This document shows, in pieces, positions 1 to 64,000 of a stretch of 64,000 nt of DNA. Origin of the DNA: Mumia sp. ZJ1417. GTDB taxonomy: Bacteria; Actinomycetota; Actinomycetes; Propionibacteriales; Nocardioidaceae. The notes beneath the pieces were generated by a model, which made no database searches, was not told the origin of the DNA, and worked only from the letters and a program-made list of their open reading frames with translations. The stretch covers positions 3,968,001 to 4,032,000 of the forward strand of contig NZ_CP059901.1 in NCBI RefSeq assembly GCF_014127285.1, given 5' to 3'. Position 1 is the stretch's first letter. The number at the start of each line of letters is the position of its first letter. The translations under genes and the position numbers were made by a program.

Positions 1-82
1 GGGTGTCCGGTGGAACCCACGCGACCGGGTCGCTCCTTCTGCTGACGTAGGATCTTCCGGACTGTGATCGAAGGGTGTACCG

Positions 83-925
83 ATGGCCGAAATGCCGAGC
101 GAGGTGGCGAGCTCGCCCACCCCGGCTCATGGCGCTCGGAGGCACCAGCGGACACCGCCTCAGGTTCCGCCCGCACGCCGCGTTCCGGCCGAGCCGGCCG
201 ACCTCGCGAGCATGCATGGACGGGTCGTCGACCACCTCGGCGTCCGGATCGCCTCGGGTGAGCTGAACGGGACCATCGACCCCGACCAGATTGGTGACGA
301 GCTCGGTGTCTCCCGTTCGCTGGTACGCGAGTGCCTGCGCACCCTGGCTGCGAAAGGCATGGTTCGAGCGCGCCAGCGTACTGGCACCACCGTCACCGAT
401 CCCAGCAGCTGGGCGCTACTGGACGAGCAGGTCATCCGGTGGCGGGCCTCCGGGCCGTGGCGCTTCACCCAGCTGGAGGAGTCGCTCCAGCTCCGGGAGA
501 GGCTGGAACCCCTCGCGGCCAGCCTCATCGCCGCACGCCGGCCCGACCACATCCTGGCCGAGCTGTCGGATGCCACGGCCCGGATCGCTCACGCGACGGC
601 TGCCCGCGACCCGCAACTGATGATCGAGGCGGACACGGTCTTCCACAAGCTGCTCTACGTCGGCTCCGGGAACGACATGCTCGCGCGCCTGGCCGGCACC
701 GTCCAGGCCTGCCTGCGCGTCCCCGACTTCCAGCACTACCGACATTTCACCACCGACACCGCCAACCGGCACCGGAGCCTGCTCGACCTGATCCGGGCGG
801 GTGACCGCGACGGCGCCGAACGCGTGTGCGGAGAGCTGATGGACCAGACCAGCCAGCTCTTCCTCGGTGCCCAGGACACGATCCTGGGCACCGAGGGTGT
901 CAGCCCCGACGAGCGGGCCGGGTGA
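83..925 (+). CDS. FadR/GntR-family transcriptional regulator (FCD domain)
   Basis: This 280-residue protein is a DNA-binding repressor or activator of the FadR subgroup. A winged helix-turn-helix covers roughly residues 45-110, with the recognition segment near 70-95 (ELGVSRSLVRECLRTL). An all-helical FCD ligand domain covers about 130-255. Asp184, His188 and His230 sit where FCD proteins bind a metal ion. I chose the ATG at 83 because GAAGGG lies about 9 bases upstream; the first 40 residues are low-complexity, and Met44 (base 212) is an alternative. It converges with the nitrilase-fold gene, and the two stop codons abut at 925/926. It probably responds to a carboxylic acid linked to the neighbouring importer or acyl-CoA operons. 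The ligand is unknown. Confidence 0.88.
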   Translation: MAEMPSEVASSPTPAHGARRHQRTPPQVPPARRVPAEPADLASMHGRVVDHLGVRIASGELNGTIDPDQIGDELGVSRSLVRECLRTLAAKGMVRARQRTGTTVTDPSSWALLDEQVIRWRASGPWRFTQLEESLQLRERLEPLAASLIAARRPDHILAELSDATARIAHATAARDPQLMIEADTVFHKLLYVGSGNDMLARLAGTVQACLRVPDFQHYRHFTTDTANRHRSLLDLIRAGDRDGAERVCGELMDQTSQLFLGAQDTILGTEGVSPDERAG

Positions 926-1939
926 TCAGCTCCACCTGCTCCGACCGGAGACGTAGTCTGCCGTGTCGCCCAGCGTCGCCGGGCGCTCGTCGGCGAACAT
1001 GTTCGGCGGGAACCTGCTGACGTAGCCGTCGAACACGTCGCGGTAGAGGTCCCAGTGGATGTCCGGCGGCAGGTGACGGCTCCGGAAGCTCGCGATCGGG
1101 ATGCGGGCCTGCAGCAGCGTCTCGTGCTTGCCCTCCGCCCGGACGATCGCGCGACCGTCCGGTCCGAAGATCGCGGACCCTCCCGCGCCGGTGTCCTCGA
1201 AGTACGGCCCCTTGCGCAGGAGGAGGGCGTTGTTGGCGATCGCGACATAGACGCGGTTGTGCAGCGCCGTCGAGGCCACGTCGACCTCGGTGAAGCTGCC
1301 GCTCGCCGTGCGAAGGATCACCTCCGCCCCCTTGATCGCCAACGCGCGCATCAGCTCGGGCTCCAGCTGGGTGGAGGAGAGGCTGATGTTCCCCAGTGAG
1401 GTACGGGCGACCGGCAGGACCGCGTCGGCCCCGTAGCGCGCCACGTACTCGTCGAGGACGTCGTAGATCGTGGTGGTGAACAGCTCGAAGCCCGGGAACA
1501 GCCCGCGGACGTTGCGTGCCTTCCAGTGGCTCGCGATCAGCTCGCCGTCCGGTCCGATCAGGTTGGTCAGGCTCAGGACGTGCCCGGGCCAGTCGGGATC
1601 GGACACGTACGCACCGAACGCGATGTGGGCGCCGTACTGCCGCGCTTTCTGCGCGATCGCCGCCACCTCCGGACCGTCCAGGCTGATGCAGCGCTCGAGG
1701 GCCTCCTCACGGGTCCAGGTGTCCCACCCGCTGATCGGGAACTCGTGGAAGAGCAGCAGGTCGGGCCCGGCACCGTAGTGATAGGCGTTGTCGATCAGAT
1801 GGAGCATGTGCGCCAGGTTGTCGTCCATCTCCGCACGGTCACGCGCGGGATGGATCCTGGACTGCACGACACCGAGCGTCCAGTCGTCCTTCGCCAGCGG
1901 AGCAGTGGGATAGCGGCCGGGAGACGTGTCCTCACCCAT
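926..1939 (-). CDS. Carbon-nitrogen hydrolase (nitrilase-fold) with altered catalytic Cys
   Basis: This 337-residue protein has the nitrilase/amidase fold. The catalytic Glu is in FHEFPISG (Glu66) and the Lys in SHWKARN (Lys140). The third residue of the triad, normally Cys six positions before the conserved Pro-Glu, reads as Ser188 in LSSTQLEPEL, so hydrolysis by the usual thioester route is doubtful. The following block IKGAEVILR is typical of the family. I chose the ATG at 1939 because longer versions run into the upstream 150-residue gene. It is the last gene of the importer operon, seven bases after that gene. The alignment of the missing Cys is by eye. It may be a pseudo-enzyme, a Ser variant or a binding protein for an amide or nitrile. 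Confidence 0.8.
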   Translation of the reverse strand: MGEDTSPGRYPTAPLAKDDWTLGVVQSRIHPARDRAEMDDNLAHMLHLIDNAYHYGAGPDLLLFHEFPISGWDTWTREEALERCISLDGPEVAAIAQKARQYGAHIAFGAYVSDPDWPGHVLSLTNLIGPDGELIASHWKARNVRGLFPGFELFTTTIYDVLDEYVARYGADAVLPVARTSLGNISLSSTQLEPELMRALAIKGAEVILRTASGSFTEVDVASTALHNRVYVAIANNALLLRKGPYFEDTGAGGSAIFGPDGRAIVRAEGKHETLLQARIPIASFRSRHLPPDIHWDLYRDVFDGYVSRFPPNMFADERPATLGDTADYVSGRSRWS

Positions 1940-1946
1940 GGTGACC

Positions 1947-2364
1947 TCAGGCCTTCTTGTACTCGCGGATGACCGTGCGGCGCACCAGACGGTCCTCCTC
2001 CATCCAGTGCCACGTACGCACCTTCTGCTGACCATCACGACTCAGCTGGATCAGCTCGTACAGATAGTTCCCCGGCTTCAACAGCTCGTTGTACGTCCAC
2101 GTCAACAAGATCGTCAGCTCATCGGACTGGTGCATGTGCCCCTCGATCCGATCGGTCGAGAAGAACACATCCTTCCCCTTGAGGATCCCAGGAAACTCCA
2201 CCGCCTCCTGACGACCATCAGGCCACGTGTACGTGTTGATCTGCTTGATGTCACACGAACCGTCCTCCGGCACCCACATCCGCAGATGCGACGCATGACG
2301 ATCAACCTCGTTGCCGTCGGGATCCAGGTGGACGTACTCGCCCTCCCACTCACCAAGGTGACGG
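1947..2364. repeat. Direct repeat, copy A (418 bp)
   Basis: Bases 1947-2364 match 24835-25252 with only five differences by eye, two of them adjacent (1960-1961, a Tyr/Arg change). Identity ends abruptly near the gene start: the first dozen codons differ (SAWDKDFPILD against NPWDEEFPLLT). No insertion-sequence ends or target duplications flank the block. This points to recent duplication or gene conversion between paralogues. Confidence 0.9.
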
Positions 2365-2399
2365 TCGAGAATCGGAAAATCCTTGTCCCAGGCGCTCAT
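1947..2399 (-). CDS. 150-residue protein of unknown function, copy A (possible calycin-like fold)
   Basis: I do not recognise a proven function. The protein starts HLGEWEGEYVHLDPDGNEVD and is rich in Trp, Tyr and alternating polar/hydrophobic strands, which suggests a small beta-barrel of the lipocalin/DUF3598 or nitrobindin type; this is an impression only. The ATG overlaps the stop of the upstream ATPase gene (ATGA). A second copy at 24835-25287 is nearly identical in DNA over 418 bp, and a more distant relative lies at 25590-25970. All three sit beside nitrilase-fold genes, so a role in binding or processing the same substrate is plausible. Its codons are noticeably less G+C-biased than those of its neighbours. 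Confidence 0.7.
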   Translation of the reverse strand: MSAWDKDFPILDRHLGEWEGEYVHLDPDGNEVDRHASHLRMWVPEDGSCDIKQINTYTWPDGRQEAVEFPGILKGKDVFFSTDRIEGHMHQSDELTILLTWTYNELLKPGNYLYELIQLSRDGQQKVRTWHWMEEDRLVRRTVIREYKKA

Positions 2400-3427
2400 G
2401 CCGGGTTCCTTCCTGTCATGGTGCTGCTACTGATGTCGCCGAGAAGCTCGTCGAGCCGCAGGCATGCCGCGGCTCGGCCCTCGGGGCGCCCGCGGAGCGC
2501 GGGTGATTCGTGGGAGCAGTCGTCGACCGCGACGGGGCAGCGGGTGTGGAACCTGCACCCCGTCGGGACGTCGATCGCAGAGGGGACCTCCCCCGTCAGG
2601 CCGCCGCTGGAGAGGCGACCGACGACCAGCTCGGTCGGTGCGGCTTCGAGCAGCGCGCGGGAGTAGGGGTGCTCGGGCGCGGTGAAGACCTTCTCGATGG
2701 GGCCGCTCTCGACCACCTCGCCGAGGTACATGACCGCCACGTCGTCCGCCACGTGCCGGGCGATGTCCAGCTCGTGGGTGATCAGCACATAGGTCAGGTC
2801 GAGCTCGACCCGCAGGTCGGCGAGCAGGTTGACGATCGTGGCCTTCACGCTGACGTCGAGGCTCGCGGTGGGCTCGTCGAGCACGAGCACGTCCGGGCCG
2901 GTGGCGAGCGCCCGTGCGATCGTGACGCGCTGGAGCTCGCCGCCGCTGAGGTCGCGCGGCCGTCGGGACAAATAGTCCGTCGGCAGACCGACCATCGCGA
3001 GCAGCTCGGTGCAGCGTTGGTTCACCGCCGCGCGATCCGACACCCCCCCGTGCAGCCGGACCGGCTGCGCCAGGATGTGCCGGAGGCTGCGGGCGCGGTT
3101 GAGCGCCGACCACGGGTTCTGCGACACCAGCTGCACGCGTCGCCGTGCTGCCAGGTCGTTGCGGGTCACGGGCACGACGTCGTGCCCGCCGATGCGGACG
3201 CGTCCCGACGTCGGCTCCACGAGCCCGACCAGCGCCTTCGCGATCGTGGACTTCCCGCACCCGGACTCGCCGACCAGCGCGAGCGCACCGCCCTTCTTCA
3301 CCTGGAGGTCGACCCCGTCGACCGCGTGGACGACCTCCACCTCTGCGCCGCGGGCCCGCTTGCCGGACAGCCGGTAGTGCTTGACGAGACCCTCGACCTC
3401 GACGAGCGGCGCCGTCTGCGCGCTCAT
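2396..3427 (-). CDS. Oligopeptide/dipeptide ABC transporter ATP-binding protein (DppF/OppF type)
   Basis: This 343-residue ATPase powers import of peptides or similar small solutes through the membrane subunits encoded upstream. The Walker A motif GESGCGKST is at residues 53-61. The signature LSGGELQRV, Walker B VLVLDEPTAS and the H-loop Asp/His region (LITHELDIA) follow in order. The C-terminal oligopeptide-transporter extension carries CRFHTRCPVA, typical of OppD/OppF proteins. The ATG at 3427 overlaps the stop of the first ATPase gene (ATGA), which shows translational coupling. It is the partner of the DppD-type ATPase at 3424-4425. Imported ligands cannot be inferred from the ATPase. Confidence 0.93.
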   Translation of the reverse strand: MSAQTAPLVEVEGLVKHYRLSGKRARGAEVEVVHAVDGVDLQVKKGGALALVGESGCGKSTIAKALVGLVEPTSGRVRIGGHDVVPVTRNDLAARRRVQLVSQNPWSALNRARSLRHILAQPVRLHGGVSDRAAVNQRCTELLAMVGLPTDYLSRRPRDLSGGELQRVTIARALATGPDVLVLDEPTASLDVSVKATIVNLLADLRVELDLTYVLITHELDIARHVADDVAVMYLGEVVESGPIEKVFTAPEHPYSRALLEAAPTELVVGRLSSGGLTGEVPSAIDVPTGCRFHTRCPVAVDDCSHESPALRGRPEGRAAACLRLDELLGDISSSTMTGRNPA

Positions 3428-4425
3428 TCCGTACCTCCCGGGTGATGGCAGCGCACCGTCGCCGCGGCCGACTCCACCGGAAGGGGGTCGACCTCGCGGC
3501 AGACGTGGTCCGCACGCGCGCAACGCGGCGCGAAGGGGCAACCTGGGAGCGCGTGAGCGCCGCTCACCGAACCAGGGATCGGGTTCAACCGGGCGCCGGC
3601 CGGACGGTTGCTCGGCATCGCCGCCAGCAGCGCCTGCGTGTACGGATGCTGAGGGTTGTCGAACAGGTCCTGTGTCCGGGCGACCTCGACCAGACGGCCT
3701 CCGTACATGACCCCGACCCGGTCGCACACCTGCGCCACGACGCCGAGGTCGTGGGTGACGAGCACGACGGTGTTCCCGAGGCGCTCCCGCAGGTCGACCA
3801 TCAGCCGCAGCACCTGCGCCTGCACCGTCGCGTCCAGGGTGGTGGTGGGCTCGTCGGCGAGGACGAGGCCCGGCTCCCTGGCGAGGATGGCGACCGCGAT
3901 CAGCATCCGCTGCAGCTGACCGCCCGAGAACTGGAACGGGTAGTCGCCGAGCCGCCGCTTCAGCCCGCCCAGCCCGACGTCGGTCAGCAGCTCGTGCATC
4001 CGCTCGTCGTCGACCTCCCCGCCGGTGAGCCGGCGCAGCTGGGCTGCGACCGGCGTCACCGGCGAGAGGGAGGTCATCGGACGTTGGGGGACGAGCCCGA
4101 TCTCGCGGCCGCGCAGCTTGCGCAGCCGTCCCTCGGACATGCCGAGCAGGTCCGTCCCGTTGAGCTCCAGACGGTCGGCGGTGACCCCGGTCCCGTGGGG
4201 AAGCAGGCGCATCAGGGCGGTGAGCAGTGTGCTCTTGCCCGAACCCGACTCCCCCACGAGGCCGAAGATCTCACCGCGGGCGACGTCGAACGACGCGTCC
4301 CGCACCGCCCGGAGCTGACCACCGGCGAGCCGGTAGGTGACGTTCAGCCCCTCGACCCGCAGCAGCGGGGTGGTCTCGCTGTCTTCGGCGAGGGCGTCAC
4401 CAGGACGCGCGACGGTGGTGTTCAT
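3424..4425 (-). CDS. Oligopeptide/dipeptide ABC transporter ATP-binding protein (DppD/OppD type)
   Basis: This 333-residue ATPase pairs with the downstream DppF-type subunit. Walker A is GESGSGKST, the signature is FSGGQLQRM, Walker B is LVLADEPTTTLD, and VTHDLGVV holds the switch His. The C-terminal segment PGCPFAPRCARADHVC carries the Cys pattern of the OppD/DppD family (Fe-S or structural). The ATG at 4425 is two bases from the stop of the solute-binding protein gene and follows a GGAG-like site. Longer upstream reading would run into the binding-protein gene, so it was rejected. Confidence 0.93.
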   Translation of the reverse strand: MNTTVARPGDALAEDSETTPLLRVEGLNVTYRLAGGQLRAVRDASFDVARGEIFGLVGESGSGKSTLLTALMRLLPHGTGVTADRLELNGTDLLGMSEGRLRKLRGREIGLVPQRPMTSLSPVTPVAAQLRRLTGGEVDDERMHELLTDVGLGGLKRRLGDYPFQFSGGQLQRMLIAVAILAREPGLVLADEPTTTLDATVQAQVLRLMVDLRERLGNTVVLVTHDLGVVAQVCDRVGVMYGGRLVEVARTQDLFDNPQHPYTQALLAAMPSNRPAGARLNPIPGSVSGAHALPGCPFAPRCARADHVCREVDPLPVESAAATVRCHHPGGTE

Positions 4426-4427
4426 GC

Positions 4428-5993
4428 TCACTCCAGCCGCTGCAGCGATGCCACGTCGAGGCGACCGAGCGCGAGCTGCTCCGGGTCGAGCTCGCTCACG
4501 TCGTTGCGCTGGGCGACGATCAGCTTCGGGTAGACCGGCGGGATCGCGACCGCGTCCTCGGCGAGGATCGTGTTGGCCTGGCGCGTGAGATCCCCACGCT
4601 CCTTGGCGTCGGTGGTCGTCCACGCCTCGTTGAGCAGCTTGTCGAGCTGGTCGTTGGCGTACCCGAAGTTCATCGGGTTGGTGGAGGCGTACGAGGTGAA
4701 CAGCGGGAACGCGCTGTCGCCCGCGCTGACACCGGTGACGAAGGTCGTCATCGACAGCTGGTAGTCACCCTGCATCCACTTGGTCGCCCAGGTGCCTGCG
4801 TCGGTGCTCTCGATCTTGACGCGGATGCCGGCCTTCTCCCAGCCCTGCGCCAGCGCCTCCGCCATCTTCACGGTCGACTCCGAGGAGCTGCTGATGGACA
4901 GCGTGAAGTCGATCCCTTCCGCGTGCCCGGCCTCGGCGAGCAGCTCCTTGGCCTTGTCGACGTCCGGCGTGGTCGGGTAGAGGTCCAGGTCCTTGTCGTA
5001 CGCCTCGAGCGCCGGTCCGGCCGGTCCCTGGGCGGTGTCCGCCGTGCCGGCGTAGACCAGCTCGGAGACGCCGTCACGATCCATCGAGTACGCGAGCGCC
5101 TGCCGCACCCGCTCGTCGTCGAACGGCGCCTTCTTGAGGTTGAAGAAGGTGAGGATGGAGATCGGGGCATCGACCACGTCGACCGACAGCGAGTCGTCCT
5201 TCTCCACGACGCCGACGTTGCTGGCGGGCACGTCGGTCATCACGTCGATCTTGCCCTCGCGCAGGTTGACCAGTCGGGTCCCGGCGTCGGGGACCGCGCG
5301 GAACTCGAGGGTGTCCGCACCCTCGAACTCCTCGCGATACGCCTCGTTGCGGGCGAGGGTGACCGACTGACCCTGCGTCACCTTGTCGATGACGTACGGG
5401 CCGGTGCCAATCGTCGTGTCGTTCTTCTCCAGCGTGGAGCTGTGGATGATCGGCAGGTTGTTCAGGTGCGAGCGGAGGACGCCGTACGGCTGGGCGAGCG
5501 AGATCTCGACCGTCTTGTCGTCCTTCGCCTTCGCCCCCTTCACGAAGTACGCGAAGTAGCTGGTCCAGTCGGTGTACGCCTTCGGGTCGGAGACCTTGTT
5601 GATCACCGCGGCGACGTGGTCCGCGGTCAGCGGGTCGCCGTTCGAGAACGTGACGCCCTCGGCCAGCGTGACGGTCCAGGTCAGACCGTCGGCGGAGATC
5701 ACCGGCTCGGCGGCCGCGAGCTGCGGCACCGAGGTGCCCTTGTCGTCGTACGTGTAGAGCGTCTCGGCGATAGGCGCCGTCACCCACGCGAGGGGGTTGG
5801 TCGTGGCCACGAGGGGGTTGAGGTAGTCGGAGATCGACGGCATGCCGACCACCACGGTGCCGCCGTCGACGGGCTTGCCGGCCACGGCATCGCCGGAGCC
5901 GGAGCTGCAGCTGCAGAGCGCGAGGGCGACGGCGGTGGCGCCGACGACCCCGACTGCGCGACGGCGCAGCGGGCGCGAGGAGAGGGACTTCAT
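4428..5993 (-). CDS. ABC transporter substrate-binding lipoprotein (family 5)
   Basis: This 521-residue extracytoplasmic binding protein belongs to the DppA/OppA (SBP_bac_5) family. A signal peptide (RRR, then a hydrophobic stretch) ends in a lipobox LCSC with the lipidated Cys at residue 29, so it is anchored to the outer face of the membrane. Typical internal features are YTYDDKGTSVPQLAAAEP near residue 85, LTWTVTLAEGVTFSNGDPLT and FNLKKAPFDDERVRQALAYSMDR. It delivers the ligand to the two permeases. This family binds peptides, but also nickel, opines and aromatic acids, so the ligand stays open. A 46-base gap separates it from the upstream permease gene. Confidence 0.93.
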   Translation of the reverse strand: MKSLSSRPLRRRAVGVVGATAVALALCSCSSGSGDAVAGKPVDGGTVVVGMPSISDYLNPLVATTNPLAWVTAPIAETLYTYDDKGTSVPQLAAAEPVISADGLTWTVTLAEGVTFSNGDPLTADHVAAVINKVSDPKAYTDWTSYFAYFVKGAKAKDDKTVEISLAQPYGVLRSHLNNLPIIHSSTLEKNDTTIGTGPYVIDKVTQGQSVTLARNEAYREEFEGADTLEFRAVPDAGTRLVNLREGKIDVMTDVPASNVGVVEKDDSLSVDVVDAPISILTFFNLKKAPFDDERVRQALAYSMDRDGVSELVYAGTADTAQGPAGPALEAYDKDLDLYPTTPDVDKAKELLAEAGHAEGIDFTLSISSSSESTVKMAEALAQGWEKAGIRVKIESTDAGTWATKWMQGDYQLSMTTFVTGVSAGDSAFPLFTSYASTNPMNFGYANDQLDKLLNEAWTTTDAKERGDLTRQANTILAEDAVAIPPVYPKLIVAQRNDVSELDPEQLALGRLDVASLQRLE

Positions 5994-6039
5994 GAGAGCT
6001 CCTGGGGGATGGAGGGGAGGGTGTGGGGGGAACAGGGGT

Positions 6040-6933
6040 TCATCGACGGCCACCGAGAAGCCGCTCGACCTCGTCACCGAGCAGATTGATCCCGATCGTG
6101 ACGAACAGGATCGCCAGGCCCGGTACGACCGAGAGCCACCAGCCGCCGATCATCAGCGAGCTGGTCGCGTCCGAGAGCAGGTTGCCCAGGCTCGCCTCGG
6201 GGGGCTGGATTCCGAGACCGAGGAAGCTGAGTGCGCTCTCGGAGAAGATCGCGATGCCGACCCAGAGGAAGGCCTGCACCAGGACGGGCGGCGCGACGTT
6301 GGGCAGCAGCTCCCCGAGGAGGATGTGGCGGCGCGAGACACCGACGACACGCAGGGCGTCGACGTACTCCTCCTGGACCTCGACGAGCGTCGCCGCGCGG
6401 GTGACGCGGGCGAAGAACGGGAGGAAGGACACGGCGAGGAGCAGCACGACCTTGGCCTCGGGCGCGAGCGTGAGCGGGCCGATCTCGCTGGATCCGGTCC
6501 CTGTCATGCCGACCACGAAGAGGGCGAGGACGAACACGGGCAGCGCCTGGAGGGCTTCCATGACCCGCATCAGGAGGTCGTCCACCCACGTGCCGCCGCG
6601 GTAGCCGGCGAGCAACCCGATCGGGACCGCCACCACGAGCCCCGCGACGACCGAGCACACCGCCACGATGAGCGAGAGCCGTGCACCCACCGCCGTACGG
6701 GCGAACAGGTCGCGCCCCAGGTCGTCGGTGCCGAACCAGTGCGCAGCGCTCGGGGGCTCCAGCGGGCCGCCGGTGCGCTCGTTCGGCGGCAGCGAGATCA
6801 GCGGGCCGACGAGCGCGAGCAGGCAGAAGACGAGGACGAGGACGAAGCCGACCCAGCCGAGCGCGCTCATCTGAGGAAGGCGCAGCCTGATCCGCCGGCG
6901 GCTGACGCGGGTGGGCATGGTGGTCGCACTCAT
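6040..6933 (-). CDS. ABC transporter permease (DppC/OppC type)
   Basis: This 297-residue inner-membrane subunit has an N-terminal helix of the OppC type (MSALGWVGFVLVLVFC), then a periplasmic/cytoplasmic segment with WFGTDDLGRDLFAR, and about five further membrane helices. The EAA loop that contacts the ATPases is ALRVVGVSRRHILLGELLPN. Its ATG at 6933 overlaps the stop of the DppB-type gene (ATGA), so the two permeases are translated together. It forms the translocation pore with the product of 6930-7898. Confidence 0.93.
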   Translation of the reverse strand: MSATTMPTRVSRRRIRLRLPQMSALGWVGFVLVLVFCLLALVGPLISLPPNERTGGPLEPPSAAHWFGTDDLGRDLFARTAVGARLSLIVAVCSVVAGLVVAVPIGLLAGYRGGTWVDDLLMRVMEALQALPVFVLALFVVGMTGTGSSEIGPLTLAPEAKVVLLLAVSFLPFFARVTRAATLVEVQEEYVDALRVVGVSRRHILLGELLPNVAPPVLVQAFLWVGIAIFSESALSFLGLGIQPPEASLGNLLSDATSSLMIGGWWLSVVPGLAILFVTIGINLLGDEVERLLGGRR

Positions 6934-7898
6934 CGAGCCGTGCCTCCGAGGAACTGGGCGCGGATGCGCGGGTCGATCGCGAAGTAGAGCAGGTCGACGA
7001 CCAGCGTGGCGATGAGGAAGGCACCCGCCGTCCAGACCGTCGCGGCGATCGCGACGGGGTAGTCGTGCGCGAGGAAGGAGCTCACGACGAGCTGGCCGAC
7101 CCCCGGCACGTTGAAGACGTTCTCGACGAGGACCGCACCACCGATGAATGTCCCGAGCATCATGCCGACGACGGTGACGGTGGGGATCACGGCGTTGCGG
7201 AGCGCGAGCCGCGAGAGCAGCGTGCGCTCGCGCAGTCCCATCGCGCGTCCGAACCTGACGTGGTCGGCGCCGAGCGCCTCGATCATGGACGCGCGCAGCG
7301 TACGGGCGATGACGGCCGACGCGGCGAGGCCCAGCGTGAAGGCGGGGAGCACCATCGACTGGAGATGGAGTCCGGCCCCCTCACCCCACGTCGCCCAACC
7401 CGAGCTCGGGAGCACCCCGGGCAGGTAGAGGCCGAAGATGAGGACGAGCACGAGGCCGAGCCAGAAGCTGGGCACGGAGAGGGCGATCACGCTGCCGACC
7501 CGGACGATCGCGTCGAGGGAGCCTCCGCGGCGCGCGCCGGCCAGGGCGCCGAGCAGCATGCCGATCGCGGTCCAGATCACGAAGGCGGTCAGACCCAGCT
7601 CCAGCGTCACCAGCATCCGGTCACCGAGGAGCTCGGAGACCGGCGTCTGCGTCGTCAGCGACTCGCCGAGGTCGAACGTGACGATGTTGCAGACGAACGT
7701 GAGGTACTGAGCCCACAGCGGGCGGTCGAGGCCGAGCTGTTCGAGCACCGCAGCCCGCTTCTCCGGGGTGGGGTTGTTGCCGAGGTACGCGGTTTCCGGG
7801 CCGCCGGGCGCGGCATGCAGCATGAGGAAGACGAGGGTCAGGACGAGGAAGAGAACGATCACGGCACCGCCCATACGCCGCATCAGGTACGACAACAT
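6930..7898 (-). CDS. ABC transporter permease (DppB/OppB type), first gene of importer operon
   Basis: This 322-residue permease has six predicted membrane helices. The first starts at residue 10 (GGAVIVLFLVLTLVFLML), followed by the PGGPETAYLG segment usual in DppB. The EAA loop is ADHVRFGRAMGLRERTLL. The ATG at 7898 is preceded by GAGAGGAGG-like sequence; the longer upstream reading would cross the operator. It is the promoter-proximal gene of a seven-gene unit (permeases, binding protein, ATPases, 150-residue protein, nitrilase-fold protein). A putative IclR operator lies 35 bases upstream. Confidence 0.92.
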   Translation of the reverse strand: MLSYLMRRMGGAVIVLFLVLTLVFLMLHAAPGGPETAYLGNNPTPEKRAAVLEQLGLDRPLWAQYLTFVCNIVTFDLGESLTTQTPVSELLGDRMLVTLELGLTAFVIWTAIGMLLGALAGARRGGSLDAIVRVGSVIALSVPSFWLGLVLVLIFGLYLPGVLPSSGWATWGEGAGLHLQSMVLPAFTLGLAASAVIARTLRASMIEALGADHVRFGRAMGLRERTLLSRLALRNAVIPTVTVVGMMLGTFIGGAVLVENVFNVPGVGQLVVSSFLAHDYPVAIAATVWTAGAFLIATLVVDLLYFAIDPRIRAQFLGGTAR

Positions 7899-7932
7899 TC
7901 GGCCTCCTCTCTCACGGTTTTGTTCCGCTGTC

Positions 7933-7947
7933 TGAAATACTGTTTCG
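7933..7947 (-). promoter_or_regulatory. Putative IclR-type operator, importer operon
   Basis: The sequence TGAAATACTGTTTCG is a degenerate copy of the 15-bp dyad found before the other catabolic units (TGGAACRCYGTTYCA). It lies 35 bases before the dppB-type start, where a repressor or activator would act on the promoter. Confidence 0.6.
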
Positions 7948-8030
7948 GTAACACTAAGGTCGGCAGGACCGGTTCGGAATAAAGTCAGACAAAAGCGGGG
8001 CGCCTCCCGCCGGGGCCGCCGAAGACGACG

Positions 8031-8079
8031 CACGCGCCCCCGGGACGACCGCCGTGTGCGGCCGACTCGAGGGCGCGTG
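8031..8079 (-). terminator. Likely terminator of the acyl-CoA operon
   Basis: The arms CACGCGCCC (8031-8039) and GGGCGCGTG (8071-8079) are perfectly complementary and enclose a smaller hairpin (GACCGC/GCGGCC). The structure lies about 40 bases past the stop of the acyl-CoA dehydrogenase gene, the last gene of its operon. No clear T-run follows, so it may work with Rho. Confidence 0.5.
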
Positions 8080-8120
8080 AACGTTGCTGTCGGTATGGCG
8101 GCGAACAGCTCCGCGGTCGG

Positions 8121-9299
8121 CTAACCGACGACGGTCTCGCCGGTGGTGAGGGACTTCGCGACGACGGTCCGAAGGATGTCGTTCGTGCCCTCGCCGATGC
8201 TCATGAGGATCGCGTCGCGGTAGAGCCGCTCGACCTCGAACTCGGTGGAGTAGCCGTAGCCGCCATGGACCTTCATGGCGTCGATCGCAGCCTGGAGGGC
8301 GACCTCGGAGCAGAAGATCTTGGCCATCCCGGTGGCGCCGTCGGCGCGCCCGTTGCGGACGGCGTCGGCGGCCCAGTACGCCATGAGGCGGGCAGCCTGG
8401 ACCTGGGTGCCGAGCTCGCCGAGCTTGAGCTGGATCGCCTGGAACTCGGAGATCGGCTTGCCGAAGGCGTGCCGCTGCTGCGCGTAGGCGAGGGCTTCGT
8501 CGTGGGCGCGTTGGGCGATGCCGACCGAGCGCGCCGCGATGTTGACCCGGCCCCACTCCAGCGCCGACAGGACCTGCTGCATGCCGCGACCCTCGATGCC
8601 GCCGACGAGTTGGCTCACCGGCACGTGGACGTCGTCGAGCAGGATCTCGCAGGACTCCGTGCCCTTGTAGCCGAGCTTGGGGATGTCCTTGGTGACGGTG
8701 AAGCCGGGGGTGTCGGCCTCGATGAGCAGCACGCTCATGCCCTTGTGCGCCGGCGTCGCGGTCGGGTCGGTCTTGACCAGCACCGGGAGCGGGTCGGCGT
8801 AGCGGGCGTTGGTGATCCACATCTTCGCGCCGTTGACCACGTAGTACGGCTCGCTGCCGTCGTCGGGGGTGACCAGGCGGGCGGTGGTGCGGATGCCCTG
8901 CAGGTCCGTGCCGGCATCGGGCTCGGTCAGCCCGATGCCGGAGCGACGCTTCCCGGTCGCGAGGTCGGGTAGGTACTTCTCCTTCTGCGCGTCGGTGGCG
9001 TGCATCGCGATCAGCCGGCACGCCAGGGAGTGGCTGCCGAGGATGCCGGCGATGCCCATCCAGCCGCGCGCGATCTCCTCGAACACCAGCGCGAAGGAGA
9101 CGGGGTCCAGGTCGAGGCCGCCGTACTGCTCAGGGACCGTGATGCCGAACAGGCCCATGTCGGCCATCCCGGCGACGATCTCGGTCGGGTACCGGCCGGA
9201 CTGCTCCCAGTCGCGGGCCACCGGAACGATCTCGTTGTCGACGAACTGCCGCAGCAGCGCCTTGAACTCGCGCTGGTCCTCGTCGAGCTCGAACTTCAT
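8121..9299 (-). CDS. Acyl-CoA dehydrogenase
   Basis: This 392-residue FAD flavoenzyme introduces an alpha,beta double bond into an acyl-CoA. It shows the N-terminal helical domain (LDEDQREFKALLRQFVDNEI), the middle beta domain with GIGLTEPDAGTDLQGIRTTA, and the C-terminal helical domain with YGYSTEFEVERLYRDA. The catalytic base Glu is in IGEGTNDILR, the usual place for short/medium-chain enzymes. The ATG at 9299 overlaps the stop of the DUF35 gene (ATGA). It is the last gene of the operon starting at 17236 and would feed the MaoC hydratases encoded upstream. The acyl chain is unknown. Confidence 0.93.
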   Translation of the reverse strand: MKFELDEDQREFKALLRQFVDNEIVPVARDWEQSGRYPTEIVAGMADMGLFGITVPEQYGGLDLDPVSFALVFEEIARGWMGIAGILGSHSLACRLIAMHATDAQKEKYLPDLATGKRRSGIGLTEPDAGTDLQGIRTTARLVTPDDGSEPYYVVNGAKMWITNARYADPLPVLVKTDPTATPAHKGMSVLLIEADTPGFTVTKDIPKLGYKGTESCEILLDDVHVPVSQLVGGIEGRGMQQVLSALEWGRVNIAARSVGIAQRAHDEALAYAQQRHAFGKPISEFQAIQLKLGELGTQVQAARLMAYWAADAVRNGRADGATGMAKIFCSEVALQAAIDAMKVHGGYGYSTEFEVERLYRDAILMSIGEGTNDILRTVVAKSLTTGETVVG

Positions 9300-9751
9300 C
9301 GGGTCTCCTCGGTCGGGATGGTGGGGGCGCCGCCCTCGGTCACGAAGCGGGCAAGGGCACGGCCGTCGGGAAGGTCGGTCCAGGCGACGGTGACCGCGTC
9401 CCCGAGGGCCCACGACTCGGGATCGTCGTGGCCGTCGAGGCGCGTGAGCACGAGTGGCCCCTCGGCCAGCCGCACCCGCGCGAGCACGTACGGCACCGGG
9501 ACGTCCGGGCGCGGGGCGCGGTGGACGACGGTGAAGGTGTCGACGCTGCCGGCACCTGAGGTGTCGACCTGGGCGAGCGCGTCGGTGCCGCCGCACCCGG
9601 TGCACAGCGCACGCGGCGGGTGCTGATGGTGGCCGCAGGTGCCGCACCGCTGGACGGTGAGGCGGTGCTCGCGCGTGGCGTCCCAGTAGGCCGCGGTGAC
9701 CTCGTCCGCGGGCGGGACGTCATCGGGGACCCAGCTGCTCGGCGTGGTCAT
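9296..9751 (-). CDS. DUF35 / Zn-ribbon OB-fold protein
   Basis: This 151-residue protein has an N-terminal rubredoxin-like zinc ribbon with two Cys pairs (RCGTCGHHQ and CTGCGG) and a C-terminal OB-fold (DTFTVVHRAPRPDVPVPYVLARV). Proteins of this family partner with thiolase-like enzymes; in steroid side-chain degradation the DUF35 domain of ChsH2 binds the aldolase Ltp2. The gene sits directly downstream of a thiolase-like gene and overlaps it by four bases, so a heteromeric aldolase is the natural inference. It has no catalytic role by itself. Confidence 0.85.
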   Translation of the reverse strand: MTTPSSWVPDDVPPADEVTAAYWDATREHRLTVQRCGTCGHHQHPPRALCTGCGGTDALAQVDTSGAGSVDTFTVVHRAPRPDVPVPYVLARVRLAEGPLVLTRLDGHDDPESWALGDAVTVAWTDLPDGRALARFVTEGGAPTIPTEETR

Positions 9752-10893
9752 CGATCGCCTCCCAGGACGACGGTGGCGTGGGTGGACAGGATGCCGCCGG
9801 TGCCGTGCGCGACCGCGATCTCGGCGTCCGGCACCTGCCGTTCACCGCACTCGCCGCGCAACTGGCGGACGGCCTCGACGAGCAGCAGGACTCCGTACTG
9901 GCCCGGGTGGCAGTACGACAGCCCGCCACCGCTGGTGTTCAGCGGGAGCGAGCCGCCGGGACGGATCGTGCCGTCGGCGATGAAGTCGAGCACCTCGCCC
10001 GGGCCGCAGAAGCCGAGCGCCTCGACCGACAGCGCCGCGGTGATCGTGAACGAGTCGTACACCTCGAGCACGTCGACGTCGGCAGCGGTGATCCCCGCGC
10101 GGGCGAACGCGTCCGCGCCTGCTCCGGCGGCACCGGGACGAGTGAGGTCGTCGACCGCGGTGAACGACGTGTTGGTGGTGCGCTCGCCGTAGCCGAGCAC
10201 CTGCACCGGCTTCTGGCGAAGGTCGCGGGCACGCTCCAGCGAGGTCAGCACCACCGCGCCGCCGCCGTCGGTGACCAAGCAGCAGTCCGCGGCGGTCAGC
10301 GGCGAGGAGATCATCGTGGAACCGACGACGTCGTCGACGGTGAGCGAGCCCTTGCCGTAGCGGAACGCCTTCGGGTTGAGCAGTGCCCACTCGCGGGCGG
10401 CGACCGCGATCTCGGCGAGCTGCTCACGGGTCTTGCCGTAGCGGTCGAGGTACTGCCGGGCGGCCATCGCGTAGTACGACAGCGGATAGAGGATGTCGTA
10501 CGGCTCCTCGAACTGCGCCTCAGGGATCCACGGCTCGTGGACGCCGCCGAGCTTGCGCGAGCGCGCCGAGCGTTGGTTGGACGCGAACGAGATCACCACG
10601 ACCTCGCACTGCCCGGCCTCGATCGCCTGGGCTGCGCGGGCGACGAACATCTCGAAGGCCGATCCGCCGGCGAACGTCGAGTCCGTCCACGTCGGCACGA
10701 TCCCGAGGTAGTCGGCCAGCTGCGTGGCGGAGAACCGCGAGATCCCGGTGGTCGCGATCCCGTCCACGTCGAACAGGCTCAGGCCGGCGTCAGCGAGCGC
10801 GCGCGTGACCGCCTGGGTCTGGAGGCCGAGGATCGACAGGTCGGTCACCCCGAGGTCGGACTCGGCGGCACCGACGATCGCGACCCCGCTCAC
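9748..10893 (-). CDS. Thiolase-superfamily protein, likely Ltp2-like retro-aldolase
   Basis: The 381-residue protein is related to SCP2-type thiolases, but the nucleophilic Cys is missing: the segment where Cys precedes the Ser-Gly loop reads STFAGGSAFE, with Phe74 at that position. The C-terminal Cys loop reads HGTGGILS. The oxyanion His is kept (SYCHPGQYG, His329), as is the EVYDSFT motif (Tyr279). Loss of both Cys residues is the pattern of Ltp2-type aldolases, which cleave beta-hydroxyacyl-CoA to an aldehyde or ketone plus a shorter CoA ester. Adjacent DUF35 and MaoC genes support this. Both ends overlap neighbours by four bases. Confidence 0.82.
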   Translation of the reverse strand: MSGVAIVGAAESDLGVTDLSILGLQTQAVTRALADAGLSLFDVDGIATTGISRFSATQLADYLGIVPTWTDSTFAGGSAFEMFVARAAQAIEAGQCEVVVISFASNQRSARSRKLGGVHEPWIPEAQFEEPYDILYPLSYYAMAARQYLDRYGKTREQLAEIAVAAREWALLNPKAFRYGKGSLTVDDVVGSTMISSPLTAADCCLVTDGGGAVVLTSLERARDLRQKPVQVLGYGERTTNTSFTAVDDLTRPGAAGAGADAFARAGITAADVDVLEVYDSFTITAALSVEALGFCGPGEVLDFIADGTIRPGGSLPLNTSGGGLSYCHPGQYGVLLLVEAVRQLRGECGERQVPDAEIAVAHGTGGILSTHATVVLGGDR

Positions 10894-11351
10894 GGGCGCC
10901 CGGTCCCGTCGGTGCGGCCGAGCAGCACCCGAGCCGAGGCGGGCTTGACCGCATACCGGTCGTCGGCGCCGCCGACCCCGAGGATGGTGACCGTCATCGT
11001 CACGTCGACCGTCGGTGCGGTCGGGTCTGCGTCGTCGACCGCGACGACCTCGCCCTCACAACGGATCGTCTCGCCGGCGAACATCAGGTTGCGGAACGAG
11101 AAGTCGAGCGTCTGGACGAAGCAGTCCGGTCCGAGCCCGTCCTGCAGCATCTCGACCAGGTACGCACCGAAGACCTGACCGTCGACGATCGGACCCGGCA
11201 GGCCCTTGGCCGCCGCGTACTCGGGGTCGTAGTGAAGGCGGTGCCAGTCCCAGGTGGCGCCGGCGTACGCGACCATGTCGGTCAGCGTGATCGTGCGCTC
11301 CAGCGGGGCGATCGCGTCGCCCACCGCCGGCCGATCCGGACTCGCGCTCAC
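10890..11351 (-). CDS. MaoC-like hydratase (C-terminal half type)
   Basis: This 153-residue hot-dog protein contains the hydratase-2 type signature DWHRLHYDPEYAAAKGLPGPI, with Asp and His at the usual catalytic places. It probably forms a heteromer with the FAS1-like half encoded just upstream (11348-11848), as in ChsH1-ChsH2 pairs, and adds water to an enoyl-CoA. The ATG at 11351 overlaps the upstream stop by four bases, and its own stop overlaps the aldolase start. The order hydratase, hydratase, aldolase, DUF35 matches steroid side-chain gene order. Confidence 0.85.
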   Translation of the reverse strand: MSASPDRPAVGDAIAPLERTITLTDMVAYAGATWDWHRLHYDPEYAAAKGLPGPIVDGQVFGAYLVEMLQDGLGPDCFVQTLDFSFRNLMFAGETIRCEGEVVAVDDADPTAPTVDVTMTVTILGVGGADDRYAVKPASARVLLGRTDGTGRP

Positions 11352-11848
11352 GCTGCGCCTCCCAACGAGATGAAGATGAGCGTCTCCTCGTTCTCGGCCA
11401 GGAACTCGCCGTCCTGGTTCGTGTACGTCACACGCGAGCCGACGACCAGCATGTCAGCGCCCGCGCGGTTGGTCTTCTCGGTCGCGTCGGTGATCTCCCA
11501 CGTGGCGGTGACGACGTCGTCGGGACGGATCCGGCGCCCGAACACATACCGGTTGCCACCGCGCACCTGCCGCGTCCCCGGGAGCTCCAACCCCCACGTG
11601 TGCCCGGCGTAGCCCTCGGCGTCGGCGGGCAGCGCGGCGTACTGGTTGGTCTCGCACACCAGGGTCGGCGGGAGGGTCACTCCCGCCAATCCGTGGCTTC
11701 GCGCGAACTCGGGATCGGAGTACAAAGGGTTGTCGTCTCCGATCGCGAGCCCGAAGTAGCGGCCGGCCGCAGCCCCGAAGGCCTCAGGCGCCGTGTAGAC
11801 GCGCCGGGTCCCGACCAGCGCGCGGATCTCGTCGGTGAGCAGACCCAC
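11348..11848 (-). CDS. FAS1-like dehydratase / MaoC N-terminal domain protein
   Basis: This 166-residue hot-dog protein shows the N-terminal MaoC-type features FGLAIGDDNPLYSDPEFARS and a long central helix. It lacks the full catalytic loop of the partner at 10890-11351, as expected for the substrate-binding half. I chose the GTG at 11848 because GAGGAGG lies just upstream and overlaps the stop codon of the RidA gene at 11850-11852. The protein begins with GLLTDEIRALVGTRRV. It likely pairs with the next gene to form an enoyl-CoA hydratase. Confidence 0.82.
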   Translation of the reverse strand: MGLLTDEIRALVGTRRVYTAPEAFGAAAGRYFGLAIGDDNPLYSDPEFARSHGLAGVTLPPTLVCETNQYAALPADAEGYAGHTWGLELPGTRQVRGGNRYVFGRRIRPDDVVTATWEITDATEKTNRAGADMLVVGSRVTYTNQDGEFLAENEETLIFISLGGAA

Positions 11849-11849
11849 G

Positions 11850-13073
11850 TCAGGCCTCCTCGCCGTCGTGCGCCTCGGGGTAGAGCGCGGTCGGGAACAC
11901 CTCGAGCAGGAACTCCGGACGCAGCAGCCCCTGGCAGATCGCCCCGGTCGAGGACGGCCACGGCGGGGAGAGGAGCCGCTCGCGCACACCCGCGACCGCA
12001 CGGTAGTCGCCCAACGCGGACTCGACGCAGTACTCCGTCGTCTCCAGCAGGTCGGTCGGTCCGAGCCCGGCGTGGGCGAGGAGCTCGAGGATGGCCCCGT
12101 ACGTGACCTCCGCCTGCGCGCCGATGTCGCCCGGGTGGAGCGCCTCCTGCGTCTTCATGTCCAGCGCGGCGAACCCCGACATGAACAGCGTGCGTCCCGC
12201 CCGCACGCCCGGCGCGTAGGTGAGGGTGTCGTAGCGGTCCCAGCCCGGGTTCACCAGCTCCAGCGGGTGGCGCGACGCCGTGACGTCGATCGCCACCAGC
12301 TGGCCGTCCTGGTGCAGCCGGCTCATCAGGATGCCGCCGGCGCCGGGGTAGACGCCCGCGCCTCCCAGCAGCTCCTTGCGGACCCGGTGCGTCGACCGGT
12401 AGACGTCACGCGTCTCCGGCGTCGAATAGTCGAAGGTCGTGACGGCGTTGTCGAGCGAGAGCCCGACCCCGCGGAGCAGGCCGTCCGCCTTCTCCAGGCA
12501 GTAGCGGTACTGAGCGGCGAAGTCGCCAGGTGCAACGAGGTCGCCGTGCTCGTCGACCGGCACCACGGTCGGCAGGTAGACGGTGCCGTCGTGGCCCTCG
12601 GTGATGCTCGACGCCTGCCAGGTGCCGGCCTCACGCGCCTCGCTCGCGACCCGCAGCTGCTCGCCGCCGCCCTTGACCGCGTGCAGCTCGACCTCGAGCC
12701 ACGCCGCGCGTCGGACCAACCGCTCCACCACGACCGTCCGCACGGTCGCGTGCTCGCCCAGCAGCTCGCGCCGCACCCCGGCCGCCGTCTCGTACTCGGG
12801 CAGACCGGCGATCGTCACGTTCTCGCTCACCCGCGTGACGTCGGCCGGACCGAAGCCGGCCGCGTCGAGGATCGCGAGGCACTTCTCGTACGCGATCCGC
12901 GCCTGCTGCTCCATCGTGCCCTGGACGGTCATCTTGCCGACGGCGGGATCGTGCCGGGCCGAGGTGTGACCCGAGGTCCACGCGGCATCCCCTTCGCTGA
13001 GTCCCAGACAGAAGGTGAAGCCCTCGTACGGGAACCAGGGGAAGTGCTCGGGTCGGATAGCGGACAGGGTCAT
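11850..13073 (-). CDS. Triple RidA (YjgF/YER057c/UK114) domain protein
   Basis: At 407 residues this is about three times a normal RidA. Domain 1 spans about 30-140 (WTSGHTSARHDPAVGKMTVQ to WLEVELHAV). Domain 2 spans about 150-275 (YLPTVVPVDEHGDLVAPGDF to LVAIDVTAS). Domain 3 spans about 285-400 (LFMSGFAALDMKTQEALHPG to EFLLEVFPTAL). RidA proteins hydrolyse reactive enamines/imines, and some family members are hydrolases or lyases in N-heterocycle and aromatic amine catabolism. Domain 3 keeps the Arg-Pro-x-Phe-x-x-Glu end; domain 2 is the most divergent. The ATG at 13073 overlaps the MmgE/PrpD stop by four bases. Confidence 0.82.
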   Translation of the reverse strand: MTLSAIRPEHFPWFPYEGFTFCLGLSEGDAAWTSGHTSARHDPAVGKMTVQGTMEQQARIAYEKCLAILDAAGFGPADVTRVSENVTIAGLPEYETAAGVRRELLGEHATVRTVVVERLVRRAAWLEVELHAVKGGGEQLRVASEAREAGTWQASSITEGHDGTVYLPTVVPVDEHGDLVAPGDFAAQYRYCLEKADGLLRGVGLSLDNAVTTFDYSTPETRDVYRSTHRVRKELLGGAGVYPGAGGILMSRLHQDGQLVAIDVTASRHPLELVNPGWDRYDTLTYAPGVRAGRTLFMSGFAALDMKTQEALHPGDIGAQAEVTYGAILELLAHAGLGPTDLLETTEYCVESALGDYRAVAGVRERLLSPPWPSSTGAICQGLLRPEFLLEVFPTALYPEAHDGEEA

Positions 13074-14452
13074 GGGGCGCCCTCCTCGGACGATGCGGGT
13101 ACGGCGGCCGTCTCGGCCGCCAGGGAAAGCAGTGTGGAGAAGTCAGGCGCCTGCGGCAGCGCTTGCACGGCAGCAGCGAGGCGCTCGGCGCCCGGGCCGA
13201 CGTTGCCCTCGAGCTTGGCGAACAACGCCTCGTCACTGAGCGGGGCGGAGCCGCCCCCGGGGCTGCGGTCGACGTGACCGGCGACCGTACGGCCGTCGGC
13301 GAGGGTGAGGACGACGTCGCCGGCGGCGTCCGCCGCGACCCCGTCGCCCGGTGTGAGGTCCCAGGTGACGCGCGCCGCGAGTCCGGTGATGTCGGCACGG
13401 TCCAGGTTGTCGGGGTCGTACGTGTCGGTGCCGACGCGGCCATCGAGGAGCATCACGGCCACGCTCCACGGCAGGCTGAACTTCGCCGCGTACGGGCTTG
13501 CCGGGCGGGTGAGGTCTCGGTCGGGAGCGCACACGACCGAGGCCGAGTCGGGGTGGACGCCCGCCCGTACGGCGACGATCTCGTCCACGCTCGCCCCTGC
13601 CCGCGCGAGCGCGTCCTGCGCGGCCGCCATCGTGGCGTGCGCGAGCTGGCAGGTCGGCCAGGGCTTGATCCCGATCTGGGTCGTCTCCCACCGCTCCCCC
13701 AGCGCGTCGACGATCGACGACGGTGTCGCGACGCCTTCGCTCAGGGCGTCGAAGACGCCGTCCGGGCCGTCGAAGACGGTCTCGGGGCCGGTCGCGCCGG
13801 CGGCTGCCAGCCGTGCCGCGAGGATGCCGGCCTGCGAGGCGAGGCCGGGGTGGAGCTGCTTGGTGCTGGCCCCCGTCGCGAGGAAGGCCAGCAGCCCTCC
13901 CGCCTGACTGCCGGCGATGCCCAGCGCGTGGCACGTGGTCGTCGCGTCCAGGCCCATGAGCCGGGAGGCCACCGCCGCGGAGGAGAACACGCCGGCGACC
14001 ATCGTCGCGTGCAGCCCGCGCCGGTGGAACCCGTGCGGGGCCGCCGCGGCGACGCGGCAGGCGACCTCGTAGCCGACGATCGCGGCGTCGAGCACCGCGC
14101 GACCGGTGGCGCCGCGCTCCTCGCCGACGGCGAGCGCCGCCGGGAGGACGACGGCCGTGGCGTGCACGAGCCCGCCTGCGTGGGTGTCGTCGAAGTCGAG
14201 GGCGTGGACGAGCGTCCCGTCCGCGAGCGCCGCCGCAGGAGCGGACACCCGCGTCGACGTCCCGAGGATGGTCGCCTCAGGTGGCCCGCCCAGCCCACCT
14301 GCCACCTCGACGGCAGGACGCGCCGCGCCGGTGCGCGCGGCCGCGATCGCGTTGCCGAGACCGTCGAGGAGGTGGCGCAGCGCCGCCGCGTCGACCTCGG
14401 CGGGCGCGTCGAGCGGCGCGACCACCCAGCGGGCCAGCTCGGGGGCGATCAT
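13070..14452 (-). CDS. MmgE/PrpD family protein (copy 1)
   Basis: The 460-residue protein belongs to the 2-methylcitrate dehydratase / cis-aconitate decarboxylase superfamily. Recognisable blocks are HALDFDDTHAGGLVHATAVVLPAALA (position about 80-105), GFHRRGLHATMVAGVFSSAA, GLASQAGILAARLAAAG and KPWPTCQLAHATMAAA. These enzymes lack cofactors and act on tricarboxylates, but most members in catabolic clusters are uncharacterised. The ATG at 14452 shares one base with the CoA-transferase stop. A second copy lies at 34688-36163, also next to a class III CoA-transferase. Confidence 0.85.
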   Translation of the reverse strand: MIAPELARWVVAPLDAPAEVDAAALRHLLDGLGNAIAAARTGAARPAVEVAGGLGGPPEATILGTSTRVSAPAAALADGTLVHALDFDDTHAGGLVHATAVVLPAALAVGEERGATGRAVLDAAIVGYEVACRVAAAAPHGFHRRGLHATMVAGVFSSAAVASRLMGLDATTTCHALGIAGSQAGGLLAFLATGASTKQLHPGLASQAGILAARLAAAGATGPETVFDGPDGVFDALSEGVATPSSIVDALGERWETTQIGIKPWPTCQLAHATMAAAQDALARAGASVDEIVAVRAGVHPDSASVVCAPDRDLTRPASPYAAKFSLPWSVAVMLLDGRVGTDTYDPDNLDRADITGLAARVTWDLTPGDGVAADAAGDVVLTLADGRTVAGHVDRSPGGGSAPLSDEALFAKLEGNVGPGAERLAAAVQALPQAPDFSTLLSLAAETAAVPASSEEGAP

Positions 14453-15663
14453 CAGTCGGTCCCGGGGGCGCCGAACGCGCCCGCGGCGGCCAGCTCGGCG
14501 ACCTTGTCGGCCGACAGACCGAGCAGGCCGCCGACCACGTCGTCGAAGTGCTCGTTGCGCTGCGGCGCCCGGACGTAGTCGGGGATCTCCGAGCCCACGC
14601 GCACGGGCGACGACAGCTGGGTCACGGTGCCGTAGCGCGGGTGCTCGGTCTCGACCAGCAGGTTGCGCGCCACGGTGTGCGGCTCCTTCAGTGCCGCCGC
14701 CACGTCGTTGATCGGCCCGCACGGGATGGACGCCGCGTAGCACTCTCCGAGCCACTCGTCGATCGTGCGGGTCTTGAAGATCTCCTCGAGCGCCCCGACC
14801 ACCTCGTCCTTGTGCTGCTGGCGCAGCGCGAACGTCGCGTACGGCGACCCCTCCTCGGCCCACTCGGGGTGGCCGACGACGACCGCGAGACGGGCCCAGA
14901 ACTTCTCCTTGGCGCAGCCCACGACGAACCAGCCGTCGGAGGCCTCGAACGCCTGGAACGGCACCAGCGACGGGTGCGCCGAGTGGCGCGTCCGCACCGG
15001 CTCGAAGCCCGCGTTGAGGTGCCACGTGGCCGGATAGGTGAGCATCGACATCGCCGTGTCGTACAGGCTGACGTCGCAGTCCATGCCGACACCGTCACGG
15101 CGAGCCGCGTGCAGACCGACCATCATCGACAGCGCGGCGACGTAGCCACCGGAGAAGTCGACGAGCGACAGGCCTGACTTCGTCGGTGGGCCGTCGGGCT
15201 CACCGGTCAGGTCCATCCAGCCGGCCAGACCCTGCAGCACGTAGTCGTAGCCGGGCTCCTTCTGGCGGGGACCGGTCATGCCGAATCCGGTCAGCGAGCA
15301 GCAGACGATCGCCGGGTTGAGGTGCTTGAGCTGGTCGTACGTGATGCCGATCTTTTCCGGCACGTCGCCGCGCAGGTTGGAGTAGACGACGTCGGCGACC
15401 TTCACCAGCTCCTCGAAGACCTCCCGCCCGGCGGGCGTGGAGATGTCGAGCGACAGCGAGCGCTTGTTGCGGTTGAAGGTCTCGAAGAAGAGCGAGTCCT
15501 CCTCCTCGGCGTACGGCGGGACGTAGCGGCCGACGTCGCCGCCGACCCGCGGGTCCTCGATCTTGATGACCTCGGCGCCGAGGTCGGCGAGGTGGACGCT
15601 GCCGAAGGGGCCGGCGCCGTACTGCTCGAGCGAGATGATCCTGACGTCCTGCAGCGGCTTCAC
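14452..15663 (-). CDS. Class III CoA-transferase (CaiB/BaiF family, copy 1)
   Basis: The 403-residue enzyme would move CoA from one acid to another. The N-terminal Rossmann-like block VRIISLEQYGAGPFGSVHLA and the motif NRNKRSLSLD are typical. Asp169 in GLSLVDFSGG corresponds in position to the catalytic Asp of formyl-CoA transferase, which forms the anhydride intermediate. The ATG at 15663 overlaps the LLM gene stop. It shares its operon with hydratases and an aldolase, so it probably activates the substrate or recycles CoA from a product. The acids are unknown. Confidence 0.92.
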   Translation of the reverse strand: MKPLQDVRIISLEQYGAGPFGSVHLADLGAEVIKIEDPRVGGDVGRYVPPYAEEEDSLFFETFNRNKRSLSLDISTPAGREVFEELVKVADVVYSNLRGDVPEKIGITYDQLKHLNPAIVCCSLTGFGMTGPRQKEPGYDYVLQGLAGWMDLTGEPDGPPTKSGLSLVDFSGGYVAALSMMVGLHAARRDGVGMDCDVSLYDTAMSMLTYPATWHLNAGFEPVRTRHSAHPSLVPFQAFEASDGWFVVGCAKEKFWARLAVVVGHPEWAEEGSPYATFALRQQHKDEVVGALEEIFKTRTIDEWLGECYAASIPCGPINDVAAALKEPHTVARNLLVETEHPRYGTVTQLSSPVRVGSEIPDYVRAPQRNEHFDDVVGGLLGLSADKVAELAAAGAFGAPGTD

Positions 15664-16703
15664 GAACGACCTCCGGTGATGTGCGCGATGAGTTCGATGA
15701 TCCGGTCCTGGGCCGCACGGGTCTCCGCCGCCGCGATGCCGTGGGTCGGCGGGCTGAGCTTGACCGCGTCGGCGAGCCCGTCGTACGCGTGGATCCGCTC
15801 GGCGACCCGCTCGACGTCACCGGTGAGGGTCAGCGCGTCGACCATCTGGTCATCGACCGCGTCGGCCAGGTAGTCGGCGCCCTTGCCGGAGCGGAAGGCG
15901 TCGATCACCTGCTGCTGCTCGTCGGCGAGCCCATGGAAGGCGAAGAAGTCGGCGTACGTCCGCACGCTCGCGTAGAACCCGACGAGTCCCGCCACCCGCC
16001 GCGTCGCGACCTGGTGGTCGGGGTCGACCGAGCAGCAGGCCGACACGACGAGCTCGATGTCCTTGCGCGTGCGTCCCTCGACCGCGTCGATCCCGGCCTC
16101 GATCTCGGGCAGGATGCGCTCGGCGAGGTAGGACGGGGAGCACAGCTCGTGGCTGATCCACCCGTCGCCGATCCGGCCGGCCAGGCGGGTCATCGCCGGA
16201 CCCATGGCCGCGAGATAGATGGGGATGTCCGGGCGCACGATCGGGTACGGGCGCTCGTAGCCGCGGATCCGCATCGGCTCCCACTCGCCCTCGAGGTCGA
16301 TCGGCTCCCCGGTCGTCGCGGTCGCCCAGAAGTGGCGGATGTTGCGGACGGTCTCGCGGAGGTGACCCACCGGCTTGCCCCAGCGGGCGTGGTGCCAGTC
16401 CTCGTTGAGCCGCTGCACGCCCGTGCCGAGCCCGAGGACGAACCGTCCTCCCGACAGCTCGTCGAGGTCGAGCGCCTCGAGCGCGGTGACCATCGGGCTG
16501 CGGGTGAACGCCAGCGCGATCGCCGTGCCGATCTGGGCCGTCTCGGTCGCTGCGGCGATCGCGGCCGCGCTCACGGTCGCCGAGCGGTGCAGCTCGGGGA
16601 CCCACAGTGCCTCTGCCCCAGCCTGCTCGGCCCGCCGCGCAGCATCGGCCAGCTCGTCGAGGGTCTCGCCCCACGGGGCGTACGTGATCCGCATCCGACT
16701 CAC
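15660..16703 (-). CDS. LLM-class (luciferase-like) flavin-dependent oxidoreductase
   Basis: This 347-residue TIM-barrel enzyme belongs to the bacterial luciferase-like group, which uses FMN or coenzyme F420. Features are WVPELHRSATVSAAAIAAAT, then IGTAIALAFTRSPMVTALEA, GGRFVLGLGTGVQRLNEDWH and YLAAMGPAMTRLAGRIGDGW. The closest resemblance is to F420-dependent actinobacterial members. It may hydroxylate or reduce an intermediate. The start ATG at 16703 overlaps the MaoC stop (ATGA). F420 use is inferred only from the family and the likely host. Confidence 0.88.
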   Translation of the reverse strand: MSRMRITYAPWGETLDELADAARRAEQAGAEALWVPELHRSATVSAAAIAAATETAQIGTAIALAFTRSPMVTALEALDLDELSGGRFVLGLGTGVQRLNEDWHHARWGKPVGHLRETVRNIRHFWATATTGEPIDLEGEWEPMRIRGYERPYPIVRPDIPIYLAAMGPAMTRLAGRIGDGWISHELCSPSYLAERILPEIEAGIDAVEGRTRKDIELVVSACCSVDPDHQVATRRVAGLVGFYASVRTYADFFAFHGLADEQQQVIDAFRSGKGADYLADAVDDQMVDALTLTGDVERVAERIHAYDGLADAVKLSPPTHGIAAAETRAAQDRIIELIAHITGGRS

Positions 16704-17236
16704 GCGCCGGCGAACGGCGTGTTGTCGGTCAGCGCGACCTTGCCCTCAGGGAAGACCCCTTCGAGCTGCTCGACGCCGCGCCGGTAGACGTAGAACGTCC
16801 GCTTGAACGAGCAGACCTCGTCGCCGTCCTGGTTCACCGTCCGCGTCTTCACGGTGACGATCCCGGCGTGCGGCCGCGAGGCCGACTCGCGCTTCTCCAG
16901 GACGAGCGACTCGCTATAGAGCGTGTCACCGGCGAAGACGGGGTGCGTCATCCGGATCTCGTCCCACCCCAGGTTGGCGAACGCGTTCTGGGTGATGTCG
17001 GTGACGCTCTGCCCGACGGCGATCGCGACCGTCAGCGTCGAGACCACCAGGGGCTTGCCGAACTCCGACTTCTTCGCGTACTCGGAGTTGAAGTGCATCT
17101 GGTTCGTGTTCATCGTCATCAACGAGAACGAGATGTTGTCGTGCTCGGTCACCGTCCGCCCCAGCGGGTGCTGGTAGACGTCTCCGATCTCGAAGTCCTC
17201 GAAGAATCGTCCGGTCCAACCCGTCTTCACGCCCAC
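16700..17236 (-). CDS. MaoC-family dehydratase, first gene of acyl-CoA operon
   Basis: The 178-residue hot-dog protein shows RFFEDFEIGDVYQHPLGRTV followed by TEHDNISFSLMTMNTNQMHF, the R-hydratase signature of mesaconyl-CoA/enoyl-CoA hydratases (Asp and His). It would hydrate an unsaturated acyl-CoA. I took the GTG at 17236, with GAAGGGAG about 6-12 bases upstream; a second in-frame GTG lies at 17230. It leads a ten-gene operon. Upstream lie a putative IclR operator (17317-17331) and a weaker GntR-type site. Confidence 0.9.
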   Translation of the reverse strand: MGVKTGWTGRFFEDFEIGDVYQHPLGRTVTEHDNISFSLMTMNTNQMHFNSEYAKKSEFGKPLVVSTLTVAIAVGQSVTDITQNAFANLGWDEIRMTHPVFAGDTLYSESLVLEKRESASRPHAGIVTVKTRTVNQDGDEVCSFKRTFYVYRRGVEQLEGVFPEGKVALTDNTPFAGA

Positions 17237-17274
17237 GGCGCACTCCCTTCAACGTCTGCCTTCGCGCCTCACTG

Positions 17275-17291
17275 TAAAGATCAGACATATA
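17275..17291 (-). promoter_or_regulatory. Possible GntR-regulator site, acyl-CoA operon
   Basis: Read on the minus strand this segment contains ATGTCTGATCTTT. A similar segment, ATGTCCGATGTAT, lies before the cupin gene (18711-18722). Both flank the GntR gene, so they may be its operators. The match is short. Confidence 0.35.
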
Positions 17292-17316
17292 GGCGTCAAT
17301 GCTTGCGGCCAGATTT

Positions 17317-17331
17317 TGGAACGCCGTTTCA
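17317..17331 (-). promoter_or_regulatory. Putative IclR-type operator, acyl-CoA operon
   Basis: TGGAACGCCGTTTCA matches the shared dyad and is identical to the copy at 32043. It overlaps the last codon and stop of the upstream GntR gene and lies about 80 bases before the MaoC start, in the promoter region of the ten-gene operon. Confidence 0.7.
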
Positions 17332-18069
17332 GTGCGAGCGGTAGACGCCGCGCAGCCTGATGAGGTGCTCCGCCATCAGCCGGGCCGCCTCCTCGGCGTC
17401 CTGCTCGGCGATCGCCACGAAGATCGCCTCGTGGTCCTCGTCGACCCCGGCGTACGCGTCCTCGACGACTCCGGGCTCGAGAAACTGCGCCCGCAGGACC
17501 CGGAACACTGGCTCGGCGACGATCGACAGCATCGGGTTCTGGGCCGCCTCGACGATCACCTGGTGGAACGTGCGATGCTCGACGAAACGCCCCTCGCGGC
17601 CGCGCGACACGAGTTCGCGGTCGAGCGCATCGCGCAGCGCAGCCAGGTGCGCGTCCTCGCGCCGGCTGGCCGCCAGCCGGGCCGACGGCACCTCGAGGAT
17701 CTCGCGCGCCTCGAGCATGTCGTGCAGCGAGAGGCGGTCGCGGCCGGTCATCAGCCCGAGGCTCGCCTCCAGCAGCGCGGACACGTGCTCGGCGACGACG
17801 TCGCTGACGAACGTCCCCCCGGTGACCCCGCGACGGGTCTCGACGAGGCCTTGCGAGGACAGCACGCGCAGCGCCTCGCGCACGGTGCTGCGGCTCACGC
17901 CGAAGTGCACGACCATCTCGGCCTCGCTGGGCAACCGGTCGCCCGACACCAGCTCGCCGCGCAGGACGAGCGTGCGCAGCTGGTCGGCGACCTGCTGGTA
18001 GGCAGGCTTGACCCGGTTCACCGCCAGGGCCGCGGCCGGCAACCGCTTCTCCTCGCCTGGCTCGCTCAC
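17329..18069 (-). CDS. FadR/GntR-family transcriptional regulator (second)
   Basis: This 246-residue regulator has a winged helix at about residues 20-90 (PSEAEMVVHFGVSRSTVREA, then LRVLSSQGLVETRRG) and a helical FCD ligand domain at about 105-230. Candidate metal ligands are in HRTFHQVIVEAA. The GTG at 18069 overlaps the stop of the cupin gene (GTGA), so it is co-translated with the cupin. This argues that the regulator senses a compound handled by the cupin or the flanking acyl-CoA operon. The downstream acyl-CoA operon starts 93 bases past its stop. Confidence 0.9.
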   Translation of the reverse strand: MSEPGEEKRLPAAALAVNRVKPAYQQVADQLRTLVLRGELVSGDRLPSEAEMVVHFGVSRSTVREALRVLSSQGLVETRRGVTGGTFVSDVVAEHVSALLEASLGLMTGRDRLSLHDMLEAREILEVPSARLAASRREDAHLAALRDALDRELVSRGREGRFVEHRTFHQVIVEAAQNPMLSIVAEPVFRVLRAQFLEPGVVEDAYAGVDEDHEAIFVAIAEQDAEEAARLMAEHLIRLRGVYRSH

Positions 18070-18650
18070 GAGAGCACGCTCCCCTCCGGCGCGACGGCCG
18101 TCCGCCACACCACCTCGTCCGCCGACCCTCCGGGCCACTGCTCGCGCGAGGAGGACCACCACCGCCGGTCGAACCCGTCCGAGCCGGCGGGCCATCGCGA
18201 GACGGAGCCGGCGGACCACTGGGCGACCGGGGTACGGACAGGCAGGGCCTCGGCCAGCGTCCAGACGTCCAGCCCGGCATCCGGGTCGGCGTCGAACCGC
18301 TCCGCGTGCACGAAGTCCGGCGCGCCGCCGAACCAGACCAGCACCTCGCACGCTCGCGGCGCCACGAGCTCCCGGCGAAGCCTGCGCGCGCCGACGTGGA
18401 CCAGGGAGCCGGCGCCGATCTCGATCCCGTCGAGCACCAGCCCGCCGGAGAGGACCACGAACTCCTCGGCCGCGGCGTACCCGCCCTCGGCCGTCCTCGC
18501 GAACCCGGCCGGGAACCGCCCACGCAGGGCGAACGGCGCGCTGGCGCCGGCCAGCGCCACCGCGTCGATCGGGCCGTTGGCGCCCGGCATCGGCACCGGA
18601 CGCCACGACGGTCGCTCGCGCGTCAGGGAAGTGCTGGCCGGACGTGGCAT
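18066..18650 (-). CDS. Cupin-domain protein (paralogue 1)
   Basis: This 194-residue protein has a cupin-like core: a strand region ending in FPAGFARTAEGGYAAAEEFV, then VLSGGLVLDGIEIGAGSLVH, then CEVLVWFGG. The Glu pair in AAEEFVVLSG is where cupins bind metal, but the His residues usual in metal sites are scarce. I chose the ATG at 18650 because CGGAGA lies about 7 bases upstream. It is clearly homologous to the next gene (18747-19325). Possible roles are an acid decarboxylase, a ring-opening enzyme or a sensor. The function is not assigned. Confidence 0.7.
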   Translation of the reverse strand: MPRPASTSLTRERPSWRPVPMPGANGPIDAVALAGASAPFALRGRFPAGFARTAEGGYAAAEEFVVLSGGLVLDGIEIGAGSLVHVGARRLRRELVAPRACEVLVWFGGAPDFVHAERFDADPDAGLDVWTLAEALPVRTPVAQWSAGSVSRWPAGSDGFDRRWWSSSREQWPGGSADEVVWRTAVAPEGSVLS

Positions 18651-18708
18651 GTCAGGTCTCCGGTGCAAGAGGCGGAACGGCGACGGTGCCACCGCTGCAG
18701 CGACGATA

Positions 18709-18723
18709 AATGTCCGATGTATT
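18709..18723 (-). promoter_or_regulatory. Possible GntR-regulator site, cupin promoter
   Basis: AATGTCCGATGTATT lies in the 96-base gap before the first cupin gene, and its core resembles the site at 17275-17291. It would allow autoregulation of the cupin-GntR pair. The evidence is two weakly similar sites only. Confidence 0.35.
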
Positions 18724-18746
18724 CAGGTCAAGGCCCCGGCCGGCGC

Positions 18747-19325
18747 TCAGGCCCAGCGCTTGACGACGACCTGGCCAGGAACGGCCGGCGCCACCTCACC
18801 CGCGGCGAGGTGGACCCACCGCTGCTGAGACGCCCAGAGCAGGTCCACATCGACGTCGAACACCGCACCCGCCACCTCCTCGCGCACCTCGATGGAGCCG
18901 TTCAGGCCGGGCTCGGCGGGACGCACCACGCCTGGCGCGAGGTCGACGACGCGCATCTCACACGGAGGGTCGGCCGGCCCCTCGCTCCAGCCGCCGGACT
19001 GTCCGGAGAACCAGACGATCACCCTCGTGCCGTCCTCGTTCGAGGTCTCCGCACGCGTGGCGCGCGGAGGCCCGACGAGCAGCTCTCCCACACCGGCACG
19101 CAGTCCGCTCACCCTCATCGCGCCCGACAGCGCGACCATCTCCTCCTGCGCCGGCTGGTTGCCGGTCGCGTCACGGTGCCAACCGTCCGGGAAGTCGACG
19201 AGCACCGTGCGCAGTCCGCGCTCGTCGTCGCTCCACAGCGCGCACATCCTCGTCGACTGGTCGGCGCCAGCCGGAACGAGGTCGAACCAGGAAAGATCCT
19301 GCTGGTCGAGGTCGAGGATGGGCAC
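18747..19325 (-). CDS. Cupin-domain protein (paralogue 2)
   Basis: This 192-residue protein shares the layout of paralogue 1: FPDGWHRDATGNQPAQEEMV, then ALSGAMRVSGLRAGVGELLV, then VIVWFSGQSGGW. Here a His in the GWHRDA segment could join the Glu pair in a metal site, unlike in paralogue 1. The GTG at 19325 has GAAGGAG six bases upstream, a strong ribosome site; the longer ATG reading would run through the divergent promoter. It is divergently transcribed from the acyl-CoA ligase, with one shared operator between them. Confidence 0.7.
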   Translation of the reverse strand: MPILDLDQQDLSWFDLVPAGADQSTRMCALWSDDERGLRTVLVDFPDGWHRDATGNQPAQEEMVALSGAMRVSGLRAGVGELLVGPPRATRAETSNEDGTRVIVWFSGQSGGWSEGPADPPCEMRVVDLAPGVVRPAEPGLNGSIEVREEVAGAVFDVDVDLLWASQQRWVHLAAGEVAPAVPGQVVVKRWA

Positions 19326-19398
19326 GGGTGCTCCTTCGTGCGAGTCGTCCGGCGCCGCGGCGATGTCTCGGCACCTCTGGTCTGACCATTGCACTCTA

Positions 19399-19413
19399 TG
19401 GAACACTGTTCCA
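19399..19413. promoter_or_regulatory. Putative IclR-type operator, perfect dyad, ligase/cupin divergent promoter
   Basis: TGGAACACTGTTCCA has perfectly complementary six-base arms (TGGAAC/GTTCCA). It lies between the divergent cupin (start 19325) and acyl-CoA ligase (start 19444), so one bound dimer could control both. It is one of the two most symmetrical copies of the shared motif. Confidence 0.72.
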
Positions 19414-19443
19414 GTTCGTCGAGATCCCAGCACAGGAGGATGC

Positions 19444-20988
19444 ATGGCCATCCAGTCCGGCGGTGCCCCGCTGTCCATCGCCCACGGGATCCGGGAGTTC
19501 GCTCACGCCACCCCGGCCGCAACCGCAGTGATCGACCGCGACCGCAGGCAGACGTACGCCGAGCTCCACGAGCGGTCGAGCCGCCTCGCTCAGCACCTGC
19601 TGAGCTCCGGGCACGCGATCGGGGACAAGGTCGCCGTGCTGCTGGGCAACCGCCTGGAGTTCCCGGAGATCGCGGCCGGCCTCGCAAAGGCGGGCCTCGT
19701 GATGGTTCCGCTGAACCCGCGCCTGACCGCCGCCGAGGCGACGTACATCGTCGAGCACAGCGACGTGCGGACGGTCGTGCTCGACGGCGCGCTCAGCCCG
19801 ATCGTCGAGCCCGTCGCGACGAGCCGCGACCTGTCCGTGCTCACGCTCGACGCGGGACCGCTCGGGACGTCGTACGAGGACGCGCTGGCTGCCGCCGACC
19901 CGTCCGACCCCGAGATCCGGGTCGACGAGCGCGACCCGTTCTGCATCACCTACACCTCCGGGACCACGGGCAAGCCCAAGGGTGTGCTCATCTCGCACCG
20001 CAGCCGCGTGCTCACCATCTACATGAGCGCGCTGGAGTGGGGCCTGGGGACCGGCCGCGTCTCGGCTGCCGTCGCACCGATGTACCACGGCGCGGGCTTC
20101 GCGTTCGGCTACGCGCCGGTCTTCACCGGCGGCACGGTGACCATGCTCAACCGCTGGGACCCCGCGGCCTTCCTCGACCTGGTCGAGCGCGACGGCGTGC
20201 AATCGGCGTTCCTCATCCCGACCCACGCCCAGGGCTTGCGCGCGCTCGGACCCGACGCGATCGCCGCGCGCGACCTGACCAGCCTCGACACCCTCTACTT
20301 CAACGCGGCCGCGCTGCCGTGGGCGCTCAAGCAGTGGGTCATGGAGACCTTCGCGCAGTGCGGCGTCCACGAGCTGTACGGCTCGACCGAGGCCGGCATC
20401 GTCACCAACCTGCGGCCGGCCGACATGCGGCGCAAGCCCGGGTCGGTGGGTCACCCGTGGTTCATGACGGAAGTGCGGGTCGTCGACGACGCGGGCAACC
20501 CCGTCGGCCCCGGCGAGCCCGGCGAGCTGTTCAGCCGGTCGCCGTACCTGATGAACGGCTATCTCAACGACCCTGAGGCCACCGCGGCGTGCACGACCGA
20601 GGACGGGTTCGTCACCTGCGGCGATATCGTCACGGTCGACGAGGAGGGCTACATCTCCATCGTCGACCGCAAGAAGGACCTGATCATCTCGGGCGGGACG
20701 AACGTCTACCCGCGCGAGATCGAAGAGGTGCTGGCAAGTCACGCAGCGGTCGTGGAGTGCGCAGTCGTGGGCGAGCCCGACGAGGAGTGGGGCGAGCGCG
20801 TGGTGGCGCACGTCGTGCTCACCTCCGGAGCCTCGCTCGACTCGGCTGGCCTGGAGGCGCACTGCCGGGCCCAGCTGGCGGGCTACAAGCTTCCGCGCCG
20901 CTGGTACGCGATCGAGGCGCTCCCCCGCAATGCGGGAGGCAAGATCCTCAAGCGCGCCCTGACGCCGCCCGCGGTTCCGGCCCCCTGA
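19444..20988 (+). CDS. Acyl-CoA synthetase / AMP-dependent ligase
   Basis: The 514-residue adenylate-forming enzyme activates a carboxylic acid with ATP and CoA. The P-loop-like motif ITYTSGTTGKPKGV is at residues 168-181. LYGSTEAG is the adenine-binding motif. The Asp-x-x-x-x hinge is SIVDRKKDLIISGG, and the catalytic Lys is in NAGGKILKR near residue 504. The ATG at 19444 follows CAGGAGGA. It most resembles cyclohexanecarboxylate/medium-chain or aryl acid ligases, but the acid cannot be assigned. It probably makes the CoA ester consumed by the operon at 8121-17236. Confidence 0.93.
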   Translation: MAIQSGGAPLSIAHGIREFAHATPAATAVIDRDRRQTYAELHERSSRLAQHLLSSGHAIGDKVAVLLGNRLEFPEIAAGLAKAGLVMVPLNPRLTAAEATYIVEHSDVRTVVLDGALSPIVEPVATSRDLSVLTLDAGPLGTSYEDALAAADPSDPEIRVDERDPFCITYTSGTTGKPKGVLISHRSRVLTIYMSALEWGLGTGRVSAAVAPMYHGAGFAFGYAPVFTGGTVTMLNRWDPAAFLDLVERDGVQSAFLIPTHAQGLRALGPDAIAARDLTSLDTLYFNAAALPWALKQWVMETFAQCGVHELYGSTEAGIVTNLRPADMRRKPGSVGHPWFMTEVRVVDDAGNPVGPGEPGELFSRSPYLMNGYLNDPEATAACTTEDGFVTCGDIVTVDEEGYISIVDRKKDLIISGGTNVYPREIEEVLASHAAVVECAVVGEPDEEWGERVVAHVVLTSGASLDSAGLEAHCRAQLAGYKLPRRWYAIEALPRNAGGKILKRALTPPAVPAP

Positions 20989-21327
20989 CACCGGCACCCC
21001 GTGCGGCCGCAGCGAGCCGCGCCTGCGTCGCGAAGCGGAACGCCTCCGCAGAGGAGTGGCGATAGCTCGGACCGCTCTTGAGGAACTCCTTGACGACCTC
21101 GTGCAGCTCGTCGACCGGCGGCGGCACGGTGGGGCGCGCGGCGTCGGCCGTCGCGCGACACCACGGCCACCACAGGAAGACGTCACGGATGACGTGCCAG
21201 GCATGGACGAGATGCTCGCCGTGCGTCTGCGGCGTGAGGTCGATGTAGTAGCGGGTCAGCAGCTCGTCCCGCAGGTCCTCGTCGAGGACAGGCAGGCCGT
21301 CGGCGACCAGTCGTGCGATCAGGTCGG
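20948..21327 (-). pseudogene. C-terminal remnant of an alpha/beta hydrolase
   Basis: The minus strand reads continuously from just after a TGA at 21328 to a TGA at 20948 without a usable start codon. The peptide includes LLTRYYIDLTPQTHGEHLVH, then FLWWPWCRATADAARP and EFLKSGPSYRHSSAEAF, a pattern I know from the C-termini of actinobacterial alpha/beta hydrolases of catabolic clusters. The N-terminal half with the nucleophile is missing, and the remnant overlaps the 3' end of the ligase. It fills the gap between ligase and iclR, which otherwise has no gene. Confidence 0.5.
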
Positions 21328-21339
21328 ACGTTCAAGCAC

Positions 21340-22182
21340 TCAGCCCTCCCAGCCGAAGCTGCGCGACATCACCCGCGCGGTCGCGACGAGCTCCTCACGG
21401 CACTCATCGACGTGCGACCGGAACCGCTCCTCCGGACCGCACACGCTGACGACGGCCACCGGGAACCCGTCGTGGCTGAGGACCGGAGCTGCGACCGCCG
21501 CCGCACCCGTCTTGCGCTCGCCGCCGGACGACGACCACCCTTGACTGCGCACGTCCTCGAGGACCTTGCGCAGCTCGTCGACGTCGACGAGCGTGCGGTC
21601 GGTGAGCGCCTGGAGCGAGCCGTCGTCGAGATACTTCTCGCGCACCTCGGGAGACATGAAGGCGAGGAACGCGCGGCCGGACGCACCCGCGTGCAACGGG
21701 TAGGGCTCACCCAGGCTGACCGACATGATGACCTCACGATCAGGAGTCACCTGGTCGACGTAGATGCGCTCGTGCTGCCCGAGGAGGACCGAGAGCGTCG
21801 CAGTCTCGCCCGTCTGCTCGGAGAGCTGTTCCAGCGCCGGGCGACCGAGACGCCGGACGTCGATGCGGTCGAGGTAGGCAAGTCCGATCCGCAGCGCACC
21901 CACCCCGAGCGAGTATCGCCGTGAGCGCTCGTCGACCTCGATGAGACCGCGCCCCTTCAACGAGGCGAGCACACGATGGACCGCTGCCTTGGACATCGAC
22001 AGGTCCTCGGCGAGCTCGGTGATCCCGAAGTCGGGGCCGGGAGCACTCGCGATGTGGAGCAAGAGGTCGACCGCCCGCTCGACGGTCGCGATCGTCGCGC
22101 CGGACGAGCCGGCCGGCTGACGGGCCGGCGTTGCGGGGGAAGCGTCGGACACCGGGCCCCTCTTGCTGATACGAGGCGACAT
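21340..22182 (-). CDS. IclR-family transcriptional regulator
   Basis: The 280-residue regulator has an N-terminal winged helix at about residues 32-95 (ATVERAVDLLLHIAS, then LSMSKAAVHRVLASLKGRGL) and a C-terminal effector domain with GASGRAFLAFMSPEVREKYL and the SPV-like end SHDGFPVAVVSVCGP. It is the only IclR-family gene in the window. Family members bind dyads like TGGAAAnnnnTTTCCA, and ten related 15-mers occur across the neighbouring 31 kb, including one 217 bases before its own start. It is therefore the leading candidate for the regulon's master regulator, responding to a pathway acid. Confidence 0.9.
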   Translation of the reverse strand: MSPRISKRGPVSDASPATPARQPAGSSGATIATVERAVDLLLHIASAPGPDFGITELAEDLSMSKAAVHRVLASLKGRGLIEVDERSRRYSLGVGALRIGLAYLDRIDVRRLGRPALEQLSEQTGETATLSVLLGQHERIYVDQVTPDREVIMSVSLGEPYPLHAGASGRAFLAFMSPEVREKYLDDGSLQALTDRTLVDVDELRKVLEDVRSQGWSSSGGERKTGAAAVAAPVLSHDGFPVAVVSVCGPEERFRSHVDECREELVATARVMSRSFGWEG

Positions 22183-22398
22183 CGTTGAACTCCTGGTCTG
22201 GTCGTATGGACAGGCGAAGTGGGCCCGCGCCCACCCGGAAACCGAGTTTGCACCCCGAGGTACGTCGCGTCACGGAGACCACGCCGAATGCGTGTTCCGC
22301 ACACCGTAACGCCCTTTCTCCCACGTCGTGGGGTGCGATGCAAACCTCGAACGGAGACGAACCGACGGCATTCGAGACTGGACGACCGCGCCACGCAA

Positions 22399-22413
22399 TG
22401 GAACACTGTTTCG
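22399..22413. promoter_or_regulatory. Putative IclR-type operator, iclR/membrane protein intergenic region
   Basis: TGGAACACTGTTTCG lies in the 301-base divergent region between iclR (start 22182) and the membrane protein gene (start 22484), closer to the latter. It suggests that the membrane protein belongs to the regulon and that iclR may be autoregulated. Apart from this site I see nothing else in the gap. Confidence 0.65.
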
Positions 22414-22483
22414 CAGATCGGATCACCATAGTCGCAGGGCATCCGGGTCACCCGAACGCCCCTGCACCCCGAACGGAGCGACC

Positions 22484-23212
22484 ATGCACCTTGCTGCCGC
22501 CCTCGAGCCCGTGGCCGGGTTCGACCTGCACAGCGCTGCCATCTTCCTGCACATCCTGCTTCTCACCTACTGGCTCGGGAGCGACATCGGGGTCTTCTAC
22601 TCCTCCAAGTTCGTGGTGGACCCTGACGTCTCCCCGGCGGGGCGGGCAGTCGCGATGAAGGTGATGCACATGGTCGACCTCGCGCCGCGGGTCTGCCTCA
22701 TCCTCATGCTCCCCAGCGGCGTCACCCTGATGGCGGCGAGCGACTTCGGGCGCGACCTCTTCCTCGGCTGGCCGCTCGCGTTGGCTTGGATCGGCGGCTT
22801 GTGCTGGCTCGCGGTCATGCTCGTCTCGTTCTTCAAGTCCCCCGCGCGCCACGCCGGGCTCGCTGAGCGCACGGACTGGATCGTCCGCGGCGCCCTGACA
22901 GTCGGCCTGCTCCTCTCGGCCGGCTACGCGTTCGTCGTCGCCGAGCCGTTCGGGGTGGAGACGAACCCGAAGTGGCTGGCGGCCAAGGTCGCGGCGTACG
23001 CGCTGTGCATCCTGTGCGGAATGATGATCCGCGTGAGCCTGCGGCCGTTCGGCCCCGCGTTCGGGCAGCTGATGGCTTCGGGCTCCACCCCGGAGGTCGA
23101 GTCCGCCATCGGCGGAGCGATGAAGCGCGCAGTGCCCTGGGTGTACTCGATCTGGGCCCTCGTCCTGGTCGCCGCGTTCCTGGGAGTCTTCAAGCCGGGC
23201 GCCAACGTCTGA
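22484..23212 (+). CDS. Six-helix integral membrane protein of unknown function
   Basis: The 242-residue protein has six predicted membrane helices: AAIFLHILLLTYWLGSDIGV, then CLILMLPSGVTLMAA, LALAWIGGLCWLAVMLVSFF, TVGLLLSAGYAFVV, WLAAKVAAYALCILCGMMI and VYSIWALVLVAAFLGVF. His17 in the first helix and HMVDLAPR before the second recall CopD/heme-binding membrane domains, but I cannot assign it. The ATG at 22484 follows CGGAGCG. A putative operator sits 71 bases upstream and a strong terminator directly downstream, so it is a single-gene unit, possibly a channel or exporter. Confidence 0.75.
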   Translation: MHLAAALEPVAGFDLHSAAIFLHILLLTYWLGSDIGVFYSSKFVVDPDVSPAGRAVAMKVMHMVDLAPRVCLILMLPSGVTLMAASDFGRDLFLGWPLALAWIGGLCWLAVMLVSFFKSPARHAGLAERTDWIVRGALTVGLLLSAGYAFVVAEPFGVETNPKWLAAKVAAYALCILCGMMIRVSLRPFGPAFGQLMASGSTPEVESAIGGAMKRAVPWVYSIWALVLVAAFLGVFKPGANV

Positions 23213-23219
23213 CCGGTGC

Positions 23220-23271
23220 GGGAACGACGAAAAGGGGGTTCGCCGGTCGGCGGGCCCCTTTCGTCGTTCCC
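23220..23271. terminator. Bidirectional terminator hairpin
   Basis: GGGAACGACGAAA...GGGG pairs with CCCCTTTCGTCGTTCCC across a GC-rich loop, giving a stem of about 17 bp just past the membrane protein stop. It also lies downstream of the convergent aldehyde dehydrogenase operon and can serve both. Confidence 0.85.
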
Positions 23272-23466
23272 GTCCCATAGGGGTCCTCCAGGGGCTGCGA
23301 CCCGTTCGCCAGCGGCCGGGGTTCACCCGCGCCCTCGAAGGCGTACTCGACGACCCCGCACACCGTGGCCAGTCGCCGACCTCGTTGGTCCAGCGCGGCC
23401 CTTCGACAGCGAGTCGAGCATCAGCGCCGCGGTCTCCACCGGGCTTCGCTCGGGTGAACCGATCAT
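23272..23466 (-). pseudogene. Small frameshifted gene downstream of the aldehyde dehydrogenase
   Basis: An ATG at 23466 with GAAGGAGA seven bases upstream starts MIGSPERSPVETAALMLDSL. Protein-like sequence then continues in two other frames: RWTNEVGDWP, then VCGVVEYAFEGAGEPRPLAN and GSQPLEDPYGTGT. Two single-base gaps near GGCC runs would join them into one protein of about 65-70 residues. As written, the frame stops after 47 residues. It is either a recently broken gene or two sequencing errors. I do not recognise the family. Confidence 0.4.
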
Positions 23467-23489
23467 GGTCGTCTCCTTCGGCGCGCTGG

Positions 23490-24830
23490 TCAGGCGTACC
23501 AGTACGGCTGCAGGGCAGGCGTCTGGCGGGAGAGCAGCACGCGCTGGCGACGGAAGCGCCGCAAGGCGGCCGGGCCCATCCGGCTCGGCCCCATGCCGGA
23601 GTCCTTGAACGCCTGCTTCTCCCCCTCGGGAACGATGCCCGTGAGGAGGACGTCGTTGATGCTGATGCCGCCGGCATCGATCCGACGCGCGACGTCGAGC
23701 GCCACCTGCTCCGGCCCGAACACCGCGCCGGACAGCCCGTAGCGGGTGGCGTTCGCGAGGCGGACCGCCTCGTCAAGGTCTCCGACCGCCATCACCGGGA
23801 GCACCGGTCCGAACGTCTCCTCGGTCATCAGCGCCATCGTGTGGTCGACGCCCGTCACCACGGTGGGACGCAGGTACGACCGCCCGTCGTGGACCTCGAT
23901 CGTCCCGCCCGTCTGGATGGTCGCCCCCTTGGCGACCGCGTCGTCGAGCTGTGCCTTCACGACGTCCGCCTGGCGAGGATCGATGAACGGGCCGACCTGC
24001 CCGCCGGCGTCGACCCCGACGAGCCCCACCTTTTCCGCACGTGCCACCAAGCGACCGACCAGGTCGTCGGCGACCGCCTGCTCGGCGTAGATCCGCTCGA
24101 TCGACATGCACGACTGCCCCGTGTTGGCCGTGCCGCCCCACAGCAGCGCTGCGGCGGCGACCTCGAGGTCGGCCCCCTCGGCGACGATGGCGGCGTCCTT
24201 GCCACCGAGCTCGAGGAAGGCGGGGACGAAGGCCTCGGCCGCTGCGGCAGCGACCTTCCGCCCCGTCGCGACGCTGCCGGTGAAGCACACGACGTCGACG
24301 CTGCGCACGATCTCGCTCCCGACCTCGGGTCCGCCCTCGACCAGCCGGAGGACCGCGGCGAGCTCCGGCACCGCGGCGATGCTCTCACGCAGCGGCCCGA
24401 CGAACTGGGGACACAGCTCCGTGGGCTTGATGAGGGTGGGGCACCCCATGAGCAAGGCGGGGACGGCATCGATCAACGCCAGCTGCAACGGGAAGTTCCA
24501 CGGCGAGATCACGCCCACCACGCCCATCGGCACCGACGCCTCGGTGATGCGGACGTCGGGGTCGGAGCTCTCACGGGCCTGCTCGGCACCGAGCACGTCG
24601 GCGGACCAGCCGCTGTGGCGCTCGATCGAGCCGAGCACGGCGTCGATCTCCATGTCGGACAGCGCGACACGGCCGGTGTCTCGCGCGAGCGCGTCGCGGA
24701 CGACGGTCCGTCGCGCCCGAAGCTCGTCGGCCCATCGGCGCAGGATCTGCGTCCGTTCGGCGAGGCCGCGGGCCTCCCACGCGGCAGCCTCCGCGCGAAG
24801 CGCGTCTACCTGATCGCGGACTTCACTCAC
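23490..24830 (-). CDS. NAD(P)-dependent aldehyde dehydrogenase
   Basis: The 446-residue enzyme oxidises an aldehyde to an acid. The general-base Glu is in FLELGGKDAAI, and the catalytic Cys is in TANTGQSCMSIERIY. The NAD-binding segment VGVISPWNFPLQLAL and the C-terminal FGPVLPVMAV complete the family pattern; it is slightly short of the usual 460-480 residues. I chose the GTG at 24830, because upstream reading is antisense-like sequence inside the 150-residue gene. The gene follows that gene by four bases. A natural substrate would be the aldehyde released by the aldolase at 9748-10893, which is inference. Confidence 0.92.
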   Translation of the reverse strand: MSEVRDQVDALRAEAAAWEARGLAERTQILRRWADELRARRTVVRDALARDTGRVALSDMEIDAVLGSIERHSGWSADVLGAEQARESSDPDVRITEASVPMGVVGVISPWNFPLQLALIDAVPALLMGCPTLIKPTELCPQFVGPLRESIAAVPELAAVLRLVEGGPEVGSEIVRSVDVVCFTGSVATGRKVAAAAAEAFVPAFLELGGKDAAIVAEGADLEVAAAALLWGGTANTGQSCMSIERIYAEQAVADDLVGRLVARAEKVGLVGVDAGGQVGPFIDPRQADVVKAQLDDAVAKGATIQTGGTIEVHDGRSYLRPTVVTGVDHTMALMTEETFGPVLPVMAVGDLDEAVRLANATRYGLSGAVFGPEQVALDVARRIDAGGISINDVLLTGIVPEGEKQAFKDSGMGPSRMGPAALRRFRRQRVLLSRQTPALQPYWYA

Positions 24831-24834
24831 AAGA

Positions 24835-25252
24835 TCACGCCTTCTTGCGCTCGCGGATGACCGTGCGGCGCACCAGACGGTCCTCCTCCATCCAGTGCCA
24901 CGTACGCACCTTCTGCTGACCATCACGACTCAGCTGGATCAGCTCGTACAGATAGTTCCCCGGCTTCAACAGCTCGTTGTACGTCCACGTCAACAAGATC
25001 GTCAGCTCATCGGACTGGTGCATGTGCCCCTCGATCCGATCGGTCGAGAAGAACACATCCTTCCCCTTCAGGATCCCAGGAAACTCCACCGCCTCCTGAC
25101 GACCATCAGGCCACGTGTACGTGTTGATCTGCTTGATGTCACACGAACCGTCCTCCGGCACCCACATCCGCAGATGCGACGCATGACGATCAACCTCGTT
25201 GCCATCGGGATCCAGGTGGACGTACTCGCCCTCCCACTCACCAAGGTGACGG
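24835..25252. repeat. Direct repeat, copy B (418 bp)
   Basis: This is the partner of 1947-2364, in the same orientation and 22,888 bp away. The two copies could recombine and delete the entire acyl-CoA operon, ligase and iclR between them. Confidence 0.9.
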
Positions 25253-25287
25253 GTCAGCAGCGGGAACTCCTCGTCCCAGGGATTCAT
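24835..25287 (-). CDS. 150-residue protein of unknown function, copy B
   Basis: This is the paralogue of the gene at 1947-2399. Apart from the first dozen residues (MNPWDEEFPLLTRHLGEWEG) and the C-terminal ERKKA in place of EYKKA, the protein is the same. The ATG at 25287 is preceded by GAGAGGAA. It lies between a decayed short-chain dehydrogenase and the aldehyde dehydrogenase, in the same unit as the second nitrilase-fold gene. The silent and near-silent DNA identity shows recent copying rather than selection on protein alone. Confidence 0.7.
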   Translation of the reverse strand: MNPWDEEFPLLTRHLGEWEGEYVHLDPDGNEVDRHASHLRMWVPEDGSCDIKQINTYTWPDGRQEAVEFPGILKGKDVFFSTDRIEGHMHQSDELTILLTWTYNELLKPGNYLYELIQLSRDGQQKVRTWHWMEEDRLVRRTVIRERKKA

Positions 25288-25317
25288 CGTTCGTTCCTCT
25301 CTTCAGAGGTCGCGTCC

Positions 25318-25597
25318 TCATGACGCGACCGATTGGGCAAACCTTGCGGCGACGGCGACGGCCGTCTCACCCCCAGCGGAGCCACCTCCTGCCGGAGGGC
25401 GTCGGAGAGGCCCCTCAGGCCGAACTTCGAGGCCGCGTAGGCCGCACCCGTCGCGATAGCCGGTGAGGCCGGCACCCGAGTTGACGTTGATCGCCAGGGT
25501 CTCGTCCCAGTCCGCGGGATCGAGCCCGCTGGCCGTCCCGCGACGTGCACCCGGTCACCGAGCGAGGCTGCGACGCCCGTCGTCGGTGCTCATACGC
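25318..25597 (-). pseudogene. Decayed short-chain dehydrogenase/reductase
   Basis: Pieces of an SDR can be read in three frames: a start MSTDDGRRSLA, then GLDPADWDETLAINVN, then AGLTGYRDG, then AAYAASKFGLRGLSDALRQE with the catalytic Tyr-x-x-x-Lys, and an end AVAVAARFAQSVAS before a TGA at 25318. The nucleotide-binding region and about 100 residues are deleted, and there is at least one frameshift next to the Tyr motif. It sits between the 126-residue gene and copy B of the 150-residue gene. It is a dead catabolic oxidoreductase. Confidence 0.7.
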
Positions 25598-25970
25598 CGG
25601 CGGCGCTCGGATCCCACTCGACCGCTAGGGCCCCGGGGACGCGACGCTCCTCTATGATGCGTTCGTCGGGTCGCTCGTGCCGGCCGAACGAGAAGATCAC
25701 GGCCTCGGCACCCACCCGGCTGGTCTCGCCCCACATATTCGTGTTGCGGAACGCCACCTCGTCACCATCCACGGTCGCGGAGTACCAGTGCTCGTACGGG
25801 TCCTCACCCTCGCGCAGGTAGGTCACACGCTCGGTCCAGGCCGTTCCCTCCATCCGGCCTTCCTGCCGGCTGTCGAAGCGCTCGAGCACGGTGCCGTCCG
25901 GCTGCAGCACCGTGTAGGTCCCGGCCCACACCCCGGCGACCTTCTCGCGCAGGATGTCGTTGATCGTCAT
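25590..25970 (-). CDS. 126-residue protein of unknown function, distant relative of the 150-residue pair
   Basis: The protein starts MTINDILREKVAGVWAGTYT and continues VLQPDGTVLERFDSRQEGRM, a layout (short helix, W-x-G-x-Y, Asp-Gly turn, strand-rich body, Arg-rich Val end) shared with the 150-residue proteins. It shows HWYSATVDGDEVAFRNTNMW, where a polar barrel interior would be expected. The ATG at 25970 shares one base with the stop of the nitrilase-fold gene (TGATG), so expression is coupled. It may be a small binding barrel or an accessory of that protein. The function is unknown. Confidence 0.7.
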   Translation of the reverse strand: MTINDILREKVAGVWAGTYTVLQPDGTVLERFDSRQEGRMEGTAWTERVTYLREGEDPYEHWYSATVDGDEVAFRNTNMWGETSRVGAEAVIFSFGRHERPDERIIEERRVPGALAVEWDPSAAGV

Positions 25971-26998
25971 CAGATGACTCCCCGGTCGACCAGGTCGGTG
26001 ATCACGCGCTGCTGGGTCGCCCGGAAGTCCTGGCGTGACGGCACTCCGTCGAGCTGGTTCGCGGGGTGGACGACCGTTCCCGCGTACGTCGGCGCGTACA
26101 GCTCGAACCGTTGCCTCGCCAGCACGTTCTCCATCGCGACCCGCCGCCGGAAGGCCCGCAGCCCGCCGAGATCGATCTCCGCGTTCGCCGCCATCGACGC
26201 ACCGGACGCCGCCTCCGCGAGGACGAGGCCTCGGTGGTCGACGACCTTGCTCGACCCGTCGCCCGACATCTCCGGCAGCCCGCTGCCGTACAGGCCGGCC
26301 GTGTTCGCCGACACCACGTACGCGCTGTTCTCCACCGCGCGCGCGAGCTTGGCGATGTTCTTGGGCGACAGCAGCGCCGAGGCGACTTCGGACGAGTTGT
26401 GCACGAAGACCTCCGCGCCGCGCACCGCGAAGCACCGTGCGACCTCGGGATACAAGATCTCCTCCGACGCCATCGGCGCCAGCCGCCCGATCGGCGTGTC
26501 GGCGACCGGGAACAGCGAGTCCGGGCCGTACAGCTCTAGGTAGCGGTCGAGCACGTCGTGCGGCGTCACCGACCACATCGAGTTCAGCCGCCGGTAGCGC
26601 AGCACGACCTCGCCCGCCGGGTCGAAGATCACGCATGCCTGGAAGTAGAGGTCGGGGAAGTGCTCGTCGAGCTCGTAGGCGTTGACCGACAGATAGACCC
26701 CGACGTCGGCGGCCACCTCACCGAGCCGCGCGTACTCCGTCCCGTCCACCGCGAGCGCGGCACGCTCCGCCCACTGCGGGACCGACTCCCCGCGCGGGGG
26801 CCCGGTGAGGACGTACTCCGGGAGGACGACGAGCCTGGTGTCGGCGCCGGAGGTCGCCACCGAGGCGGTGATCTCGCGGTGCAGCCGGTCGATGCCTGCC
26901 CGGATCGTCGACCGCGCGGACGCGGTGTCGGGGCAGTCGTTGACCGAGTGGCACGCCGTCTGCAGGGCGAGCGCGCGGTAGCGCGGGGCGTCTGTCAC
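25970..26998 (-). CDS. Carbon-nitrogen hydrolase (nitrilase-fold), copy 2, altered active site
   Basis: The 342-residue protein has the catalytic Glu in VVLPEYVLTG (Glu61). The Lys position reads Arg in LRYRRLNSMW, and the Cys position reads Ser178 in APMASEEILYPEVAR, so two of three triad residues are changed. The structural motif VRGAEVFVHNSSEV is conserved. I chose the GTG at 26998, which overlaps the stop of a 28-codon ORF (GTGTGA). It is only distantly similar to the copy at 926-1939. It could be an inactive or differently acting amidase-fold protein; the alignment is by eye. Confidence 0.78.
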   Translation of the reverse strand: MTDAPRYRALALQTACHSVNDCPDTASARSTIRAGIDRLHREITASVATSGADTRLVVLPEYVLTGPPRGESVPQWAERAALAVDGTEYARLGEVAADVGVYLSVNAYELDEHFPDLYFQACVIFDPAGEVVLRYRRLNSMWSVTPHDVLDRYLELYGPDSLFPVADTPIGRLAPMASEEILYPEVARCFAVRGAEVFVHNSSEVASALLSPKNIAKLARAVENSAYVVSANTAGLYGSGLPEMSGDGSSKVVDHRGLVLAEAASGASMAANAEIDLGGLRAFRRRVAMENVLARQRFELYAPTYAGTVVHPANQLDGVPSRQDFRATQQRVITDLVDRGVI

Positions 26999-27081
26999 AC
27001 CAGTGCCTTCGCCTCGTCGACCGCCTGGCCGATCGGCGTCGCCGTCAGCGACGCCTCCTGCATCGCGGCGTGCTCAAACAT
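26995..27081 (-). CDS. 28-residue upstream ORF coupled to the nitrilase-fold gene
   Basis: An ATG at 27081 with AAAGGGG nine bases upstream opens a 28-codon frame (MFEHAAMQEASLTATPIGQA, then VDEAKALV) whose TGA overlaps the GTG start of the next gene. The strong ribosome site and the tight overlap suggest that it is translated and supplies ribosomes to the nitrilase-fold gene, which has no good site of its own. It has no recognisable domain. It could also be a leader peptide or a remnant. Confidence 0.5.
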   Translation of the reverse strand: MFEHAAMQEASLTATPIGQAVDEAKALV

Positions 27082-27104
27082 GCCGATATCCCCTTTCCGG
27101 TGAG

Positions 27105-27119
27105 CGAAACGCCATTTCA
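27105..27119 (-). promoter_or_regulatory. Putative IclR-type operator, nitrilase/aldehyde dehydrogenase operon
   Basis: CGAAACGCCATTTCA is a divergent copy of the shared dyad, 23 bases before the 28-codon ORF that opens this operon. Confidence 0.55.
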
Positions 27120-27186
27120 AATCGATGTGCTCATCCTTGACAACAAGGGGCTCCGAGGGGAAGGTTTCCGCGATATGTCAGGTAAT

Positions 27187-27204
27187 TCGCCCCGTGACGG
27201 GCGA
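27187..27204 (-). terminator. Weak hairpin after the flavoprotein gene
   Basis: TCGCCC and GGGCGA form a six-bp stem around CGTGAC, six bases past the flavoprotein stop. It is small and has no T-run, so it is a tentative terminator of that operon. Confidence 0.35.
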
Positions 27205-27209
27205 CGACA

Positions 27210-28649
27210 TCAGCGCTCGGCGAGCCGCGAACCGAGCAGGCGACCGAACGTCAGTGCGGGAGTCATGAGCATGCCGCTGCAGAAGGTGTTGCCGCATGTC
27301 GCGCCGGCACCGATCACCTCGCCGACGGCATAGAGACCCGGGATCGGGTCGCCACCGTTGGAGCGCACCGCGAACGAGTCGTCGATGTCGAGGCCCTGGA
27401 ACGTCACCAACGTGATCGCGTGGTTGCGAAGCGCGTAGAACGGGCCCTTCTCGATCGGGGCGGGCAGATAGGTGCGCCCGAACTCAGGATCGTCCTGCGC
27501 GGCGACGTACGCGTTGTAGTCGGACACCGTCGTCGCAAGCCCCTCGACGTCGATCCCCGCCTTGTCCGCAAGCTCGGCCAGCGTGTCCGCCGAGTGGAGC
27601 CCCGGACGGGTGTCGACGACCGCGCGCACCTGGTCGGGATCCTTGCCGACGATCATCTCGTTGAGGTCGCCCGTGGACAGCGCCAGCGCCGCGTCGTCGA
27701 AGATCGTCCAGAAGGTCTGGTCCGCGATCGTCGCCAGCGCCCGTTCTTTCTCGTCGATGGACTCCTCGTCCTCGCGCACCCAGCGCTTGCCGTGCAGGTC
27801 GACGTAGATCTCGCGCGGCGGCCGCTCGCTGGTGAGGCGCTGACGGTCGTTCCAGTTGGCGCGCGTGGGGTTCTGCGGGTCCGGGAGACCACCGAACGTC
27901 GGCAGGTGGGTGCCCGCACCCTGCAGTCCGGCACCGGCTGCCAGGCCGAGCTGCAACCCGTCGCCGGTCGAGGTCTTGGCTGCGGCCGACACCAGCGGCG
28001 CCCCCTCGAGCTCCTCGAAGAGCTCCGGCTCGGCGGCGTAGCCACCGGTCGCGAGCACGACCGCGTCGGCGTCGACGGCGATCTCGTCACTGCCGCGCAG
28101 CACGCTGACGCCGACGACGGCACCGGTCTCGTCCTGACGCAGCTCCACGACCGGGGTCTTGGTCCAGACGGTCAGGTCGTGCTCGGCGACCGTACGGTCG
28201 AGCTCCTCCTTGAGCACCTCGAAGACCGAGAGCCCTTCGTCCTTGCCGTAGTACGTCCGTGCGACCGTGTACGGCTCGTGGCCGTACACGAGCCTCGGCG
28301 TCTCTGGAGCGAAGGGGAAGTCGCGGTCCTGCAGCCACTCGATCGTGTCGGCGGCGTTCATGGCCACGATGCTGATCAGGTCGTCGCGGGCCGTGCCGCG
28401 GGTGATGCGGCGGATGTCGGCCAGGTGGGCCTCGGCGGAGTCCTCGACACCCTTCTCCGCCTGGCGGCGCGTCCCTCCGGCGGCCATGTGGCCACCGGTG
28501 ACGTGCAACGTCCCCCCGACACGGGCGTCCTTGTCGACGAGGAGCACACGTGCTCCCCCCTGCGCGGCGTGGATGGCGCACGGGATGCCTGCGGTGCCGG
28601 CACCCACCACCACGACATCGAAGCGGGACTCGGTGCTGATGGAACTCAC
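27210..28649 (-). CDS. FAD-dependent oxidoreductase, fumarate-reductase flavoprotein-like
   Basis: The 479-residue flavoprotein has the N-terminal dinucleotide-binding motif VVVVGAGTAGIPCAIHAA and a second block VLLVDKDARVGGTLHVTGGH, then the FAD-binding end GLYAVGEVIGAGATCGNTFC. It belongs to the flavocytochrome c / 3-ketosteroid dehydrogenase superfamily and would reduce or dehydrogenate a C=C or C-C bond. I prefer the GTG at 28649, because the ATG at 28751 lies before a perfect 16-bp hairpin. A 13-codon ORF (MTICRLLLGVYEE, 28687-28646) overlaps this GTG and may be a leader. The electron acceptor is unknown. Confidence 0.85.
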   Translation of the reverse strand: MSSISTESRFDVVVVGAGTAGIPCAIHAAQGGARVLLVDKDARVGGTLHVTGGHMAAGGTRRQAEKGVEDSAEAHLADIRRITRGTARDDLISIVAMNAADTIEWLQDRDFPFAPETPRLVYGHEPYTVARTYYGKDEGLSVFEVLKEELDRTVAEHDLTVWTKTPVVELRQDETGAVVGVSVLRGSDEIAVDADAVVLATGGYAAEPELFEELEGAPLVSAAAKTSTGDGLQLGLAAGAGLQGAGTHLPTFGGLPDPQNPTRANWNDRQRLTSERPPREIYVDLHGKRWVREDEESIDEKERALATIADQTFWTIFDDAALALSTGDLNEMIVGKDPDQVRAVVDTRPGLHSADTLAELADKAGIDVEGLATTVSDYNAYVAAQDDPEFGRTYLPAPIEKGPFYALRNHAITLVTFQGLDIDDSFAVRSNGGDPIPGLYAVGEVIGAGATCGNTFCSGMLMTPALTFGRLLGSRLAER

Positions 28650-28707
28650 TCCTCGTAGACGCCGAGCAAGAGTCGGCAGATCGTCATTCGCGCGGTCCGT
28701 AAAGGGC

Positions 28708-28743
28708 GTGGTCCGCCCCGCGCCGAAGCGCGGGGCGGACCAC
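28708..28743 (-). terminator. Perfect 16-bp hairpin between bicupin and flavoprotein genes
   Basis: GTGGTCCGCCCCGCGC (28708-28723) and GCGCGGGGCGGACCAC (28728-28743) pair perfectly around a CGAA loop, starting four bases past the bicupin stop. It is an internal terminator or attenuator that would lower expression of the downstream flavoprotein. Confidence 0.75.
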
Positions 28744-28747
28744 ACGC

Positions 28748-30070
28748 TCACATGCCGTCGCCGTCCCAGCGGCCGCGCGAGCGGCTGCGGACGGGCATGC
28801 TCGACAGGATCGGCGCCGGGATCGGGTCGCCGGCCTTCCAGACCCGTCCCGCGCCCCAGTTGTGCGCCTGGGTGTCGGTGCGCTCGTCGGCGTGCTCGGT
28901 GGCCTTGCCGACCCAGCCCCAGTCGAGGTTGATCGACTCACGCGCCGGCTCGGCGTGCTCGTGGTCGTGGTCGTGCTCGTGCTCGTGGTCGTGGCTGTGG
29001 TCGTGGTCGTGGCTGTGGTCGTGGTCGTGGCTGTGACCGTCGCCGTGGCCGTCGTGGCCGCCCTGCAGGTTGTAGGCGTCCATCGCCTTGGCGATCGCGA
29101 TCGCGGCCTTGTCGACGCCCGAGCCGTGGTGCGCGACCGGCGCGTCGTACTGGCCCTGGTCCTTCTGGAACTGCCACGAGGCGGTCAGCTGACGCATGTC
29201 CTCATCGGTGCGCCACGGCTGCGCCATCGCGTGCGTCGAGTGCGCCCACCGGGTCGCCGGGTGCGGCGTCTCGTCCAGTCCCTCGGGACCGTAGTTGACG
29301 CCCTCGCCACCCCACATCACCCATTCGTTCTGGGTGTACCAGTTGGCCAGCTCGCCGTCCGAGCGCAGCAGCCAGGTCGCGCCACCCTCCATGGTGGTGA
29401 AGTGACCGTGCTTGACCCGCGCGGGGCGGAAGAAGTAGGTGCCGAGATCCAGGGTGCCGAAGTTGTACTCCATGTGGCCCTGGGTCGTGTACGCCTCCTC
29501 ATAGCACGGGTGGTGCGCGAGACGGTGGTCTGCCCAGCCCTCCTGCGCGTGCACGAGCCGGGTGTAGAACCCGGTCGTCGGATCGACGTGGAGGTACTTG
29601 ATGAACAGGCCGGGCATCGGGCCGGGGTTCGGCACCGCGTCCCACTGCATCGCGTCGGAGTCGATGACGATGACGTCCTCGCGGGCGTCGGCCCAGCGCG
29701 GCGCACCGGCCAGCGCCTCGACCGGGTCGAACCCGGCGTCACCGTACTCGCGGTAGTGCAGGATCTTGGTGCCCTCGGCGATCCGCAGGTAGTCGATCGG
29801 CACACCCTTGGGCGCGTACACGTAGCCGCCCTTGCCGATCTTGCGGCCGCCGTAGTCGATCTCGCCCTCGAGCACGTAGTACTCGGTGTTGGCGTGGTGG
29901 ATGCCCGGACCACGGCCCCAGTCGGTGTGGAAGTCGACGCGCAGCGAGGACGAACCGTCCTCCTCGTCGACCGACAGCCGCCGCTCGCTGGCCCGCCCTT
30001 CGCCACCGGGCAGCTCCGCGGCGTGCCAGACGTAGTCGTCTTCCTGAATCAGCTCAACATGAGGTCGCAC
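28748..30070 (-). CDS. Bicupin-like protein with His/Asp-rich segment
   Basis: The 440-residue protein has a first cupin domain (GIHHANTEYYVLEGEIDYGG, about residues 56-75, with His, His and Glu as metal ligands) and a second domain (RLAHHPCYEEAYTTQGHMEY, about 180-205, then RVKHGHF). Residues about 335-375 are almost only His, Asp, Gly, Glu and Ser (GHSHDHDHSHDHDHSHDHEH and similar), as in metallochaperones. Dioxygenases and isomerases of this kind use Fe, Mn or Ni. The GTG at 30070 follows GAAGGAAAG. The gene lies between VOC and flavoprotein genes and could cleave a ring with molecular oxygen. The substrate is unknown. Confidence 0.8.
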   Translation of the reverse strand: MRPHVELIQEDDYVWHAAELPGGEGRASERRLSVDEEDGSSSLRVDFHTDWGRGPGIHHANTEYYVLEGEIDYGGRKIGKGGYVYAPKGVPIDYLRIAEGTKILHYREYGDAGFDPVEALAGAPRWADAREDVIVIDSDAMQWDAVPNPGPMPGLFIKYLHVDPTTGFYTRLVHAQEGWADHRLAHHPCYEEAYTTQGHMEYNFGTLDLGTYFFRPARVKHGHFTTMEGGATWLLRSDGELANWYTQNEWVMWGGEGVNYGPEGLDETPHPATRWAHSTHAMAQPWRTDEDMRQLTASWQFQKDQGQYDAPVAHHGSGVDKAAIAIAKAMDAYNLQGGHDGHGDGHSHDHDHSHDHDHSHDHEHEHDHDHEHAEPARESINLDWGWVGKATEHADERTDTQAHNWGAGRVWKAGDPIPAPILSSMPVRSRSRGRWDGDGM

Positions 30071-30135
30071 AGTCTTTCCTTCTCTCTCGCTCTTCTCGGT
30101 TCGGGTCGCCCGTGCCGGGCCGGAGGGACCGGGAC

Positions 30136-31095
30136 CTACCCCGTCTCCTCGACGAAGGTGACGGGGAGCCCGTTCGGGGTGTCGACGAACGCGACTCGTC
30201 CACCACCGAAGATCGCCCCCGCTGCGCGGTGCGCCTCGGAGAGCACGCTACCGCCGAGGCGGCGCACTTGGAACAGTGTTTCGTCCAAATCGCCCACCAC
30301 GAGCAGCCACCCGGTGTGGCCCAGGTGCTGTCCGGTGCGCTGGACGGCACGGCGGTCCACCCCCAGCGTCTGATCGTCCAGCCGGGTGACCTCCACGCGT
30401 GCCGTCGTCGGTCCCGCCAGGAACGACAGGCGCATCGTCGACCCGGGCGGCAGCTGCGCCATCTCGTCGAGGCCCGGGTGGGTGAACGAGACGTCGTACC
30501 AGCTGTCGAGCCCGAGACCGTCCGGGCCCCAGAAGGCCGCCTCCGCCTCGAAGTCGGGCACGTGGCACACGACGGAGGTGAGCTCGGTGTAGTGACGGTC
30601 CGGATCGGCGTCCCACGCGGCCGTGCCGCGCGCGGCGGCCGGCTCGACGAAGACCACGTCGACGCCCTCGGGCGCCAGCAGGAAGCCCTGGGTCACCGAG
30701 ACGAGCGTGTCTCCCAGGGGCACCGCCCAGGTGGCCGGGGGCGTACGGAACCGCAGACCGGCCCCGGTGAGGTCGCTATGGCTCTGCGTGATGTCACGGG
30801 TATAGGTGTTGATCGCGATCAGCCCGGTGTCGGCCTGCATCGGGTGCTCCGGCGCGTCCTGGTCGGGGACCCGCAGGAGGATCAGGCGGCCGTGGCCCGC
30901 TCCGGCGGCCCTCAGCTCGGTGTACGGCAGGGCGCCGACGCCCTCGCCCCACAGGCGCTCGGCCTCGTCGGCCAGGAGCGTCCCCTCGGACGCGATCTCC
31001 CAACCGAGCTGACCGACGTACAGGTCGAGGTGCGCCTGCAGGTCGTTGACGCCGAGGAACGCGGCGTTGACGCCGCCGACCAGGGTGCTGCTCAT
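30136..31095 (-). CDS. VOC-superfamily protein, two domains (dioxygenase/glyoxalase fold)
   Basis: The 319-residue protein has two vicinal-oxygen-chelate modules: VGGVNAAFLGVNDLQAHLDL to about residue 145, and ELTSVVCHVPDFEAEAAFWG to about 275, with a tail ending GLPVTFVEETG. The arrangement resembles extradiol dioxygenases and actinobacterial glyoxalase-like proteins. Canonical His/Glu metal residues are not all present in domain 1. The ATG at 31095 overlaps the stop of the upstream VOC gene (ATGA). A copy of the operator motif lies inside its coding region at 30269-30283. Confidence 0.8.
   Translation of the reverse strand: MSSTLVGGVNAAFLGVNDLQAHLDLYVGQLGWEIASEGTLLADEAERLWGEGVGALPYTELRAAGAGHGRLILLRVPDQDAPEHPMQADTGLIAINTYTRDITQSHSDLTGAGLRFRTPPATWAVPLGDTLVSVTQGFLLAPEGVDVVFVEPAAARGTAAWDADPDRHYTELTSVVCHVPDFEAEAAFWGPDGLGLDSWYDVSFTHPGLDEMAQLPPGSTMRLSFLAGPTTARVEVTRLDDQTLGVDRRAVQRTGQHLGHTGWLLVVGDLDETLFQVRRLGGSVLSEAHRAAGAIFGGGRVAFVDTPNGLPVTFVEETG
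30269..30283. promoter_or_regulatory. Intragenic copy of the operator motif
   Basis: TGGAACAGTGTTTCG lies within the 3' part of the VOC gene, encoding its DETLFQ segment. It fits the consensus as well as some promoter copies. It may be chance, a roadblock site or an auxiliary operator. Confidence 0.35.
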
Positions 31096-31919
31096 CGGTT
31101 CTCCTCCTGGACGAGGGCGATCTCGAGCCCGGCAGGGCCACGCAGCGTGCCGTCGTCGGCCTGCTCCGCGCCGGCGGCGATCAGTGCCTCACGCGTCGCC
31201 GCGACGTCGTCGCAGAAGTAGACGATGCGCTGGACGCCACCCCCGGCGTCCGTCCGCTGCCCTGCGACACCGGTGAACGACATGATCTCGAGCCGCGCCG
31301 GCCGGTGCTCGGGTCCACCCATGAAGGTCAGGCGCAGCTCAGCCCCGGCCGGCATCCCGACCAGCTCCTCGAACTCCGAGCCGGCCATCGTGCCGTCGAA
31401 GACCGTGCCGAGGCCACCGGCCTCGAAGAAGGCCACGGCGTCGTCGTGGTCGTCGACGACCAGGACCACGCTGTGGAGCTCGGAGTGGAGACGCTGCGGG
31501 TCCGCCGCGTACGCGTCGCTGGGGCGGTGGGCGCCGGTGACGGCCTGCGGGACGGTCCACCAGACGCCGTCGCGGCCGTAGCCGACCAGCTCGGACAGCG
31601 TGGCCGCTCCGTACGGATAGCTCACCGGGCGTCGCGACGCTCCACCGGCCGACTCGATCGCTTCGACGGTCTGCTCGAGGTCGCGGCTGTAGATGCCCAG
31701 GAGGCGGACGCCCAGGTCCCACACGGCGGCGTCCTGCGGCACGGCCCCGGGCTGCGCGATGAGGCGCAGCCGACCCGCGGGCGCACCGGCCGCAGCGAGA
31801 AGCGCCCCGCCGTCGGTCTCCTCGACGACCTCGAACCCGAAGGCGCGACGGAGGAACGCGACGGCGGCAGGGAGGTCGGCGGTGGCGACGACGGCCTCAC
31901 GGATACCGAGCAGGGTCAT
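31092..31919 (-). CDS. VOC-superfamily protein, two domains (paralogue)
   Basis: The 275-residue protein repeats the two-module layout: LGIREAVVATADLPAAVAFL at the N-terminus and ELHSVVLVVDDHDDAVAFFE near residue 140. It is paralogous to the next gene, and both may form one mixed oligomer. It is the first gene of the VOC-VOC-bicupin-flavoprotein operon, with its ATG at 31919. A putative operator lies 65 bases upstream. Confidence 0.8.
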   Translation of the reverse strand: MTLLGIREAVVATADLPAAVAFLRRAFGFEVVEETDGGALLAAAGAPAGRLRLIAQPGAVPQDAAVWDLGVRLLGIYSRDLEQTVEAIESAGGASRRPVSYPYGAATLSELVGYGRDGVWWTVPQAVTGAHRPSDAYAADPQRLHSELHSVVLVVDDHDDAVAFFEAGGLGTVFDGTMAGSEFEELVGMPAGAELRLTFMGGPEHRPARLEIMSFTGVAGQRTDAGGGVQRIVYFCDDVAATREALIAAGAEQADDGTLRGPAGLEIALVQEENR

Positions 31920-31983
31920 TACTCTCCTTCACCGGGATGTCGCGCTGTCACCGTCCGGGGTGCCACTCACGGGTTTCGCTGGC

Positions 31984-31998
31984 CGAAACGCTGTTCCG
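31984..31998 (-). promoter_or_regulatory. Putative IclR-type operator, VOC operon
   Basis: CGAAACGCTGTTCCG lies 65 bases before the first VOC gene. A second copy of the motif, 45 bases further on, faces the divergent reductase gene, so each promoter has its own site. Confidence 0.62.
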
Positions 31999-32042
31999 AG
32001 ATTAGACGGATCACCGGCCGCCGTCAATGGCACTACCCTGTC

Positions 32043-32057
32043 TGGAACGCCGTTTCA
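32043..32057 (+). promoter_or_regulatory. Putative IclR-type operator, MDR reductase gene
   Basis: TGGAACGCCGTTTCA lies 43 bases before the MDR gene start and is identical to the copy at 17317. Confidence 0.68.
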
Positions 32058-32099
32058 GAGCGGAGTCCCCCACCTTTTGCGCCCCACAGAGGAGCCCAC

Positions 32100-33134
32100 G
32101 TGTCGATCACGACCGCGACCGGAGCACATGTCCCCGCCGTCACGCTGGCGCGACGCCCGGACGGAGTCCCTCGTCCCGAGGACTTCGCCGTCACGACGAC
32201 CTCCGTACGCACACCGGGACCGGGCGAGGTCCGCGTCCGCGCGCTCGACCTCTCGCTCGACCCGTACATCCGGTCCGTCCTCGGCGACGGCCACCTCGCC
32301 GAGCCCGCACTGCCGATCGGCGGCGTGGTGCCGGGCACGGCGGTGGCCGAGATCGTCGATCCCGGAGACAGCGGCCTGGCCATCGGCGACCTCGTGATGG
32401 CCAGCACCGGGTGGGCCGCCGAGGCGGTGGTCTCGGCGAGCGGGCTCGTCCCCGTACGGGCGACCGCAGGCGTCCCGCTGTCGGCCGTCCTCGGACCGCT
32501 GGGGATGCCCGGACTCACCGCGTACGCCGCCCATGTCCGCCACGTGCGCCCCCAGCCCGGCGAGACCGTCGTCGTCACCGCGGCGACCGGCGGGGTCGGC
32601 GCGGTGGCCGCCGCGCTCGCCCGCGGCGCCGGCGCCCGCACGGTCGCCGTGGTCGGCAGCGACGCGAAAGCGACGGTCGCCCTCGAGCGGCTCGGGTATG
32701 ACGCCGCGGTCGTCGGTCGCCGCGACGGCTGGCTCGACGCGCTGCACGAGGCGTGCCCCTCCGGGATCGACGGCTACCTGCACATGGCTGACCAGGCGAC
32801 GCTGGACGGCGTCGCCGAGCACCTCGCGCGAGGTGCGCGCGTCTCGCTCATCGGGCTGATCGACCAGACCAACGGGGCGAGCCCGACGCGCCTGCGGGCG
32901 GGCGCCGTCATGGCCGCCCGAGCCGTCGTCCACGGGATGGTCGTCTACGACCACACCGACCTGATCGCGGACCAGGTCGCGGCCGTGTCGGCGATGATCC
33001 AGGACGGATCGTTCACGGTGCTCGAGGACCGCGTGCACGGGCTCGAGCACGCACCCGAGGCGTTCGCACGCCTGATGGCCGGCGAGAACATCGGCAAGGT
33101 CGTGGTCGAGGTCGCTCAGCCGACGCACCACTGA
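32100..33134 (+). CDS. NADP-dependent MDR-family oxidoreductase
   Basis: The 344-residue enzyme resembles leukotriene B4 dehydrogenase / 2-alkenal reductases (zinc-free MDR). It shows LDLSLDPYIRSVLGDGHLAE, then GGVVPGTAVAEIVDPGDSGL, then LGPLGMPGLTAYAAHVRHVR and the nucleotide-binding motif VTAATGGVGAVAAALARGAG. Such enzymes reduce the C=C bond of enones or enals with NADPH. The GTG at 32100 follows AGAGGAG. It is transcribed alone, divergently from the VOC operon, and ends at a strong terminator shared with the hydantoinase operon. Confidence 0.88.
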   Translation: MSITTATGAHVPAVTLARRPDGVPRPEDFAVTTTSVRTPGPGEVRVRALDLSLDPYIRSVLGDGHLAEPALPIGGVVPGTAVAEIVDPGDSGLAIGDLVMASTGWAAEAVVSASGLVPVRATAGVPLSAVLGPLGMPGLTAYAAHVRHVRPQPGETVVVTAATGGVGAVAAALARGAGARTVAVVGSDAKATVALERLGYDAAVVGRRDGWLDALHEACPSGIDGYLHMADQATLDGVAEHLARGARVSLIGLIDQTNGASPTRLRAGAVMAARAVVHGMVVYDHTDLIADQVAAVSAMIQDGSFTVLEDRVHGLEHAPEAFARLMAGENIGKVVVEVAQPTHH

Positions 33135-33146
33135 GAAGTGGAGCCG

Positions 33147-33191
33147 GGCTGGGCTGCGGTCGTCGCCGTCAGCGATGACCGCAGCCCAGCC
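33147..33191. terminator. Bidirectional terminator, MDR / hydantoinase genes
   Basis: GGCTGGGCTGCGGTC (33147-33161) pairs perfectly with GACCGCAGCCCAGCC (33177-33191), between two convergent genes whose stops are 12 and 8 bases away. Confidence 0.85.
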
Positions 33192-33198
33192 GCTCGGA

Positions 33199-34662
33199 TC
33201 AGCGTGCCGGACGCGACAGGTACTGACCGCCGCCCTGCGCCGTCACCACGCCGTCGGTGAAGACCTGCTGGCCGCGCACGAACGTGTCGGTGACCTTCGC
33301 GGTGAGCTCGACGCCCTCGAACGGCGTGTACTCCTGCGTCGACTCCGAGTCCTCGGCACGCACCGTCCACGTACGGTCGAGGTCGACGAGCGCGAGGTCG
33401 GCGTCCATGCCGACGGCGATCGCGCCCTTCCGGCCGCCCAGGCCATAGCGCTGAGCCGGGTTGGTCGCGGTCAGCTGCGCGATGCGGTCGAACCCGATGC
33501 CGCGCTTGCGGCCCTCGGTCAGCATGCCGGCGAGGAGGTACTCGGCTCCGCCGAAGCCGGACTTGGCGAGGAACACGTCGTCACGGTCGGCGCCGAACTT
33601 CTGCTCGTCGCGGCAGCACGCGTGGTCGCTCACGACCCAGTCGATCGTCCCGTCGGCGATGTAGTCCCACAGCGCCTCGACGTCCTCGCGCGGACGCAGC
33701 GGCGGGTTGACCTTGCCGCCGACGCCGTGCGCGGTGTGGCAGTCGGCGACCAGGTGGCCGACGGTGACCTCACGGCGGAAGTCGATGTGCGGGAACGTCT
33801 TGGCCATGAGCACGGCGGCCTCGACCGCCTTGCGCGAGGTGAGGTGGAGCAGGTTGATCGTCGGCAGGCCGGTCTCGTGCGCGAGGTACGAGGCGATTGA
33901 CACGGCGAGGCCTTCGGAGTGCGGCGGCCGCGACGCGTGATAGGCCTCGAGCCCGGAGAGCGAGCCGTCCTCCTCGACAAGTTTGGTGTAGGCGCTCATG
34001 ATCTCGGCGGTCTCGCAGTGCAGGGACAGCGAGATCTCGTCGGCGATGTCGGGAAACTGCTCACGCGCCGCCTGGATGCCGCGCATGATGAACTCGAAGT
34101 GGGCGTAGTCGTACCGCTCCCCCTCCGGGGTCATCAGAAACTCGCTCTGGTCGGTCGAGCGACCGTGCAGACCGTGGCTGCCGTAGAACATGAAGATCTT
34201 GAACGACGTCACCCCGTGCTCCTTGATGAGCGACGGGATCTCGTCGATGTGCCCCTTCGTCATCGGGGCGAGATGGAACGCGTAGTCGACGATCGCGCTG
34301 TCCTTGGTCTGCTCGAGCACCTCGGGGAAGAAGTCGGCGTACGTCCCTCCCTTGTTGAGGTAGTACTGCCCCGTGCGCATGTAGTTCAGCGCCGTCGTGA
34401 CGCCGCCCTGTGCGCACGCTCGGCTCTCGCTCGCCGCATCTTCGCGCAGCGGGTTGTAGATGCCCCAGTGCTGGTGGGCGTCGACGACGCCGGGGAAGAC
34501 CGTGCGTCCCGTCGCATCGACGACGCGGGCGCCCTCGGTCGGGAGGTCGGGCTCGAGGCGGACGATCCGCCCGCCGGCGATGCCGATGTCGACCCGCTGC
34601 GGGGCCGACTCGCCGCTCAGTACGACATCGGCATTCTTGATGACCAGGTCCAGGTCGGTCAT
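33199..34662 (-). CDS. Hydantoinase/dihydropyrimidinase-like cyclic amidohydrolase
   Basis: The 487-residue protein is a metal-dependent hydrolase of the dihydroorotase/hydantoinase group, which opens cyclic amides. Metal ligands appear as DAHQHWG (in place of the usual HxH), the Lys in SFKIFMFYGS, His in LHCETAE and INLLHLTS, and Asp in WVVSDHACC. The N-terminal LVIKNADVVLS and the C-terminal VGMDADLALVDLDR strands form the typical composite domain. It is the last gene of the operon that starts at 38233, 25 bases after the MmgE/PrpD gene. It suggests a hydantoin, imide, lactam or pyrimidine-like ring as substrate or intermediate. Confidence 0.88.
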   Translation of the reverse strand: MTDLDLVIKNADVVLSGESAPQRVDIGIAGGRIVRLEPDLPTEGARVVDATGRTVFPGVVDAHQHWGIYNPLREDAASESRACAQGGVTTALNYMRTGQYYLNKGGTYADFFPEVLEQTKDSAIVDYAFHLAPMTKGHIDEIPSLIKEHGVTSFKIFMFYGSHGLHGRSTDQSEFLMTPEGERYDYAHFEFIMRGIQAAREQFPDIADEISLSLHCETAEIMSAYTKLVEEDGSLSGLEAYHASRPPHSEGLAVSIASYLAHETGLPTINLLHLTSRKAVEAAVLMAKTFPHIDFRREVTVGHLVADCHTAHGVGGKVNPPLRPREDVEALWDYIADGTIDWVVSDHACCRDEQKFGADRDDVFLAKSGFGGAEYLLAGMLTEGRKRGIGFDRIAQLTATNPAQRYGLGGRKGAIAVGMDADLALVDLDRTWTVRAEDSESTQEYTPFEGVELTAKVTDTFVRGQQVFTDGVVTAQGGGQYLSRPAR

Positions 34663-34687
34663 GGGGTCCTCCGAAGGTCTCGTCGTC

Positions 34688-36163
34688 TCACGAGGAGAAG
34701 GTTAGGGCGGTCAGGGGCTGCAGGACGGACGCGACGGCAGGCTGCTCGTCGAGCGTCTCCACGAGCGCGCGTACGCGGTTCGCGGCGTCTTCGTCGAGGC
34801 GACCCTCGACGTTGTCACGGAACTTGCGGGCCAGCTCGTCGCCGGTCAGCGGGCGGGCCGGGCCGCCCCGGTTGGTGAGGACCTCCTCGACCAGCGTCTC
34901 GCCGGACGTCGTCGTCACGGTCACGACGGCGGGGAACTGGTGCGGATAGATCGCGTCGCACCGTGCGTCCGGCACGACGTCGACCTTCGCCATCAGGGCA
35001 CGGCGCACCGGGTCCTGGGCGAGCGCGTCGGTGTAGTCGTCGAGGCCGGTGCCCAGACCGCCACCGCCGAGCAGGCCGGCGACGACCGCGTACGGGCCGC
35101 TGAACTGCGCCTGGTAGCCGGTCTGCGGAGCACGCTTGGTCTCCAGCGGCGCACCGATCGTCCGGATCACCGCGGTGGGTGCACCGATCGTGATGCTCGC
35201 GACGTCTTCGGGGCGCACGCCACGGGCGCGCAGCGCGAGCCCGGCGTCGACGGAGGTGTGCGTGAAGTGGTTGGCCGGGTACGGCTTGAAGAAGATGTCC
35301 GGGACCGCCCAGCTCGTCCCGAGCCCCTCGGTGACCGCGTCCAGGTTGGGGCGGCTGCCGTGCAGCCACGCCTCGAGGAAGCCGAAGCGTCCCTCGATGA
35401 CCGTCGGCGGTCCGGTGAAGCCGTGCCGGACGAGCTGCGCCGCGCTCACGCCGGCCTGGGCGGCGAACCCGCAGTGCAGGCGCTTGACGGTGCCACCGGT
35501 GCGGTTGGCCTCGATGATGCCCGCCGCCATCGACGCCGCGATGCCGAGTGCGTCGAGGACGCCCTGCTCGTCGGCCCCGTACGCGAGCGAGGCCGCCACG
35601 GCGCTGCCCATCGCCCCGGTGATCGAGGTGGCGTGCTGGCCGTGCTCGAAGAAGACGGAGTTGCCGAGCTCGTGGTCGTAGCCGGCCATGCCGAGACGGA
35701 CGGCCACCTCGATCCCGACCGCGGCCGCACGGACGGCGAGCGCCCCGTCGGCGCCGGCGTGCTCGGCCGCGGCGAGCGTCGCCGGGACGACGCTCGCGCT
35801 GGGGTGCAGCACGGACGGCAGGTGGGTGTCGTCGTAGTCGAGGGAGTGCGCGAGGACGCCGTTGACGAGCGCGGCCTGCGCGGCCGTGACGCGATCGGGC
35901 ACACCGACGGCGCTCGCCTGCGCGTGGCCGCCCTGGTCGGCGACGTACGCCACGATCGCGGCGCTGGTGTCGAGCCGGTGCGCGGCGACGCAGAGCCCGA
36001 GGACGTCGAGGATCCGCTGCTTCGCGCTCGCGGTCACCGCGGCGGGGATGCTGTCGCGTGCTGCCGAGACGGCGAAGCGCGCGATCTCCTGGCCGAGCGT
36101 CTCGGCTTCGGTCGTCGCCTGCGCGGGCGTGGCCTGCGCGGGTCGTGCCGGCGCCTCAGTCAC
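34688..36163 (-). CDS. MmgE/PrpD family protein (copy 2)
   Basis: The 491-residue protein carries the same blocks as copy 1: HSLDYDDTHLPSVLHPSASV, then VFFEHGQHATSITGAMGSAV, GFAAQAGVSAAQLVRHGFTG and KPYPANHFTHTSVDAGLAL. The Asp-Asp-Thr-His and Lys-Pro-Tyr-Pro motifs belong to the active site of the family. The GTG at 36163 overlaps the cyclase stop by eight bases. Copies 1 and 2 each sit next to a class III CoA-transferase, which suggests parallel dehydration or isomerisation steps on two related acids. Confidence 0.85.
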   Translation of the reverse strand: MTEAPARPAQATPAQATTEAETLGQEIARFAVSAARDSIPAAVTASAKQRILDVLGLCVAAHRLDTSAAIVAYVADQGGHAQASAVGVPDRVTAAQAALVNGVLAHSLDYDDTHLPSVLHPSASVVPATLAAAEHAGADGALAVRAAAVGIEVAVRLGMAGYDHELGNSVFFEHGQHATSITGAMGSAVAASLAYGADEQGVLDALGIAASMAAGIIEANRTGGTVKRLHCGFAAQAGVSAAQLVRHGFTGPPTVIEGRFGFLEAWLHGSRPNLDAVTEGLGTSWAVPDIFFKPYPANHFTHTSVDAGLALRARGVRPEDVASITIGAPTAVIRTIGAPLETKRAPQTGYQAQFSGPYAVVAGLLGGGGLGTGLDDYTDALAQDPVRRALMAKVDVVPDARCDAIYPHQFPAVVTVTTTSGETLVEEVLTNRGGPARPLTGDELARKFRDNVEGRLDEDAANRVRALVETLDEQPAVASVLQPLTALTFSS

Positions 36164-37004
36164 GACCGACCACCGCCAGCGGGCGTACGGGGGACCCGGT
36201 CGCACCGAACAGCGGCAGCGGGGCGAGCACGAACATGAAGCTCGTGACCTGCTCGGCGGCAAGCTGCTCGAGGTCCATCGCCTCGATGATGTAGATGCCG
36301 TTCTGCACGAGCAGGACGCGGTGCGCCGGCAGCGTGGCGTGCCCGGCACCCGGCGGCAGGCACTCGTACGCGATGGTGTCGGCGCCGGTGGCGTGCACCT
36401 TGTGATCGGCGAGCCACTGCGCGCCCGCCGCACCCACTCCCGGCACGCCGGCGTCCAGACCGCGGTACATCGCGCCGTCGCCGGAGTCGAAGTGCTGCCC
36501 CCAGCCGCTGCGCACGAGCACGACGTCGCCCTCGTTGATCGGCGTCTGCTGCGCCGCGACGGTCGCCTCGAGGTCGGCGACCGTGATCTCGTAGCCAGGC
36601 TCCAGCCGTCCGACGCCCACGGTCCGCGGCACGTCGAGGAGCACCCCACGACGCACCATCGGGGCGATCGTGTGCGCACCGAGCTCGACGTAGCGACCGC
36701 CCTCGAGTGCGTCGGCGACGTCGATGTCGCCGTAGAGCTTGCCGTCTTGCGACACGTGCACGAGCGCGTCGATGTGGGTGCCGACGTGGGTGCCCATCGA
36801 GATGATGTCGTTGGCCGCCGACCCGCCGTCCGCGCGCACCATGTCGCCATGGCGACGCGGGTGGGCGTGCCAGTAGGCGGGGTGGTTCGGCGACTGCGGC
36901 ATGCCCACAGTCAGCTGACGGCCGAGGTCGATGACCCGGACGCCGCTCTGCAGCACGTCGAGCAGGCGGTCGGTGGTCGAGGCGGTGCCTGGAGTGGTGG
37001 TCAT
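36156..37004 (-). CDS. Cyclase-family / kynurenine-formamidase-like hydrolase
   Basis: The 282-residue protein has the family metal motif HxGTHxDxxxH: GTHVGTHIDALVHV, with His73, His77, Asp79 and His83. Kynurenine formamidase and isatin hydrolase share this fold and hydrolyse amides in N-containing ring compounds. VRSGWGQHF and ECLPPGAGHATLPAHRVLLV match the family core. I chose the ATG at 37004 because GAGGAG lies five bases upstream; the ATG at 37037 overlaps the previous stop and is the alternative. Isatin-like or formamide hydrolysis is inference. Confidence 0.82.
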   Translation of the reverse strand: MTTTPGTASTTDRLLDVLQSGVRVIDLGRQLTVGMPQSPNHPAYWHAHPRRHGDMVRADGGSAANDIISMGTHVGTHIDALVHVSQDGKLYGDIDVADALEGGRYVELGAHTIAPMVRRGVLLDVPRTVGVGRLEPGYEITVADLEATVAAQQTPINEGDVVLVRSGWGQHFDSGDGAMYRGLDAGVPGVGAAGAQWLADHKVHATGADTIAYECLPPGAGHATLPAHRVLLVQNGIYIIEAMDLEQLAAEQVTSFMFVLAPLPLFGATGSPVRPLAVVGRD

Positions 37005-37033
37005 GTGCTCCTCGTCGAGTACGGGGCGCGGCG

Positions 37034-38233
37034 TCATCGCACGACGCCGCGGCTACGGAGTTCGGCGACGTGGTCGGCGTCGACGCCGAGCTCGTCGCAC
37101 AAGATGGCGTCGGTGTCGGCGCCCGGGGAACGTCCGGTGAAGCGGATCCGACCTGCGGTCTCGGACATGCGCCACATGACGTTGTGCTGCAGGACGGGAC
37201 CGAGGTCGGCGTCGTCGACCTCGACGAGCATCTCGGTCTCGCGGACGTGGACGTCCTCGGCGAGGTCCTTCGCCGAGTAGATCGGCGCCACGGCGGCACC
37301 GGCCTCGGTGAACGCCGTGACGACCTCGTCGCGGGTGCGTGCACCGATCCACCCGCCGACGTAGCCGTCGAGCAGGTCCGCGTGCTCGGCGCGGCTGTGG
37401 CCGGAGGCGAACCACGGCTCGTCCAGCACCTCGGGGTGTCCGACCAGCCGGAGCACGCGCTCGGCGATCGCTTGGGCGCTGGTGGAGATCGCGACCCAGT
37501 GCCCGTCCTTGGTCTGGTAGGTATTGCGTGGGGAGTTGTGGTGCGAGCGGTTGCCGTTCCTGCGGCCGACGGTGCCCAGCTGCTGGAAGACGGTGGGTCC
37601 GGGGCCGACGGCCGCCATGATCGGCTCGAGCAGGCTGAGGTCGATCACCTGGCCACGACCGCCGTTGCGCTCGCGCTCGAGCAGCGCCATCGAAACCGCC
37701 GACGACGCGGCGATGCCGCAGATCGAGTCGGCGAGCCCGAAGGCCGGGAGGGTGGGCGGACCGTCAGGCTGACCCGTGAGGTGCGCGAAGCCGCTCATCG
37801 CCTCGGCGAGCGTGCCGAAGCCCGCGCGCGACGCGTACGGACCGGTCTGCCCGAACCCGGTGATGCGGGTGAGGATCAGCCCCGGGTTGATCTCGAGGAG
37901 CCGCTCGGGACCGATGCCCCAGCGCTCCAGCGTGCCGGGGCGGAAGTTCTCGACGACGACGTCGGCGGTCGCGACCAGCCGCTCGAACACCTCGGCGCCC
38001 TCGCGTGCCGAGAGGCTCAGGCCGATCGTGCGCTTGTTGCGCGAGATCTCCTTCCACCACAGCGGCACGCCGTCCTTGCTCTCGCCGTGCCCTCGCATGC
38101 TGTCGCCGCGCTCGGGGTGCTCGATCTTGATCACCTCGGCACCGAAGTCGCCGAGGATCTGGCAGCAGAGCGGTCCTGCGAGGATCGACGACGCGTCGAT
38201 GACGCGAAGTCCGGTGAGCGGGCCGTCCGACAT
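37034..38233 (-). CDS. Class III CoA-transferase (CaiB/BaiF family, copy 2)
   Basis: The 399-residue enzyme has GLRVIDASSILAGPLCCQIL, then NKRTIGLSLSAREGAEVFER and the catalytic Asp169 in PAFGLADSICG, the same residue number as in copy 1. It starts the operon of CoA-transferase, cyclase, MmgE/PrpD and hydantoinase genes. The ATG at 38233 has AGGAT about 8 bases upstream. Two operator-like dyads precede it at 36 and 135 bases. It is only moderately similar to copy 1, so the two probably use different acids. Confidence 0.92.
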   Translation of the reverse strand: MSDGPLTGLRVIDASSILAGPLCCQILGDFGAEVIKIEHPERGDSMRGHGESKDGVPLWWKEISRNKRTIGLSLSAREGAEVFERLVATADVVVENFRPGTLERWGIGPERLLEINPGLILTRITGFGQTGPYASRAGFGTLAEAMSGFAHLTGQPDGPPTLPAFGLADSICGIAASSAVSMALLERERNGGRGQVIDLSLLEPIMAAVGPGPTVFQQLGTVGRRNGNRSHHNSPRNTYQTKDGHWVAISTSAQAIAERVLRLVGHPEVLDEPWFASGHSRAEHADLLDGYVGGWIGARTRDEVVTAFTEAGAAVAPIYSAKDLAEDVHVRETEMLVEVDDADLGPVLQHNVMWRMSETAGRIRFTGRSPGADTDAILCDELGVDADHVAELRSRGVVR

Positions 38234-38268
38234 CCGTGAGCATCCTTCCACCCGGACGTTCCACAAAA

Positions 38269-38283
38269 TGGAACGCTGTTTCA
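38269..38283 (-). promoter_or_regulatory. Putative IclR-type operator, CoA-transferase/hydantoinase operon
   Basis: TGGAACGCTGTTTCA lies 36 bases before the CoA-transferase start and is very close to the consensus. Confidence 0.7.
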
Positions 38284-38364
38284 GACAGCGTAGGGGCGCG
38301 CGCGGATCGCCGTCAACCTGCCTGCACACGTCTCGAAGGGCGTGCAGGGGTCAACGGGTGTCGT

Positions 38365-38385
38365 GCCTGGAACATAGTTCCAGGC
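38365..38385. promoter_or_regulatory. Extended perfect dyad: second operator, or terminator of ilvA
   Basis: The arms GCCTGGAAC and GTTCCAGGC are perfectly complementary around ATA, and the core TGGAACATAGTTCCA (38368-38382) fits the operator consensus. It lies 86 bases upstream of the other operator in the hydantoinase promoter region and 24 bases past the ilvA stop. It could be a distal operator or, less likely without a T-run, the ilvA terminator. Confidence 0.6.
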
Positions 38386-38408
38386 AGGGCGGTGGGTGGC
38401 GGCGCGTC

Positions 38409-39695
38409 TCAGACGAGGAACTGGAAGGCCGGGTCGTCCGGCGACAGCTTCTGGGCGCGCAGCGGCGACTCCGCGAGGCGCTGGACGAGCCCCGGCAGCT
38501 CTGCGGGCGAGCCGAGCTCGATGCCGACGAGCGCCGGCCCCGTCTCACGGTTGTGCCGCTTCACGTACTCGAAGAGCGTGATGTCGTCGTCCGGCCCCAG
38601 CACCACGTCGAGGAAGCGACGCAGCGCGCCCGGCTCCTGCGGGAAGTCGACGAGCCAGTAGTGCTTGACGCCCTTGGACACGAGTGCCCGCTCGATCACC
38701 TCGGCGTAGCGGCTCACGTCATGGTTGCCGCCGGACACCACGACGACGGCGGACTCGCCCGGCGCCACGACTCCGGGGAGCCGCAGGGCCGCGGCCGCCA
38801 GCGCGCCCGCAGGCTCCGCGATTACGCCATCGACCTCGAACAGGTCGAGCATCTCCTCGCTCACGCGCCCCGGGTCCACCGACACGAGCTCGACCGGGTG
38901 CCCGTCGCGCGCCAGCGCCGCGAACACGGCATAGGCGTGGTCGCCCACGCGCCGGACCGCGGCGCCGTCGACGAACGCGTCCACCTCGTCCAACGTCACC
39001 GGACCACCGTGCTGCACCGCGGCAGCCATGCTCGCCGCGCCTGACGGCTCCACCCCCACGACACGGGTCTGCGGGTGGCGCGCGGCGAGCCACGCCGCCA
39101 TCCCCGCGATCAGGCCGCCGCCGCCGACCGGGACCACGACCACGTCCGGCGCGGACCCCGACGCCGCCTGCGCCTCGTACTGCGTCACGACCTCCATGGC
39201 CACGGTGCCCTGTCCCGCGATCACGTGCGGGTGGTCGAAGGCCGGGACCACGGTGGCTCCGCTGCGCGCCGCATCGGCGGACGCGGCCGCGCTCGCCGCG
39301 TCGTACGTGTCGCCCCCGACGATGACCTCGACGTGCTCGCCACCGAGGACGGCGATGCGCTCGCGCTTCTGGCGCGGCGTGGTGCGGGGCAGGTAGATGC
39401 GGGCGGTGGCGCCGAGAGCCCGCGCCGCGTAGGCGACGCCCTGCGCGTGGTTGCCGGCGCTCGCGGCGACGAGGCCACGTCCACGCTCCTCGGCGGTGAG
39501 GCGGGAGATCATGTGGAACGCGCCGCGCAGCTTGTACGAACGAACGGCCTGCAGGTCCTCGCGCTTGACCCACACGTCGGCCCCCGTCCGCTCGCCGAGC
39601 CGGGTGGCGCGCTCGAGCGGGGTCCGGATCGCGACCCGCGAGACGGGTGCGTACGCGGCTTCGATGTCGTCGGCGGTCACAGGCACGCCGTCCAC
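38409..39695 (-). CDS. ilvA: Threonine ammonia-lyase (threonine dehydratase)
   Basis: The 428-residue PLP enzyme converts threonine to 2-oxobutanoate, the first step of isoleucine synthesis. The PLP Lys is in AVRSYKLRGAF, the Ser/Asn loop is SAGNHAQGVAYAA, and the Gly loop is VVPVGGGGLIAGMAAW. The C-terminal ACT-like domain starts near residue 335 (WLVDFPQEPGALRRFLDVVL) and gives allosteric control. The length suits the actinobacterial IlvA form. The start at 39695 is read as a GTG (bases CAC at 39693-39695); ORF context, not a strong ribosome site, sets it. Confidence 0.9.
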   Translation of the reverse strand: MDGVPVTADDIEAAYAPVSRVAIRTPLERATRLGERTGADVWVKREDLQAVRSYKLRGAFHMISRLTAEERGRGLVAASAGNHAQGVAYAARALGATARIYLPRTTPRQKRERIAVLGGEHVEVIVGGDTYDAASAAASADAARSGATVVPAFDHPHVIAGQGTVAMEVVTQYEAQAASGSAPDVVVVPVGGGGLIAGMAAWLAARHPQTRVVGVEPSGAASMAAAVQHGGPVTLDEVDAFVDGAAVRRVGDHAYAVFAALARDGHPVELVSVDPGRVSEEMLDLFEVDGVIAEPAGALAAAALRLPGVVAPGESAVVVVSGGNHDVSRYAEVIERALVSKGVKHYWLVDFPQEPGALRRFLDVVLGPDDDITLFEYVKRHNRETGPALVGIELGSPAELPGLVQRLAESPLRAQKLSPDDPAFQFLV

Positions 39696-39751
39696 ATTAG
39701 GGACCCCGCAAGGTCCCGTCGGCAGCCGGGTGAGGCGCCGTGGCGCCGCGC

Positions 39752-39788
39752 ATCAAGATCGCGTCAACGCCGGTCAAGGTCACGTCAA
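39752..39788 (+). promoter_or_regulatory. Direct-repeat array, probable KdpE binding region
   Basis: TCAA occurs four times at 10-11 base spacing (39753, 39764, 39774, 39785), three times as GTCAA, 40-75 bases before kdpF. Response regulators of the OmpR/KdpE type bind such one-turn direct repeats. This is inference from spacing and position. Confidence 0.5.
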
Positions 39789-39829
39789 GGCCGCACCGAT
39801 CGCCGAGACGGCGACGTTGACTCGACCTC

Positions 39830-39919
39830 ATGAGTCTTGACACCGGCCTCCTGATCACCCTGGTGGCCCTTCTGATCGGCTATCTGGTCGCCTCCCTCAT
39901 CCACCCGGAGCGGTTCTGA
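39830..39919 (+). CDS. kdpF: KdpF, small potassium-transporter subunit
   Basis: This 29-residue peptide (MSLDTGLLITLVALLIGYLV, then ASLIHPERF) is a single membrane helix followed by the PE-x-F end typical of KdpF, which stabilises the KdpABC complex. Its TGA shares one base with the kdpA ATG (TGATGA), so translation is coupled. It opens the kdp operon and is easily missed because of its length. Confidence 0.88.
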   Translation: MSLDTGLLITLVALLIGYLVASLIHPERF

Positions 39920-41580
39920 TGAGCGACGGTCTCGCAGGCGTGCTGAGCCTGCTCACCGTGGTCGGCCTGCTGGCCCTTGCCTACCGACCCCTCGGCGACT
40001 ACATCGCCCGGACGCTCGAGAGCCCGCGGCACAGCCGCGTCGAGCGCCCGCTGTACCGGCTCGCCGGCGTCAACCCGGACGCGACGCAGAGCACCCGCGC
40101 GTACGCGCTCGCCGTCATCGGGTTCTCCGTCGTGAGCCTGGTCCTCCTCTCTCTCCTGCTGGTGCTGCAGTCCTTCCTGCCGTACTCGCGCGACATGGAC
40201 GGCATGCCGTGGGAGATGGCACTCAACACGGCCGCCTCCTTCGTGGCCAACACGAACTGGCAGTCGTACGCCGGTGAGTCGACGCTCGGCTGGACGGCCC
40301 AGACCGCCGGCCTCGCCGTGCAGAACTTCGTCTCGGCTGCCGTCGGCATCGCCGTCGCCGTCGCGCTCATCCGTGGTTTCACGAGAAACCGTTCGGACCA
40401 GCTCGGCAACTTCTGGGTCGATCTCGTCCGCGTGAGCCTGCGGGTCCTCCTCCCGATCGCCTTCATCGGAGCCGTGCTGCTCGTGATCGCGGGCACCGTG
40501 CAGAGCTTCGGTGCCGACCAGGTCGTGGACACGATCACCGGTGGGCAGCAGACGATCACGACCGGCCCGGCGGCGAGCCAGGAGGCGATCAAGGAGCTCG
40601 GCACCAACGGCGGAGGGTTCTACAACGCCAACTCGGCCCACCCCTTCGAGAATCCGAACGGCTTCTCGAACCTGCTGGAGATCTTCCTCATGCTGCTGAT
40701 CCCCGTCGCCCTCACCCGGACGCTGGGCACGATGCTCGGCAACCGCAAGCAGGGGTACGCGGTGCTGGGCGCGATGGCCGGCCTCTTCTTCACCTCGCTC
40801 GCGATCACCACGTGGGCCGAGGTCGGCGCGCACGGCGACTCCGCCCAGGCTGCGGGCGCCGCGATGGAGGGCAAGGAGACCAGGATCGGGGAATGGGCGT
40901 CGGCCCTCTTCGCCACGGTGACGACCGGAACGTCCACCGGCGCGGTCAACTCCGCCCACGACTCGTACACGCCGACCGGCGGCGGCGCCGTCCTCGTGAA
41001 CATGATGCTCGGCGAGGTCACGCCGGGCGGTGTCGGCGCCGGGATCTACGGCGTCCTCGTGATGGCGATCCTCGCGGTCTTCGTCGCGGGCCTCATGGTC
41101 GGTCGTACGCCCGAGCTGCTCGGCAAGAAGATCCGGTCGACCGAGATGCGCTACGTCGCGCTCTACACGCTGACCACGCCGACCCTCGTCCTCGTCGGTG
41201 TCGGGATCGCGATCGCGCTGCCCAGCACCGCGGCGGCGATGGGCAACCCGGGAGGCCACGGCTTCTCCGAGGTCGTCTACGCCTTCACGTCGGCGGCGAA
41301 CAACAACGGCAGCGCGTTCGGCGGCATCACGGTCACGTCCACGTTCTTCCAGCTGATGCTCGCCGCGGCGATGCTGCTCGGCCGGTTCGTGCCGATCCTG
41401 TTCGTCCTCGCCCTGGCCGGCTCGCTGGCACGCCAGGGGAAGGTCCCCGCGACCGCCGGCACCCTTCCCACCCACACTCCCCTGTTCGCGGGCCTGCTGG
41501 TCGGGGTCATCCTCGTGATGACCGGGCTGACCTACTTCCCCGCGCTCGCCCTCGGTCCGATTGCGGAGGCCCTCGCATGA
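39919..41580 (+). CDS. kdpA: Potassium-transporting ATPase, K+-binding subunit KdpA
   Basis: The 553-residue membrane subunit resembles K+ channels, with four selectivity-filter regions. Visible landmarks are [60 protein letters not shown] and [14 protein letters not shown]. The usual ten membrane helices can be counted. It captures extracellular K+ and passes it to KdpB. The stop overlaps the kdpB start (ATGA). Length and motifs are normal. Confidence 0.97.
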
Positions 41581-43583
41581 CCCTCTCCCAGCTCGTGAGC
41601 CAGGTGCCCACGGCCCTGGCCAAGCTCGACCCGCGCCACATGTGGCGCAACCCGGTGATGTTCGTGGTGCTCGTCGGGTCCGTCCTCACCACCGTCCTCG
41701 CGCTCGCCGACCCCGACTTCTTCACGATCGCGATCGCGGTCTGGCTGTGGTTGACGGTGATCTTCGGCAACCTCGCCGAGGCCGTCGCCGAAGGGCGCGG
41801 CAAGGCGCAGGCCGCGTCGCTGCGCGCTGCCCGCAAGGACACCGTCGCGCGCCGCCTCGAGCGCGACGGCACCGAGACCGCGGTGCCCGGCACCGACCTC
41901 AAGATCGGCGACCGGGTGGTCGTCGAGGCCGGCGAGGTCATCCCCGGCGACGGCGACGTCGTCGAGGGCATCGCGTCGGTCGACGAGTCCGCGATCACCG
42001 GCGAGTCCGCACCCGTGATCCGCGAGGCCGGCGGAGACCGATCTGCGGTGACCGGCGGCACCACCGTGCTGTCCGACCGGATCGTCGTGAAGATCACCGC
42101 GGCCCCCGGCAGCACGTTCCTCGACACGATGATCGCGCTTGTGGAGGGCACATCGAGGCGCAAGACCCCCAACGAGAACGCGCTGACGATCCTCCTCTCC
42201 AGCCTCACGATCGTCTTCCTGCTCGCCGTGGCGACGCTGGCGCCGATGGCCGACTACGCCGGTGCGCCGCAACGCACGCTCGTCCTCGTCGCGCTGCTCG
42301 TCTGCCTGATCCCGACCACGATCGGGGCGCTGCTCTCGGCGATCGGCATCGCCGGCATGGACCGGCTCGTCCGCGTCAACGTCCTCGCGATGTCGGGGCG
42401 TGCGGTCGAGGCCGCGGGCGACGTCGGCACGCTGCTGCTCGACAAGACCGGCACGATCACGTACGGCAACCGGCGCGCGACGTCCTTCGTCCCGCAGGCG
42501 GGTCTGGACCGCGAGGTCCTGCGGGACACGGCACGGCTCTCGAGCCTCGCCGACCCCACGCCCGAAGGTCGTTCGATCGTGGAGCTCGCCCTCACGCAGG
42601 GTGCTCCTGACGTGCCGCTCCCGGCCGGGGCGCAGGTCGTCGAGTTCTCCGCATCGACCCGCATGTCCGGGGTCGACCTCGCCGACAGGACGGTGGTCCG
42701 CAAGGGCGCCGCGTCGGCCGTCCTCGCCTGGCTCGACCAGACCGCACTGCCGCCCAGCGTCGAGTCGGCCGTCGAGCGGATCAGCGCGGACGGCGGCACG
42801 CCGCTGGTCGTCGCCGTCCGTCCCCCGCACGGTGCGGGACAGGTCCTCGGTGTGGTCCACCTCAAGGACGTCGTGAAGCCCGGCATGGCCGAACGGTTCG
42901 CCGAGCTGCGCCGGATGGGCATCCGTACGGTCATGGTGACCGGCGACAACGCGATCACCGCGAAGGCGATCGCCGCGGAGGCCGGTGTGGACGACGTCCT
43001 CGCCGAGGCGACGCCCGAGGAGAAGATGGCCTTCATCCGTCAGGAGCAGGCCGGCGGCCGCCTGGTCGCGATGACGGGTGACGGCACGAACGACGCCCCC
43101 GCGCTGGCCGCAGCCGACGTCGGCGTCGCGATGAGCTCGGGTACGTCGGCCGCCAAAGAGGCCGGCAACATGGTCGACCTCGACTCCGACCCGACGAAGC
43201 TCATCGACATCGTCGAGATCGGCAAGCAGCTGCTCATCACGCGCGGTGCGCTCACGACCTTCTCGGTCGCGAACGACGTCGCCAAGTACTTCGCGATCAT
43301 CCCTGCGATGTTCGTCGCGGCGTACCCGAGCCTCGAGAGTCTCGACATCATGCGGCTGCACAGCCCCGAGTCGGCGATCCTCTCGGCGGTCGTCTTCAAC
43401 GCGCTCATCATCGTCGCGCTGATCCCGCTGTCGCTCAAGGGCGTGAAGTACCGCGTGACCACGGCGGCCGGGCTGCTGCGCCGCAACCTCCTGGTCTACG
43501 GACTCGGCGGCCTGATCGCGCCCTTCCTCGGGATCAAGATCATCGACCTCCTCCTCGCGAGCCTCTTCGGCTCCGCACTCTGA
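41577..43583 (+). CDS. kdpB: Potassium-transporting P-type ATPase, catalytic subunit KdpB
   Basis: The 668-residue P-type ATPase drives K+ uptake. The phosphorylation motif is [14 protein letters not shown], the actuator motif is [14 protein letters not shown], and the hinge is [31 protein letters not shown] in the membrane domain is specific for KdpB. The ATG at 41577 overlaps the kdpA stop. A long antisense reading frame over this gene is a base-composition shadow. Confidence 0.97.
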
Positions 43584-43617
43584 GCCCGTACGACTGAGCC
43601 CATAGAAGGACACACGC

Positions 43618-44265
43618 ATGACCACCACCACGACCACCACCTCCCCGGACCGCGACTCCGACCCAGCACCCGCCCGCGTCCCGCTCGGCACCGGACTCCT
43701 GCGCCAGACCGCCACCGGGTTGCGCATCCTGCTCGTCCTCACGGTGATCCTCGGGATCGGCTATCCCGCCGCCGTCTGGGCCGTGGGCCTGGTCGTCGCT
43801 CATGACCAGGCGAACGGGCAGATCGTCGAGGTCGATGGCAGCCCTGTCGGTTCCCGGATCATCGGGCAGACGTTCGACGACCCGACGCTGTTCCACACCC
43901 GCCCGTCGGCCACCGAGTACGACGGGCTCGCCAGCGCCGCCAGCAACCTCGGCCCGTCGAACCCGGACCTCCTCGCCCTGATCGAGGAGCGGAGGGCCGC
44001 CGTCGCCGAGGAGGAGGGTGTCGCGCCGTCCGACGTCCCGCCCGACGCCCTCACCGCCTCAGGCTCCGGGCTCGACCCGCACATCTCGACCGCGTACGCC
44101 GACCTCCAGGTGGCGCGCGTCGCCGAGGCCCACGGCCTCGAGCCGTCGACCGTGCGTGACCTCGTCGCCGAGCACACCGCCGGGCGCACGCTCGGCTTCC
44201 TCGGCGAGGAGGGCGTCAACGTCCTGCTGCTCAACCTTGCGATCCTCGACGCCGCGAAGGGCTGA
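43618..44265 (+). CDS. kdpC: Potassium-transporting ATPase subunit KdpC
   Basis: The 215-residue subunit has one N-terminal membrane helix (GLRILLVLTVILGIGYPAAV) and an external domain with VGSRIIGQTFDDPTLFHTRP, then the conserved SNLGPSNPDLLALIEERRAA and SGLDPHISTAYADLQVARVA. It holds KdpA and KdpB together and helps ATP binding. The ATG at 43618 follows AGAAGGAC. It is 34 bases past kdpB. Confidence 0.96.
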   Translation: MTTTTTTTSPDRDSDPAPARVPLGTGLLRQTATGLRILLVLTVILGIGYPAAVWAVGLVVAHDQANGQIVEVDGSPVGSRIIGQTFDDPTLFHTRPSATEYDGLASAASNLGPSNPDLLALIEERRAAVAEEEGVAPSDVPPDALTASGSGLDPHISTAYADLQVARVAEAHGLEPSTVRDLVAEHTAGRTLGFLGEEGVNVLLLNLAILDAAKG

Positions 44266-44269
44266 CAGG

Positions 44270-46825
44270 ATGGCGGGCATGGACCACCCGCCCACGCGCC
44301 GCGGGCGGCTCCGGGTCTATCTCGGAGCCGCTCCTGGCGTGGGCAAGACCTACAAGATGCTCGACGAAGGACAGCGCCGCGCCGCCCGCGGCACCGACGT
44401 CGTGGTCGGCTACGTCGACACGCACGGGCGGGTACGCACAGCCGAGCAGCTCGACGGCCTCGAGGTCGTCCCCCGACAACGTCTCGCCTACGGCGGCTCC
44501 ACGTACGAGGAGATGGACCTCGCTGCGGTGCTCGCCCGCCGCCCCGAGGTCGCGCTGGTCGACGAGCTCGCGCACACCAACGTCGCCGGCGCCGGCCACG
44601 TCAAGCGGTGGGAGGACGTCGAGGCGCTCCTCGACGCCGGCATCGACGTCGTGACGACCGTCAACGTGCAGCACCTCGAGTCGCTCAACGACGTCGTCGA
44701 GTCGATCACCGGCATCCGCCAGCGCGAGACCGTCCCCGACCAGGTCGTCCGCAGCGCCGACGCGGTCGAGCTCGTCGACATGAGCCCGCAGGCGCTGCGA
44801 CGACGTCTGGCCCACGGCAACGTGTACGCCGCCGACAAGGTCGACGCGGCGCTCTCCCGCTACTTCCGCGAGGGCAACCTGTCGGCGCTGCGCGAGCTCG
44901 CCCTGCTCTGGGTCGCCGACCAGGTCGACGAGGGGCTGGCGCGCTATCGCCAGCAGCACCGGATCGACGCGACCTGGCCCACCCGTGAACGCATCGTCGT
45001 GGCCGTGACCGGCGGGCCCGAGTCACCGACGCTCCTGCGTCGAGCAGCGCTCATCGCCGGCCGGACGACCCGCGGCGAGTGGATGGCGGTCTACGTGACC
45101 CGCCGCGACGGCCTCTCGGGGACGTCCCCCGACCAGCTCGCACGCCAGCACGCGATGGTGCACGACATGGGAGGCAGCTTCCACACGGTGGTCGCGGACG
45201 ACGTCGCGGGCGGTCTCCTCGAGTTCGCCCGCGCCGAGAACGCCTCCCAGATCCTCATAGGCGCGTCCCGACGACCCCGGTGGTCGGCGGCGTTCCGCCC
45301 CGGTGTCGGCGAGCGGGTCATCGCGGGATCGGGCGACATCGACGTGCACATCGTGAGCCACGATGAGGCACGGCGTGGTGCCCGCGACCGTGACCGGCGC
45401 CCCGACCTCGGGCGGGGGCGCACGATCCTCGGCTACGTCCTCGCGCTGGTCGCGCCGGCGCTGACCGCCCTCCTGCTCTACACGACCAACGATCTCCACG
45501 ACCTCACGCTGGAGTCGATGCTCATGCTGAGCGTCGTCGTCGTGGTGGCGCTGGTCGGCGGGCTGGTCCCGGCCATGCTGGCGGCGGTGCTGTCGGCGAT
45601 CCTTCTCAACTGGTTCTTCGTCGCCCCCGTCCACACGCTCACGATCGCGCAGGGACAGTACGTCGCCGTGATCGCGGTCTTCGTCGTCGTCGGGGTCGCG
45701 GTCGCCTCCGTGGTCGACCTCGCCGCCGGCCGTGCGGCGCAGGCGCGGCGCGCGTCCGCGGAGGCCGACGCCCTCTCGGTGCTCTCGCACAGCCTCCTGC
45801 GCGCCGGCGAGAGCCTGCCCGCCCTCCTCGCCCAGGCGACCGAGGTGTTCGGGATGAGGGGTGCGGCGATCCTCACCCGTACCGGCGACGGCTGGGCGAC
45901 GACGGTCGCGCACGGCGACGCCCCCGAGAGTGTGGCCGACGCCGACGTGGACGTGCCGATCGACGAGTCGACGTTCCTCGTCCTGCGGGGACGCACGCTC
46001 GACGCCTCCGACCGGCGGCTCGTCACGGCGTACGCGGCGCACGCCGGCGTCGTGATCGAGCGCACCCACGCCGCCGAGGAGCACGCGCGGGCCCACGAGC
46101 TGGCCGAGGCGGACCGGACCCGTACGGCGCTGCTGGCCGCCGTCTCCCACGACCTTCGGAGTCCGCTGGCCGCGATCAAGGCAGCCGTGACGAGCCTGCG
46201 CAACGACGACATCACGTGGTCGGAGCAGGACGAGGCAGACCTGTTGATGACGATCGAGGAGTCCGCGGACCGTCTCGACGCGCTGGTCGCGAACCTCCTC
46301 GACATGAGCCGCTTGCGCACCGGCGCGCTCACCGTGCTCGCGACCGACGTCGACGTGGTCGAGCTGGCCCGGATCGCCGTCGCCCCGTTGGCCGACGCCG
46401 ACCGCGTGGAGGTGCGGGGCGAGCAGGGCGTCCCGCCCGCCTACGCCGACCCCGGGCTCCTCGAGCGGGTGCTGGCCAACCTCTGCGAGAACGCGCTGAA
46501 GCACACCACGAGCCGTGTCCTGGTCCAGGTCTCGGGCTACGTCGAGTCCGACGGCGCACCGCGCACCTGTATCCGCGTCGTCGACCACGGCCCGGGCGTG
46601 GACGACTCCGACCTCGATCGCCTCTTCGCTCCCTTCCAGCGACTCGGCGACGTCCCGCAGGGCGACGGCGTCGGCCTCGGGCTCGCTGTGGCGCGTGGCC
46701 TCACCGAGGCGATGTCGGGAAGGTTGGAGGCGGAGGAGACACCGGGCGGTGGACTCACGTTCGTCCTGACGCTCCCCCAGGCCGTGGTGCGCAGCCCGGC
46801 GACCCCCGAGGAGGAGACGCGATGA
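44270..46825 (+). CDS. kdpD: Sensor histidine kinase KdpD
   Basis: The 851-residue sensor has an N-terminal KdpD domain with Walker A GAAPGVGKT (about residues 20-28) and VDELAHTNVAG, a universal-stress-type domain (VVAVTGGPESPTLLRRAALI), four membrane helices near 390-480, a GAF-like segment, the phosphorylated His in AVSHDLRSPLAAIK, and a C-terminal ATPase with NLCENALKHT and GVGLGLAVARGL. It senses K+ limitation and phosphorylates KdpE. ATGs at 44270 and 44279 are both possible; I kept the first. Confidence 0.96.
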   Translation: MAGMDHPPTRRGRLRVYLGAAPGVGKTYKMLDEGQRRAARGTDVVVGYVDTHGRVRTAEQLDGLEVVPRQRLAYGGSTYEEMDLAAVLARRPEVALVDELAHTNVAGAGHVKRWEDVEALLDAGIDVVTTVNVQHLESLNDVVESITGIRQRETVPDQVVRSADAVELVDMSPQALRRRLAHGNVYAADKVDAALSRYFREGNLSALRELALLWVADQVDEGLARYRQQHRIDATWPTRERIVVAVTGGPESPTLLRRAALIAGRTTRGEWMAVYVTRRDGLSGTSPDQLARQHAMVHDMGGSFHTVVADDVAGGLLEFARAENASQILIGASRRPRWSAAFRPGVGERVIAGSGDIDVHIVSHDEARRGARDRDRRPDLGRGRTILGYVLALVAPALTALLLYTTNDLHDLTLESMLMLSVVVVVALVGGLVPAMLAAVLSAILLNWFFVAPVHTLTIAQGQYVAVIAVFVVVGVAVASVVDLAAGRAAQARRASAEADALSVLSHSLLRAGESLPALLAQATEVFGMRGAAILTRTGDGWATTVAHGDAPESVADADVDVPIDESTFLVLRGRTLDASDRRLVTAYAAHAGVVIERTHAAEEHARAHELAEADRTRTALLAAVSHDLRSPLAAIKAAVTSLRNDDITWSEQDEADLLMTIEESADRLDALVANLLDMSRLRTGALTVLATDVDVVELARIAVAPLADADRVEVRGEQGVPPAYADPGLLERVLANLCENALKHTTSRVLVQVSGYVESDGAPRTCIRVVDHGPGVDDSDLDRLFAPFQRLGDVPQGDGVGLGLAVARGLTEAMSGRLEAEETPGGGLTFVLTLPQAVVRSPATPEEETR

Positions 46826-47499
46826 CGTTCGTGCTGGCGGTCGACGACGACCCCGCGATCCTGCGTACCCTGCGGATCAACCTGCGTGCCCGCGACTACG
46901 AGGTCGAGACGGCCGGGGACGGACGGTCCGCGCTGCAGATCGCGGCCGAGCGCGAGCCCGACGTCGTGCTGCTGGACCTCGGGCTCCCCGACCTCGGCGG
47001 CGTGGCGGTGATCCGCCGGATCCGTGCGGCCAGCGCGGTCCCGATCGTCGTCCTGTCGGCACGGCACGAGTCCGACGACAAGGTCGAGGCGCTCGACGCC
47101 GGAGCCGACGACTACGTCACGAAGCCGTTCGGGATGGAGGAGCTGCTGGCGCGGCTGCGCGCCGCGGTCCGCCGGGGCGCGCCCACGCCGTCGTCGACCG
47201 AACGTGTCGCGGTCGGTGACCTCGTCCTGGATGTCGACGACGGGACCGCCACGAAGGACGGCGTCGAGGTTCACCTCACGCCCACCGAGTGGCGGATCGT
47301 GGCTGCGCTGCTGCGCCGGAGGGGCCGACTCGTCCGGCAGGCCGAGCTGCTCCGTGAGGTGTGGGGACCCGCGTACGAGCGCGAGACTCACTATCTGCGG
47401 GTGTATCTCGCGCAGATCCGCCGCAAGCTCGAGGACGACCCGGCACACCCGGCGTACTTCATCACCGAGCCCGGTCTCGGCTATCGCTTCGTCGGGTGA
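46822..47499 (+). CDS. kdpE: Response regulator KdpE
   Basis: The 225-residue regulator has an N-terminal receiver domain (VLAVDDDPAILRTLR, phospho-Asp in VVLLDLGLPD near residue 52, Lys in DDYVTKPFG) and a C-terminal winged helix of the OmpR type (HLTPTEWRIVAALLRRRGRL, then LRVYLAQIRRKLE). The ATG overlaps the kdpD stop (ATGA). It should activate the kdp promoter; see the repeat array at 39752-39788. Confidence 0.96.
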   Translation: MTFVLAVDDDPAILRTLRINLRARDYEVETAGDGRSALQIAAEREPDVVLLDLGLPDLGGVAVIRRIRAASAVPIVVLSARHESDDKVEALDAGADDYVTKPFGMEELLARLRAAVRRGAPTPSSTERVAVGDLVLDVDDGTATKDGVEVHLTPTEWRIVAALLRRRGRLVRQAELLREVWGPAYERETHYLRVYLAQIRRKLEDDPAHPAYFITEPGLGYRFVG

Positions 47500-47502
47500 G
47501 CC

Positions 47503-47892
47503 TCACCGCACGCTCGGGCGGTCGATGATCCACCGCCACGTGCCGTCGGGCTGCCGGCGTGCGACCTCGCACGTCGCACCACCGGCCCCGGCGCTGCGCG
47601 GGAGCACGGTGGTCGTGAGCGCGAGGTCGCCCTGCACGAGGGGACGGCGCTGAACCCCCGCCCGTACGGCCGCGTGCCTCGAGAGCGTCCGCTCGTAGAA
47701 CGCCCGGATCTCGTCGTGACCCGTCGCCACCGAGCCGTCGGGCAGCTCGAGGACGGCCGACGGCTCGTACAGGGCGACCAGACCGTCGACGTCGCGGGCG
47801 TGCAGGCGGTCGACGAGCTCGGCACCGAGCGCGTCGGGCGTGCGGGGAGCGGGACGGCTCTTCACGGGAGCCAGACGAGGCGCGGTGGACAT
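47503..47892 (-). CDS. NTF2-like / SnoaL-like protein
   Basis: The 129-residue protein shows the ketosteroid-isomerase-like core: DRLHARDVDGLVALYEPSAV, then LPDGSVATGHDEIRAFYERT, then the C-terminal DGTWRWIIDRPSVR. Such small cone-shaped domains bind hydrophobic ligands or act as isomerases. The ATG at 47892 is preceded by poorly defined sequence. It converges with kdpE (three bases apart) and diverges from the next gene. The substrate is unknown. Confidence 0.8.
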   Translation of the reverse strand: MSTAPRLAPVKSRPAPRTPDALGAELVDRLHARDVDGLVALYEPSAVLELPDGSVATGHDEIRAFYERTLSRHAAVRAGVQRRPLVQGDLALTTTVLPRSAGAGGATCEVARRQPDGTWRWIIDRPSVR

Positions 47893-47951
47893 GTGTTCGA
47901 GGCTACGGACGAGCGCTGACAGTTGTCGGTGCGGAGGTCTAGCGTGACGGC

Positions 47952-48524
47952 ATGACCGAGATCGTGCTCTTCCACCACGCCCTGGGGCAGACCGACGGCT
48001 TTCTCGCGTTCGCCGACGATCTTCGCGCGACTGGCTCGCTCGTGCACACTCCTGACGTCTTCGCCGGCCGGACGTTCCCGACGGTCGACGAGGGAGTGGC
48101 GCACGGTGACGAGGTCGGACGTCCCGAGTTGCGCCGGCGTGCCGCGGAGGGGGTCGCCGAGCTGCCGCCCGACGTGGTCTGGGCCGGCGCGTCCCTCGGT
48201 GTCGTGTTCGCCCAGGAGTACGCACAGACCCGACCGGGCGCACGAGGCGCGCTCCTCTTGTACGCAGCGCTGCCGGTCGAGGCGTTCGAAACGCCGTGGC
48301 CCGACGGACTCCCTGTCCAGGTGCACGGCATGGCCGACGACCCGTGGATGGACTGGGACGCGGAGGTCGCGCCGTTCGCTGCCGCGTCGGGCGCCGAGGT
48401 GTTCCGCTATCCCGGCTCGGGGCACGTGTTCGCCGAGGTCGGCAACGTCGACCACGACGCCGATGCGGCTGCGCTCCTGCGCGAGCGGGTGCTGGCCTTC
48501 CTCGCAGAGCTGCCGCAGAGATGA
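47952..48524 (+). CDS. Dienelactone hydrolase family protein
   Basis: The 190-residue alpha/beta hydrolase starts MTEIVLFHHALGQTDGFLAF. The nucleophile elbow reads WAGASLGVVFAQEYA, with Ser where classic dienelactone hydrolases have Cys; the acid is in VQVHGMADDPWMDWD and the His in YPGSGHVFAEVGN. It may hydrolyse a small ester or lactone. Its stop overlaps the next start (ATGA). Confidence 0.88.
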   Translation: MTEIVLFHHALGQTDGFLAFADDLRATGSLVHTPDVFAGRTFPTVDEGVAHGDEVGRPELRRRAAEGVAELPPDVVWAGASLGVVFAQEYAQTRPGARGALLLYAALPVEAFETPWPDGLPVQVHGMADDPWMDWDAEVAPFAAASGAEVFRYPGSGHVFAEVGNVDHDADAAALLRERVLAFLAELPQR

Positions 48525-49105
48525 GCAGCTTCAGCGACGCACCCCGGCTGCCGATGGACTCCGCAGAGGAGTGGCGCTCCTGGCTGTCCGAGCACCACGA
48601 CGACCCCGACCCCGGCGTGTGGATCGTCTGGCGACGGCGCGAGACCGAGCGGCCGGAGCTGTCGTACGAGGCGCTGGTCGAGGAGGCGCTGGCGTTCGGC
48701 TGGATCGACGGCCAGGCCAAAGGGCTCGACGACGACCACTCGATGCTGTGGATGACCCGCCGGCGGCCGGGCTCGGTGTGGAGCCGCCTGTCCAAGGAGC
48801 GTGTCGACCGCGTCGTCGCCTCCGGACGCATGACCCCGGCGGGTCAGGCGGCGATCGACCGCGCAAAGGCGGACGGGTCGTGGTCGCACCTCGACAGCGT
48901 GGAGGCGATGGAGGTCCCTGACGACCTTGCCGCTGCGCTCGACGCCGACCCCGAGGCGCGGCGTCAGTTCGACGCGTTCACGCCCGGGCGGCGCAAGGAG
49001 ATCCTCCGTTGGCTCGTCGACGCCAAGCGTGCGGCCACGCGCGAGGCGCGCATCGCCGAGGTCGTCCGGCTCGCTGCCCAGGGCATCGCCGCGCGCGACC
49101 GCTGA
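48521..49105 (+). CDS. YdeI/OmpD-associated family protein
   Basis: The 194-residue protein has the family marks WRSWLSEHHDDPDPGVWIVW, then EALAFGWIDGQAKGLDDDHS, then TRRRPGSVWSRLSKERVDRV, and the Arg-rich C-terminus RRKEILRWLVDAKRAATREA. Members are linked to bacteriocin or peptide resistance in a few species, but the biochemistry is not known. The start is coupled to the previous gene. Confidence 0.88.
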   Translation: MSSFSDAPRLPMDSAEEWRSWLSEHHDDPDPGVWIVWRRRETERPELSYEALVEEALAFGWIDGQAKGLDDDHSMLWMTRRRPGSVWSRLSKERVDRVVASGRMTPAGQAAIDRAKADGSWSHLDSVEAMEVPDDLAAALDADPEARRQFDAFTPGRRKEILRWLVDAKRAATREARIAEVVRLAAQGIAARDR

Positions 49106-49116
49106 GCACGCGGGCT

Positions 49117-49512
49117 TCAGGCGTCGGGCTGCAAGAACTCGAGCCGGTTGCCGAAGGGGTCCGCGGCATAGAAGCGCCGGTGCCCCGGGAACCCGTCGTC
49201 CCACGTCACGTCGGTGCCGGAGGCGACCAGTCGGGCCGCGACGTCGTCGATGCGCGCGACGAGGATGCCAGGGTGGGCCTTGCGTGCCGGCTCGAAGTCG
49301 TCCTCGACCCCGAGGTGGACCTCGACGCCGCCCAAACGGAACCAGCAGCCGCCACGCGCGGCAAGGACCGGCGGCTTCTCGAGCTCGTGCATGCCGAGCA
49401 CGTCGCGCCAGAACGCCCGGCACTCCGCCTCCCCGCCTCGCGGGATCGCCAGCTGGACGTGGTGGAGGTGGACGAACGCGAGGTGGTCCGGGTCGGAGTG
49501 GGGGTCCGTCAT
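49117..49512 (-). CDS. Glyoxalase/VOC-family protein
   Basis: The 131-residue single-module VOC protein contains FVHLHHVQLAIPRGGEAECR, then FRLGGVEVHLGVEDDFEPAR and the C-terminal RRFYAADPFGNRLEFLQ. His in LHHVQL, His in VEVHLG and Glu in LEFLQ could bind a metal. I chose the ATG at 49512; a GTG nine bases upstream is possible. It is divergent from the FAD gene. It may detoxify an alpha-oxoaldehyde or confer drug tolerance. Confidence 0.85.
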   Translation of the reverse strand: MTDPHSDPDHLAFVHLHHVQLAIPRGGEAECRAFWRDVLGMHELEKPPVLAARGGCWFRLGGVEVHLGVEDDFEPARKAHPGILVARIDDVAARLVASGTDVTWDDGFPGHRRFYAADPFGNRLEFLQPDA

Positions 49513-49577
49513 GCGGTCCACGCTAGCCGTGACGGGGGCCTCGGAACACCGGCCGCCGTGTCGCGGTTGACCCGTAC

Positions 49578-50708
49578 GTGACCACCTCCCCCGCTGCCGT
49601 CGTACCGTCTCGACCCGGTGACGCCCGTACGGTCGACGTCGTGGTCGTGGGGGCGGGACAGGCGGGACTGTCCGCGGCGTACCACCTAGCCCGCTTCGGA
49701 GCCCGCTTCGTCGTCCTCGACGCGAACGCTGCGCCGGGAGGCGCCTGGCAGCACCGGTGGCGCACCCTGACGATGCGCGACGTCCACGGGATCGCGATGC
49801 TTCCCGGGCTCGACGTCCCGGACGCCGACGGCGAGGCGCCGGCGCAGGCGTTCGTCCCGGCGTACTACGCGGCGTACGAGGAACGGTTCGCGCTGCCCGT
49901 GGTCAGACCGGTGCGGGTCCGCTCCGTCCGCGACGCCGTCCCCGGCGACTCCCACGGCGACCTCCTCGTCGTCACCGATGCGGGCACGTGGCGTACGCGT
50001 GCGCTCGTCAACGCGACCGGGACCTGGGAGCGACCGTTCTGGCCGAGCTATCCGGGGGCCGGGACCTTCCGCGGGCGACAGCTGCACACCGTCGACTACG
50101 CGGGGCCGGAGGACCTGGCCGACCTCGACATCGTGGTGGTCGGGGGTGGCGCGTCGGCGGTGCAGATCCTCGGGGAGGTCGCGCCGCTCGCCGCATCGAC
50201 GACCTGGGTGACCCGGCGGGAGCCGATCTGGCGTGGCGACGACTTCGACCCCGAGGCCGGGCGGGCGGCGGTCGCGCTCGTCGAGGACCGGGTGACACGC
50301 GGCCTGCCGCCGCAGAGCGTCGTGAGCGTGACCGGGCTGTTGCTTCGTCCGCAGGAGCAGCGGGCCGCCACCTTCGGGGCGTACGAGCGCCACCCGATGT
50401 TCACGCGGATCGAGCCCGACGGCGTCCGGATGGCCGACGGATCGCTCCAGCGCGCCGACGTGATCGTGTGGGCGACGGGATTCCGTGCCGTGCTCGGGCA
50501 CCTCGCGCCGTTGCACCTGCGCGAGGACACGGGCGGCGTGCGGCTCGTCGCCCGTGTGGACGCCCACACCCCGACGACAGCGGCGCGCGACCACCGGGTG
50601 CAGCTCGTCGGGTACGGACCGTCGGCGTCGACCATCGGCGCCAACCGTGCCGGACGCGTCGCCGCCCGCGCCGCCCTCCGTACGGTGAGCGCCCGGGCCG
50701 CCGCCTGA
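49578..50708 (+). CDS. Flavin-containing monooxygenase-like NAD(P)/FAD oxidoreductase
   Basis: The 376-residue protein has the FAD motif VVVGAGQAGLSAAYHLARFG near residue 16, the linker FWPSYPGAGTFRGRQLHTVD typical of FMO-like enzymes, and the NADPH motif IVVVGGGASAVQILGEVA. The C-terminal DVIVWATGFRAVLGHLAPL completes the pattern. It could N- or S-oxygenate a metabolite, or act as a putrescine-like oxidoreductase. The GTG at 49578 is the only convenient start. Confidence 0.88.
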   Translation: MTTSPAAVVPSRPGDARTVDVVVVGAGQAGLSAAYHLARFGARFVVLDANAAPGGAWQHRWRTLTMRDVHGIAMLPGLDVPDADGEAPAQAFVPAYYAAYEERFALPVVRPVRVRSVRDAVPGDSHGDLLVVTDAGTWRTRALVNATGTWERPFWPSYPGAGTFRGRQLHTVDYAGPEDLADLDIVVVGGGASAVQILGEVAPLAASTTWVTRREPIWRGDDFDPEAGRAAVALVEDRVTRGLPPQSVVSVTGLLLRPQEQRAATFGAYERHPMFTRIEPDGVRMADGSLQRADVIVWATGFRAVLGHLAPLHLREDTGGVRLVARVDAHTPTTAARDHRVQLVGYGPSASTIGANRAGRVAARAALRTVSARAAA

Positions 50709-50736
50709 GTTTGCCGGTCGGGGGATGTGACATGGG

Positions 50737-50765
50737 TGCATCTCGACGCAGTGCATCGAGATGCA
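50737..50765 (+). promoter_or_regulatory. PadR operator and promoter
   Basis: TGCATCTCGA (50737-50746) and TCGAGATGCA (50756-50765) are perfect inverted arms, and the second also forms TGCATCGAGATGCA. TATACT (50766-50771) follows as a -10 box. PadR regulators bind such dyads over their own promoters. Confidence 0.7.
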
Positions 50766-50778
50766 TATACTCCTCGCC

Positions 50779-51429
50779 ATGGCCCTGGAGCACGCGATCC
50801 TCGTCTCGCTCGCCGAGCGTTCGGCGAGCGGGTACGACCTGACGCGCCGCTTCGACAAGTCGATCGGCCACTTCTGGAGGGCGAGCCACCAGCAGATCTA
50901 CAAGGTGCTCGGTCGCATGGAGACCGGCGGCCTGGTCGCCTCGACGGCGGTGCCGCAGGAGGGCCGCCCTGACAAGAAGATCTACGTGATCACCGACGAG
51001 GGGCGCGACGCCCTGCGCGAGTGGTCACGCGAGCCGAGCCCGATCGAGACCGCGCGCAGCGACTTCGCGGTCAAGCTGCGCGGGCTCCCGTTCGGCGACC
51101 GCGACGCGATTCTCGCCGACATCGCCCGCCGCGCCGACGCGCATCGCGAGCGGCTGGCCTTCTACCGCGCCGACGCGGCTCGCACGTTCCCCGACGTCGC
51201 GGCGCTCGACGAGGGGCAGCGGGCGCAGTACGCGGTGCTGCGCGGCGGCATCCTTCTCGAGGAGGCCGGGCTCGCGTGGTGCGAGGAGGTCGCGGAGCTG
51301 CTGGGGTCTCGACAGGCTGCGGGGTCTCGACAGGCTCGACCGGCGGAGGCGGCTCGACCGGCGGAGGCGGCTCGACCGGCGGAAGCAGCGGAGGGCGGGG
51401 CTACCGGCGGCGGGAGCGCAGCGCCGTGA
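50779..51429 (+). CDS. PadR-family transcriptional regulator with repeat-derived tail
   Basis: The 216-residue regulator has a winged helix at about 1-85 (ALEHAILVSLAERSASGYDL, then VLGRMETGGLVASTAVPQEG) and a C-terminal dimerisation helix region to about residue 175. The last 40 residues are Ala/Arg/Pro/Gly-rich and are encoded by an intergenic-type repeat (51305-51388). I prefer the ATG at 50779, seven or eight bases after the -10 box, so the mRNA is probably leaderless; the ATG at 50761 lies inside the operator. It may regulate the adjacent FAD monooxygenase or itself. Confidence 0.85.
   Translation: MALEHAILVSLAERSASGYDLTRRFDKSIGHFWRASHQQIYKVLGRMETGGLVASTAVPQEGRPDKKIYVITDEGRDALREWSREPSPIETARSDFAVKLRGLPFGDRDAILADIARRADAHRERLAFYRADAARTFPDVAALDEGQRAQYAVLRGGILLEEAGLAWCEEVAELLGSRQAAGSRQARPAEAARPAEAARPAEAAEGGATGGGSAAP
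51305..51388. repeat. REP-like repeat inside the padR 3' end
   Basis: GGTCTCGACAGGCT occurs twice (51305 and 51323), followed by three tandem 18-bp units CTCGACCGGCGGAGGCGG (51335, 51353, 51371). A related element is at 62293-62337. The tandem units encode repeated RPAEAA residues. Confidence 0.8.
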
Positions 51430-51652
51430 CCGCGACCCACAGCACGCCGACCGCGATCGAGACCGCCGCGACGATGAGCACCGCGTGCACCCACAAGAAC
51501 CCGGTCGGTGTGCTGTCACCGATCGCGCCTTCCCACGCCCGCTCGTCGTTCCAGATGGCCATGCCGAACCGCGGCCAGATCACGATGTTGAACAGCCCGG
51601 CGAGCACCAGGAACCACGCAGCGCGTCGAGAGATCACCCCTCCAGTAGACAC
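51401..51652 (-). CDS. SCO4848-like small membrane protein
   Basis: The 83-residue protein has two membrane helices: ISRRAAWFLVLAGLFNIVIW and GFLWVHAVLIVAAVSIAVGV. The spacing of Arg/Trp, the central Trp-Asn segment (MAIWNDERAW) and the second helix with Trp-Val-His match the SCO4848 family of actinobacterial membrane proteins. I took the GTG at 51652; a second GTG lies at 51637 next to GGAGG. It overlaps the padR 3' end by 29 bases, antisense. The function is unknown. Confidence 0.68.
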   Translation of the reverse strand: MSTGGVISRRAAWFLVLAGLFNIVIWPRFGMAIWNDERAWEGAIGDSTPTGFLWVHAVLIVAAVSIAVGVLWVAVTALRSRRR

Positions 51653-51664
51653 CAGAGGTCCCCG

Positions 51665-53707
51665 ATGATTGAACGCAGCCCTGAGCAGCCGACCACCCCG
51701 TACCCGCACCTCCTGCGCCCCCTCGAGGTCGCCGGGTTCACGCTGCGCAACCGCGTGATGATGGGCTCGATGCACACCAAGCTCGAGGACCGAGCCAGTG
51801 ACATCCCCAAGCTCGCCGCGTTCTTCGCCGAGCGCGCCAAGGGCGGCGCCGCGCTCCTCGTCACCGGCGGGTACGCCCCGAGCTGGCGCGGCTGGCTGTC
51901 GCCGATGGGCTCGACCATGGCGAGCCGGCGGATGGCCGACAAGCACCGTACGGTCACCGAGGCGGTGCACGAGCACGACAGCCGCATCCTCATGCAGGTG
52001 CTGCACGCCGGCCGGTACGGCTACTCGCCGTTCTCCAAGGGTGTCTCGTCGAAGCAGTCGCCGATCACCCCGTTCAAGCCGAGCGCGATGAGCACCCGCG
52101 AGGTCGAGGGGACCGTCGACGACTTCGTGCGCGCGGCCAAGCTGGCGCAGCGTGCCGGGTACGACGGTGTCGAGGTGATGGGGTCCGAGGGCTACCTCAT
52201 CAACCAGTTCCTCGCGGCCCGCACCAACGACCGTACGGACGCCTGGGGAGGCAGCGCAGAGAAGCGGATGCGCTTCCCCGTTGAGGTCGTGCGCCGCATC
52301 CGCGAGGAGGTCGGCGCGCACTTCATCGTCCAGTACCGCATCTCGCTGCTCGACCTCGTCGACGACTCCCAGACCTGGGACGAGACGCTCGAGCTCGCCC
52401 ACAGGATCGAGGCGGCGGGCGCCTCGCTGCTCAACACCGGCATCGGCTGGCACGAGGCGCGCATTCCGACGATCGTCACGTCCGTCCCGCGCGGCGCGTT
52501 CGCGTGGGTGACCGGCAAGCTGCGCCCCCAGGTCGGCATCCCCGTCATCGCCTCGAACCGGATCAACACCCCGGAAATCGCCGAGCAGATCCTCGCCGAG
52601 GGCCAGGCCGACATGGTCTCGCTCGCACGCCCGATGCTTGCCGACCCCGAGTTCGTCACCAAGGCCGCGCAGGGCCGCGCCGACGAGATCAACACCTGCA
52701 TCGGCTGCAACCAGGCCTGCCTCGACCACACGTTCAAGAACCAGCGCTGCACCTGCCTGGTGAACCCCCGTGCCGGGTACGAGACAGAGCTGCGACTGCT
52801 GCCCGTCCCCCGGCTGCGCCGCAAGCAGATCGCCGTCGTCGGTGCCGGCCCCGCGGGCCTCGCCGCCGCGACCGAGCTCGCCGGGCGCGGACATGGCGTC
52901 ACGCTGTACGAGGCCGACGGCCAGATCGGCGGCCAGTTCCGGCTGGCACGTCTGATCCCGGGCAAGGAGGAGTTCGCGGAGACGCTGCGCTACTACGCGC
53001 GACGCCTCGAGGTCACCGGCGTCGACGTGCGGCTCGGGGCGCGGGCGACCGCCGACGACCTGCGCGCGTACGACGACGTCGTGATCGCCACCGGCGTCGT
53101 ACCGCGGGTGCCGGAGATCAAGGGCATGGACCACGCCAGCGTCGCCTCGTACGCCGACGTCATCGACGGCCGCGTCGAGGCCGGCGCGAAGGTCGCGATC
53201 ATCGGCGCCGGCGGCATCGGGTTCGACGTCGCGGAGTTCCTGCTCCATCAGGCGGACGAGCCGCTCGACGCGTGGATGGCCCGCTGGGGCGTCACTGATC
53301 CGGCGCTCGAGCCGGGCGGCGTCGGCACGAAGGTCACGCCCGTCCCGCCGCGCGAGGTGTGGCTGCTCCAGCGCAAGCCCGCACCGCTCGGCAAGGGCCT
53401 CGGCAAGACCTCAGGCTGGGTGCACCGCGCCACGCTCAAGGACTCCGGCGTGCACATGCTCGGCGGCATCACGTACGACTTCGTCGACGACGCCGGGCTG
53501 CACATCCGCGACGAGCACGGCACCGCGCACGTCCTCGAGGTCGACACGGTCGTCGTGTGCGCGGGGCAGGAGTCGGTGACCGATCTCGCGGAGCCGCTGC
53601 GTGCAGCCGGCGTGAGCGTGCACGTGATCGGGGGCGCCGACGTCGCGGCCGAGCTCGACGCCAAACGCGCGATCCGCCAGGCCACGGAACTCGCCGCGCG
53701 ACTCTGA
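51665..53707 (+). CDS. NADH:flavin oxidoreductase / 2,4-dienoyl-CoA reductase-like (FMN, 4Fe-4S, FAD)
   Basis: The 680-residue enzyme has an N-terminal old-yellow-enzyme barrel (PLEVAGFTLRNRVMMGSMHT; substrate-site Tyr/His region LMQVLHAGRYGYSPF), a 4Fe-4S Cys cluster CIGCNQACLDHTFKNQRCTC near residue 345, and a C-terminal FAD/NAD half (IAVVGAGPAGLAAATELAGR, then VAIIGAGGIGFDVAEFLL). This three-cofactor layout is that of FadH, which reduces 2,4-dienoyl-CoA, and of trimethylamine dehydrogenase relatives. The ATG at 51665 follows AGAGGTC. It is divergent from the small membrane protein gene. Confidence 0.93.
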   Translation: MIERSPEQPTTPYPHLLRPLEVAGFTLRNRVMMGSMHTKLEDRASDIPKLAAFFAERAKGGAALLVTGGYAPSWRGWLSPMGSTMASRRMADKHRTVTEAVHEHDSRILMQVLHAGRYGYSPFSKGVSSKQSPITPFKPSAMSTREVEGTVDDFVRAAKLAQRAGYDGVEVMGSEGYLINQFLAARTNDRTDAWGGSAEKRMRFPVEVVRRIREEVGAHFIVQYRISLLDLVDDSQTWDETLELAHRIEAAGASLLNTGIGWHEARIPTIVTSVPRGAFAWVTGKLRPQVGIPVIASNRINTPEIAEQILAEGQADMVSLARPMLADPEFVTKAAQGRADEINTCIGCNQACLDHTFKNQRCTCLVNPRAGYETELRLLPVPRLRRKQIAVVGAGPAGLAAATELAGRGHGVTLYEADGQIGGQFRLARLIPGKEEFAETLRYYARRLEVTGVDVRLGARATADDLRAYDDVVIATGVVPRVPEIKGMDHASVASYADVIDGRVEAGAKVAIIGAGGIGFDVAEFLLHQADEPLDAWMARWGVTDPALEPGGVGTKVTPVPPREVWLLQRKPAPLGKGLGKTSGWVHRATLKDSGVHMLGGITYDFVDDAGLHIRDEHGTAHVLEVDTVVVCAGQESVTDLAEPLRAAGVSVHVIGGADVAAELDAKRAIRQATELAARL

Positions 53708-53713
53708 ATTGAT

Positions 53714-53729
53714 CTCAAGTGCGCTTGAG
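53714..53729 (+). promoter_or_regulatory. Operator-like dyad before the MarR-type gene
   Basis: CTCAAGTGCGCTTGAG has perfect six-base arms around TGCG and lies 17 bases before the start codon. It is probably the binding site of the encoded regulator (autoregulation). Confidence 0.65.
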
Positions 53730-53745
53730 GTTCTACGTTGACGGC

Positions 53746-54222
53746 ATGACGACGAGCACGCAAGACGACCTGCGGGACTACCCCGCCGACGTGATCGCGA
53801 AGCAGCCGATCGGCGCCTGGACCGGTGACGCGTACCGCCGCGTCGTCGGCGGGCTTCGCGACGCCCTCGCGACCGAGGACCTGACGCAGCCGCACTGGTG
53901 GACGCTCAACCACGCCGCCGGCGACCCCGGCCGCTGGACGCGCCCCACCCTGACCGAGCGGCTCACGCCGTACGAGGACCTCGGGATCGACTTCGACGAG
54001 GTGTACGACGACCTGGTCGCGCGCGGATGGCTCCGCGAGGACGGCGGCGCCATGACGCTGACCGACGCCGGCGTGGCCGGACTCGAACGCGCCCGCGAGC
54101 GCAACGCGCGGGTCCATGAACAGACGCTCGACGGCATCTCGGAGGAGGACTACGTGACGATGATCAACGTGCTGCGCCGCGTCGTCACGAACCTCGGCGG
54201 GGACGGCAACATCCCTGAGTGA
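53746..54222 (+). CDS. MarR-like winged-helix regulator
   Basis: The 158-residue protein has an N-terminal helix (IGAWTGDAYRRVVGGLRDAL), a winged-helix middle (HAAGDPGRWTRPTLTERLTP, then DEVYDDLVARGWLREDGGAM) and a C-terminal helix pair (MINVLRRVVTNLG). The Trp-Trp-Thr-Leu-Asn segment is found in an actinobacterial MarR subgroup. The ATG at 53746 follows a perfect dyad. The targets are not evident; autoregulation is likely. Confidence 0.75.
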   Translation: MTTSTQDDLRDYPADVIAKQPIGAWTGDAYRRVVGGLRDALATEDLTQPHWWTLNHAAGDPGRWTRPTLTERLTPYEDLGIDFDEVYDDLVARGWLREDGGAMTLTDAGVAGLERARERNARVHEQTLDGISEEDYVTMINVLRRVVTNLGGDGNIPE

Positions 54223-54266
54223 CGTGGCGCTGCGCGCAGCGGGCCCCAAGCGGTGAAGATGGGGGC

Positions 54267-55163
54267 ATGAGACTCGCGTACGGCTGCATGGGGCTCGCCG
54301 ACCTCGAGCGTGCCGACGCGGCGGTGACGACGGCGTACGAGATCGGCATCCGGCTGTTCGACCACGCCGACATCTACGGCGGCGGCACGTCCGAGTCGGT
54401 GTTCGGGGAGGTGCTCGCCCGCCACCCCGGGCTGCGCGACGAGATCGAGATCCAGACGAAGTGCGGGATCGTGCTCGGCGGCGCGGAGGGCGGCAACGCG
54501 TACGACCTCTCGCGCGAGCACCTCCTGCGCTCCGTCGACGACAGCCTCGCGCGCCTCGGCACCGACCATGTCGACCGCCTCCTCCTCCATCGACCGGACC
54601 CGCTCGCCCGTCCTGCCGAGATCGCGGACGCCTTCGACACGCTCGTCGCCGAAGGCAAGGTCGCGGCGTTCGGCGTCTCCAACATGGACGCGACCCAGAT
54701 CGGACACCTGCGCACGGCCGTACGACAGCCGCTCGACGTGAACCAGCTCGAGCTCGGGCTGCACCACCGCGACCTGATCGAGGCCGGCGTCCTCGTGAAC
54801 CACCCGGACGCGACGTCGTACACGCCGGTCGCCGGGACGCTCGAGCGCTGCATCGACCTCGGCATCACGGTCCAGGCGTACGGCGCACTCGCCCAGGGCC
54901 GCTACACCGGACGTCCGCGCGGCCCGGAGGACGAGGCGACGGCGGTGCTGGTGCGCCGGTACGCCGACGCGCTCGGCACCACTCCGGAGGCCGTCGTCCT
55001 CGGCTGGCTCCTCAAGCACCCGGCCGACATCGTCGCGGTGATCGGCACGACCGACCCCGGCCGCATCCGCGCGTGCGCCGACGCGGAGCAGGTCGCCGAC
55101 GCGATGACCCGCCGCCAGTGGTGGTCCCTGTGGACCGCCGCGCGTGATAAGCCGGTGCCGTGA
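54267..55163 (+). CDS. Aldo/keto reductase
   Basis: The 298-residue TIM-barrel enzyme shows the catalytic tetrad pattern: Asp in RLFDHADIYGGGTSE, with the Tyr at the ADIYGG position, Lys in IQTKCGIVLG and His in LLLHRPDP. The NADPH-binding end is GTTDPGRI. It resembles the YdhF/YcsN subgroup. The ATG at 54267 follows GGGGGC. Its stop overlaps the manA start (GTGA), so the pair is co-transcribed. The substrate is unknown. Confidence 0.9.
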   Translation: MRLAYGCMGLADLERADAAVTTAYEIGIRLFDHADIYGGGTSESVFGEVLARHPGLRDEIEIQTKCGIVLGGAEGGNAYDLSREHLLRSVDDSLARLGTDHVDRLLLHRPDPLARPAEIADAFDTLVAEGKVAAFGVSNMDATQIGHLRTAVRQPLDVNQLELGLHHRDLIEAGVLVNHPDATSYTPVAGTLERCIDLGITVQAYGALAQGRYTGRPRGPEDEATAVLVRRYADALGTTPEAVVLGWLLKHPADIVAVIGTTDPGRIRACADAEQVADAMTRRQWWSLWTAARDKPVP

Positions 55164-56203
55164 CCGCGACCCCCCAGCTCCTCCAGCCGAACCTCGTGCA
55201 CCACTTCTATGCAGGCGGCGCACGCATCGCCGCCCTCCGCGGGCTCCCGCCGGTCGAGCGTTGCCCTGAGGAGTGGGTCGGCGCGACCGTGTCGCGTGCG
55301 GACTCCCCGACGGTCGGACTCGCCCGTACGGCTGCCGGTGCGCTCTTCAGCGACCTCGTCGAAGCCGATCCCGTCGGCTGGGTCGGCACCGACTCCGTAC
55401 GGGGCGGCGACACCGGCATCCTCCTCAAGCTCCTCGACGCCGGCCAGCGGCTCCCCGTCCACGTCCACCCCGACCGCGCGTTCGCGGCCCAGCACCTCGA
55501 CTGCCCGTACGGCAAGACCGAGGCGTGGCTCGTGCTCGAGACCGCCGACGACGCGGTGGTCTACCTCGGCTGGAGCGGCGACGTCGATCCTGACGAGCTC
55601 GCCGCGCGCCGCGACGCGCAGGACGGAGACTGGCTGCTGAGCCACCTCAACCGCATCCCCGTACGACCCGGCGACGGCTTCGTGGTCCCGGCGGGCACCC
55701 CGCACGCGATCGGCGCCGGCGTGTTCGTCGCCGAGGTGCAGGAGCCGACCGACTTCTCGATCCTGCTGGAGTGGTCGATCACGACCTCGACGCGCGACGA
55801 GTCGCACCTCGGGCTCGGCTTCGACCTCGCGATGGACGCGGTGTCGACGACCGCGCTCGGGGCAGACGACCTGGCGCGACTCACCGTCCGTCACGACCTC
55901 ACCGCCCGTACGGGAGCTCCCGTCCCGCTGCTGCCGGAGGCGGGCGACCCGTACTTCCGGCTCCACCTTCTCGCCCCACCCCCGGGCGAGTCTTCTCAGA
56001 TCGCTGCCGGCTTCGCTGCGCTGGTCGTGCTCTCGGGGACCGGGGTGATCGAGGGCGCCGGCTCCCTCCCGGTCGGCGGCGGCCAGTCGCTCGTCGTCCC
56101 CGCCGCCTTCGGCCCGTGGCGCCTCGTCGGCGACGCCCGGGTGCTGGTGGCCCGTCCTGGAGAGGGGTGGCGCGGCTCGCCCGACGGGCGCATCGTGGGG
56201 TGA
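55160..56203 (+). CDS. manA: Mannose-6-phosphate isomerase, class I
   Basis: The 347-residue zinc enzyme interconverts mannose 6-phosphate and fructose 6-phosphate. Zinc ligands are in LPVHVHPDRAFA (His-x-His) and YGKTEAWLVLE (Glu), with the His in VPAGTPHAIGAGVF. The C-terminal cupin half carries VVLSGTGVIEGAGSL. It starts with a GTG at 55160, overlapping the reductase stop. It is shorter than the E. coli enzyme, like many actinobacterial forms. The actual sugar was not tested. Confidence 0.85.
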   Translation: MTATPQLLQPNLVHHFYAGGARIAALRGLPPVERCPEEWVGATVSRADSPTVGLARTAAGALFSDLVEADPVGWVGTDSVRGGDTGILLKLLDAGQRLPVHVHPDRAFAAQHLDCPYGKTEAWLVLETADDAVVYLGWSGDVDPDELAARRDAQDGDWLLSHLNRIPVRPGDGFVVPAGTPHAIGAGVFVAEVQEPTDFSILLEWSITTSTRDESHLGLGFDLAMDAVSTTALGADDLARLTVRHDLTARTGAPVPLLPEAGDPYFRLHLLAPPPGESSQIAAGFAALVVLSGTGVIEGAGSLPVGGGQSLVVPAAFGPWRLVGDARVLVARPGEGWRGSPDGRIVG

Positions 56204-56922
56204 TGACCCCCCGCGCCGTCACGCTCGTCGCCGTCACCGCCCTCTTTGCGGCGGTCCCGGCCACGACCGCCGCGGCGAGCACCGCCCGTGCCGCGGACAC
56301 CGTGCGCCTCGACGGCGTCACCGTCCACCTTCGCGCGGGCACGACGCAGGTCGTGACCGTCAACCGCACGCGCTCGTACCGCGCACGCGTCACGTACTGG
56401 GTCCGCCGTGACAGCCAGTGGGTCGCCAAGCGCCGGTCGACCAACGGTCGGATCGGGTACGGCGGGCTGGTCGCCGCGTCGAAGCGCAAGCAGTCGACCG
56501 GGACGACGCCCCTCGGGACCTTCACGATGACGGAGGCGTTCGGTCTCCGGGCGAAGCCGACCGGTAGCCGGCTGCCGTACCGGAAGGTGCGTCGCGGTGA
56601 CTACTGGGTGCAGGACAACCGCTCGGCGTACTACAACACGCTGCGCAACAAGGCGTCCGGCGGCTTCCGCTGGTGGCTGCCGGCGTCGCACCGCAACGCC
56701 TCGGAGCGACTGCGCGACTACCGCAAGCAGTACGTGTGGTCGGTCGTCGTCGATTTCAACCGCCCGCCCCGCGCGGTCCGCTATCGCGGCTCGGGCATCT
56801 TCTTGCACGCGAACGGCAAGGGCGCGACCGCCGGATGTGTGTCCGCTCCCTCCCGCTTCATCCGATACGTCCTGAAACGTCTACGGCCCGACAGGCAACC
56901 AGTCATCGCAATAGGTCGCTAA
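56203..56922 (+). CDS. Secreted L,D-transpeptidase-family protein
   Basis: The 239-residue protein has a signal peptide (MTPRAVTLVAVTALFAAVPA, cleavage near residue 31) and a C-terminal catalytic region GSGIFLHANGKGATAGCVSA, which matches the His...Gly-Cys-Val-Ser motif of YkuD/ErfK enzymes that cross-link peptidoglycan. The central part carries TPLGTFTMTEAFGLRAKPTG. The ATG at 56203 shares one base with the manA stop. It probably acts in the cell wall. Confidence 0.82.
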   Translation: MTPRAVTLVAVTALFAAVPATTAAASTARAADTVRLDGVTVHLRAGTTQVVTVNRTRSYRARVTYWVRRDSQWVAKRRSTNGRIGYGGLVAASKRKQSTGTTPLGTFTMTEAFGLRAKPTGSRLPYRKVRRGDYWVQDNRSAYYNTLRNKASGGFRWWLPASHRNASERLRDYRKQYVWSVVVDFNRPPRAVRYRGSGIFLHANGKGATAGCVSAPSRFIRYVLKRLRPDRQPVIAIGR

Positions 56923-57031
56923 ACGGCGTTTGAACCCGCTGACGCAGGGCACCTGTACTACGGTCACAAACGTGTGACGACTGTGTGTTGCACATGAGCC
57001 GGGCCCCCCGCCCGGAGAACGGAGTGAAGCA

Positions 57032-57175
57032 ATGACGTTCTTGCTCTGGATCCTTGCCGTCATCCTCGTGGTGTCGGGAATTGTCGCCCTTGTTCGCAAG
57101 CAGATGCTCTGGGGCATCGTCCTCATCGTCGTCGGCCTTCTTGTCGGCCCGGGCGGCGTGAGCGTGTTCGGCTAA
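57032..57175 (+). CDS. 47-residue membrane protein with GPGG motif
   Basis: The short protein (MTFLLWILAVILVVSGIVAL, then VRKQMLWGIVLIVVGLLVGP, then GGVSVFG) has two membrane helices joined by an Arg-Lys turn and ends in the Gly-Pro-Gly-Gly motif seen in small actinobacterial membrane proteins. CGGAG lies about 10 bases before the ATG. It has a separate promoter region of about 110 bases after the transpeptidase gene. The function is unknown. Confidence 0.75.
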   Translation: MTFLLWILAVILVVSGIVALVRKQMLWGIVLIVVGLLVGPGGVSVFG

Positions 57176-57199
57176 CCAAAGAACCCGTAGGCTGGCGGC

Positions 57200-58045
57200 A
57201 TGGAGCTCGTGATCCTCGTCGTCATCGCCGCGATTGCCCTGTACCTGGTCAGCGACCGTCGCAAGACGAAGGCACGCGAGCAGTCTGAGCTCGCTGACCA
57301 GGTGCAGGCGGTTCGCAAGACCGCGTTCGAGGACGTCACCGCCCTCGGCGAGGAGCTCCAGAAGCTCGACGCAGACCTGGTCGGTGCCCCCCTCGACGAG
57401 GGCGCGCAGGCCGACTACCAACGGGCGCTCGACGCGTACGAGTCCGCGAAGTCCGCGGTCGACGCCCTCCAGAAGCCCGAGGACGTCCGGCACGTTACCG
57501 AGATCCTCGAAGACGGGCGCTACGCCATCGCGTGCGTCGAGGCCCGTGTGACCAACAGCCCGCTTCCTGCGAAGCGGGCGATGTGCTTCTTCGACCCGCG
57601 GCACGGCCTGTCCGTGGAGGACGTCCAGTTCTCCCCCGACGGCGGCACCGTTCGCGAGGTCCCTGCCTGCGCCCTCGACGCCGAGCGCGTCAAGGCCGGC
57701 GCTGAGCCCGACACCCGCAAGGTGATGGTCGGCCCGCAGCGCCTCCCCTACTGGCAGGCCGGCCCGGCCTACGCGCCGTACGCCGCCGGCTACTTCTCGG
57801 CCTTCGCGTTCATGCCCGCACTGTTCATGGGCACCATGCTCGGCGGCATGTTCGCCTCGGACGCGGGCCTCGACGCGGCCGAGTACGGCGACGGCAGCGA
57901 GAGCGGCGGCGACGGCGGCGGAGATGCCGGTGGCGACGGCGGTGGAGACGCGGGTGGAGATGCTGGCGGAGACGGCGGCGGGTTCGACTTCGGCGGCGGC
58001 GGTGACGGCGGAGGGTTCGACTTCGGTGGCGGCTTCGACTTCTGA
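57200..58045 (+). CDS. Membrane-anchored protein with Gly/Asp-rich C-terminus, unknown function
   Basis: The 281-residue protein has an N-terminal membrane helix (MELVILVVIAAIALYLVSDR), a coiled-coil-like helical stretch (about 25-100), a folded middle with RYAIACVEARVTNSPLPAKR and MCFFDPRHGLSVEDVQFSPD, a second hydrophobic stretch (FAFMPALFMGTMLGGMF near 200) and a low-complexity tail of Gly, Asp and Phe (FDFGGG repeats). I do not recognise the family by name. The ATG at 57200 has only a weak ribosome site. The next gene starts inside its tail. Confidence 0.78.
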   Translation: MELVILVVIAAIALYLVSDRRKTKAREQSELADQVQAVRKTAFEDVTALGEELQKLDADLVGAPLDEGAQADYQRALDAYESAKSAVDALQKPEDVRHVTEILEDGRYAIACVEARVTNSPLPAKRAMCFFDPRHGLSVEDVQFSPDGGTVREVPACALDAERVKAGAEPDTRKVMVGPQRLPYWQAGPAYAPYAAGYFSAFAFMPALFMGTMLGGMFASDAGLDAAEYGDGSESGGDGGGDAGGDGGGDAGGDAGGDGGGFDFGGGGDGGGFDFGGGFDF

Positions 58046-58565
58046 GAAGGTCGCCTACCTCCTCAGAGCCGTGAACGTCGGCGGCAACAAGGTCCCGATG
58101 GCCGAGCTCCGTACGCTCGCGTCCGACCTCGGCGCCGAAGACGTCGCGACGTACGTGAACAGCGGCAACCTCGTCTGCGTCCCGCCCGGGGACGCAGACG
58201 ACTTCGGCACCGCGCTGGCGAAGGGGATCGCCGACCAGATGGGCGTCACGACCGATGCGGTCGCGCGGACAGGGGCTGAACTTCGGGCTGCACAGGAGGC
58301 GTACCCGTTCGAGATCCACGACCCGAAGTTCTGCCACGTCTGGTTCTTCACCATCGCACCCTCACGCAAGGCCGCCGAGGCGGTCGAGGCGTACGACTTC
58401 GGCGACGACCGCCTGCGCGTGCTCGGGCGCGAGCTGCACCTCTGGTACGCCGACGGCGCGGGGCGCAGCGCGGTCACCGCGCCGCGCCTCCTCAAGCTCG
58501 CCGGGGTCCCCGGGACCGGGCGCAACCTCCGCACGGTCGAGAAGCTCGCCGCGATGGCGCAGTGA
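58026..58565 (+). CDS. DUF1697 family protein
   Basis: The 179-residue protein has the DUF1697 core: VAYLLRAVNVGGNKVPMAEL, then DVATYVNSGNLVCVPPGDAD, and the C-terminal APRLLKLAGVPGTGRNLRTV. The GTG at 58026 has GGAGGG about 10 bases upstream and lies 20 bases inside the previous gene's Gly-rich tail. An earlier GTG in the same frame would add more repeat-encoded residues. The biochemical role of DUF1697 is unknown. Confidence 0.82.
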   Translation: MAASTSEKVAYLLRAVNVGGNKVPMAELRTLASDLGAEDVATYVNSGNLVCVPPGDADDFGTALAKGIADQMGVTTDAVARTGAELRAAQEAYPFEIHDPKFCHVWFFTIAPSRKAAEAVEAYDFGDDRLRVLGRELHLWYADGAGRSAVTAPRLLKLAGVPGTGRNLRTVEKLAAMAQ

Positions 58566-58568
58566 CCC

Positions 58569-59264
58569 TCACAGGTCCGCGACGGGTGCGGCGGTGGGCG
58601 GCGGCGTACCGATGCTCTCGACCGGGACGTCGACCGCGACCTGCGCGGTGACCCTCGCGCGCTCGACCCGGTCGAGCCTGAACCAGCGCAGGTCGTCGCG
58701 ACGTCGGCAGCGTGCGACCAGGTACCACGAGCCCCGAGTGAACGCGAGGATCTGCGGATCGACCCGACGGTCGGTCACGGTGTCGTCGGCGTCGCGATAG
58801 CGCAGCGACAGGACGCGACGCTCATGCAGCGCCTGCTCGATGGCGCGCCGTGAGCGCGGGTCGCCGGCGGTGTCAGCGCGGTCGATCCACACCCGCTCGG
58901 TGAGCGCGGTCGCGCCGAGCCGCGCCTTCGGCTCCATCACGCTGAGCACCTTGGCGAGGGCCGTACGGGCCTGCCCGTCGAACGGCTGGCCCCGGTGCGC
59001 AGCGATCGCGGCGGCCAGACCCGACACCTCGGCGGCGGTGACGTTCATCGGCGGAAGGGTGGCTGCCGGGTCGACCACGTAGCCACCGTGGCGGCCCAGG
59101 CGTGCCCAGATCGGGAAGCCCGCATGTTGGAGGGCCGCGACGTCGCGCTTGATCGTACGAGGGCTCACCTCGTACGTCGCCGCGAGCTGCTCGGCCGTGC
59201 GTCCCCGCGTCCCGGCACGGCGCAGCTCCTCGCGGATCCCGTACAGCCGATCGGTGCGGTTCAC
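58569..59264 (-). CDS. WYL-domain (YafY-type) transcriptional regulator
   Basis: The 231-residue protein has an N-terminal HTH (LAATYEVSPRTIKRDVAALQ, near residues 24-45) and a WYL domain near 125-215 with RRVLSLRYRDADDTVTDRRV and FTRGSWYLVARCRRRDDLRW, FRLDRVER. WYL regulators sense nucleotides or oligonucleotides. It is divergent from the hydrolase at 59315, with only 50 bases between, so it may control that gene. Confidence 0.9.
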   Translation of the reverse strand: MNRTDRLYGIREELRRAGTRGRTAEQLAATYEVSPRTIKRDVAALQHAGFPIWARLGRHGGYVVDPAATLPPMNVTAAEVSGLAAAIAAHRGQPFDGQARTALAKVLSVMEPKARLGATALTERVWIDRADTAGDPRSRRAIEQALHERRVLSLRYRDADDTVTDRRVDPQILAFTRGSWYLVARCRRRDDLRWFRLDRVERARVTAQVAVDVPVESIGTPPPTAAPVADL

Positions 59265-59314
59265 CCGAGAAATGGTGACATAAGGATGACAAGACTGCCC
59301 GTGAGGATGGATCC

Positions 59315-60001
59315 ATGACCTCCTCGGACGAACCCGTGCTCCTGCTCAGCGGCGCCGGCCTGCCCTCCTGGATCTGGGAGGGGACGCGCGAGCTGCTCGC
59401 CCCCCGCCCGACGGCGGTCGCACCGCGCCCGTCCCCTGACGGAGCCGCGCTGGCGGACTACGTCGAGGCCGCACTGGGCGCCGCCCCGTGGGAGCGGTTC
59501 GCGGTCGTGGCGCACTCGGCGGGCGCGGTGGTGGGGGCGGAGCTGGCACGCCGTGCGCCGGAGCGGGTCCGCGCACTGCTCGCCGTCTGCGCCGTCGTCC
59601 CGCGACCGGGTGGGTCGTTCGTGTCGTCGATGCCCTTCCCGCAGCGCCACGTGCTGAGTCTGGCGATGCGGTTCGCGGGGACGCGACCGCCGGACAGCGC
59701 CATCCGCCGAGGCCTGACCACCGGGCTCGACGACGGTACGGCGGAGCGCATCGTCGACGCGTTCGTCCCGGAAGCGGTCGGCCTCTACCGGGGGCAGGTC
59801 GGCGACGGCGAGCTGAGACTGCCCCGCGGATACGTGACGACGCTCGAGGACCGCGAGATCGCCCCGGCCCTCCAGCGCCGGTTCGCCGCGAACCTCGGCT
59901 CCCCGTGGCAGGCGAGTCTCGACACCGGCCACCTCCCGATGCTCGAGGACACCGCCTCGTTCACCCGCGCCGTCACCCGGTTCCTCGACGCGCGCGGGTG
60001 A
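59315..60001 (+). CDS. Alpha/beta hydrolase
   Basis: The 228-residue protein shows the oxyanion region LLLSGAGLPSWIW, the nucleophile elbow VVAHSAGAVVGAELARRAPE (Ser), and the catalytic His in LDTGHLPMLEDTASF. It lacks a long cap domain. It may be an esterase. It is the divergent partner of the WYL regulator and converges with serA, three bases apart. Confidence 0.88.
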   Translation: MTSSDEPVLLLSGAGLPSWIWEGTRELLAPRPTAVAPRPSPDGAALADYVEAALGAAPWERFAVVAHSAGAVVGAELARRAPERVRALLAVCAVVPRPGGSFVSSMPFPQRHVLSLAMRFAGTRPPDSAIRRGLTTGLDDGTAERIVDAFVPEAVGLYRGQVGDGELRLPRGYVTTLEDREIAPALQRRFAANLGSPWQASLDTGHLPMLEDTASFTRAVTRFLDARG

Positions 60002-60004
60002 GAG

Positions 60005-61273
60005 TCAGCTCAGCTGGCGGAGCCGGATCGTCTCCGGCAAGGTGCCGAGCGCGTTGAGCGTCTCGGGCTCGAGCTGCTTGTCGATGTCGGTCAGCACGTA
60101 GCCGATCTCGCCGCGGGTCCCGAGCGTCTGCCCCTCGATGTTGACGCCGTGGTCGCCGAGGATCACGTTGATCGCCGACAGCACCCCCGGGACGTTGTGG
60201 TGGAGGTGCGCGAGCCGGTGGTGGTCGCGGTACGACGGCAGCTGCTGGTGCGGCATGTTCGGCGAGAGGTCGGTCGACCCCTCGGCGAGGTAGGTGTGGA
60301 GCTTGCCGGCCACGAAACGGCCGATGTCCTGCTGCGCCTCCATCGTCGAGCCGCCGACATGGGGGGTGAGGATGACGTTCGGAAGGCCGCGCAGGTCGGA
60401 CTCGAACGGGTCGCCCTGCTTCTTGGGCTCGACCGGGAACACGTCGACCGCGGCACCCGCGATGTGGCCGGACTCGAGGTGGGCGCGTAGCGCCTTGGTG
60501 TCCACGAGGATGCCGCGCGAGAGGTTGAGGAACAGCGAGCGCGGGCGCATGCGCGCGAACTCCTCGGCACCGAACAGCCCGGCGTTGCCGGGACGGCCGT
60601 CAACGTGCAGCGTCACGACGTCGACGGTCTCGAGCAGCTCGTCGAGGGTCGCGCAGCGCCTGGCGTTGCCGAGGGCGAGCTTGTCGGCGACGTCGAAGTA
60701 GTACACCTGCATGCCGAGCGCCTCGGCGATCACCGAGAGCTGGCTGCCGATGTTGCCGTAGCCGACGATGCCGAGCTTGCGGCCGCGGATCTCGTGGCTG
60801 CCCTGGGCGGACTTGTTCCAGACGCCCGCGTGCATGTCGTTGGTCTTCTCGTTGAGGCGACGCGCCAGCGAGATGATCTCGCCGATCGCGAGCTCGACGA
60901 CCGAGCGGGTGTTGGAGTATGGCGCGTTGAAGACCGTGACCCCACGCTGCGCAGCGGCCTTGAGATCGATCTGGTTGGTGCCGATGCAGAAGGCACCGAT
61001 CGCGAGCAGGTCGGGAGCGTGGGCGAGGACGCGCTCGGTGACGTACGTGGTCGAGCGGATGCCGAGCAGGTGGACTCCCTGCACGGCCTCGATCAGCTCG
61101 TCCTCGCCGAGGGCGCCCTTGCGGGTCTCGACCTGGTAGCCCTGGGCGCGCAAGAACTCGGCGCCGTCCTCGTGGATGTTCTCGAGGAGCAGGACGCGGA
61201 TGTCGCCGTCGTTGAGCCGGGGCGTGGTCACGGGAAGGTCAGCGGTCATCGTGTAGAGCGTCTGTGTCGTCAC
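60005..61273 (-). CDS. serA: D-3-phosphoglycerate dehydrogenase
   Basis: The 422-residue enzyme makes 3-phosphohydroxypyruvate for serine synthesis. It has the NAD motif LGIVGYGNIGSQLSVIAEAL, Arg in FLNLSRGILVD, Glu in VFPVEPKKQGDPFESDLRGL and the catalytic His in VILTPHVGGST. The C-terminal ACT domain (HHNVPGVLSAINVILGDHGV) gives serine feedback. It is the short E. coli-like form rather than the long actinobacterial form with an extra domain. I chose the GTG at 61273 because AGGAGG lies nine bases upstream; TTG 61279 and ATG 61249 are alternatives. Confidence 0.93.
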   Translation of the reverse strand: MTTQTLYTMTADLPVTTPRLNDGDIRVLLLENIHEDGAEFLRAQGYQVETRKGALGEDELIEAVQGVHLLGIRSTTYVTERVLAHAPDLLAIGAFCIGTNQIDLKAAAQRGVTVFNAPYSNTRSVVELAIGEIISLARRLNEKTNDMHAGVWNKSAQGSHEIRGRKLGIVGYGNIGSQLSVIAEALGMQVYYFDVADKLALGNARRCATLDELLETVDVVTLHVDGRPGNAGLFGAEEFARMRPRSLFLNLSRGILVDTKALRAHLESGHIAGAAVDVFPVEPKKQGDPFESDLRGLPNVILTPHVGGSTMEAQQDIGRFVAGKLHTYLAEGSTDLSPNMPHQQLPSYRDHHRLAHLHHNVPGVLSAINVILGDHGVNIEGQTLGTRGEIGYVLTDIDKQLEPETLNALGTLPETIRLRQLS

Positions 61274-61409
61274 GGGCAACGTCCTCCTGGTCAGGTCGTC
61301 CCACCGGCTGGTGGCGGTCGACCCAGGGCCCAGGCGAACGGTCCCGCGGTCTTCGTTGGTCGTGTCGCTCCCCGGTGGTATCCACCTGAACGCCAGTCGC
61401 GACCCGTTC

Positions 61410-61415
61410 AGTGTA
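61410..61415 (-). promoter_or_regulatory. Possible -10 box of serA
   Basis: TACACT on the minus strand lies about 140 bases before serA, in a 215-base gap with no gene. A -35 box is not clear. Nothing else was seen in this gap. Confidence 0.3.
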
Positions 61416-61488
61416 GGCGGTCGCGCGAACTCCCGACGTACGTCTCGACATTCGCGCCGTCATTGCAACGCAGAGGTCGAGACGTTCG

Positions 61489-61920
61489 TCAGGCTCCGCC
61501 GAGGTGCGCGAGGAACTCCGCTGGCGGCGAGCCGTCGAGGTTCGCGAGGCGGACCTGGCCGCGCGAGACAAGCTTGCCCTCGGCGTTCGTGGTCGAGATC
61601 TCCCACAGCTGCGAGGTGCGGCCGCGGTGGATCGGGGTCGCGACGGTACGCAGGGCGTCGCCGGCATGCGCCTGACGCAGGAAGTCGGTGTTGTTGTTCA
61701 CGCCGACGACGATTCCCTTGTCGCGCAGCCACGCCTGGCCCGCCGTGCTCGCGGCGCTCTCGTGGACCGCGCAGTAGACGCCGCCGTGCACGATCCCGAA
61801 CGGCTGGAGGTGCTCCGGACCGACGGTCCAGGTGACCACGACGCGATCGCCGGACACCTCGTCGTACGAGAAGCCGAGGACACCGCCGAGGCCGGGCTCA
61901 GACGTGGTTGCATCAGTCAT
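61489..61920 (-). CDS. PaaI-type hot-dog thioesterase
   Basis: The 143-residue protein shows PFGIVHGGVYCAVHESAAST, the PaaI signature with the catalytic Gly-Gly and Glu region, then GVNNNTDFLRQAHAGDALRT and RGRTSQLWEISTTNAEGKLV. It would hydrolyse acyl-CoA or aryl-CoA thioesters. The ATG at 61920 is the first suitable start; longer reading runs into the csoR promoter. It is divergent from csoR. Confidence 0.9.
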   Translation of the reverse strand: MTDATTSEPGLGGVLGFSYDEVSGDRVVVTWTVGPEHLQPFGIVHGGVYCAVHESAASTAGQAWLRDKGIVVGVNNNTDFLRQAHAGDALRTVATPIHRGRTSQLWEISTTNAEGKLVSRGQVRLANLDGSPPAEFLAHLGGA

Positions 61921-61945
61921 CCGACGATTGTGCTCCCCGACCCTC

Positions 61946-61974
61946 TTGAACTTGATACCCCCTAGGGGTATAGT
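61946..61974 (+). promoter_or_regulatory. csoR promoter with embedded copper operator
   Basis: -35 TTGAAC (61946-61951) and -10 TATAGT (61969-61974) are 17 bases apart. The spacer holds the dyad ATACCCCCTAGGGGTAT (61955-61971), a typical CsoR site. Binding blocks the polymerase until copper is sensed. Confidence 0.88.
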
Positions 61975-61981
61975 CGACGGC

Positions 61982-62272
61982 ATGGACACCCACGCACCCG
62001 GTTACAGCGCCGACAAGGACGCCGTCCTCAAGCGGCTCCGGCGCATCGAGGGCCAGGTCCGCGGCCTGCAACGCATGGTCGAGGAGGACACCTACTGCAT
62101 CGACGTCCTGACCCAGGTCTCCGCCGCCACCAAGGCGCTGGAGTCGGTGGCCCTGAGCCTGCTCGACCAGCACCTCGCCCACTGCGTCCACGACGCGATC
62201 GCCTCGGGTGATGGCGCCGAGGCCAAGATCGCCGAGGCATCGGCCGCCATCGCCCGCCTCGTCCGCTCCTAG
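61982..62272 (+). CDS. csoR: Copper-sensing repressor CsoR
   Basis: The 96-residue all-helical repressor has [20 protein letters not shown], the copper ligands Cys in [12 protein letters not shown] and His/Cys in [11 protein letters not shown]. Copper(I) binding releases DNA. The ATG is eight bases after the -10 box, so the mRNA is leaderless. It heads csoR-copZ-copA. Confidence 0.93.
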
Positions 62273-62292
62273 CTCCCGACGCCGCCCAGCAC

Positions 62293-62337
62293 CCGACGGT
62301 CGAGCCCGACACCCGCCGGTCGAGCCCTGTCGAGACC
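62293..62337. repeat. REP-like repeat between csoR and copZ
   Basis: The segment holds CGGTCGAGCCCGACAC followed by CCGCCGGTCGAGCCCTGTCG and ends in AGACC. It is the reverse complement type of the element at 51305-51388, with one extra C. Confidence 0.75.
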
Positions 62338-62379
62338 ATACCCTTACCCCGTATCAGTACCCCACGAAGGGAACACGTC

Positions 62380-62595
62380 ATGAAGAAGACCTACTCCGTC
62401 ACCGGGATGACCTGCGGACACTGCGCGGGCGCCGTCACCGAGGAGATCGGCGCGCTCGACGGAGTCGAGGCCGTCGAGGTCGAGCTCGTCGCCGGCGGCA
62501 CCTCGACCGTCCACGTGACCAGCACCGCCCCGTTGGACGACGCCGCCGTCGCGGCCGCGGTCGACGAGGCAGGGAACTACCAGGTCGTCTCGTGA
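62380..62595 (+). CDS. copZ: Copper chaperone CopZ
   Basis: The 71-residue protein has one heavy-metal-associated domain with the metal site [10 protein letters not shown]. It passes Cu(I) to CopA or CsoR. AAGGGAAC lies about 8 bases before the ATG. Its stop overlaps the copA start (GTGA). Confidence 0.93.
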
Positions 62596-64000
62596 GCGGG
62601 GGCGCGACCGACCTCGTCCCGTACGAGCTCGAGATCGGCGGCATGACCTGCGCGTCCTGCGCTGCACGCGTCGAGAAGAAGCTCAACAAGCTCGACGGGG
62701 TCGAGGCGTCGGTCAATTTCGCGACGGAGCGGGCGTACGTCTCCGCTCCCGCGTTCGTCGACGTCGCCGACCTGATCGCGACGGTCGAGAAGACGGGCTA
62801 CACCGCCGAGCCCGTCCGCGCGGTGGCCACGGCCGAGACTGACGGCGGAACCGACAAGCCCGTCGACGATCCCGAGCTCACCTCGCTGCGCCAGCGCCTG
62901 ATCATCTCCGCGCTGCTGTCCGCGCCGGTGCTCGTGCTCTCGATGATCCCCGCCTGGCAGTTCGACAACTGGCAGTGGCTCACCCTCACGCTCGCGTCAC
63001 CTGTCGCGGTCTGGGGCGCGTGGCCGTTCCACCGTGCCGCGTGGATCAACGCCCGGCACGGCGCCGCGACGATGGACACCCTCATCTCGCTCGGCGTCAC
63101 CGCCGCCTACGCATGGTCGGTTTACGCGCTGTTCTGGGGCGACGCCGGGATGACCGGCATGCGCATGGAGATCAGCTGGTTCGCCGAGGGCTCGGGCCCC
63201 GACGAGATCTATCTCGAGGTCGCGAGCGTCGTCACCGTGTTCCTCCTGCTCGGCCGCTATCTCGAGCACCGCGCCAAGCGCGACTCCGGTGCCGCGCTGC
63301 GCGCGCTGCTGTCGCTCGGGGCCAAGGAGGTCACGGTGCTGCGCGACGGCCGCGAGGTCGCCGTGCCGATCGGCGACCTGGCGATCGGCGACACGTTCGT
63401 CGTCCGTCCCGGCGAGAAGGTCGCCACCGACGGCGAGGTCGTCTCGGGGTCCGCGACGATCGATGCCTCGATGCTCACCGGAGAGAGCGTGCCGGTGGAG
63501 ACCGGACCGGGCGACCGCGTCGTCGGCGGCACGGTCGCCGACGGAGGTCGCCTCCTCGTCCGTGCCACCGCGGTCGGCGAGGGCACACAGCTCGCGCAGA
63601 TGGCCCGGCTCGTCGAGAACGCACAGAGCGGCAAGGCGCCGGTCCAGCGGCTCGCCGACCGCATCTCGGCGGTCTTCGTCCCGATCGTCATCGTGCTCGC
63701 CCTCGGCACGTGGGCCGGGTGGCTCCTCGTGGGCGGGACGGTCAACGAGGCGTTCACCGCGGCGGTCGCCGTGCTGATCATCGCCTGCCCCTGCGCGCTC
63801 GGTCTCGCGACGCCGACGGCGCTGCTCGCCGGTACGGGGCGGGGCGCGCAGCGCGGCATCCTCGTGAAGGGTCCCGAGATCCTCGAGTCGACGCGCAAGG
63901 TCGACACGATCGTGCTCGACAAGACCGGCACCGTGACCGAGGGCGCGATGCATGTCGTCGCCACCGCGGCCGCACCAGGTCACGACGGAGCCGAGGTCCT
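62592..64000 (+). CDS. copA: Copper-exporting P-type ATPase CopA (partial)
   Basis: The first 469 residues are inside the window, and the 3' end is missing. It starts with the GTG at 62592. An N-terminal metal domain ([16 protein letters not shown]), membrane helices, the actuator motif [11 protein letters not shown], the ion-pathway motif [13 protein letters not shown] and the phosphorylation motif [11 protein letters not shown] are present in order. It pumps Cu(I) out of the cell. Confidence 0.95.

Follow-up and report, generated by a model that had tools for sequence, protein, structure and literature searches.

The window analysed here, a stretch of 64,000 nucleotides from Mumia sp. ZJ1417, carries on its minus strand ten genes in the order RipB-like hydratase, luciferase-like (LLM) oxidoreductase, CoA transferase, MmgE/PrpD family protein, a protein with three Rid modules (3x-Rid), two MaoC-type proteins (MaoC-a and MaoC-b), thiolase-fold protein, DUF35 protein and acyl-CoA dehydrogenase (Table 1). 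When the starts of the MmgE/PrpD, MaoC-a and acyl-CoA dehydrogenase genes are placed at 14452, 11848 and 9299, seven of the nine junctions are overlaps of 4 bases, one is an overlap of 1 base, and a gap of 1 base separates 3x-Rid from MaoC-a. The operon is followed immediately, on the same strand, by genes of a dipeptide-type ABC transporter (2396-8033; SBP_bac_5, two permeases and two ATPases). Among the 24 other loci compared below, its binding protein and permeases had no match at an E-value of 1e-12, and its ATPases had matches in a single locus (L001).

Table 1. Features of the 3x-Rid locus, in window coordinates
Feature	Position	Strand	Remarks
GntR/FCD regulator, upstream of operon	17329..18606	minus	putative start
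MaoC-type hydratase (RipB-like)	16700..17236	minus	best NCBIfam RipB/Ich, 200 bits, below cut-off 340
Luciferase-like (LLM) F420-type oxidoreductase	15660..16703	minus	best NCBIfam TIGR03617, 211 bits, below cut-off 278
Class III (CaiB-type) CoA transferase	14452..15663	minus	Pfam, NCBIfam
MmgE/PrpD family protein	13070..14452	minus	ATG at 14452; scanned as 13070-14455; stop overlaps 3x-Rid start by 4 bases
3x-Rid gene	11850..13073	minus	ATG to TGA, 407 aa; three PF01042 stretches and AlphaFold2 model
Module 1 (residues 1-138)	12660..13073	minus	Rid fold; V111 at Arg105 place, E127 cleft Glu, R101 at position 91
Module 2 (residues 150-270)	12264..12626	minus	degenerate Rid; A245 at Arg105 place, A261 at cleft Glu place, Thr at Gly31 place, R232 at position 91
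Module 3 (residues 271-402)	11868..12263	minus	S375 at Arg105 place, E391 cleft Glu, Y286 at Tyr17 place, R364 at position 91
FAS1-dehydratase/MaoC-type protein (MaoC-a)	11348..11848	minus	GTG at 11848
MaoC-type protein (MaoC-b)	10890..11351	minus	Pfam
Thiolase-fold protein	9748..10893	minus	NCBIfam NF004811 acetyl-CoA acetyltransferase, 455.9 bits, above cut-off 421
ChsH2-type zinc ribbon and OB fold (DUF35) protein	9296..9751	minus	Pfam
Acyl-CoA dehydrogenase	8121..9299	minus	ATG at 9299

A sequence-only reading of this DNA had proposed that three RidA modules are joined in one 407-residue chain, and this arrangement is borne out by three lines of analysis. The Pfam family PF01042 matches the protein in three stretches (E 5.9e-22; 78.4 bits, with the cut-off at 27.3), and no other Pfam family appears at E-values up to 0.1. 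No NCBIfam model scores above its cut-off, the best being TIGR00004 with 51.4 bits against 106.25. Profiles obtained by splitting the alignment of homologues (A1, 18 rows) into three all match Rid sequences when run against the sequences of the PDB, with best E-values of 2.8e-12, 6.4e-9 and 1.1e-11 for modules 1, 2 and 3. The same reading had named the prediction of the monomer's structure as a check, and had held that it would fail if there were only two modules or if the middle segment had a different fold. Three units are found by Pfam, by the profiles and in the AlphaFold2 model, and the profile and listed PDB matches of module 2 are of Rid type. The three Rid modules are real, and the middle one is a Rid module as well.

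The full-length AlphaFold2 model, built on A1, shows one compact chain in which three units, each with two helices, follow one another (mean pLDDT 90.1, pTM 0.91); residues 145-150 and 402-407 fall below a pLDDT of 50. Module 2 modelled alone gives a weak prediction (pLDDT 74.4, pTM 0.71), and its 50 listed PDB matches have TM-scores of about 0.5-0.67 at an rmsd of 5-8 Å. These matches are entries of Rid/YjgF type, one of them (3i3f) being titled only as a hypothetical protein.

Among the PDB rows listed, the closest structural matches of the whole chain are chorismatases. Among the best 50 of 757 Foldseek rows, six chorismatase chains rank first (E 1.2e-14 to 4.2e-13) and are followed by Rid chains that each match one module. 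The best whole-chain match of VIA-align, in which a fifth or more of the rows span residues 268-402 only, is the chorismatase chain 5ag3_B (Z 25.5, rmsd 3.1, 287 residues aligned), with residues 28-397 of the model placed on 9-340 of that chain. By this match the chain as a whole has a chorismatase-like fold, and all whole-chain matches among the PDB rows listed are chorismatases. Identity over the structural match is 15-18%, and a comparison of the A1 profile with the chorismatase Hyg5 gave an E-value of 0.11 over 67 profile positions, which does not place 3x-Rid in the chorismatase sequence family. Since the aligned ends 397 and 340 are paired, E391 falls opposite Glu334 of Hyg5, each six residues before the aligned end, by a count from the end points that assumes the numbering of the entry to be that of the paper; Glu334 is described as the catalytic acid of Hyg5 (PMC7170507).

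These comparisons bear on the earlier suggestion of a built-in asymmetric trimer. Both the AlphaFold2 model and the whole-chain chorismatase match are consistent with a predicted trimer-like unit formed by a single chain and lend support to this part of the proposal; the accompanying idea of up to three active sites fares differently, as the cleft residues described below indicate.

The modules of 3x-Rid are nearest to each other in hhalign comparisons (modules 1 and 3, E 1.7e-18; modules 2 and 3, 1.8e-16; modules 1 and 2, 7.9e-10). A tree from a quick search (96 rows, 130 columns), whose rows were picked by similarity and come mostly from one phylum, has a branch that sets all 32 module rows apart from the others, with an SH-aLRT value of 94, just under the program's mark of 95; each module set has its own branch at or above that mark. 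Three separately recruited Rid domains are held less likely because the tree groups the module rows in this way, and tandem triplication within one lineage most likely gave rise to the chain.

A second triple Rid open reading frame, of 406 amino acids, was found in another genome (G249, locus L124, 1492-2712, minus strand) and is placed elsewhere in the tree. Its modules share a branch of 94 with one single-domain row, and the three alone join at just 59. Its Arg105 places are all replaced (T, V and L), and in the alignment used two of its three modules have an arginine at position 91, the position discussed below. The adjoining open reading frames presumably encode an ABC permease and an M20 peptidase. 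The tree placement supports at least two origins for triple Rid chains.

The active-site cleft of RidA is lined by Tyr17, Gly31, Asn56, Asn88, Arg105, Pro114 and Glu120, the last of which reaches across the subunit interface (PMC1884159), and deaminase activity goes with Arg105 in published accounts (PMC8113886, PMC5619798). In the alignments of the module profiles, Arg105 falls on V111, A245 and S375, so that none of the three modules has the arginine of a RidA-type imine deaminase. We tallied the cleft residues over ten of the 18 rows of A1, and over nine for module 1, where one homologue (L018) is too short. The Arg105 place is held by V in six rows and L in three in module 1, by A in nine and N in one in module 2, and by S in nine and V in one in module 3. 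About 10% of RidA proteins are reported to carry serine at this place (PMC4433059), and module 3 with its S375 therefore resembles a known variant.

The Glu120 equivalent is present in modules 1 and 3 and is an alanine in module 2: the tally is E in 9/9 rows for module 1, A in eight, S in one and Q in one for module 2, and E in nine and G in one for module 3. Over all 18 rows, one homologue (L016) lacks the module-3 glutamate. The Gly31 place is G in all nine rows of module 1, T in eight and S in two of module 2, and G in all ten of module 3. Its Tyr17 counterpart is F in 9/9 rows of module 1, is divided in module 2 among W (seven), F (one), Y (one) and a gap (one), and is Y in nine and Q in one of module 3. 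Because module 2 has lost the cleft glutamate, at most two clefts keep it. The conservation check on Arg and Glu put forward by the sequence-only reading thus comes out divided, with the arginine in no module and the glutamate in 9/9, 0/10 and 9/10 rows of modules 1, 2 and 3, and the expectation of as many as three RidA-type active sites is not supported.

An arginine is conserved at another place in each module. Position 91, three residues past the Asn88 place, is arginine in 9/9, 10/10 and 10/10 rows of the three modules (R101, R232 and R364); across all 18 rows of A1, R101 is nearly invariant and the other two do not vary. All three residues lie in helices of the AlphaFold2 model, and from helix geometry we infer that this arginine would reach the cleft.

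The two arginines do not occur together in the Rid domains that we compared. Among 64 other Rid domains collected by similarity, 22 have Arg91 and 7 have Arg105, never both. After addition of 25 domains, each the best PF01042 match of its genome, the 89 domains comprise 28 with Arg105 only, 22 with Arg91 only, none with both and 39 with neither. The Fisher p-value of 1e-4 is only a guide, because the sample is non-random, related rows were counted separately, and position 91 is uncertain in a few rows with insertions (for example L019, L152 and L155-L157). Relocation of the arginine is no general rule, since just 22 of the other domains that lack Arg105, 61 in all, carry Arg91. Another sizeable group of Rid proteins combines histidine at position 91 with the absence of Arg105, in whose place it mostly has A, S or T; it may represent a further cleft type.

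A scan of contigs identified 18 loci with 3x-Rid in other genomes, including Nocardioides, Mumia, Micromonospora, Hamadaea and several metagenome-assembled genomes (MAGs); one locus filed under Ectothiorhodospiraceae is a MAG contig whose host is uncertain. The three nearest homologues are 82-84% identical, and the exception to full-length matching, L018, covers residues 104-399 only. An assembly fusion or frameshift artefact is ruled out because a full-length or nearly full-length open reading frame recurs in 17 of the 18 loci (L004 and L005 belonging to a single genome) and in all six genomes of the genus, the source genome included. One congener has a single in-frame TGA within its 3x-Rid match (G003:C1:571770-572993), which may be a true stop. 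Of the 58 genomes searched, the other 52 have listed matches to one module or part of one, or no match. A phylum-wide sample of 396 genomes, with few candidates scored per genome, contained four with a match at E-values up to 1e-20, the source genome among them. None of the 11 plasmid records that matched 3x-Rid covered 80% of the protein.

The genes around 3x-Rid are conserved with it. All ten occur in the order of the window in 17 of 24 loci, several of which belong to one genus and two of which (L004 and L005) are from one genome. By gene, homologues were found in 21 (RipB-like hydratase), 22 (LLM), 22 (CoA transferase), 22 (MmgE/PrpD), 24 (3x-Rid), 22 (MaoC-a), 22 (MaoC-b), 22 (thiolase-fold), 21 (DUF35) and 20 (acyl-CoA dehydrogenase) of these loci. 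Contig ends truncate L004, L009 and L014, the LLM gene is missing from L016, and L041 has divergent hydratase and LLM genes.

In two loci, L039 and L040, the LLM gene is the only operon-gene homologue found beside 3x-Rid, and nitrilase-type and aldehyde dehydrogenase genes that match window genes at 23490-26998 lie nearby. The LLM link may mark only a shared class of pathway, because L040 also has unrelated MaoC-type and enoyl-CoA hydratase genes near the LLM gene. The window contains two closely similar open reading frames about 23 kb apart (1947-2399 and 24835-25287, the second matching Pfam DUF3598_N), the former near a nitrilase-type gene (926-2038) and the latter next to one for an aldehyde dehydrogenase (23490-24926); in L039 and L040, homologues of this DUF3598_N, nitrilase and aldehyde dehydrogenase set adjoin 3x-Rid. 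A second pair, an open reading frame that matches the MmgE/PrpD genes of other loci together with a CaiB-type CoA transferase, is located at 34688-38329 beside an amidohydrolase gene (33199-34662), and L042 and L043 have homologues of this pair downstream of the operon.

Together, the thiolase-fold and DUF35 genes, the MaoC pair and the dehydrogenase suggest that an acyl-CoA is dehydrogenated, hydrated and cleaved, either thiolytically or by a retro-aldol reaction. By eye, the thiolase-fold protein has no cysteine in the expected nucleophile stretch. It has YDSF where Ltp2 has YDHF, the corresponding motif of Sal being YDCY (PMC12329534). Because of these two features it is possibly a retro-aldolase, against its NCBIfam name. 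Itaconate-like, steroid-side-chain-like and nitrogen-compound pathways were weighed, and the neighbouring genes single out no substrate among them. No paper titled on this gene set was found in the CC-licensed PMC literature.

The setting agrees with the earlier proposal of a pathway enzyme rather than a housekeeping deaminase: the operon is conserved, with the MmgE/PrpD gene directly upstream of 3x-Rid and two MaoC-type genes directly downstream. A separate Rid gene with the classic arginine elsewhere in the same genome (L019) was also counted for a pathway role.

Triple Rid architecture is already known. The fusion is not new because 3x-RidA proteins, a subset of RidA proteins with three RidA domains in tandem, were named in 2015 with EF_0115 of Enterococcus faecalis as an example and were presumed to form covalently linked trimer units (Niehaus et al. 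2015, PMC4433059); our search of the CC-licensed PMC literature for triple Rid proteins yielded, besides this paper, one on DUF71/COG2102. The protein studied here shares the tandem arrangement in one chain, as seen by Pfam, the profiles and the model, but differs from what is described as a RidA subset in lacking Arg105 and in belonging to a ten-gene operon of CoA type. To the known architecture the present analysis adds that the deaminase signature is missing from every module, that another arginine is conserved, and that the gene belongs to this operon.

Two other families offer parallels. The chorismatases Hyg5 and FkbO (PDB 5ag3, 5a3k and 4bps) resemble 3x-Rid in their single chain, in the whole-chain match and perhaps, by the end-point count, in the late glutamate, but they are about 70 residues shorter and have another genomic setting, besides the distance in sequence noted above. 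The cyanuric acid hydrolase AtzD, with its Toblerone fold, likewise has three concatenated YjgF-like units per chain and was proposed to stem from such a concatenation (Peat et al. 2013, PMC3758960). Its site is in a central barrel with a proposed Lys42/Ser85 dyad (PMC3758960), whereas the modules of 3x-Rid are still plain PF01042, the sole family in Pfam at E-values up to 0.1, which gives no membership in the AtzD/barbiturase sequence family. AtzD was absent from the 50 rows listed in each of the Foldseek and VIA-align comparisons, a result with which an AtzD likeness would still be compatible.

Our leading interpretation, to which we assign a probability of roughly 45%, is a single-chain trimer-like Rid enzyme of a CoA-dependent catabolic operon, with chemistry other than that of RidA, Arg91 in place of Arg105 and at most two clefts with glutamate. 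After tandem triplication, the three modules would have become asymmetric as they folded into the predicted unit: the cleft glutamate persists in modules 1 and 3 (E127 and E391), and module 2, having lost it, would probably be mainly structural. R101, R232 and R364, one helix turn past the Asn88 place, could take over the binding of a carboxylate or substrate from Arg105. The protein most likely would act next to the LLM oxidoreductase in CoA-dependent catabolism, on a substrate that the LLM enzyme may make or that may be passed to the CoA transferase. In one or two clefts the glutamate might then protonate or hydrate an enol, enamine or unsaturated acid, and the substrate could hydrolyse or tautomerise before or after CoA transfer. 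Such a mode would be nearer to that of a chorismatase, with one chain and a glutamate acid, than to that of RidA.

The strongest rival, which we regard as unlikely but serious, is that the chain forms a covalently linked Rid trimer and has remained a deaminase, its substrate being a pathway imine or enamine and Arg91 standing in for Arg105, in a role like that of RutC. The partner of RutC, RutA, is an LLM enzyme. RutC itself, a 3-aminoacrylate deaminase, is described as the pathway Rid of the rut operon (PMC8113886) and so provides a precedent for a catabolic operon with a Rid protein of its own; in Cupriavidus (L048) a single Rid with Arg91 and the motif PAST adjoins an LLM gene, and the window contains nitrogen-handling genes, namely two CN_hydrolase genes, an amidohydrolase and a threonine dehydratase-type gene. 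RutC differs, however, in having a catalytic Arg104 (PMC8113886) and a single domain, in a chain of 134 residues in the PDB. Rid4-7, which lack Arg105, had yielded no deaminase activity in the account of 2021, in which the R104A mutant of RutC is inactive (PMC8113886), and in our judgement no other gene of the operon points to nitrogen chemistry.

The absence of Arg105 from every module, with most cleft residues of module 2 changed, would also suit a non-catalytic protein, such as a scaffold, a binding or regulatory protein, a ligand sensor or a holder of a reactive intermediate. We consider this quite improbable: nearly every homologue, down to 47% identity, retains Arg91 and the glutamates of modules 1 and 3, the exception being L016 for the module-3 glutamate, and a mere binder would not need to retain an acid-base residue. 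A true chorismatase, with chorismate as its substrate, is very improbable despite providing the best whole-chain fold match, given the Hyg5 profile result, the identity of 15-18%, PF01042 as the only Pfam family and an operon that resembles CoA catabolism and not aromatic biosynthesis. The best reading is the pathway enzyme set out above, without RidA-type imine deaminase activity, its substrate and reaction being proposals. It probably has a job other than the usual detoxification, because the classic arginine is missing three times and the gene belongs to a conserved breakdown-pathway set.

A bolder and doubtful extension of this pathway-enzyme reading is that the arginine has moved from position 105 to 91 in all modules, one cleft has been shut, and a new non-deaminase reaction in a CoA-dependent pathway has arisen as a third solution beside chorismatase and AtzD. 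If true, this would be another new enzyme made by joining three Rid units, as in those two families. In 2015 the Rid4-7 subfamilies, which have no Arg105, were described as mysterious (PMC4433059), and 3x-Rid offers a tractable case for such proteins: the conserved residues of its three modules can be mutated module by module within one chain, and its conserved gene set limits the chemistry to be considered. Should Arg105 and Arg91 prove mutually exclusive in broader sampling as well, Rid proteins could be sorted by a simple rule.
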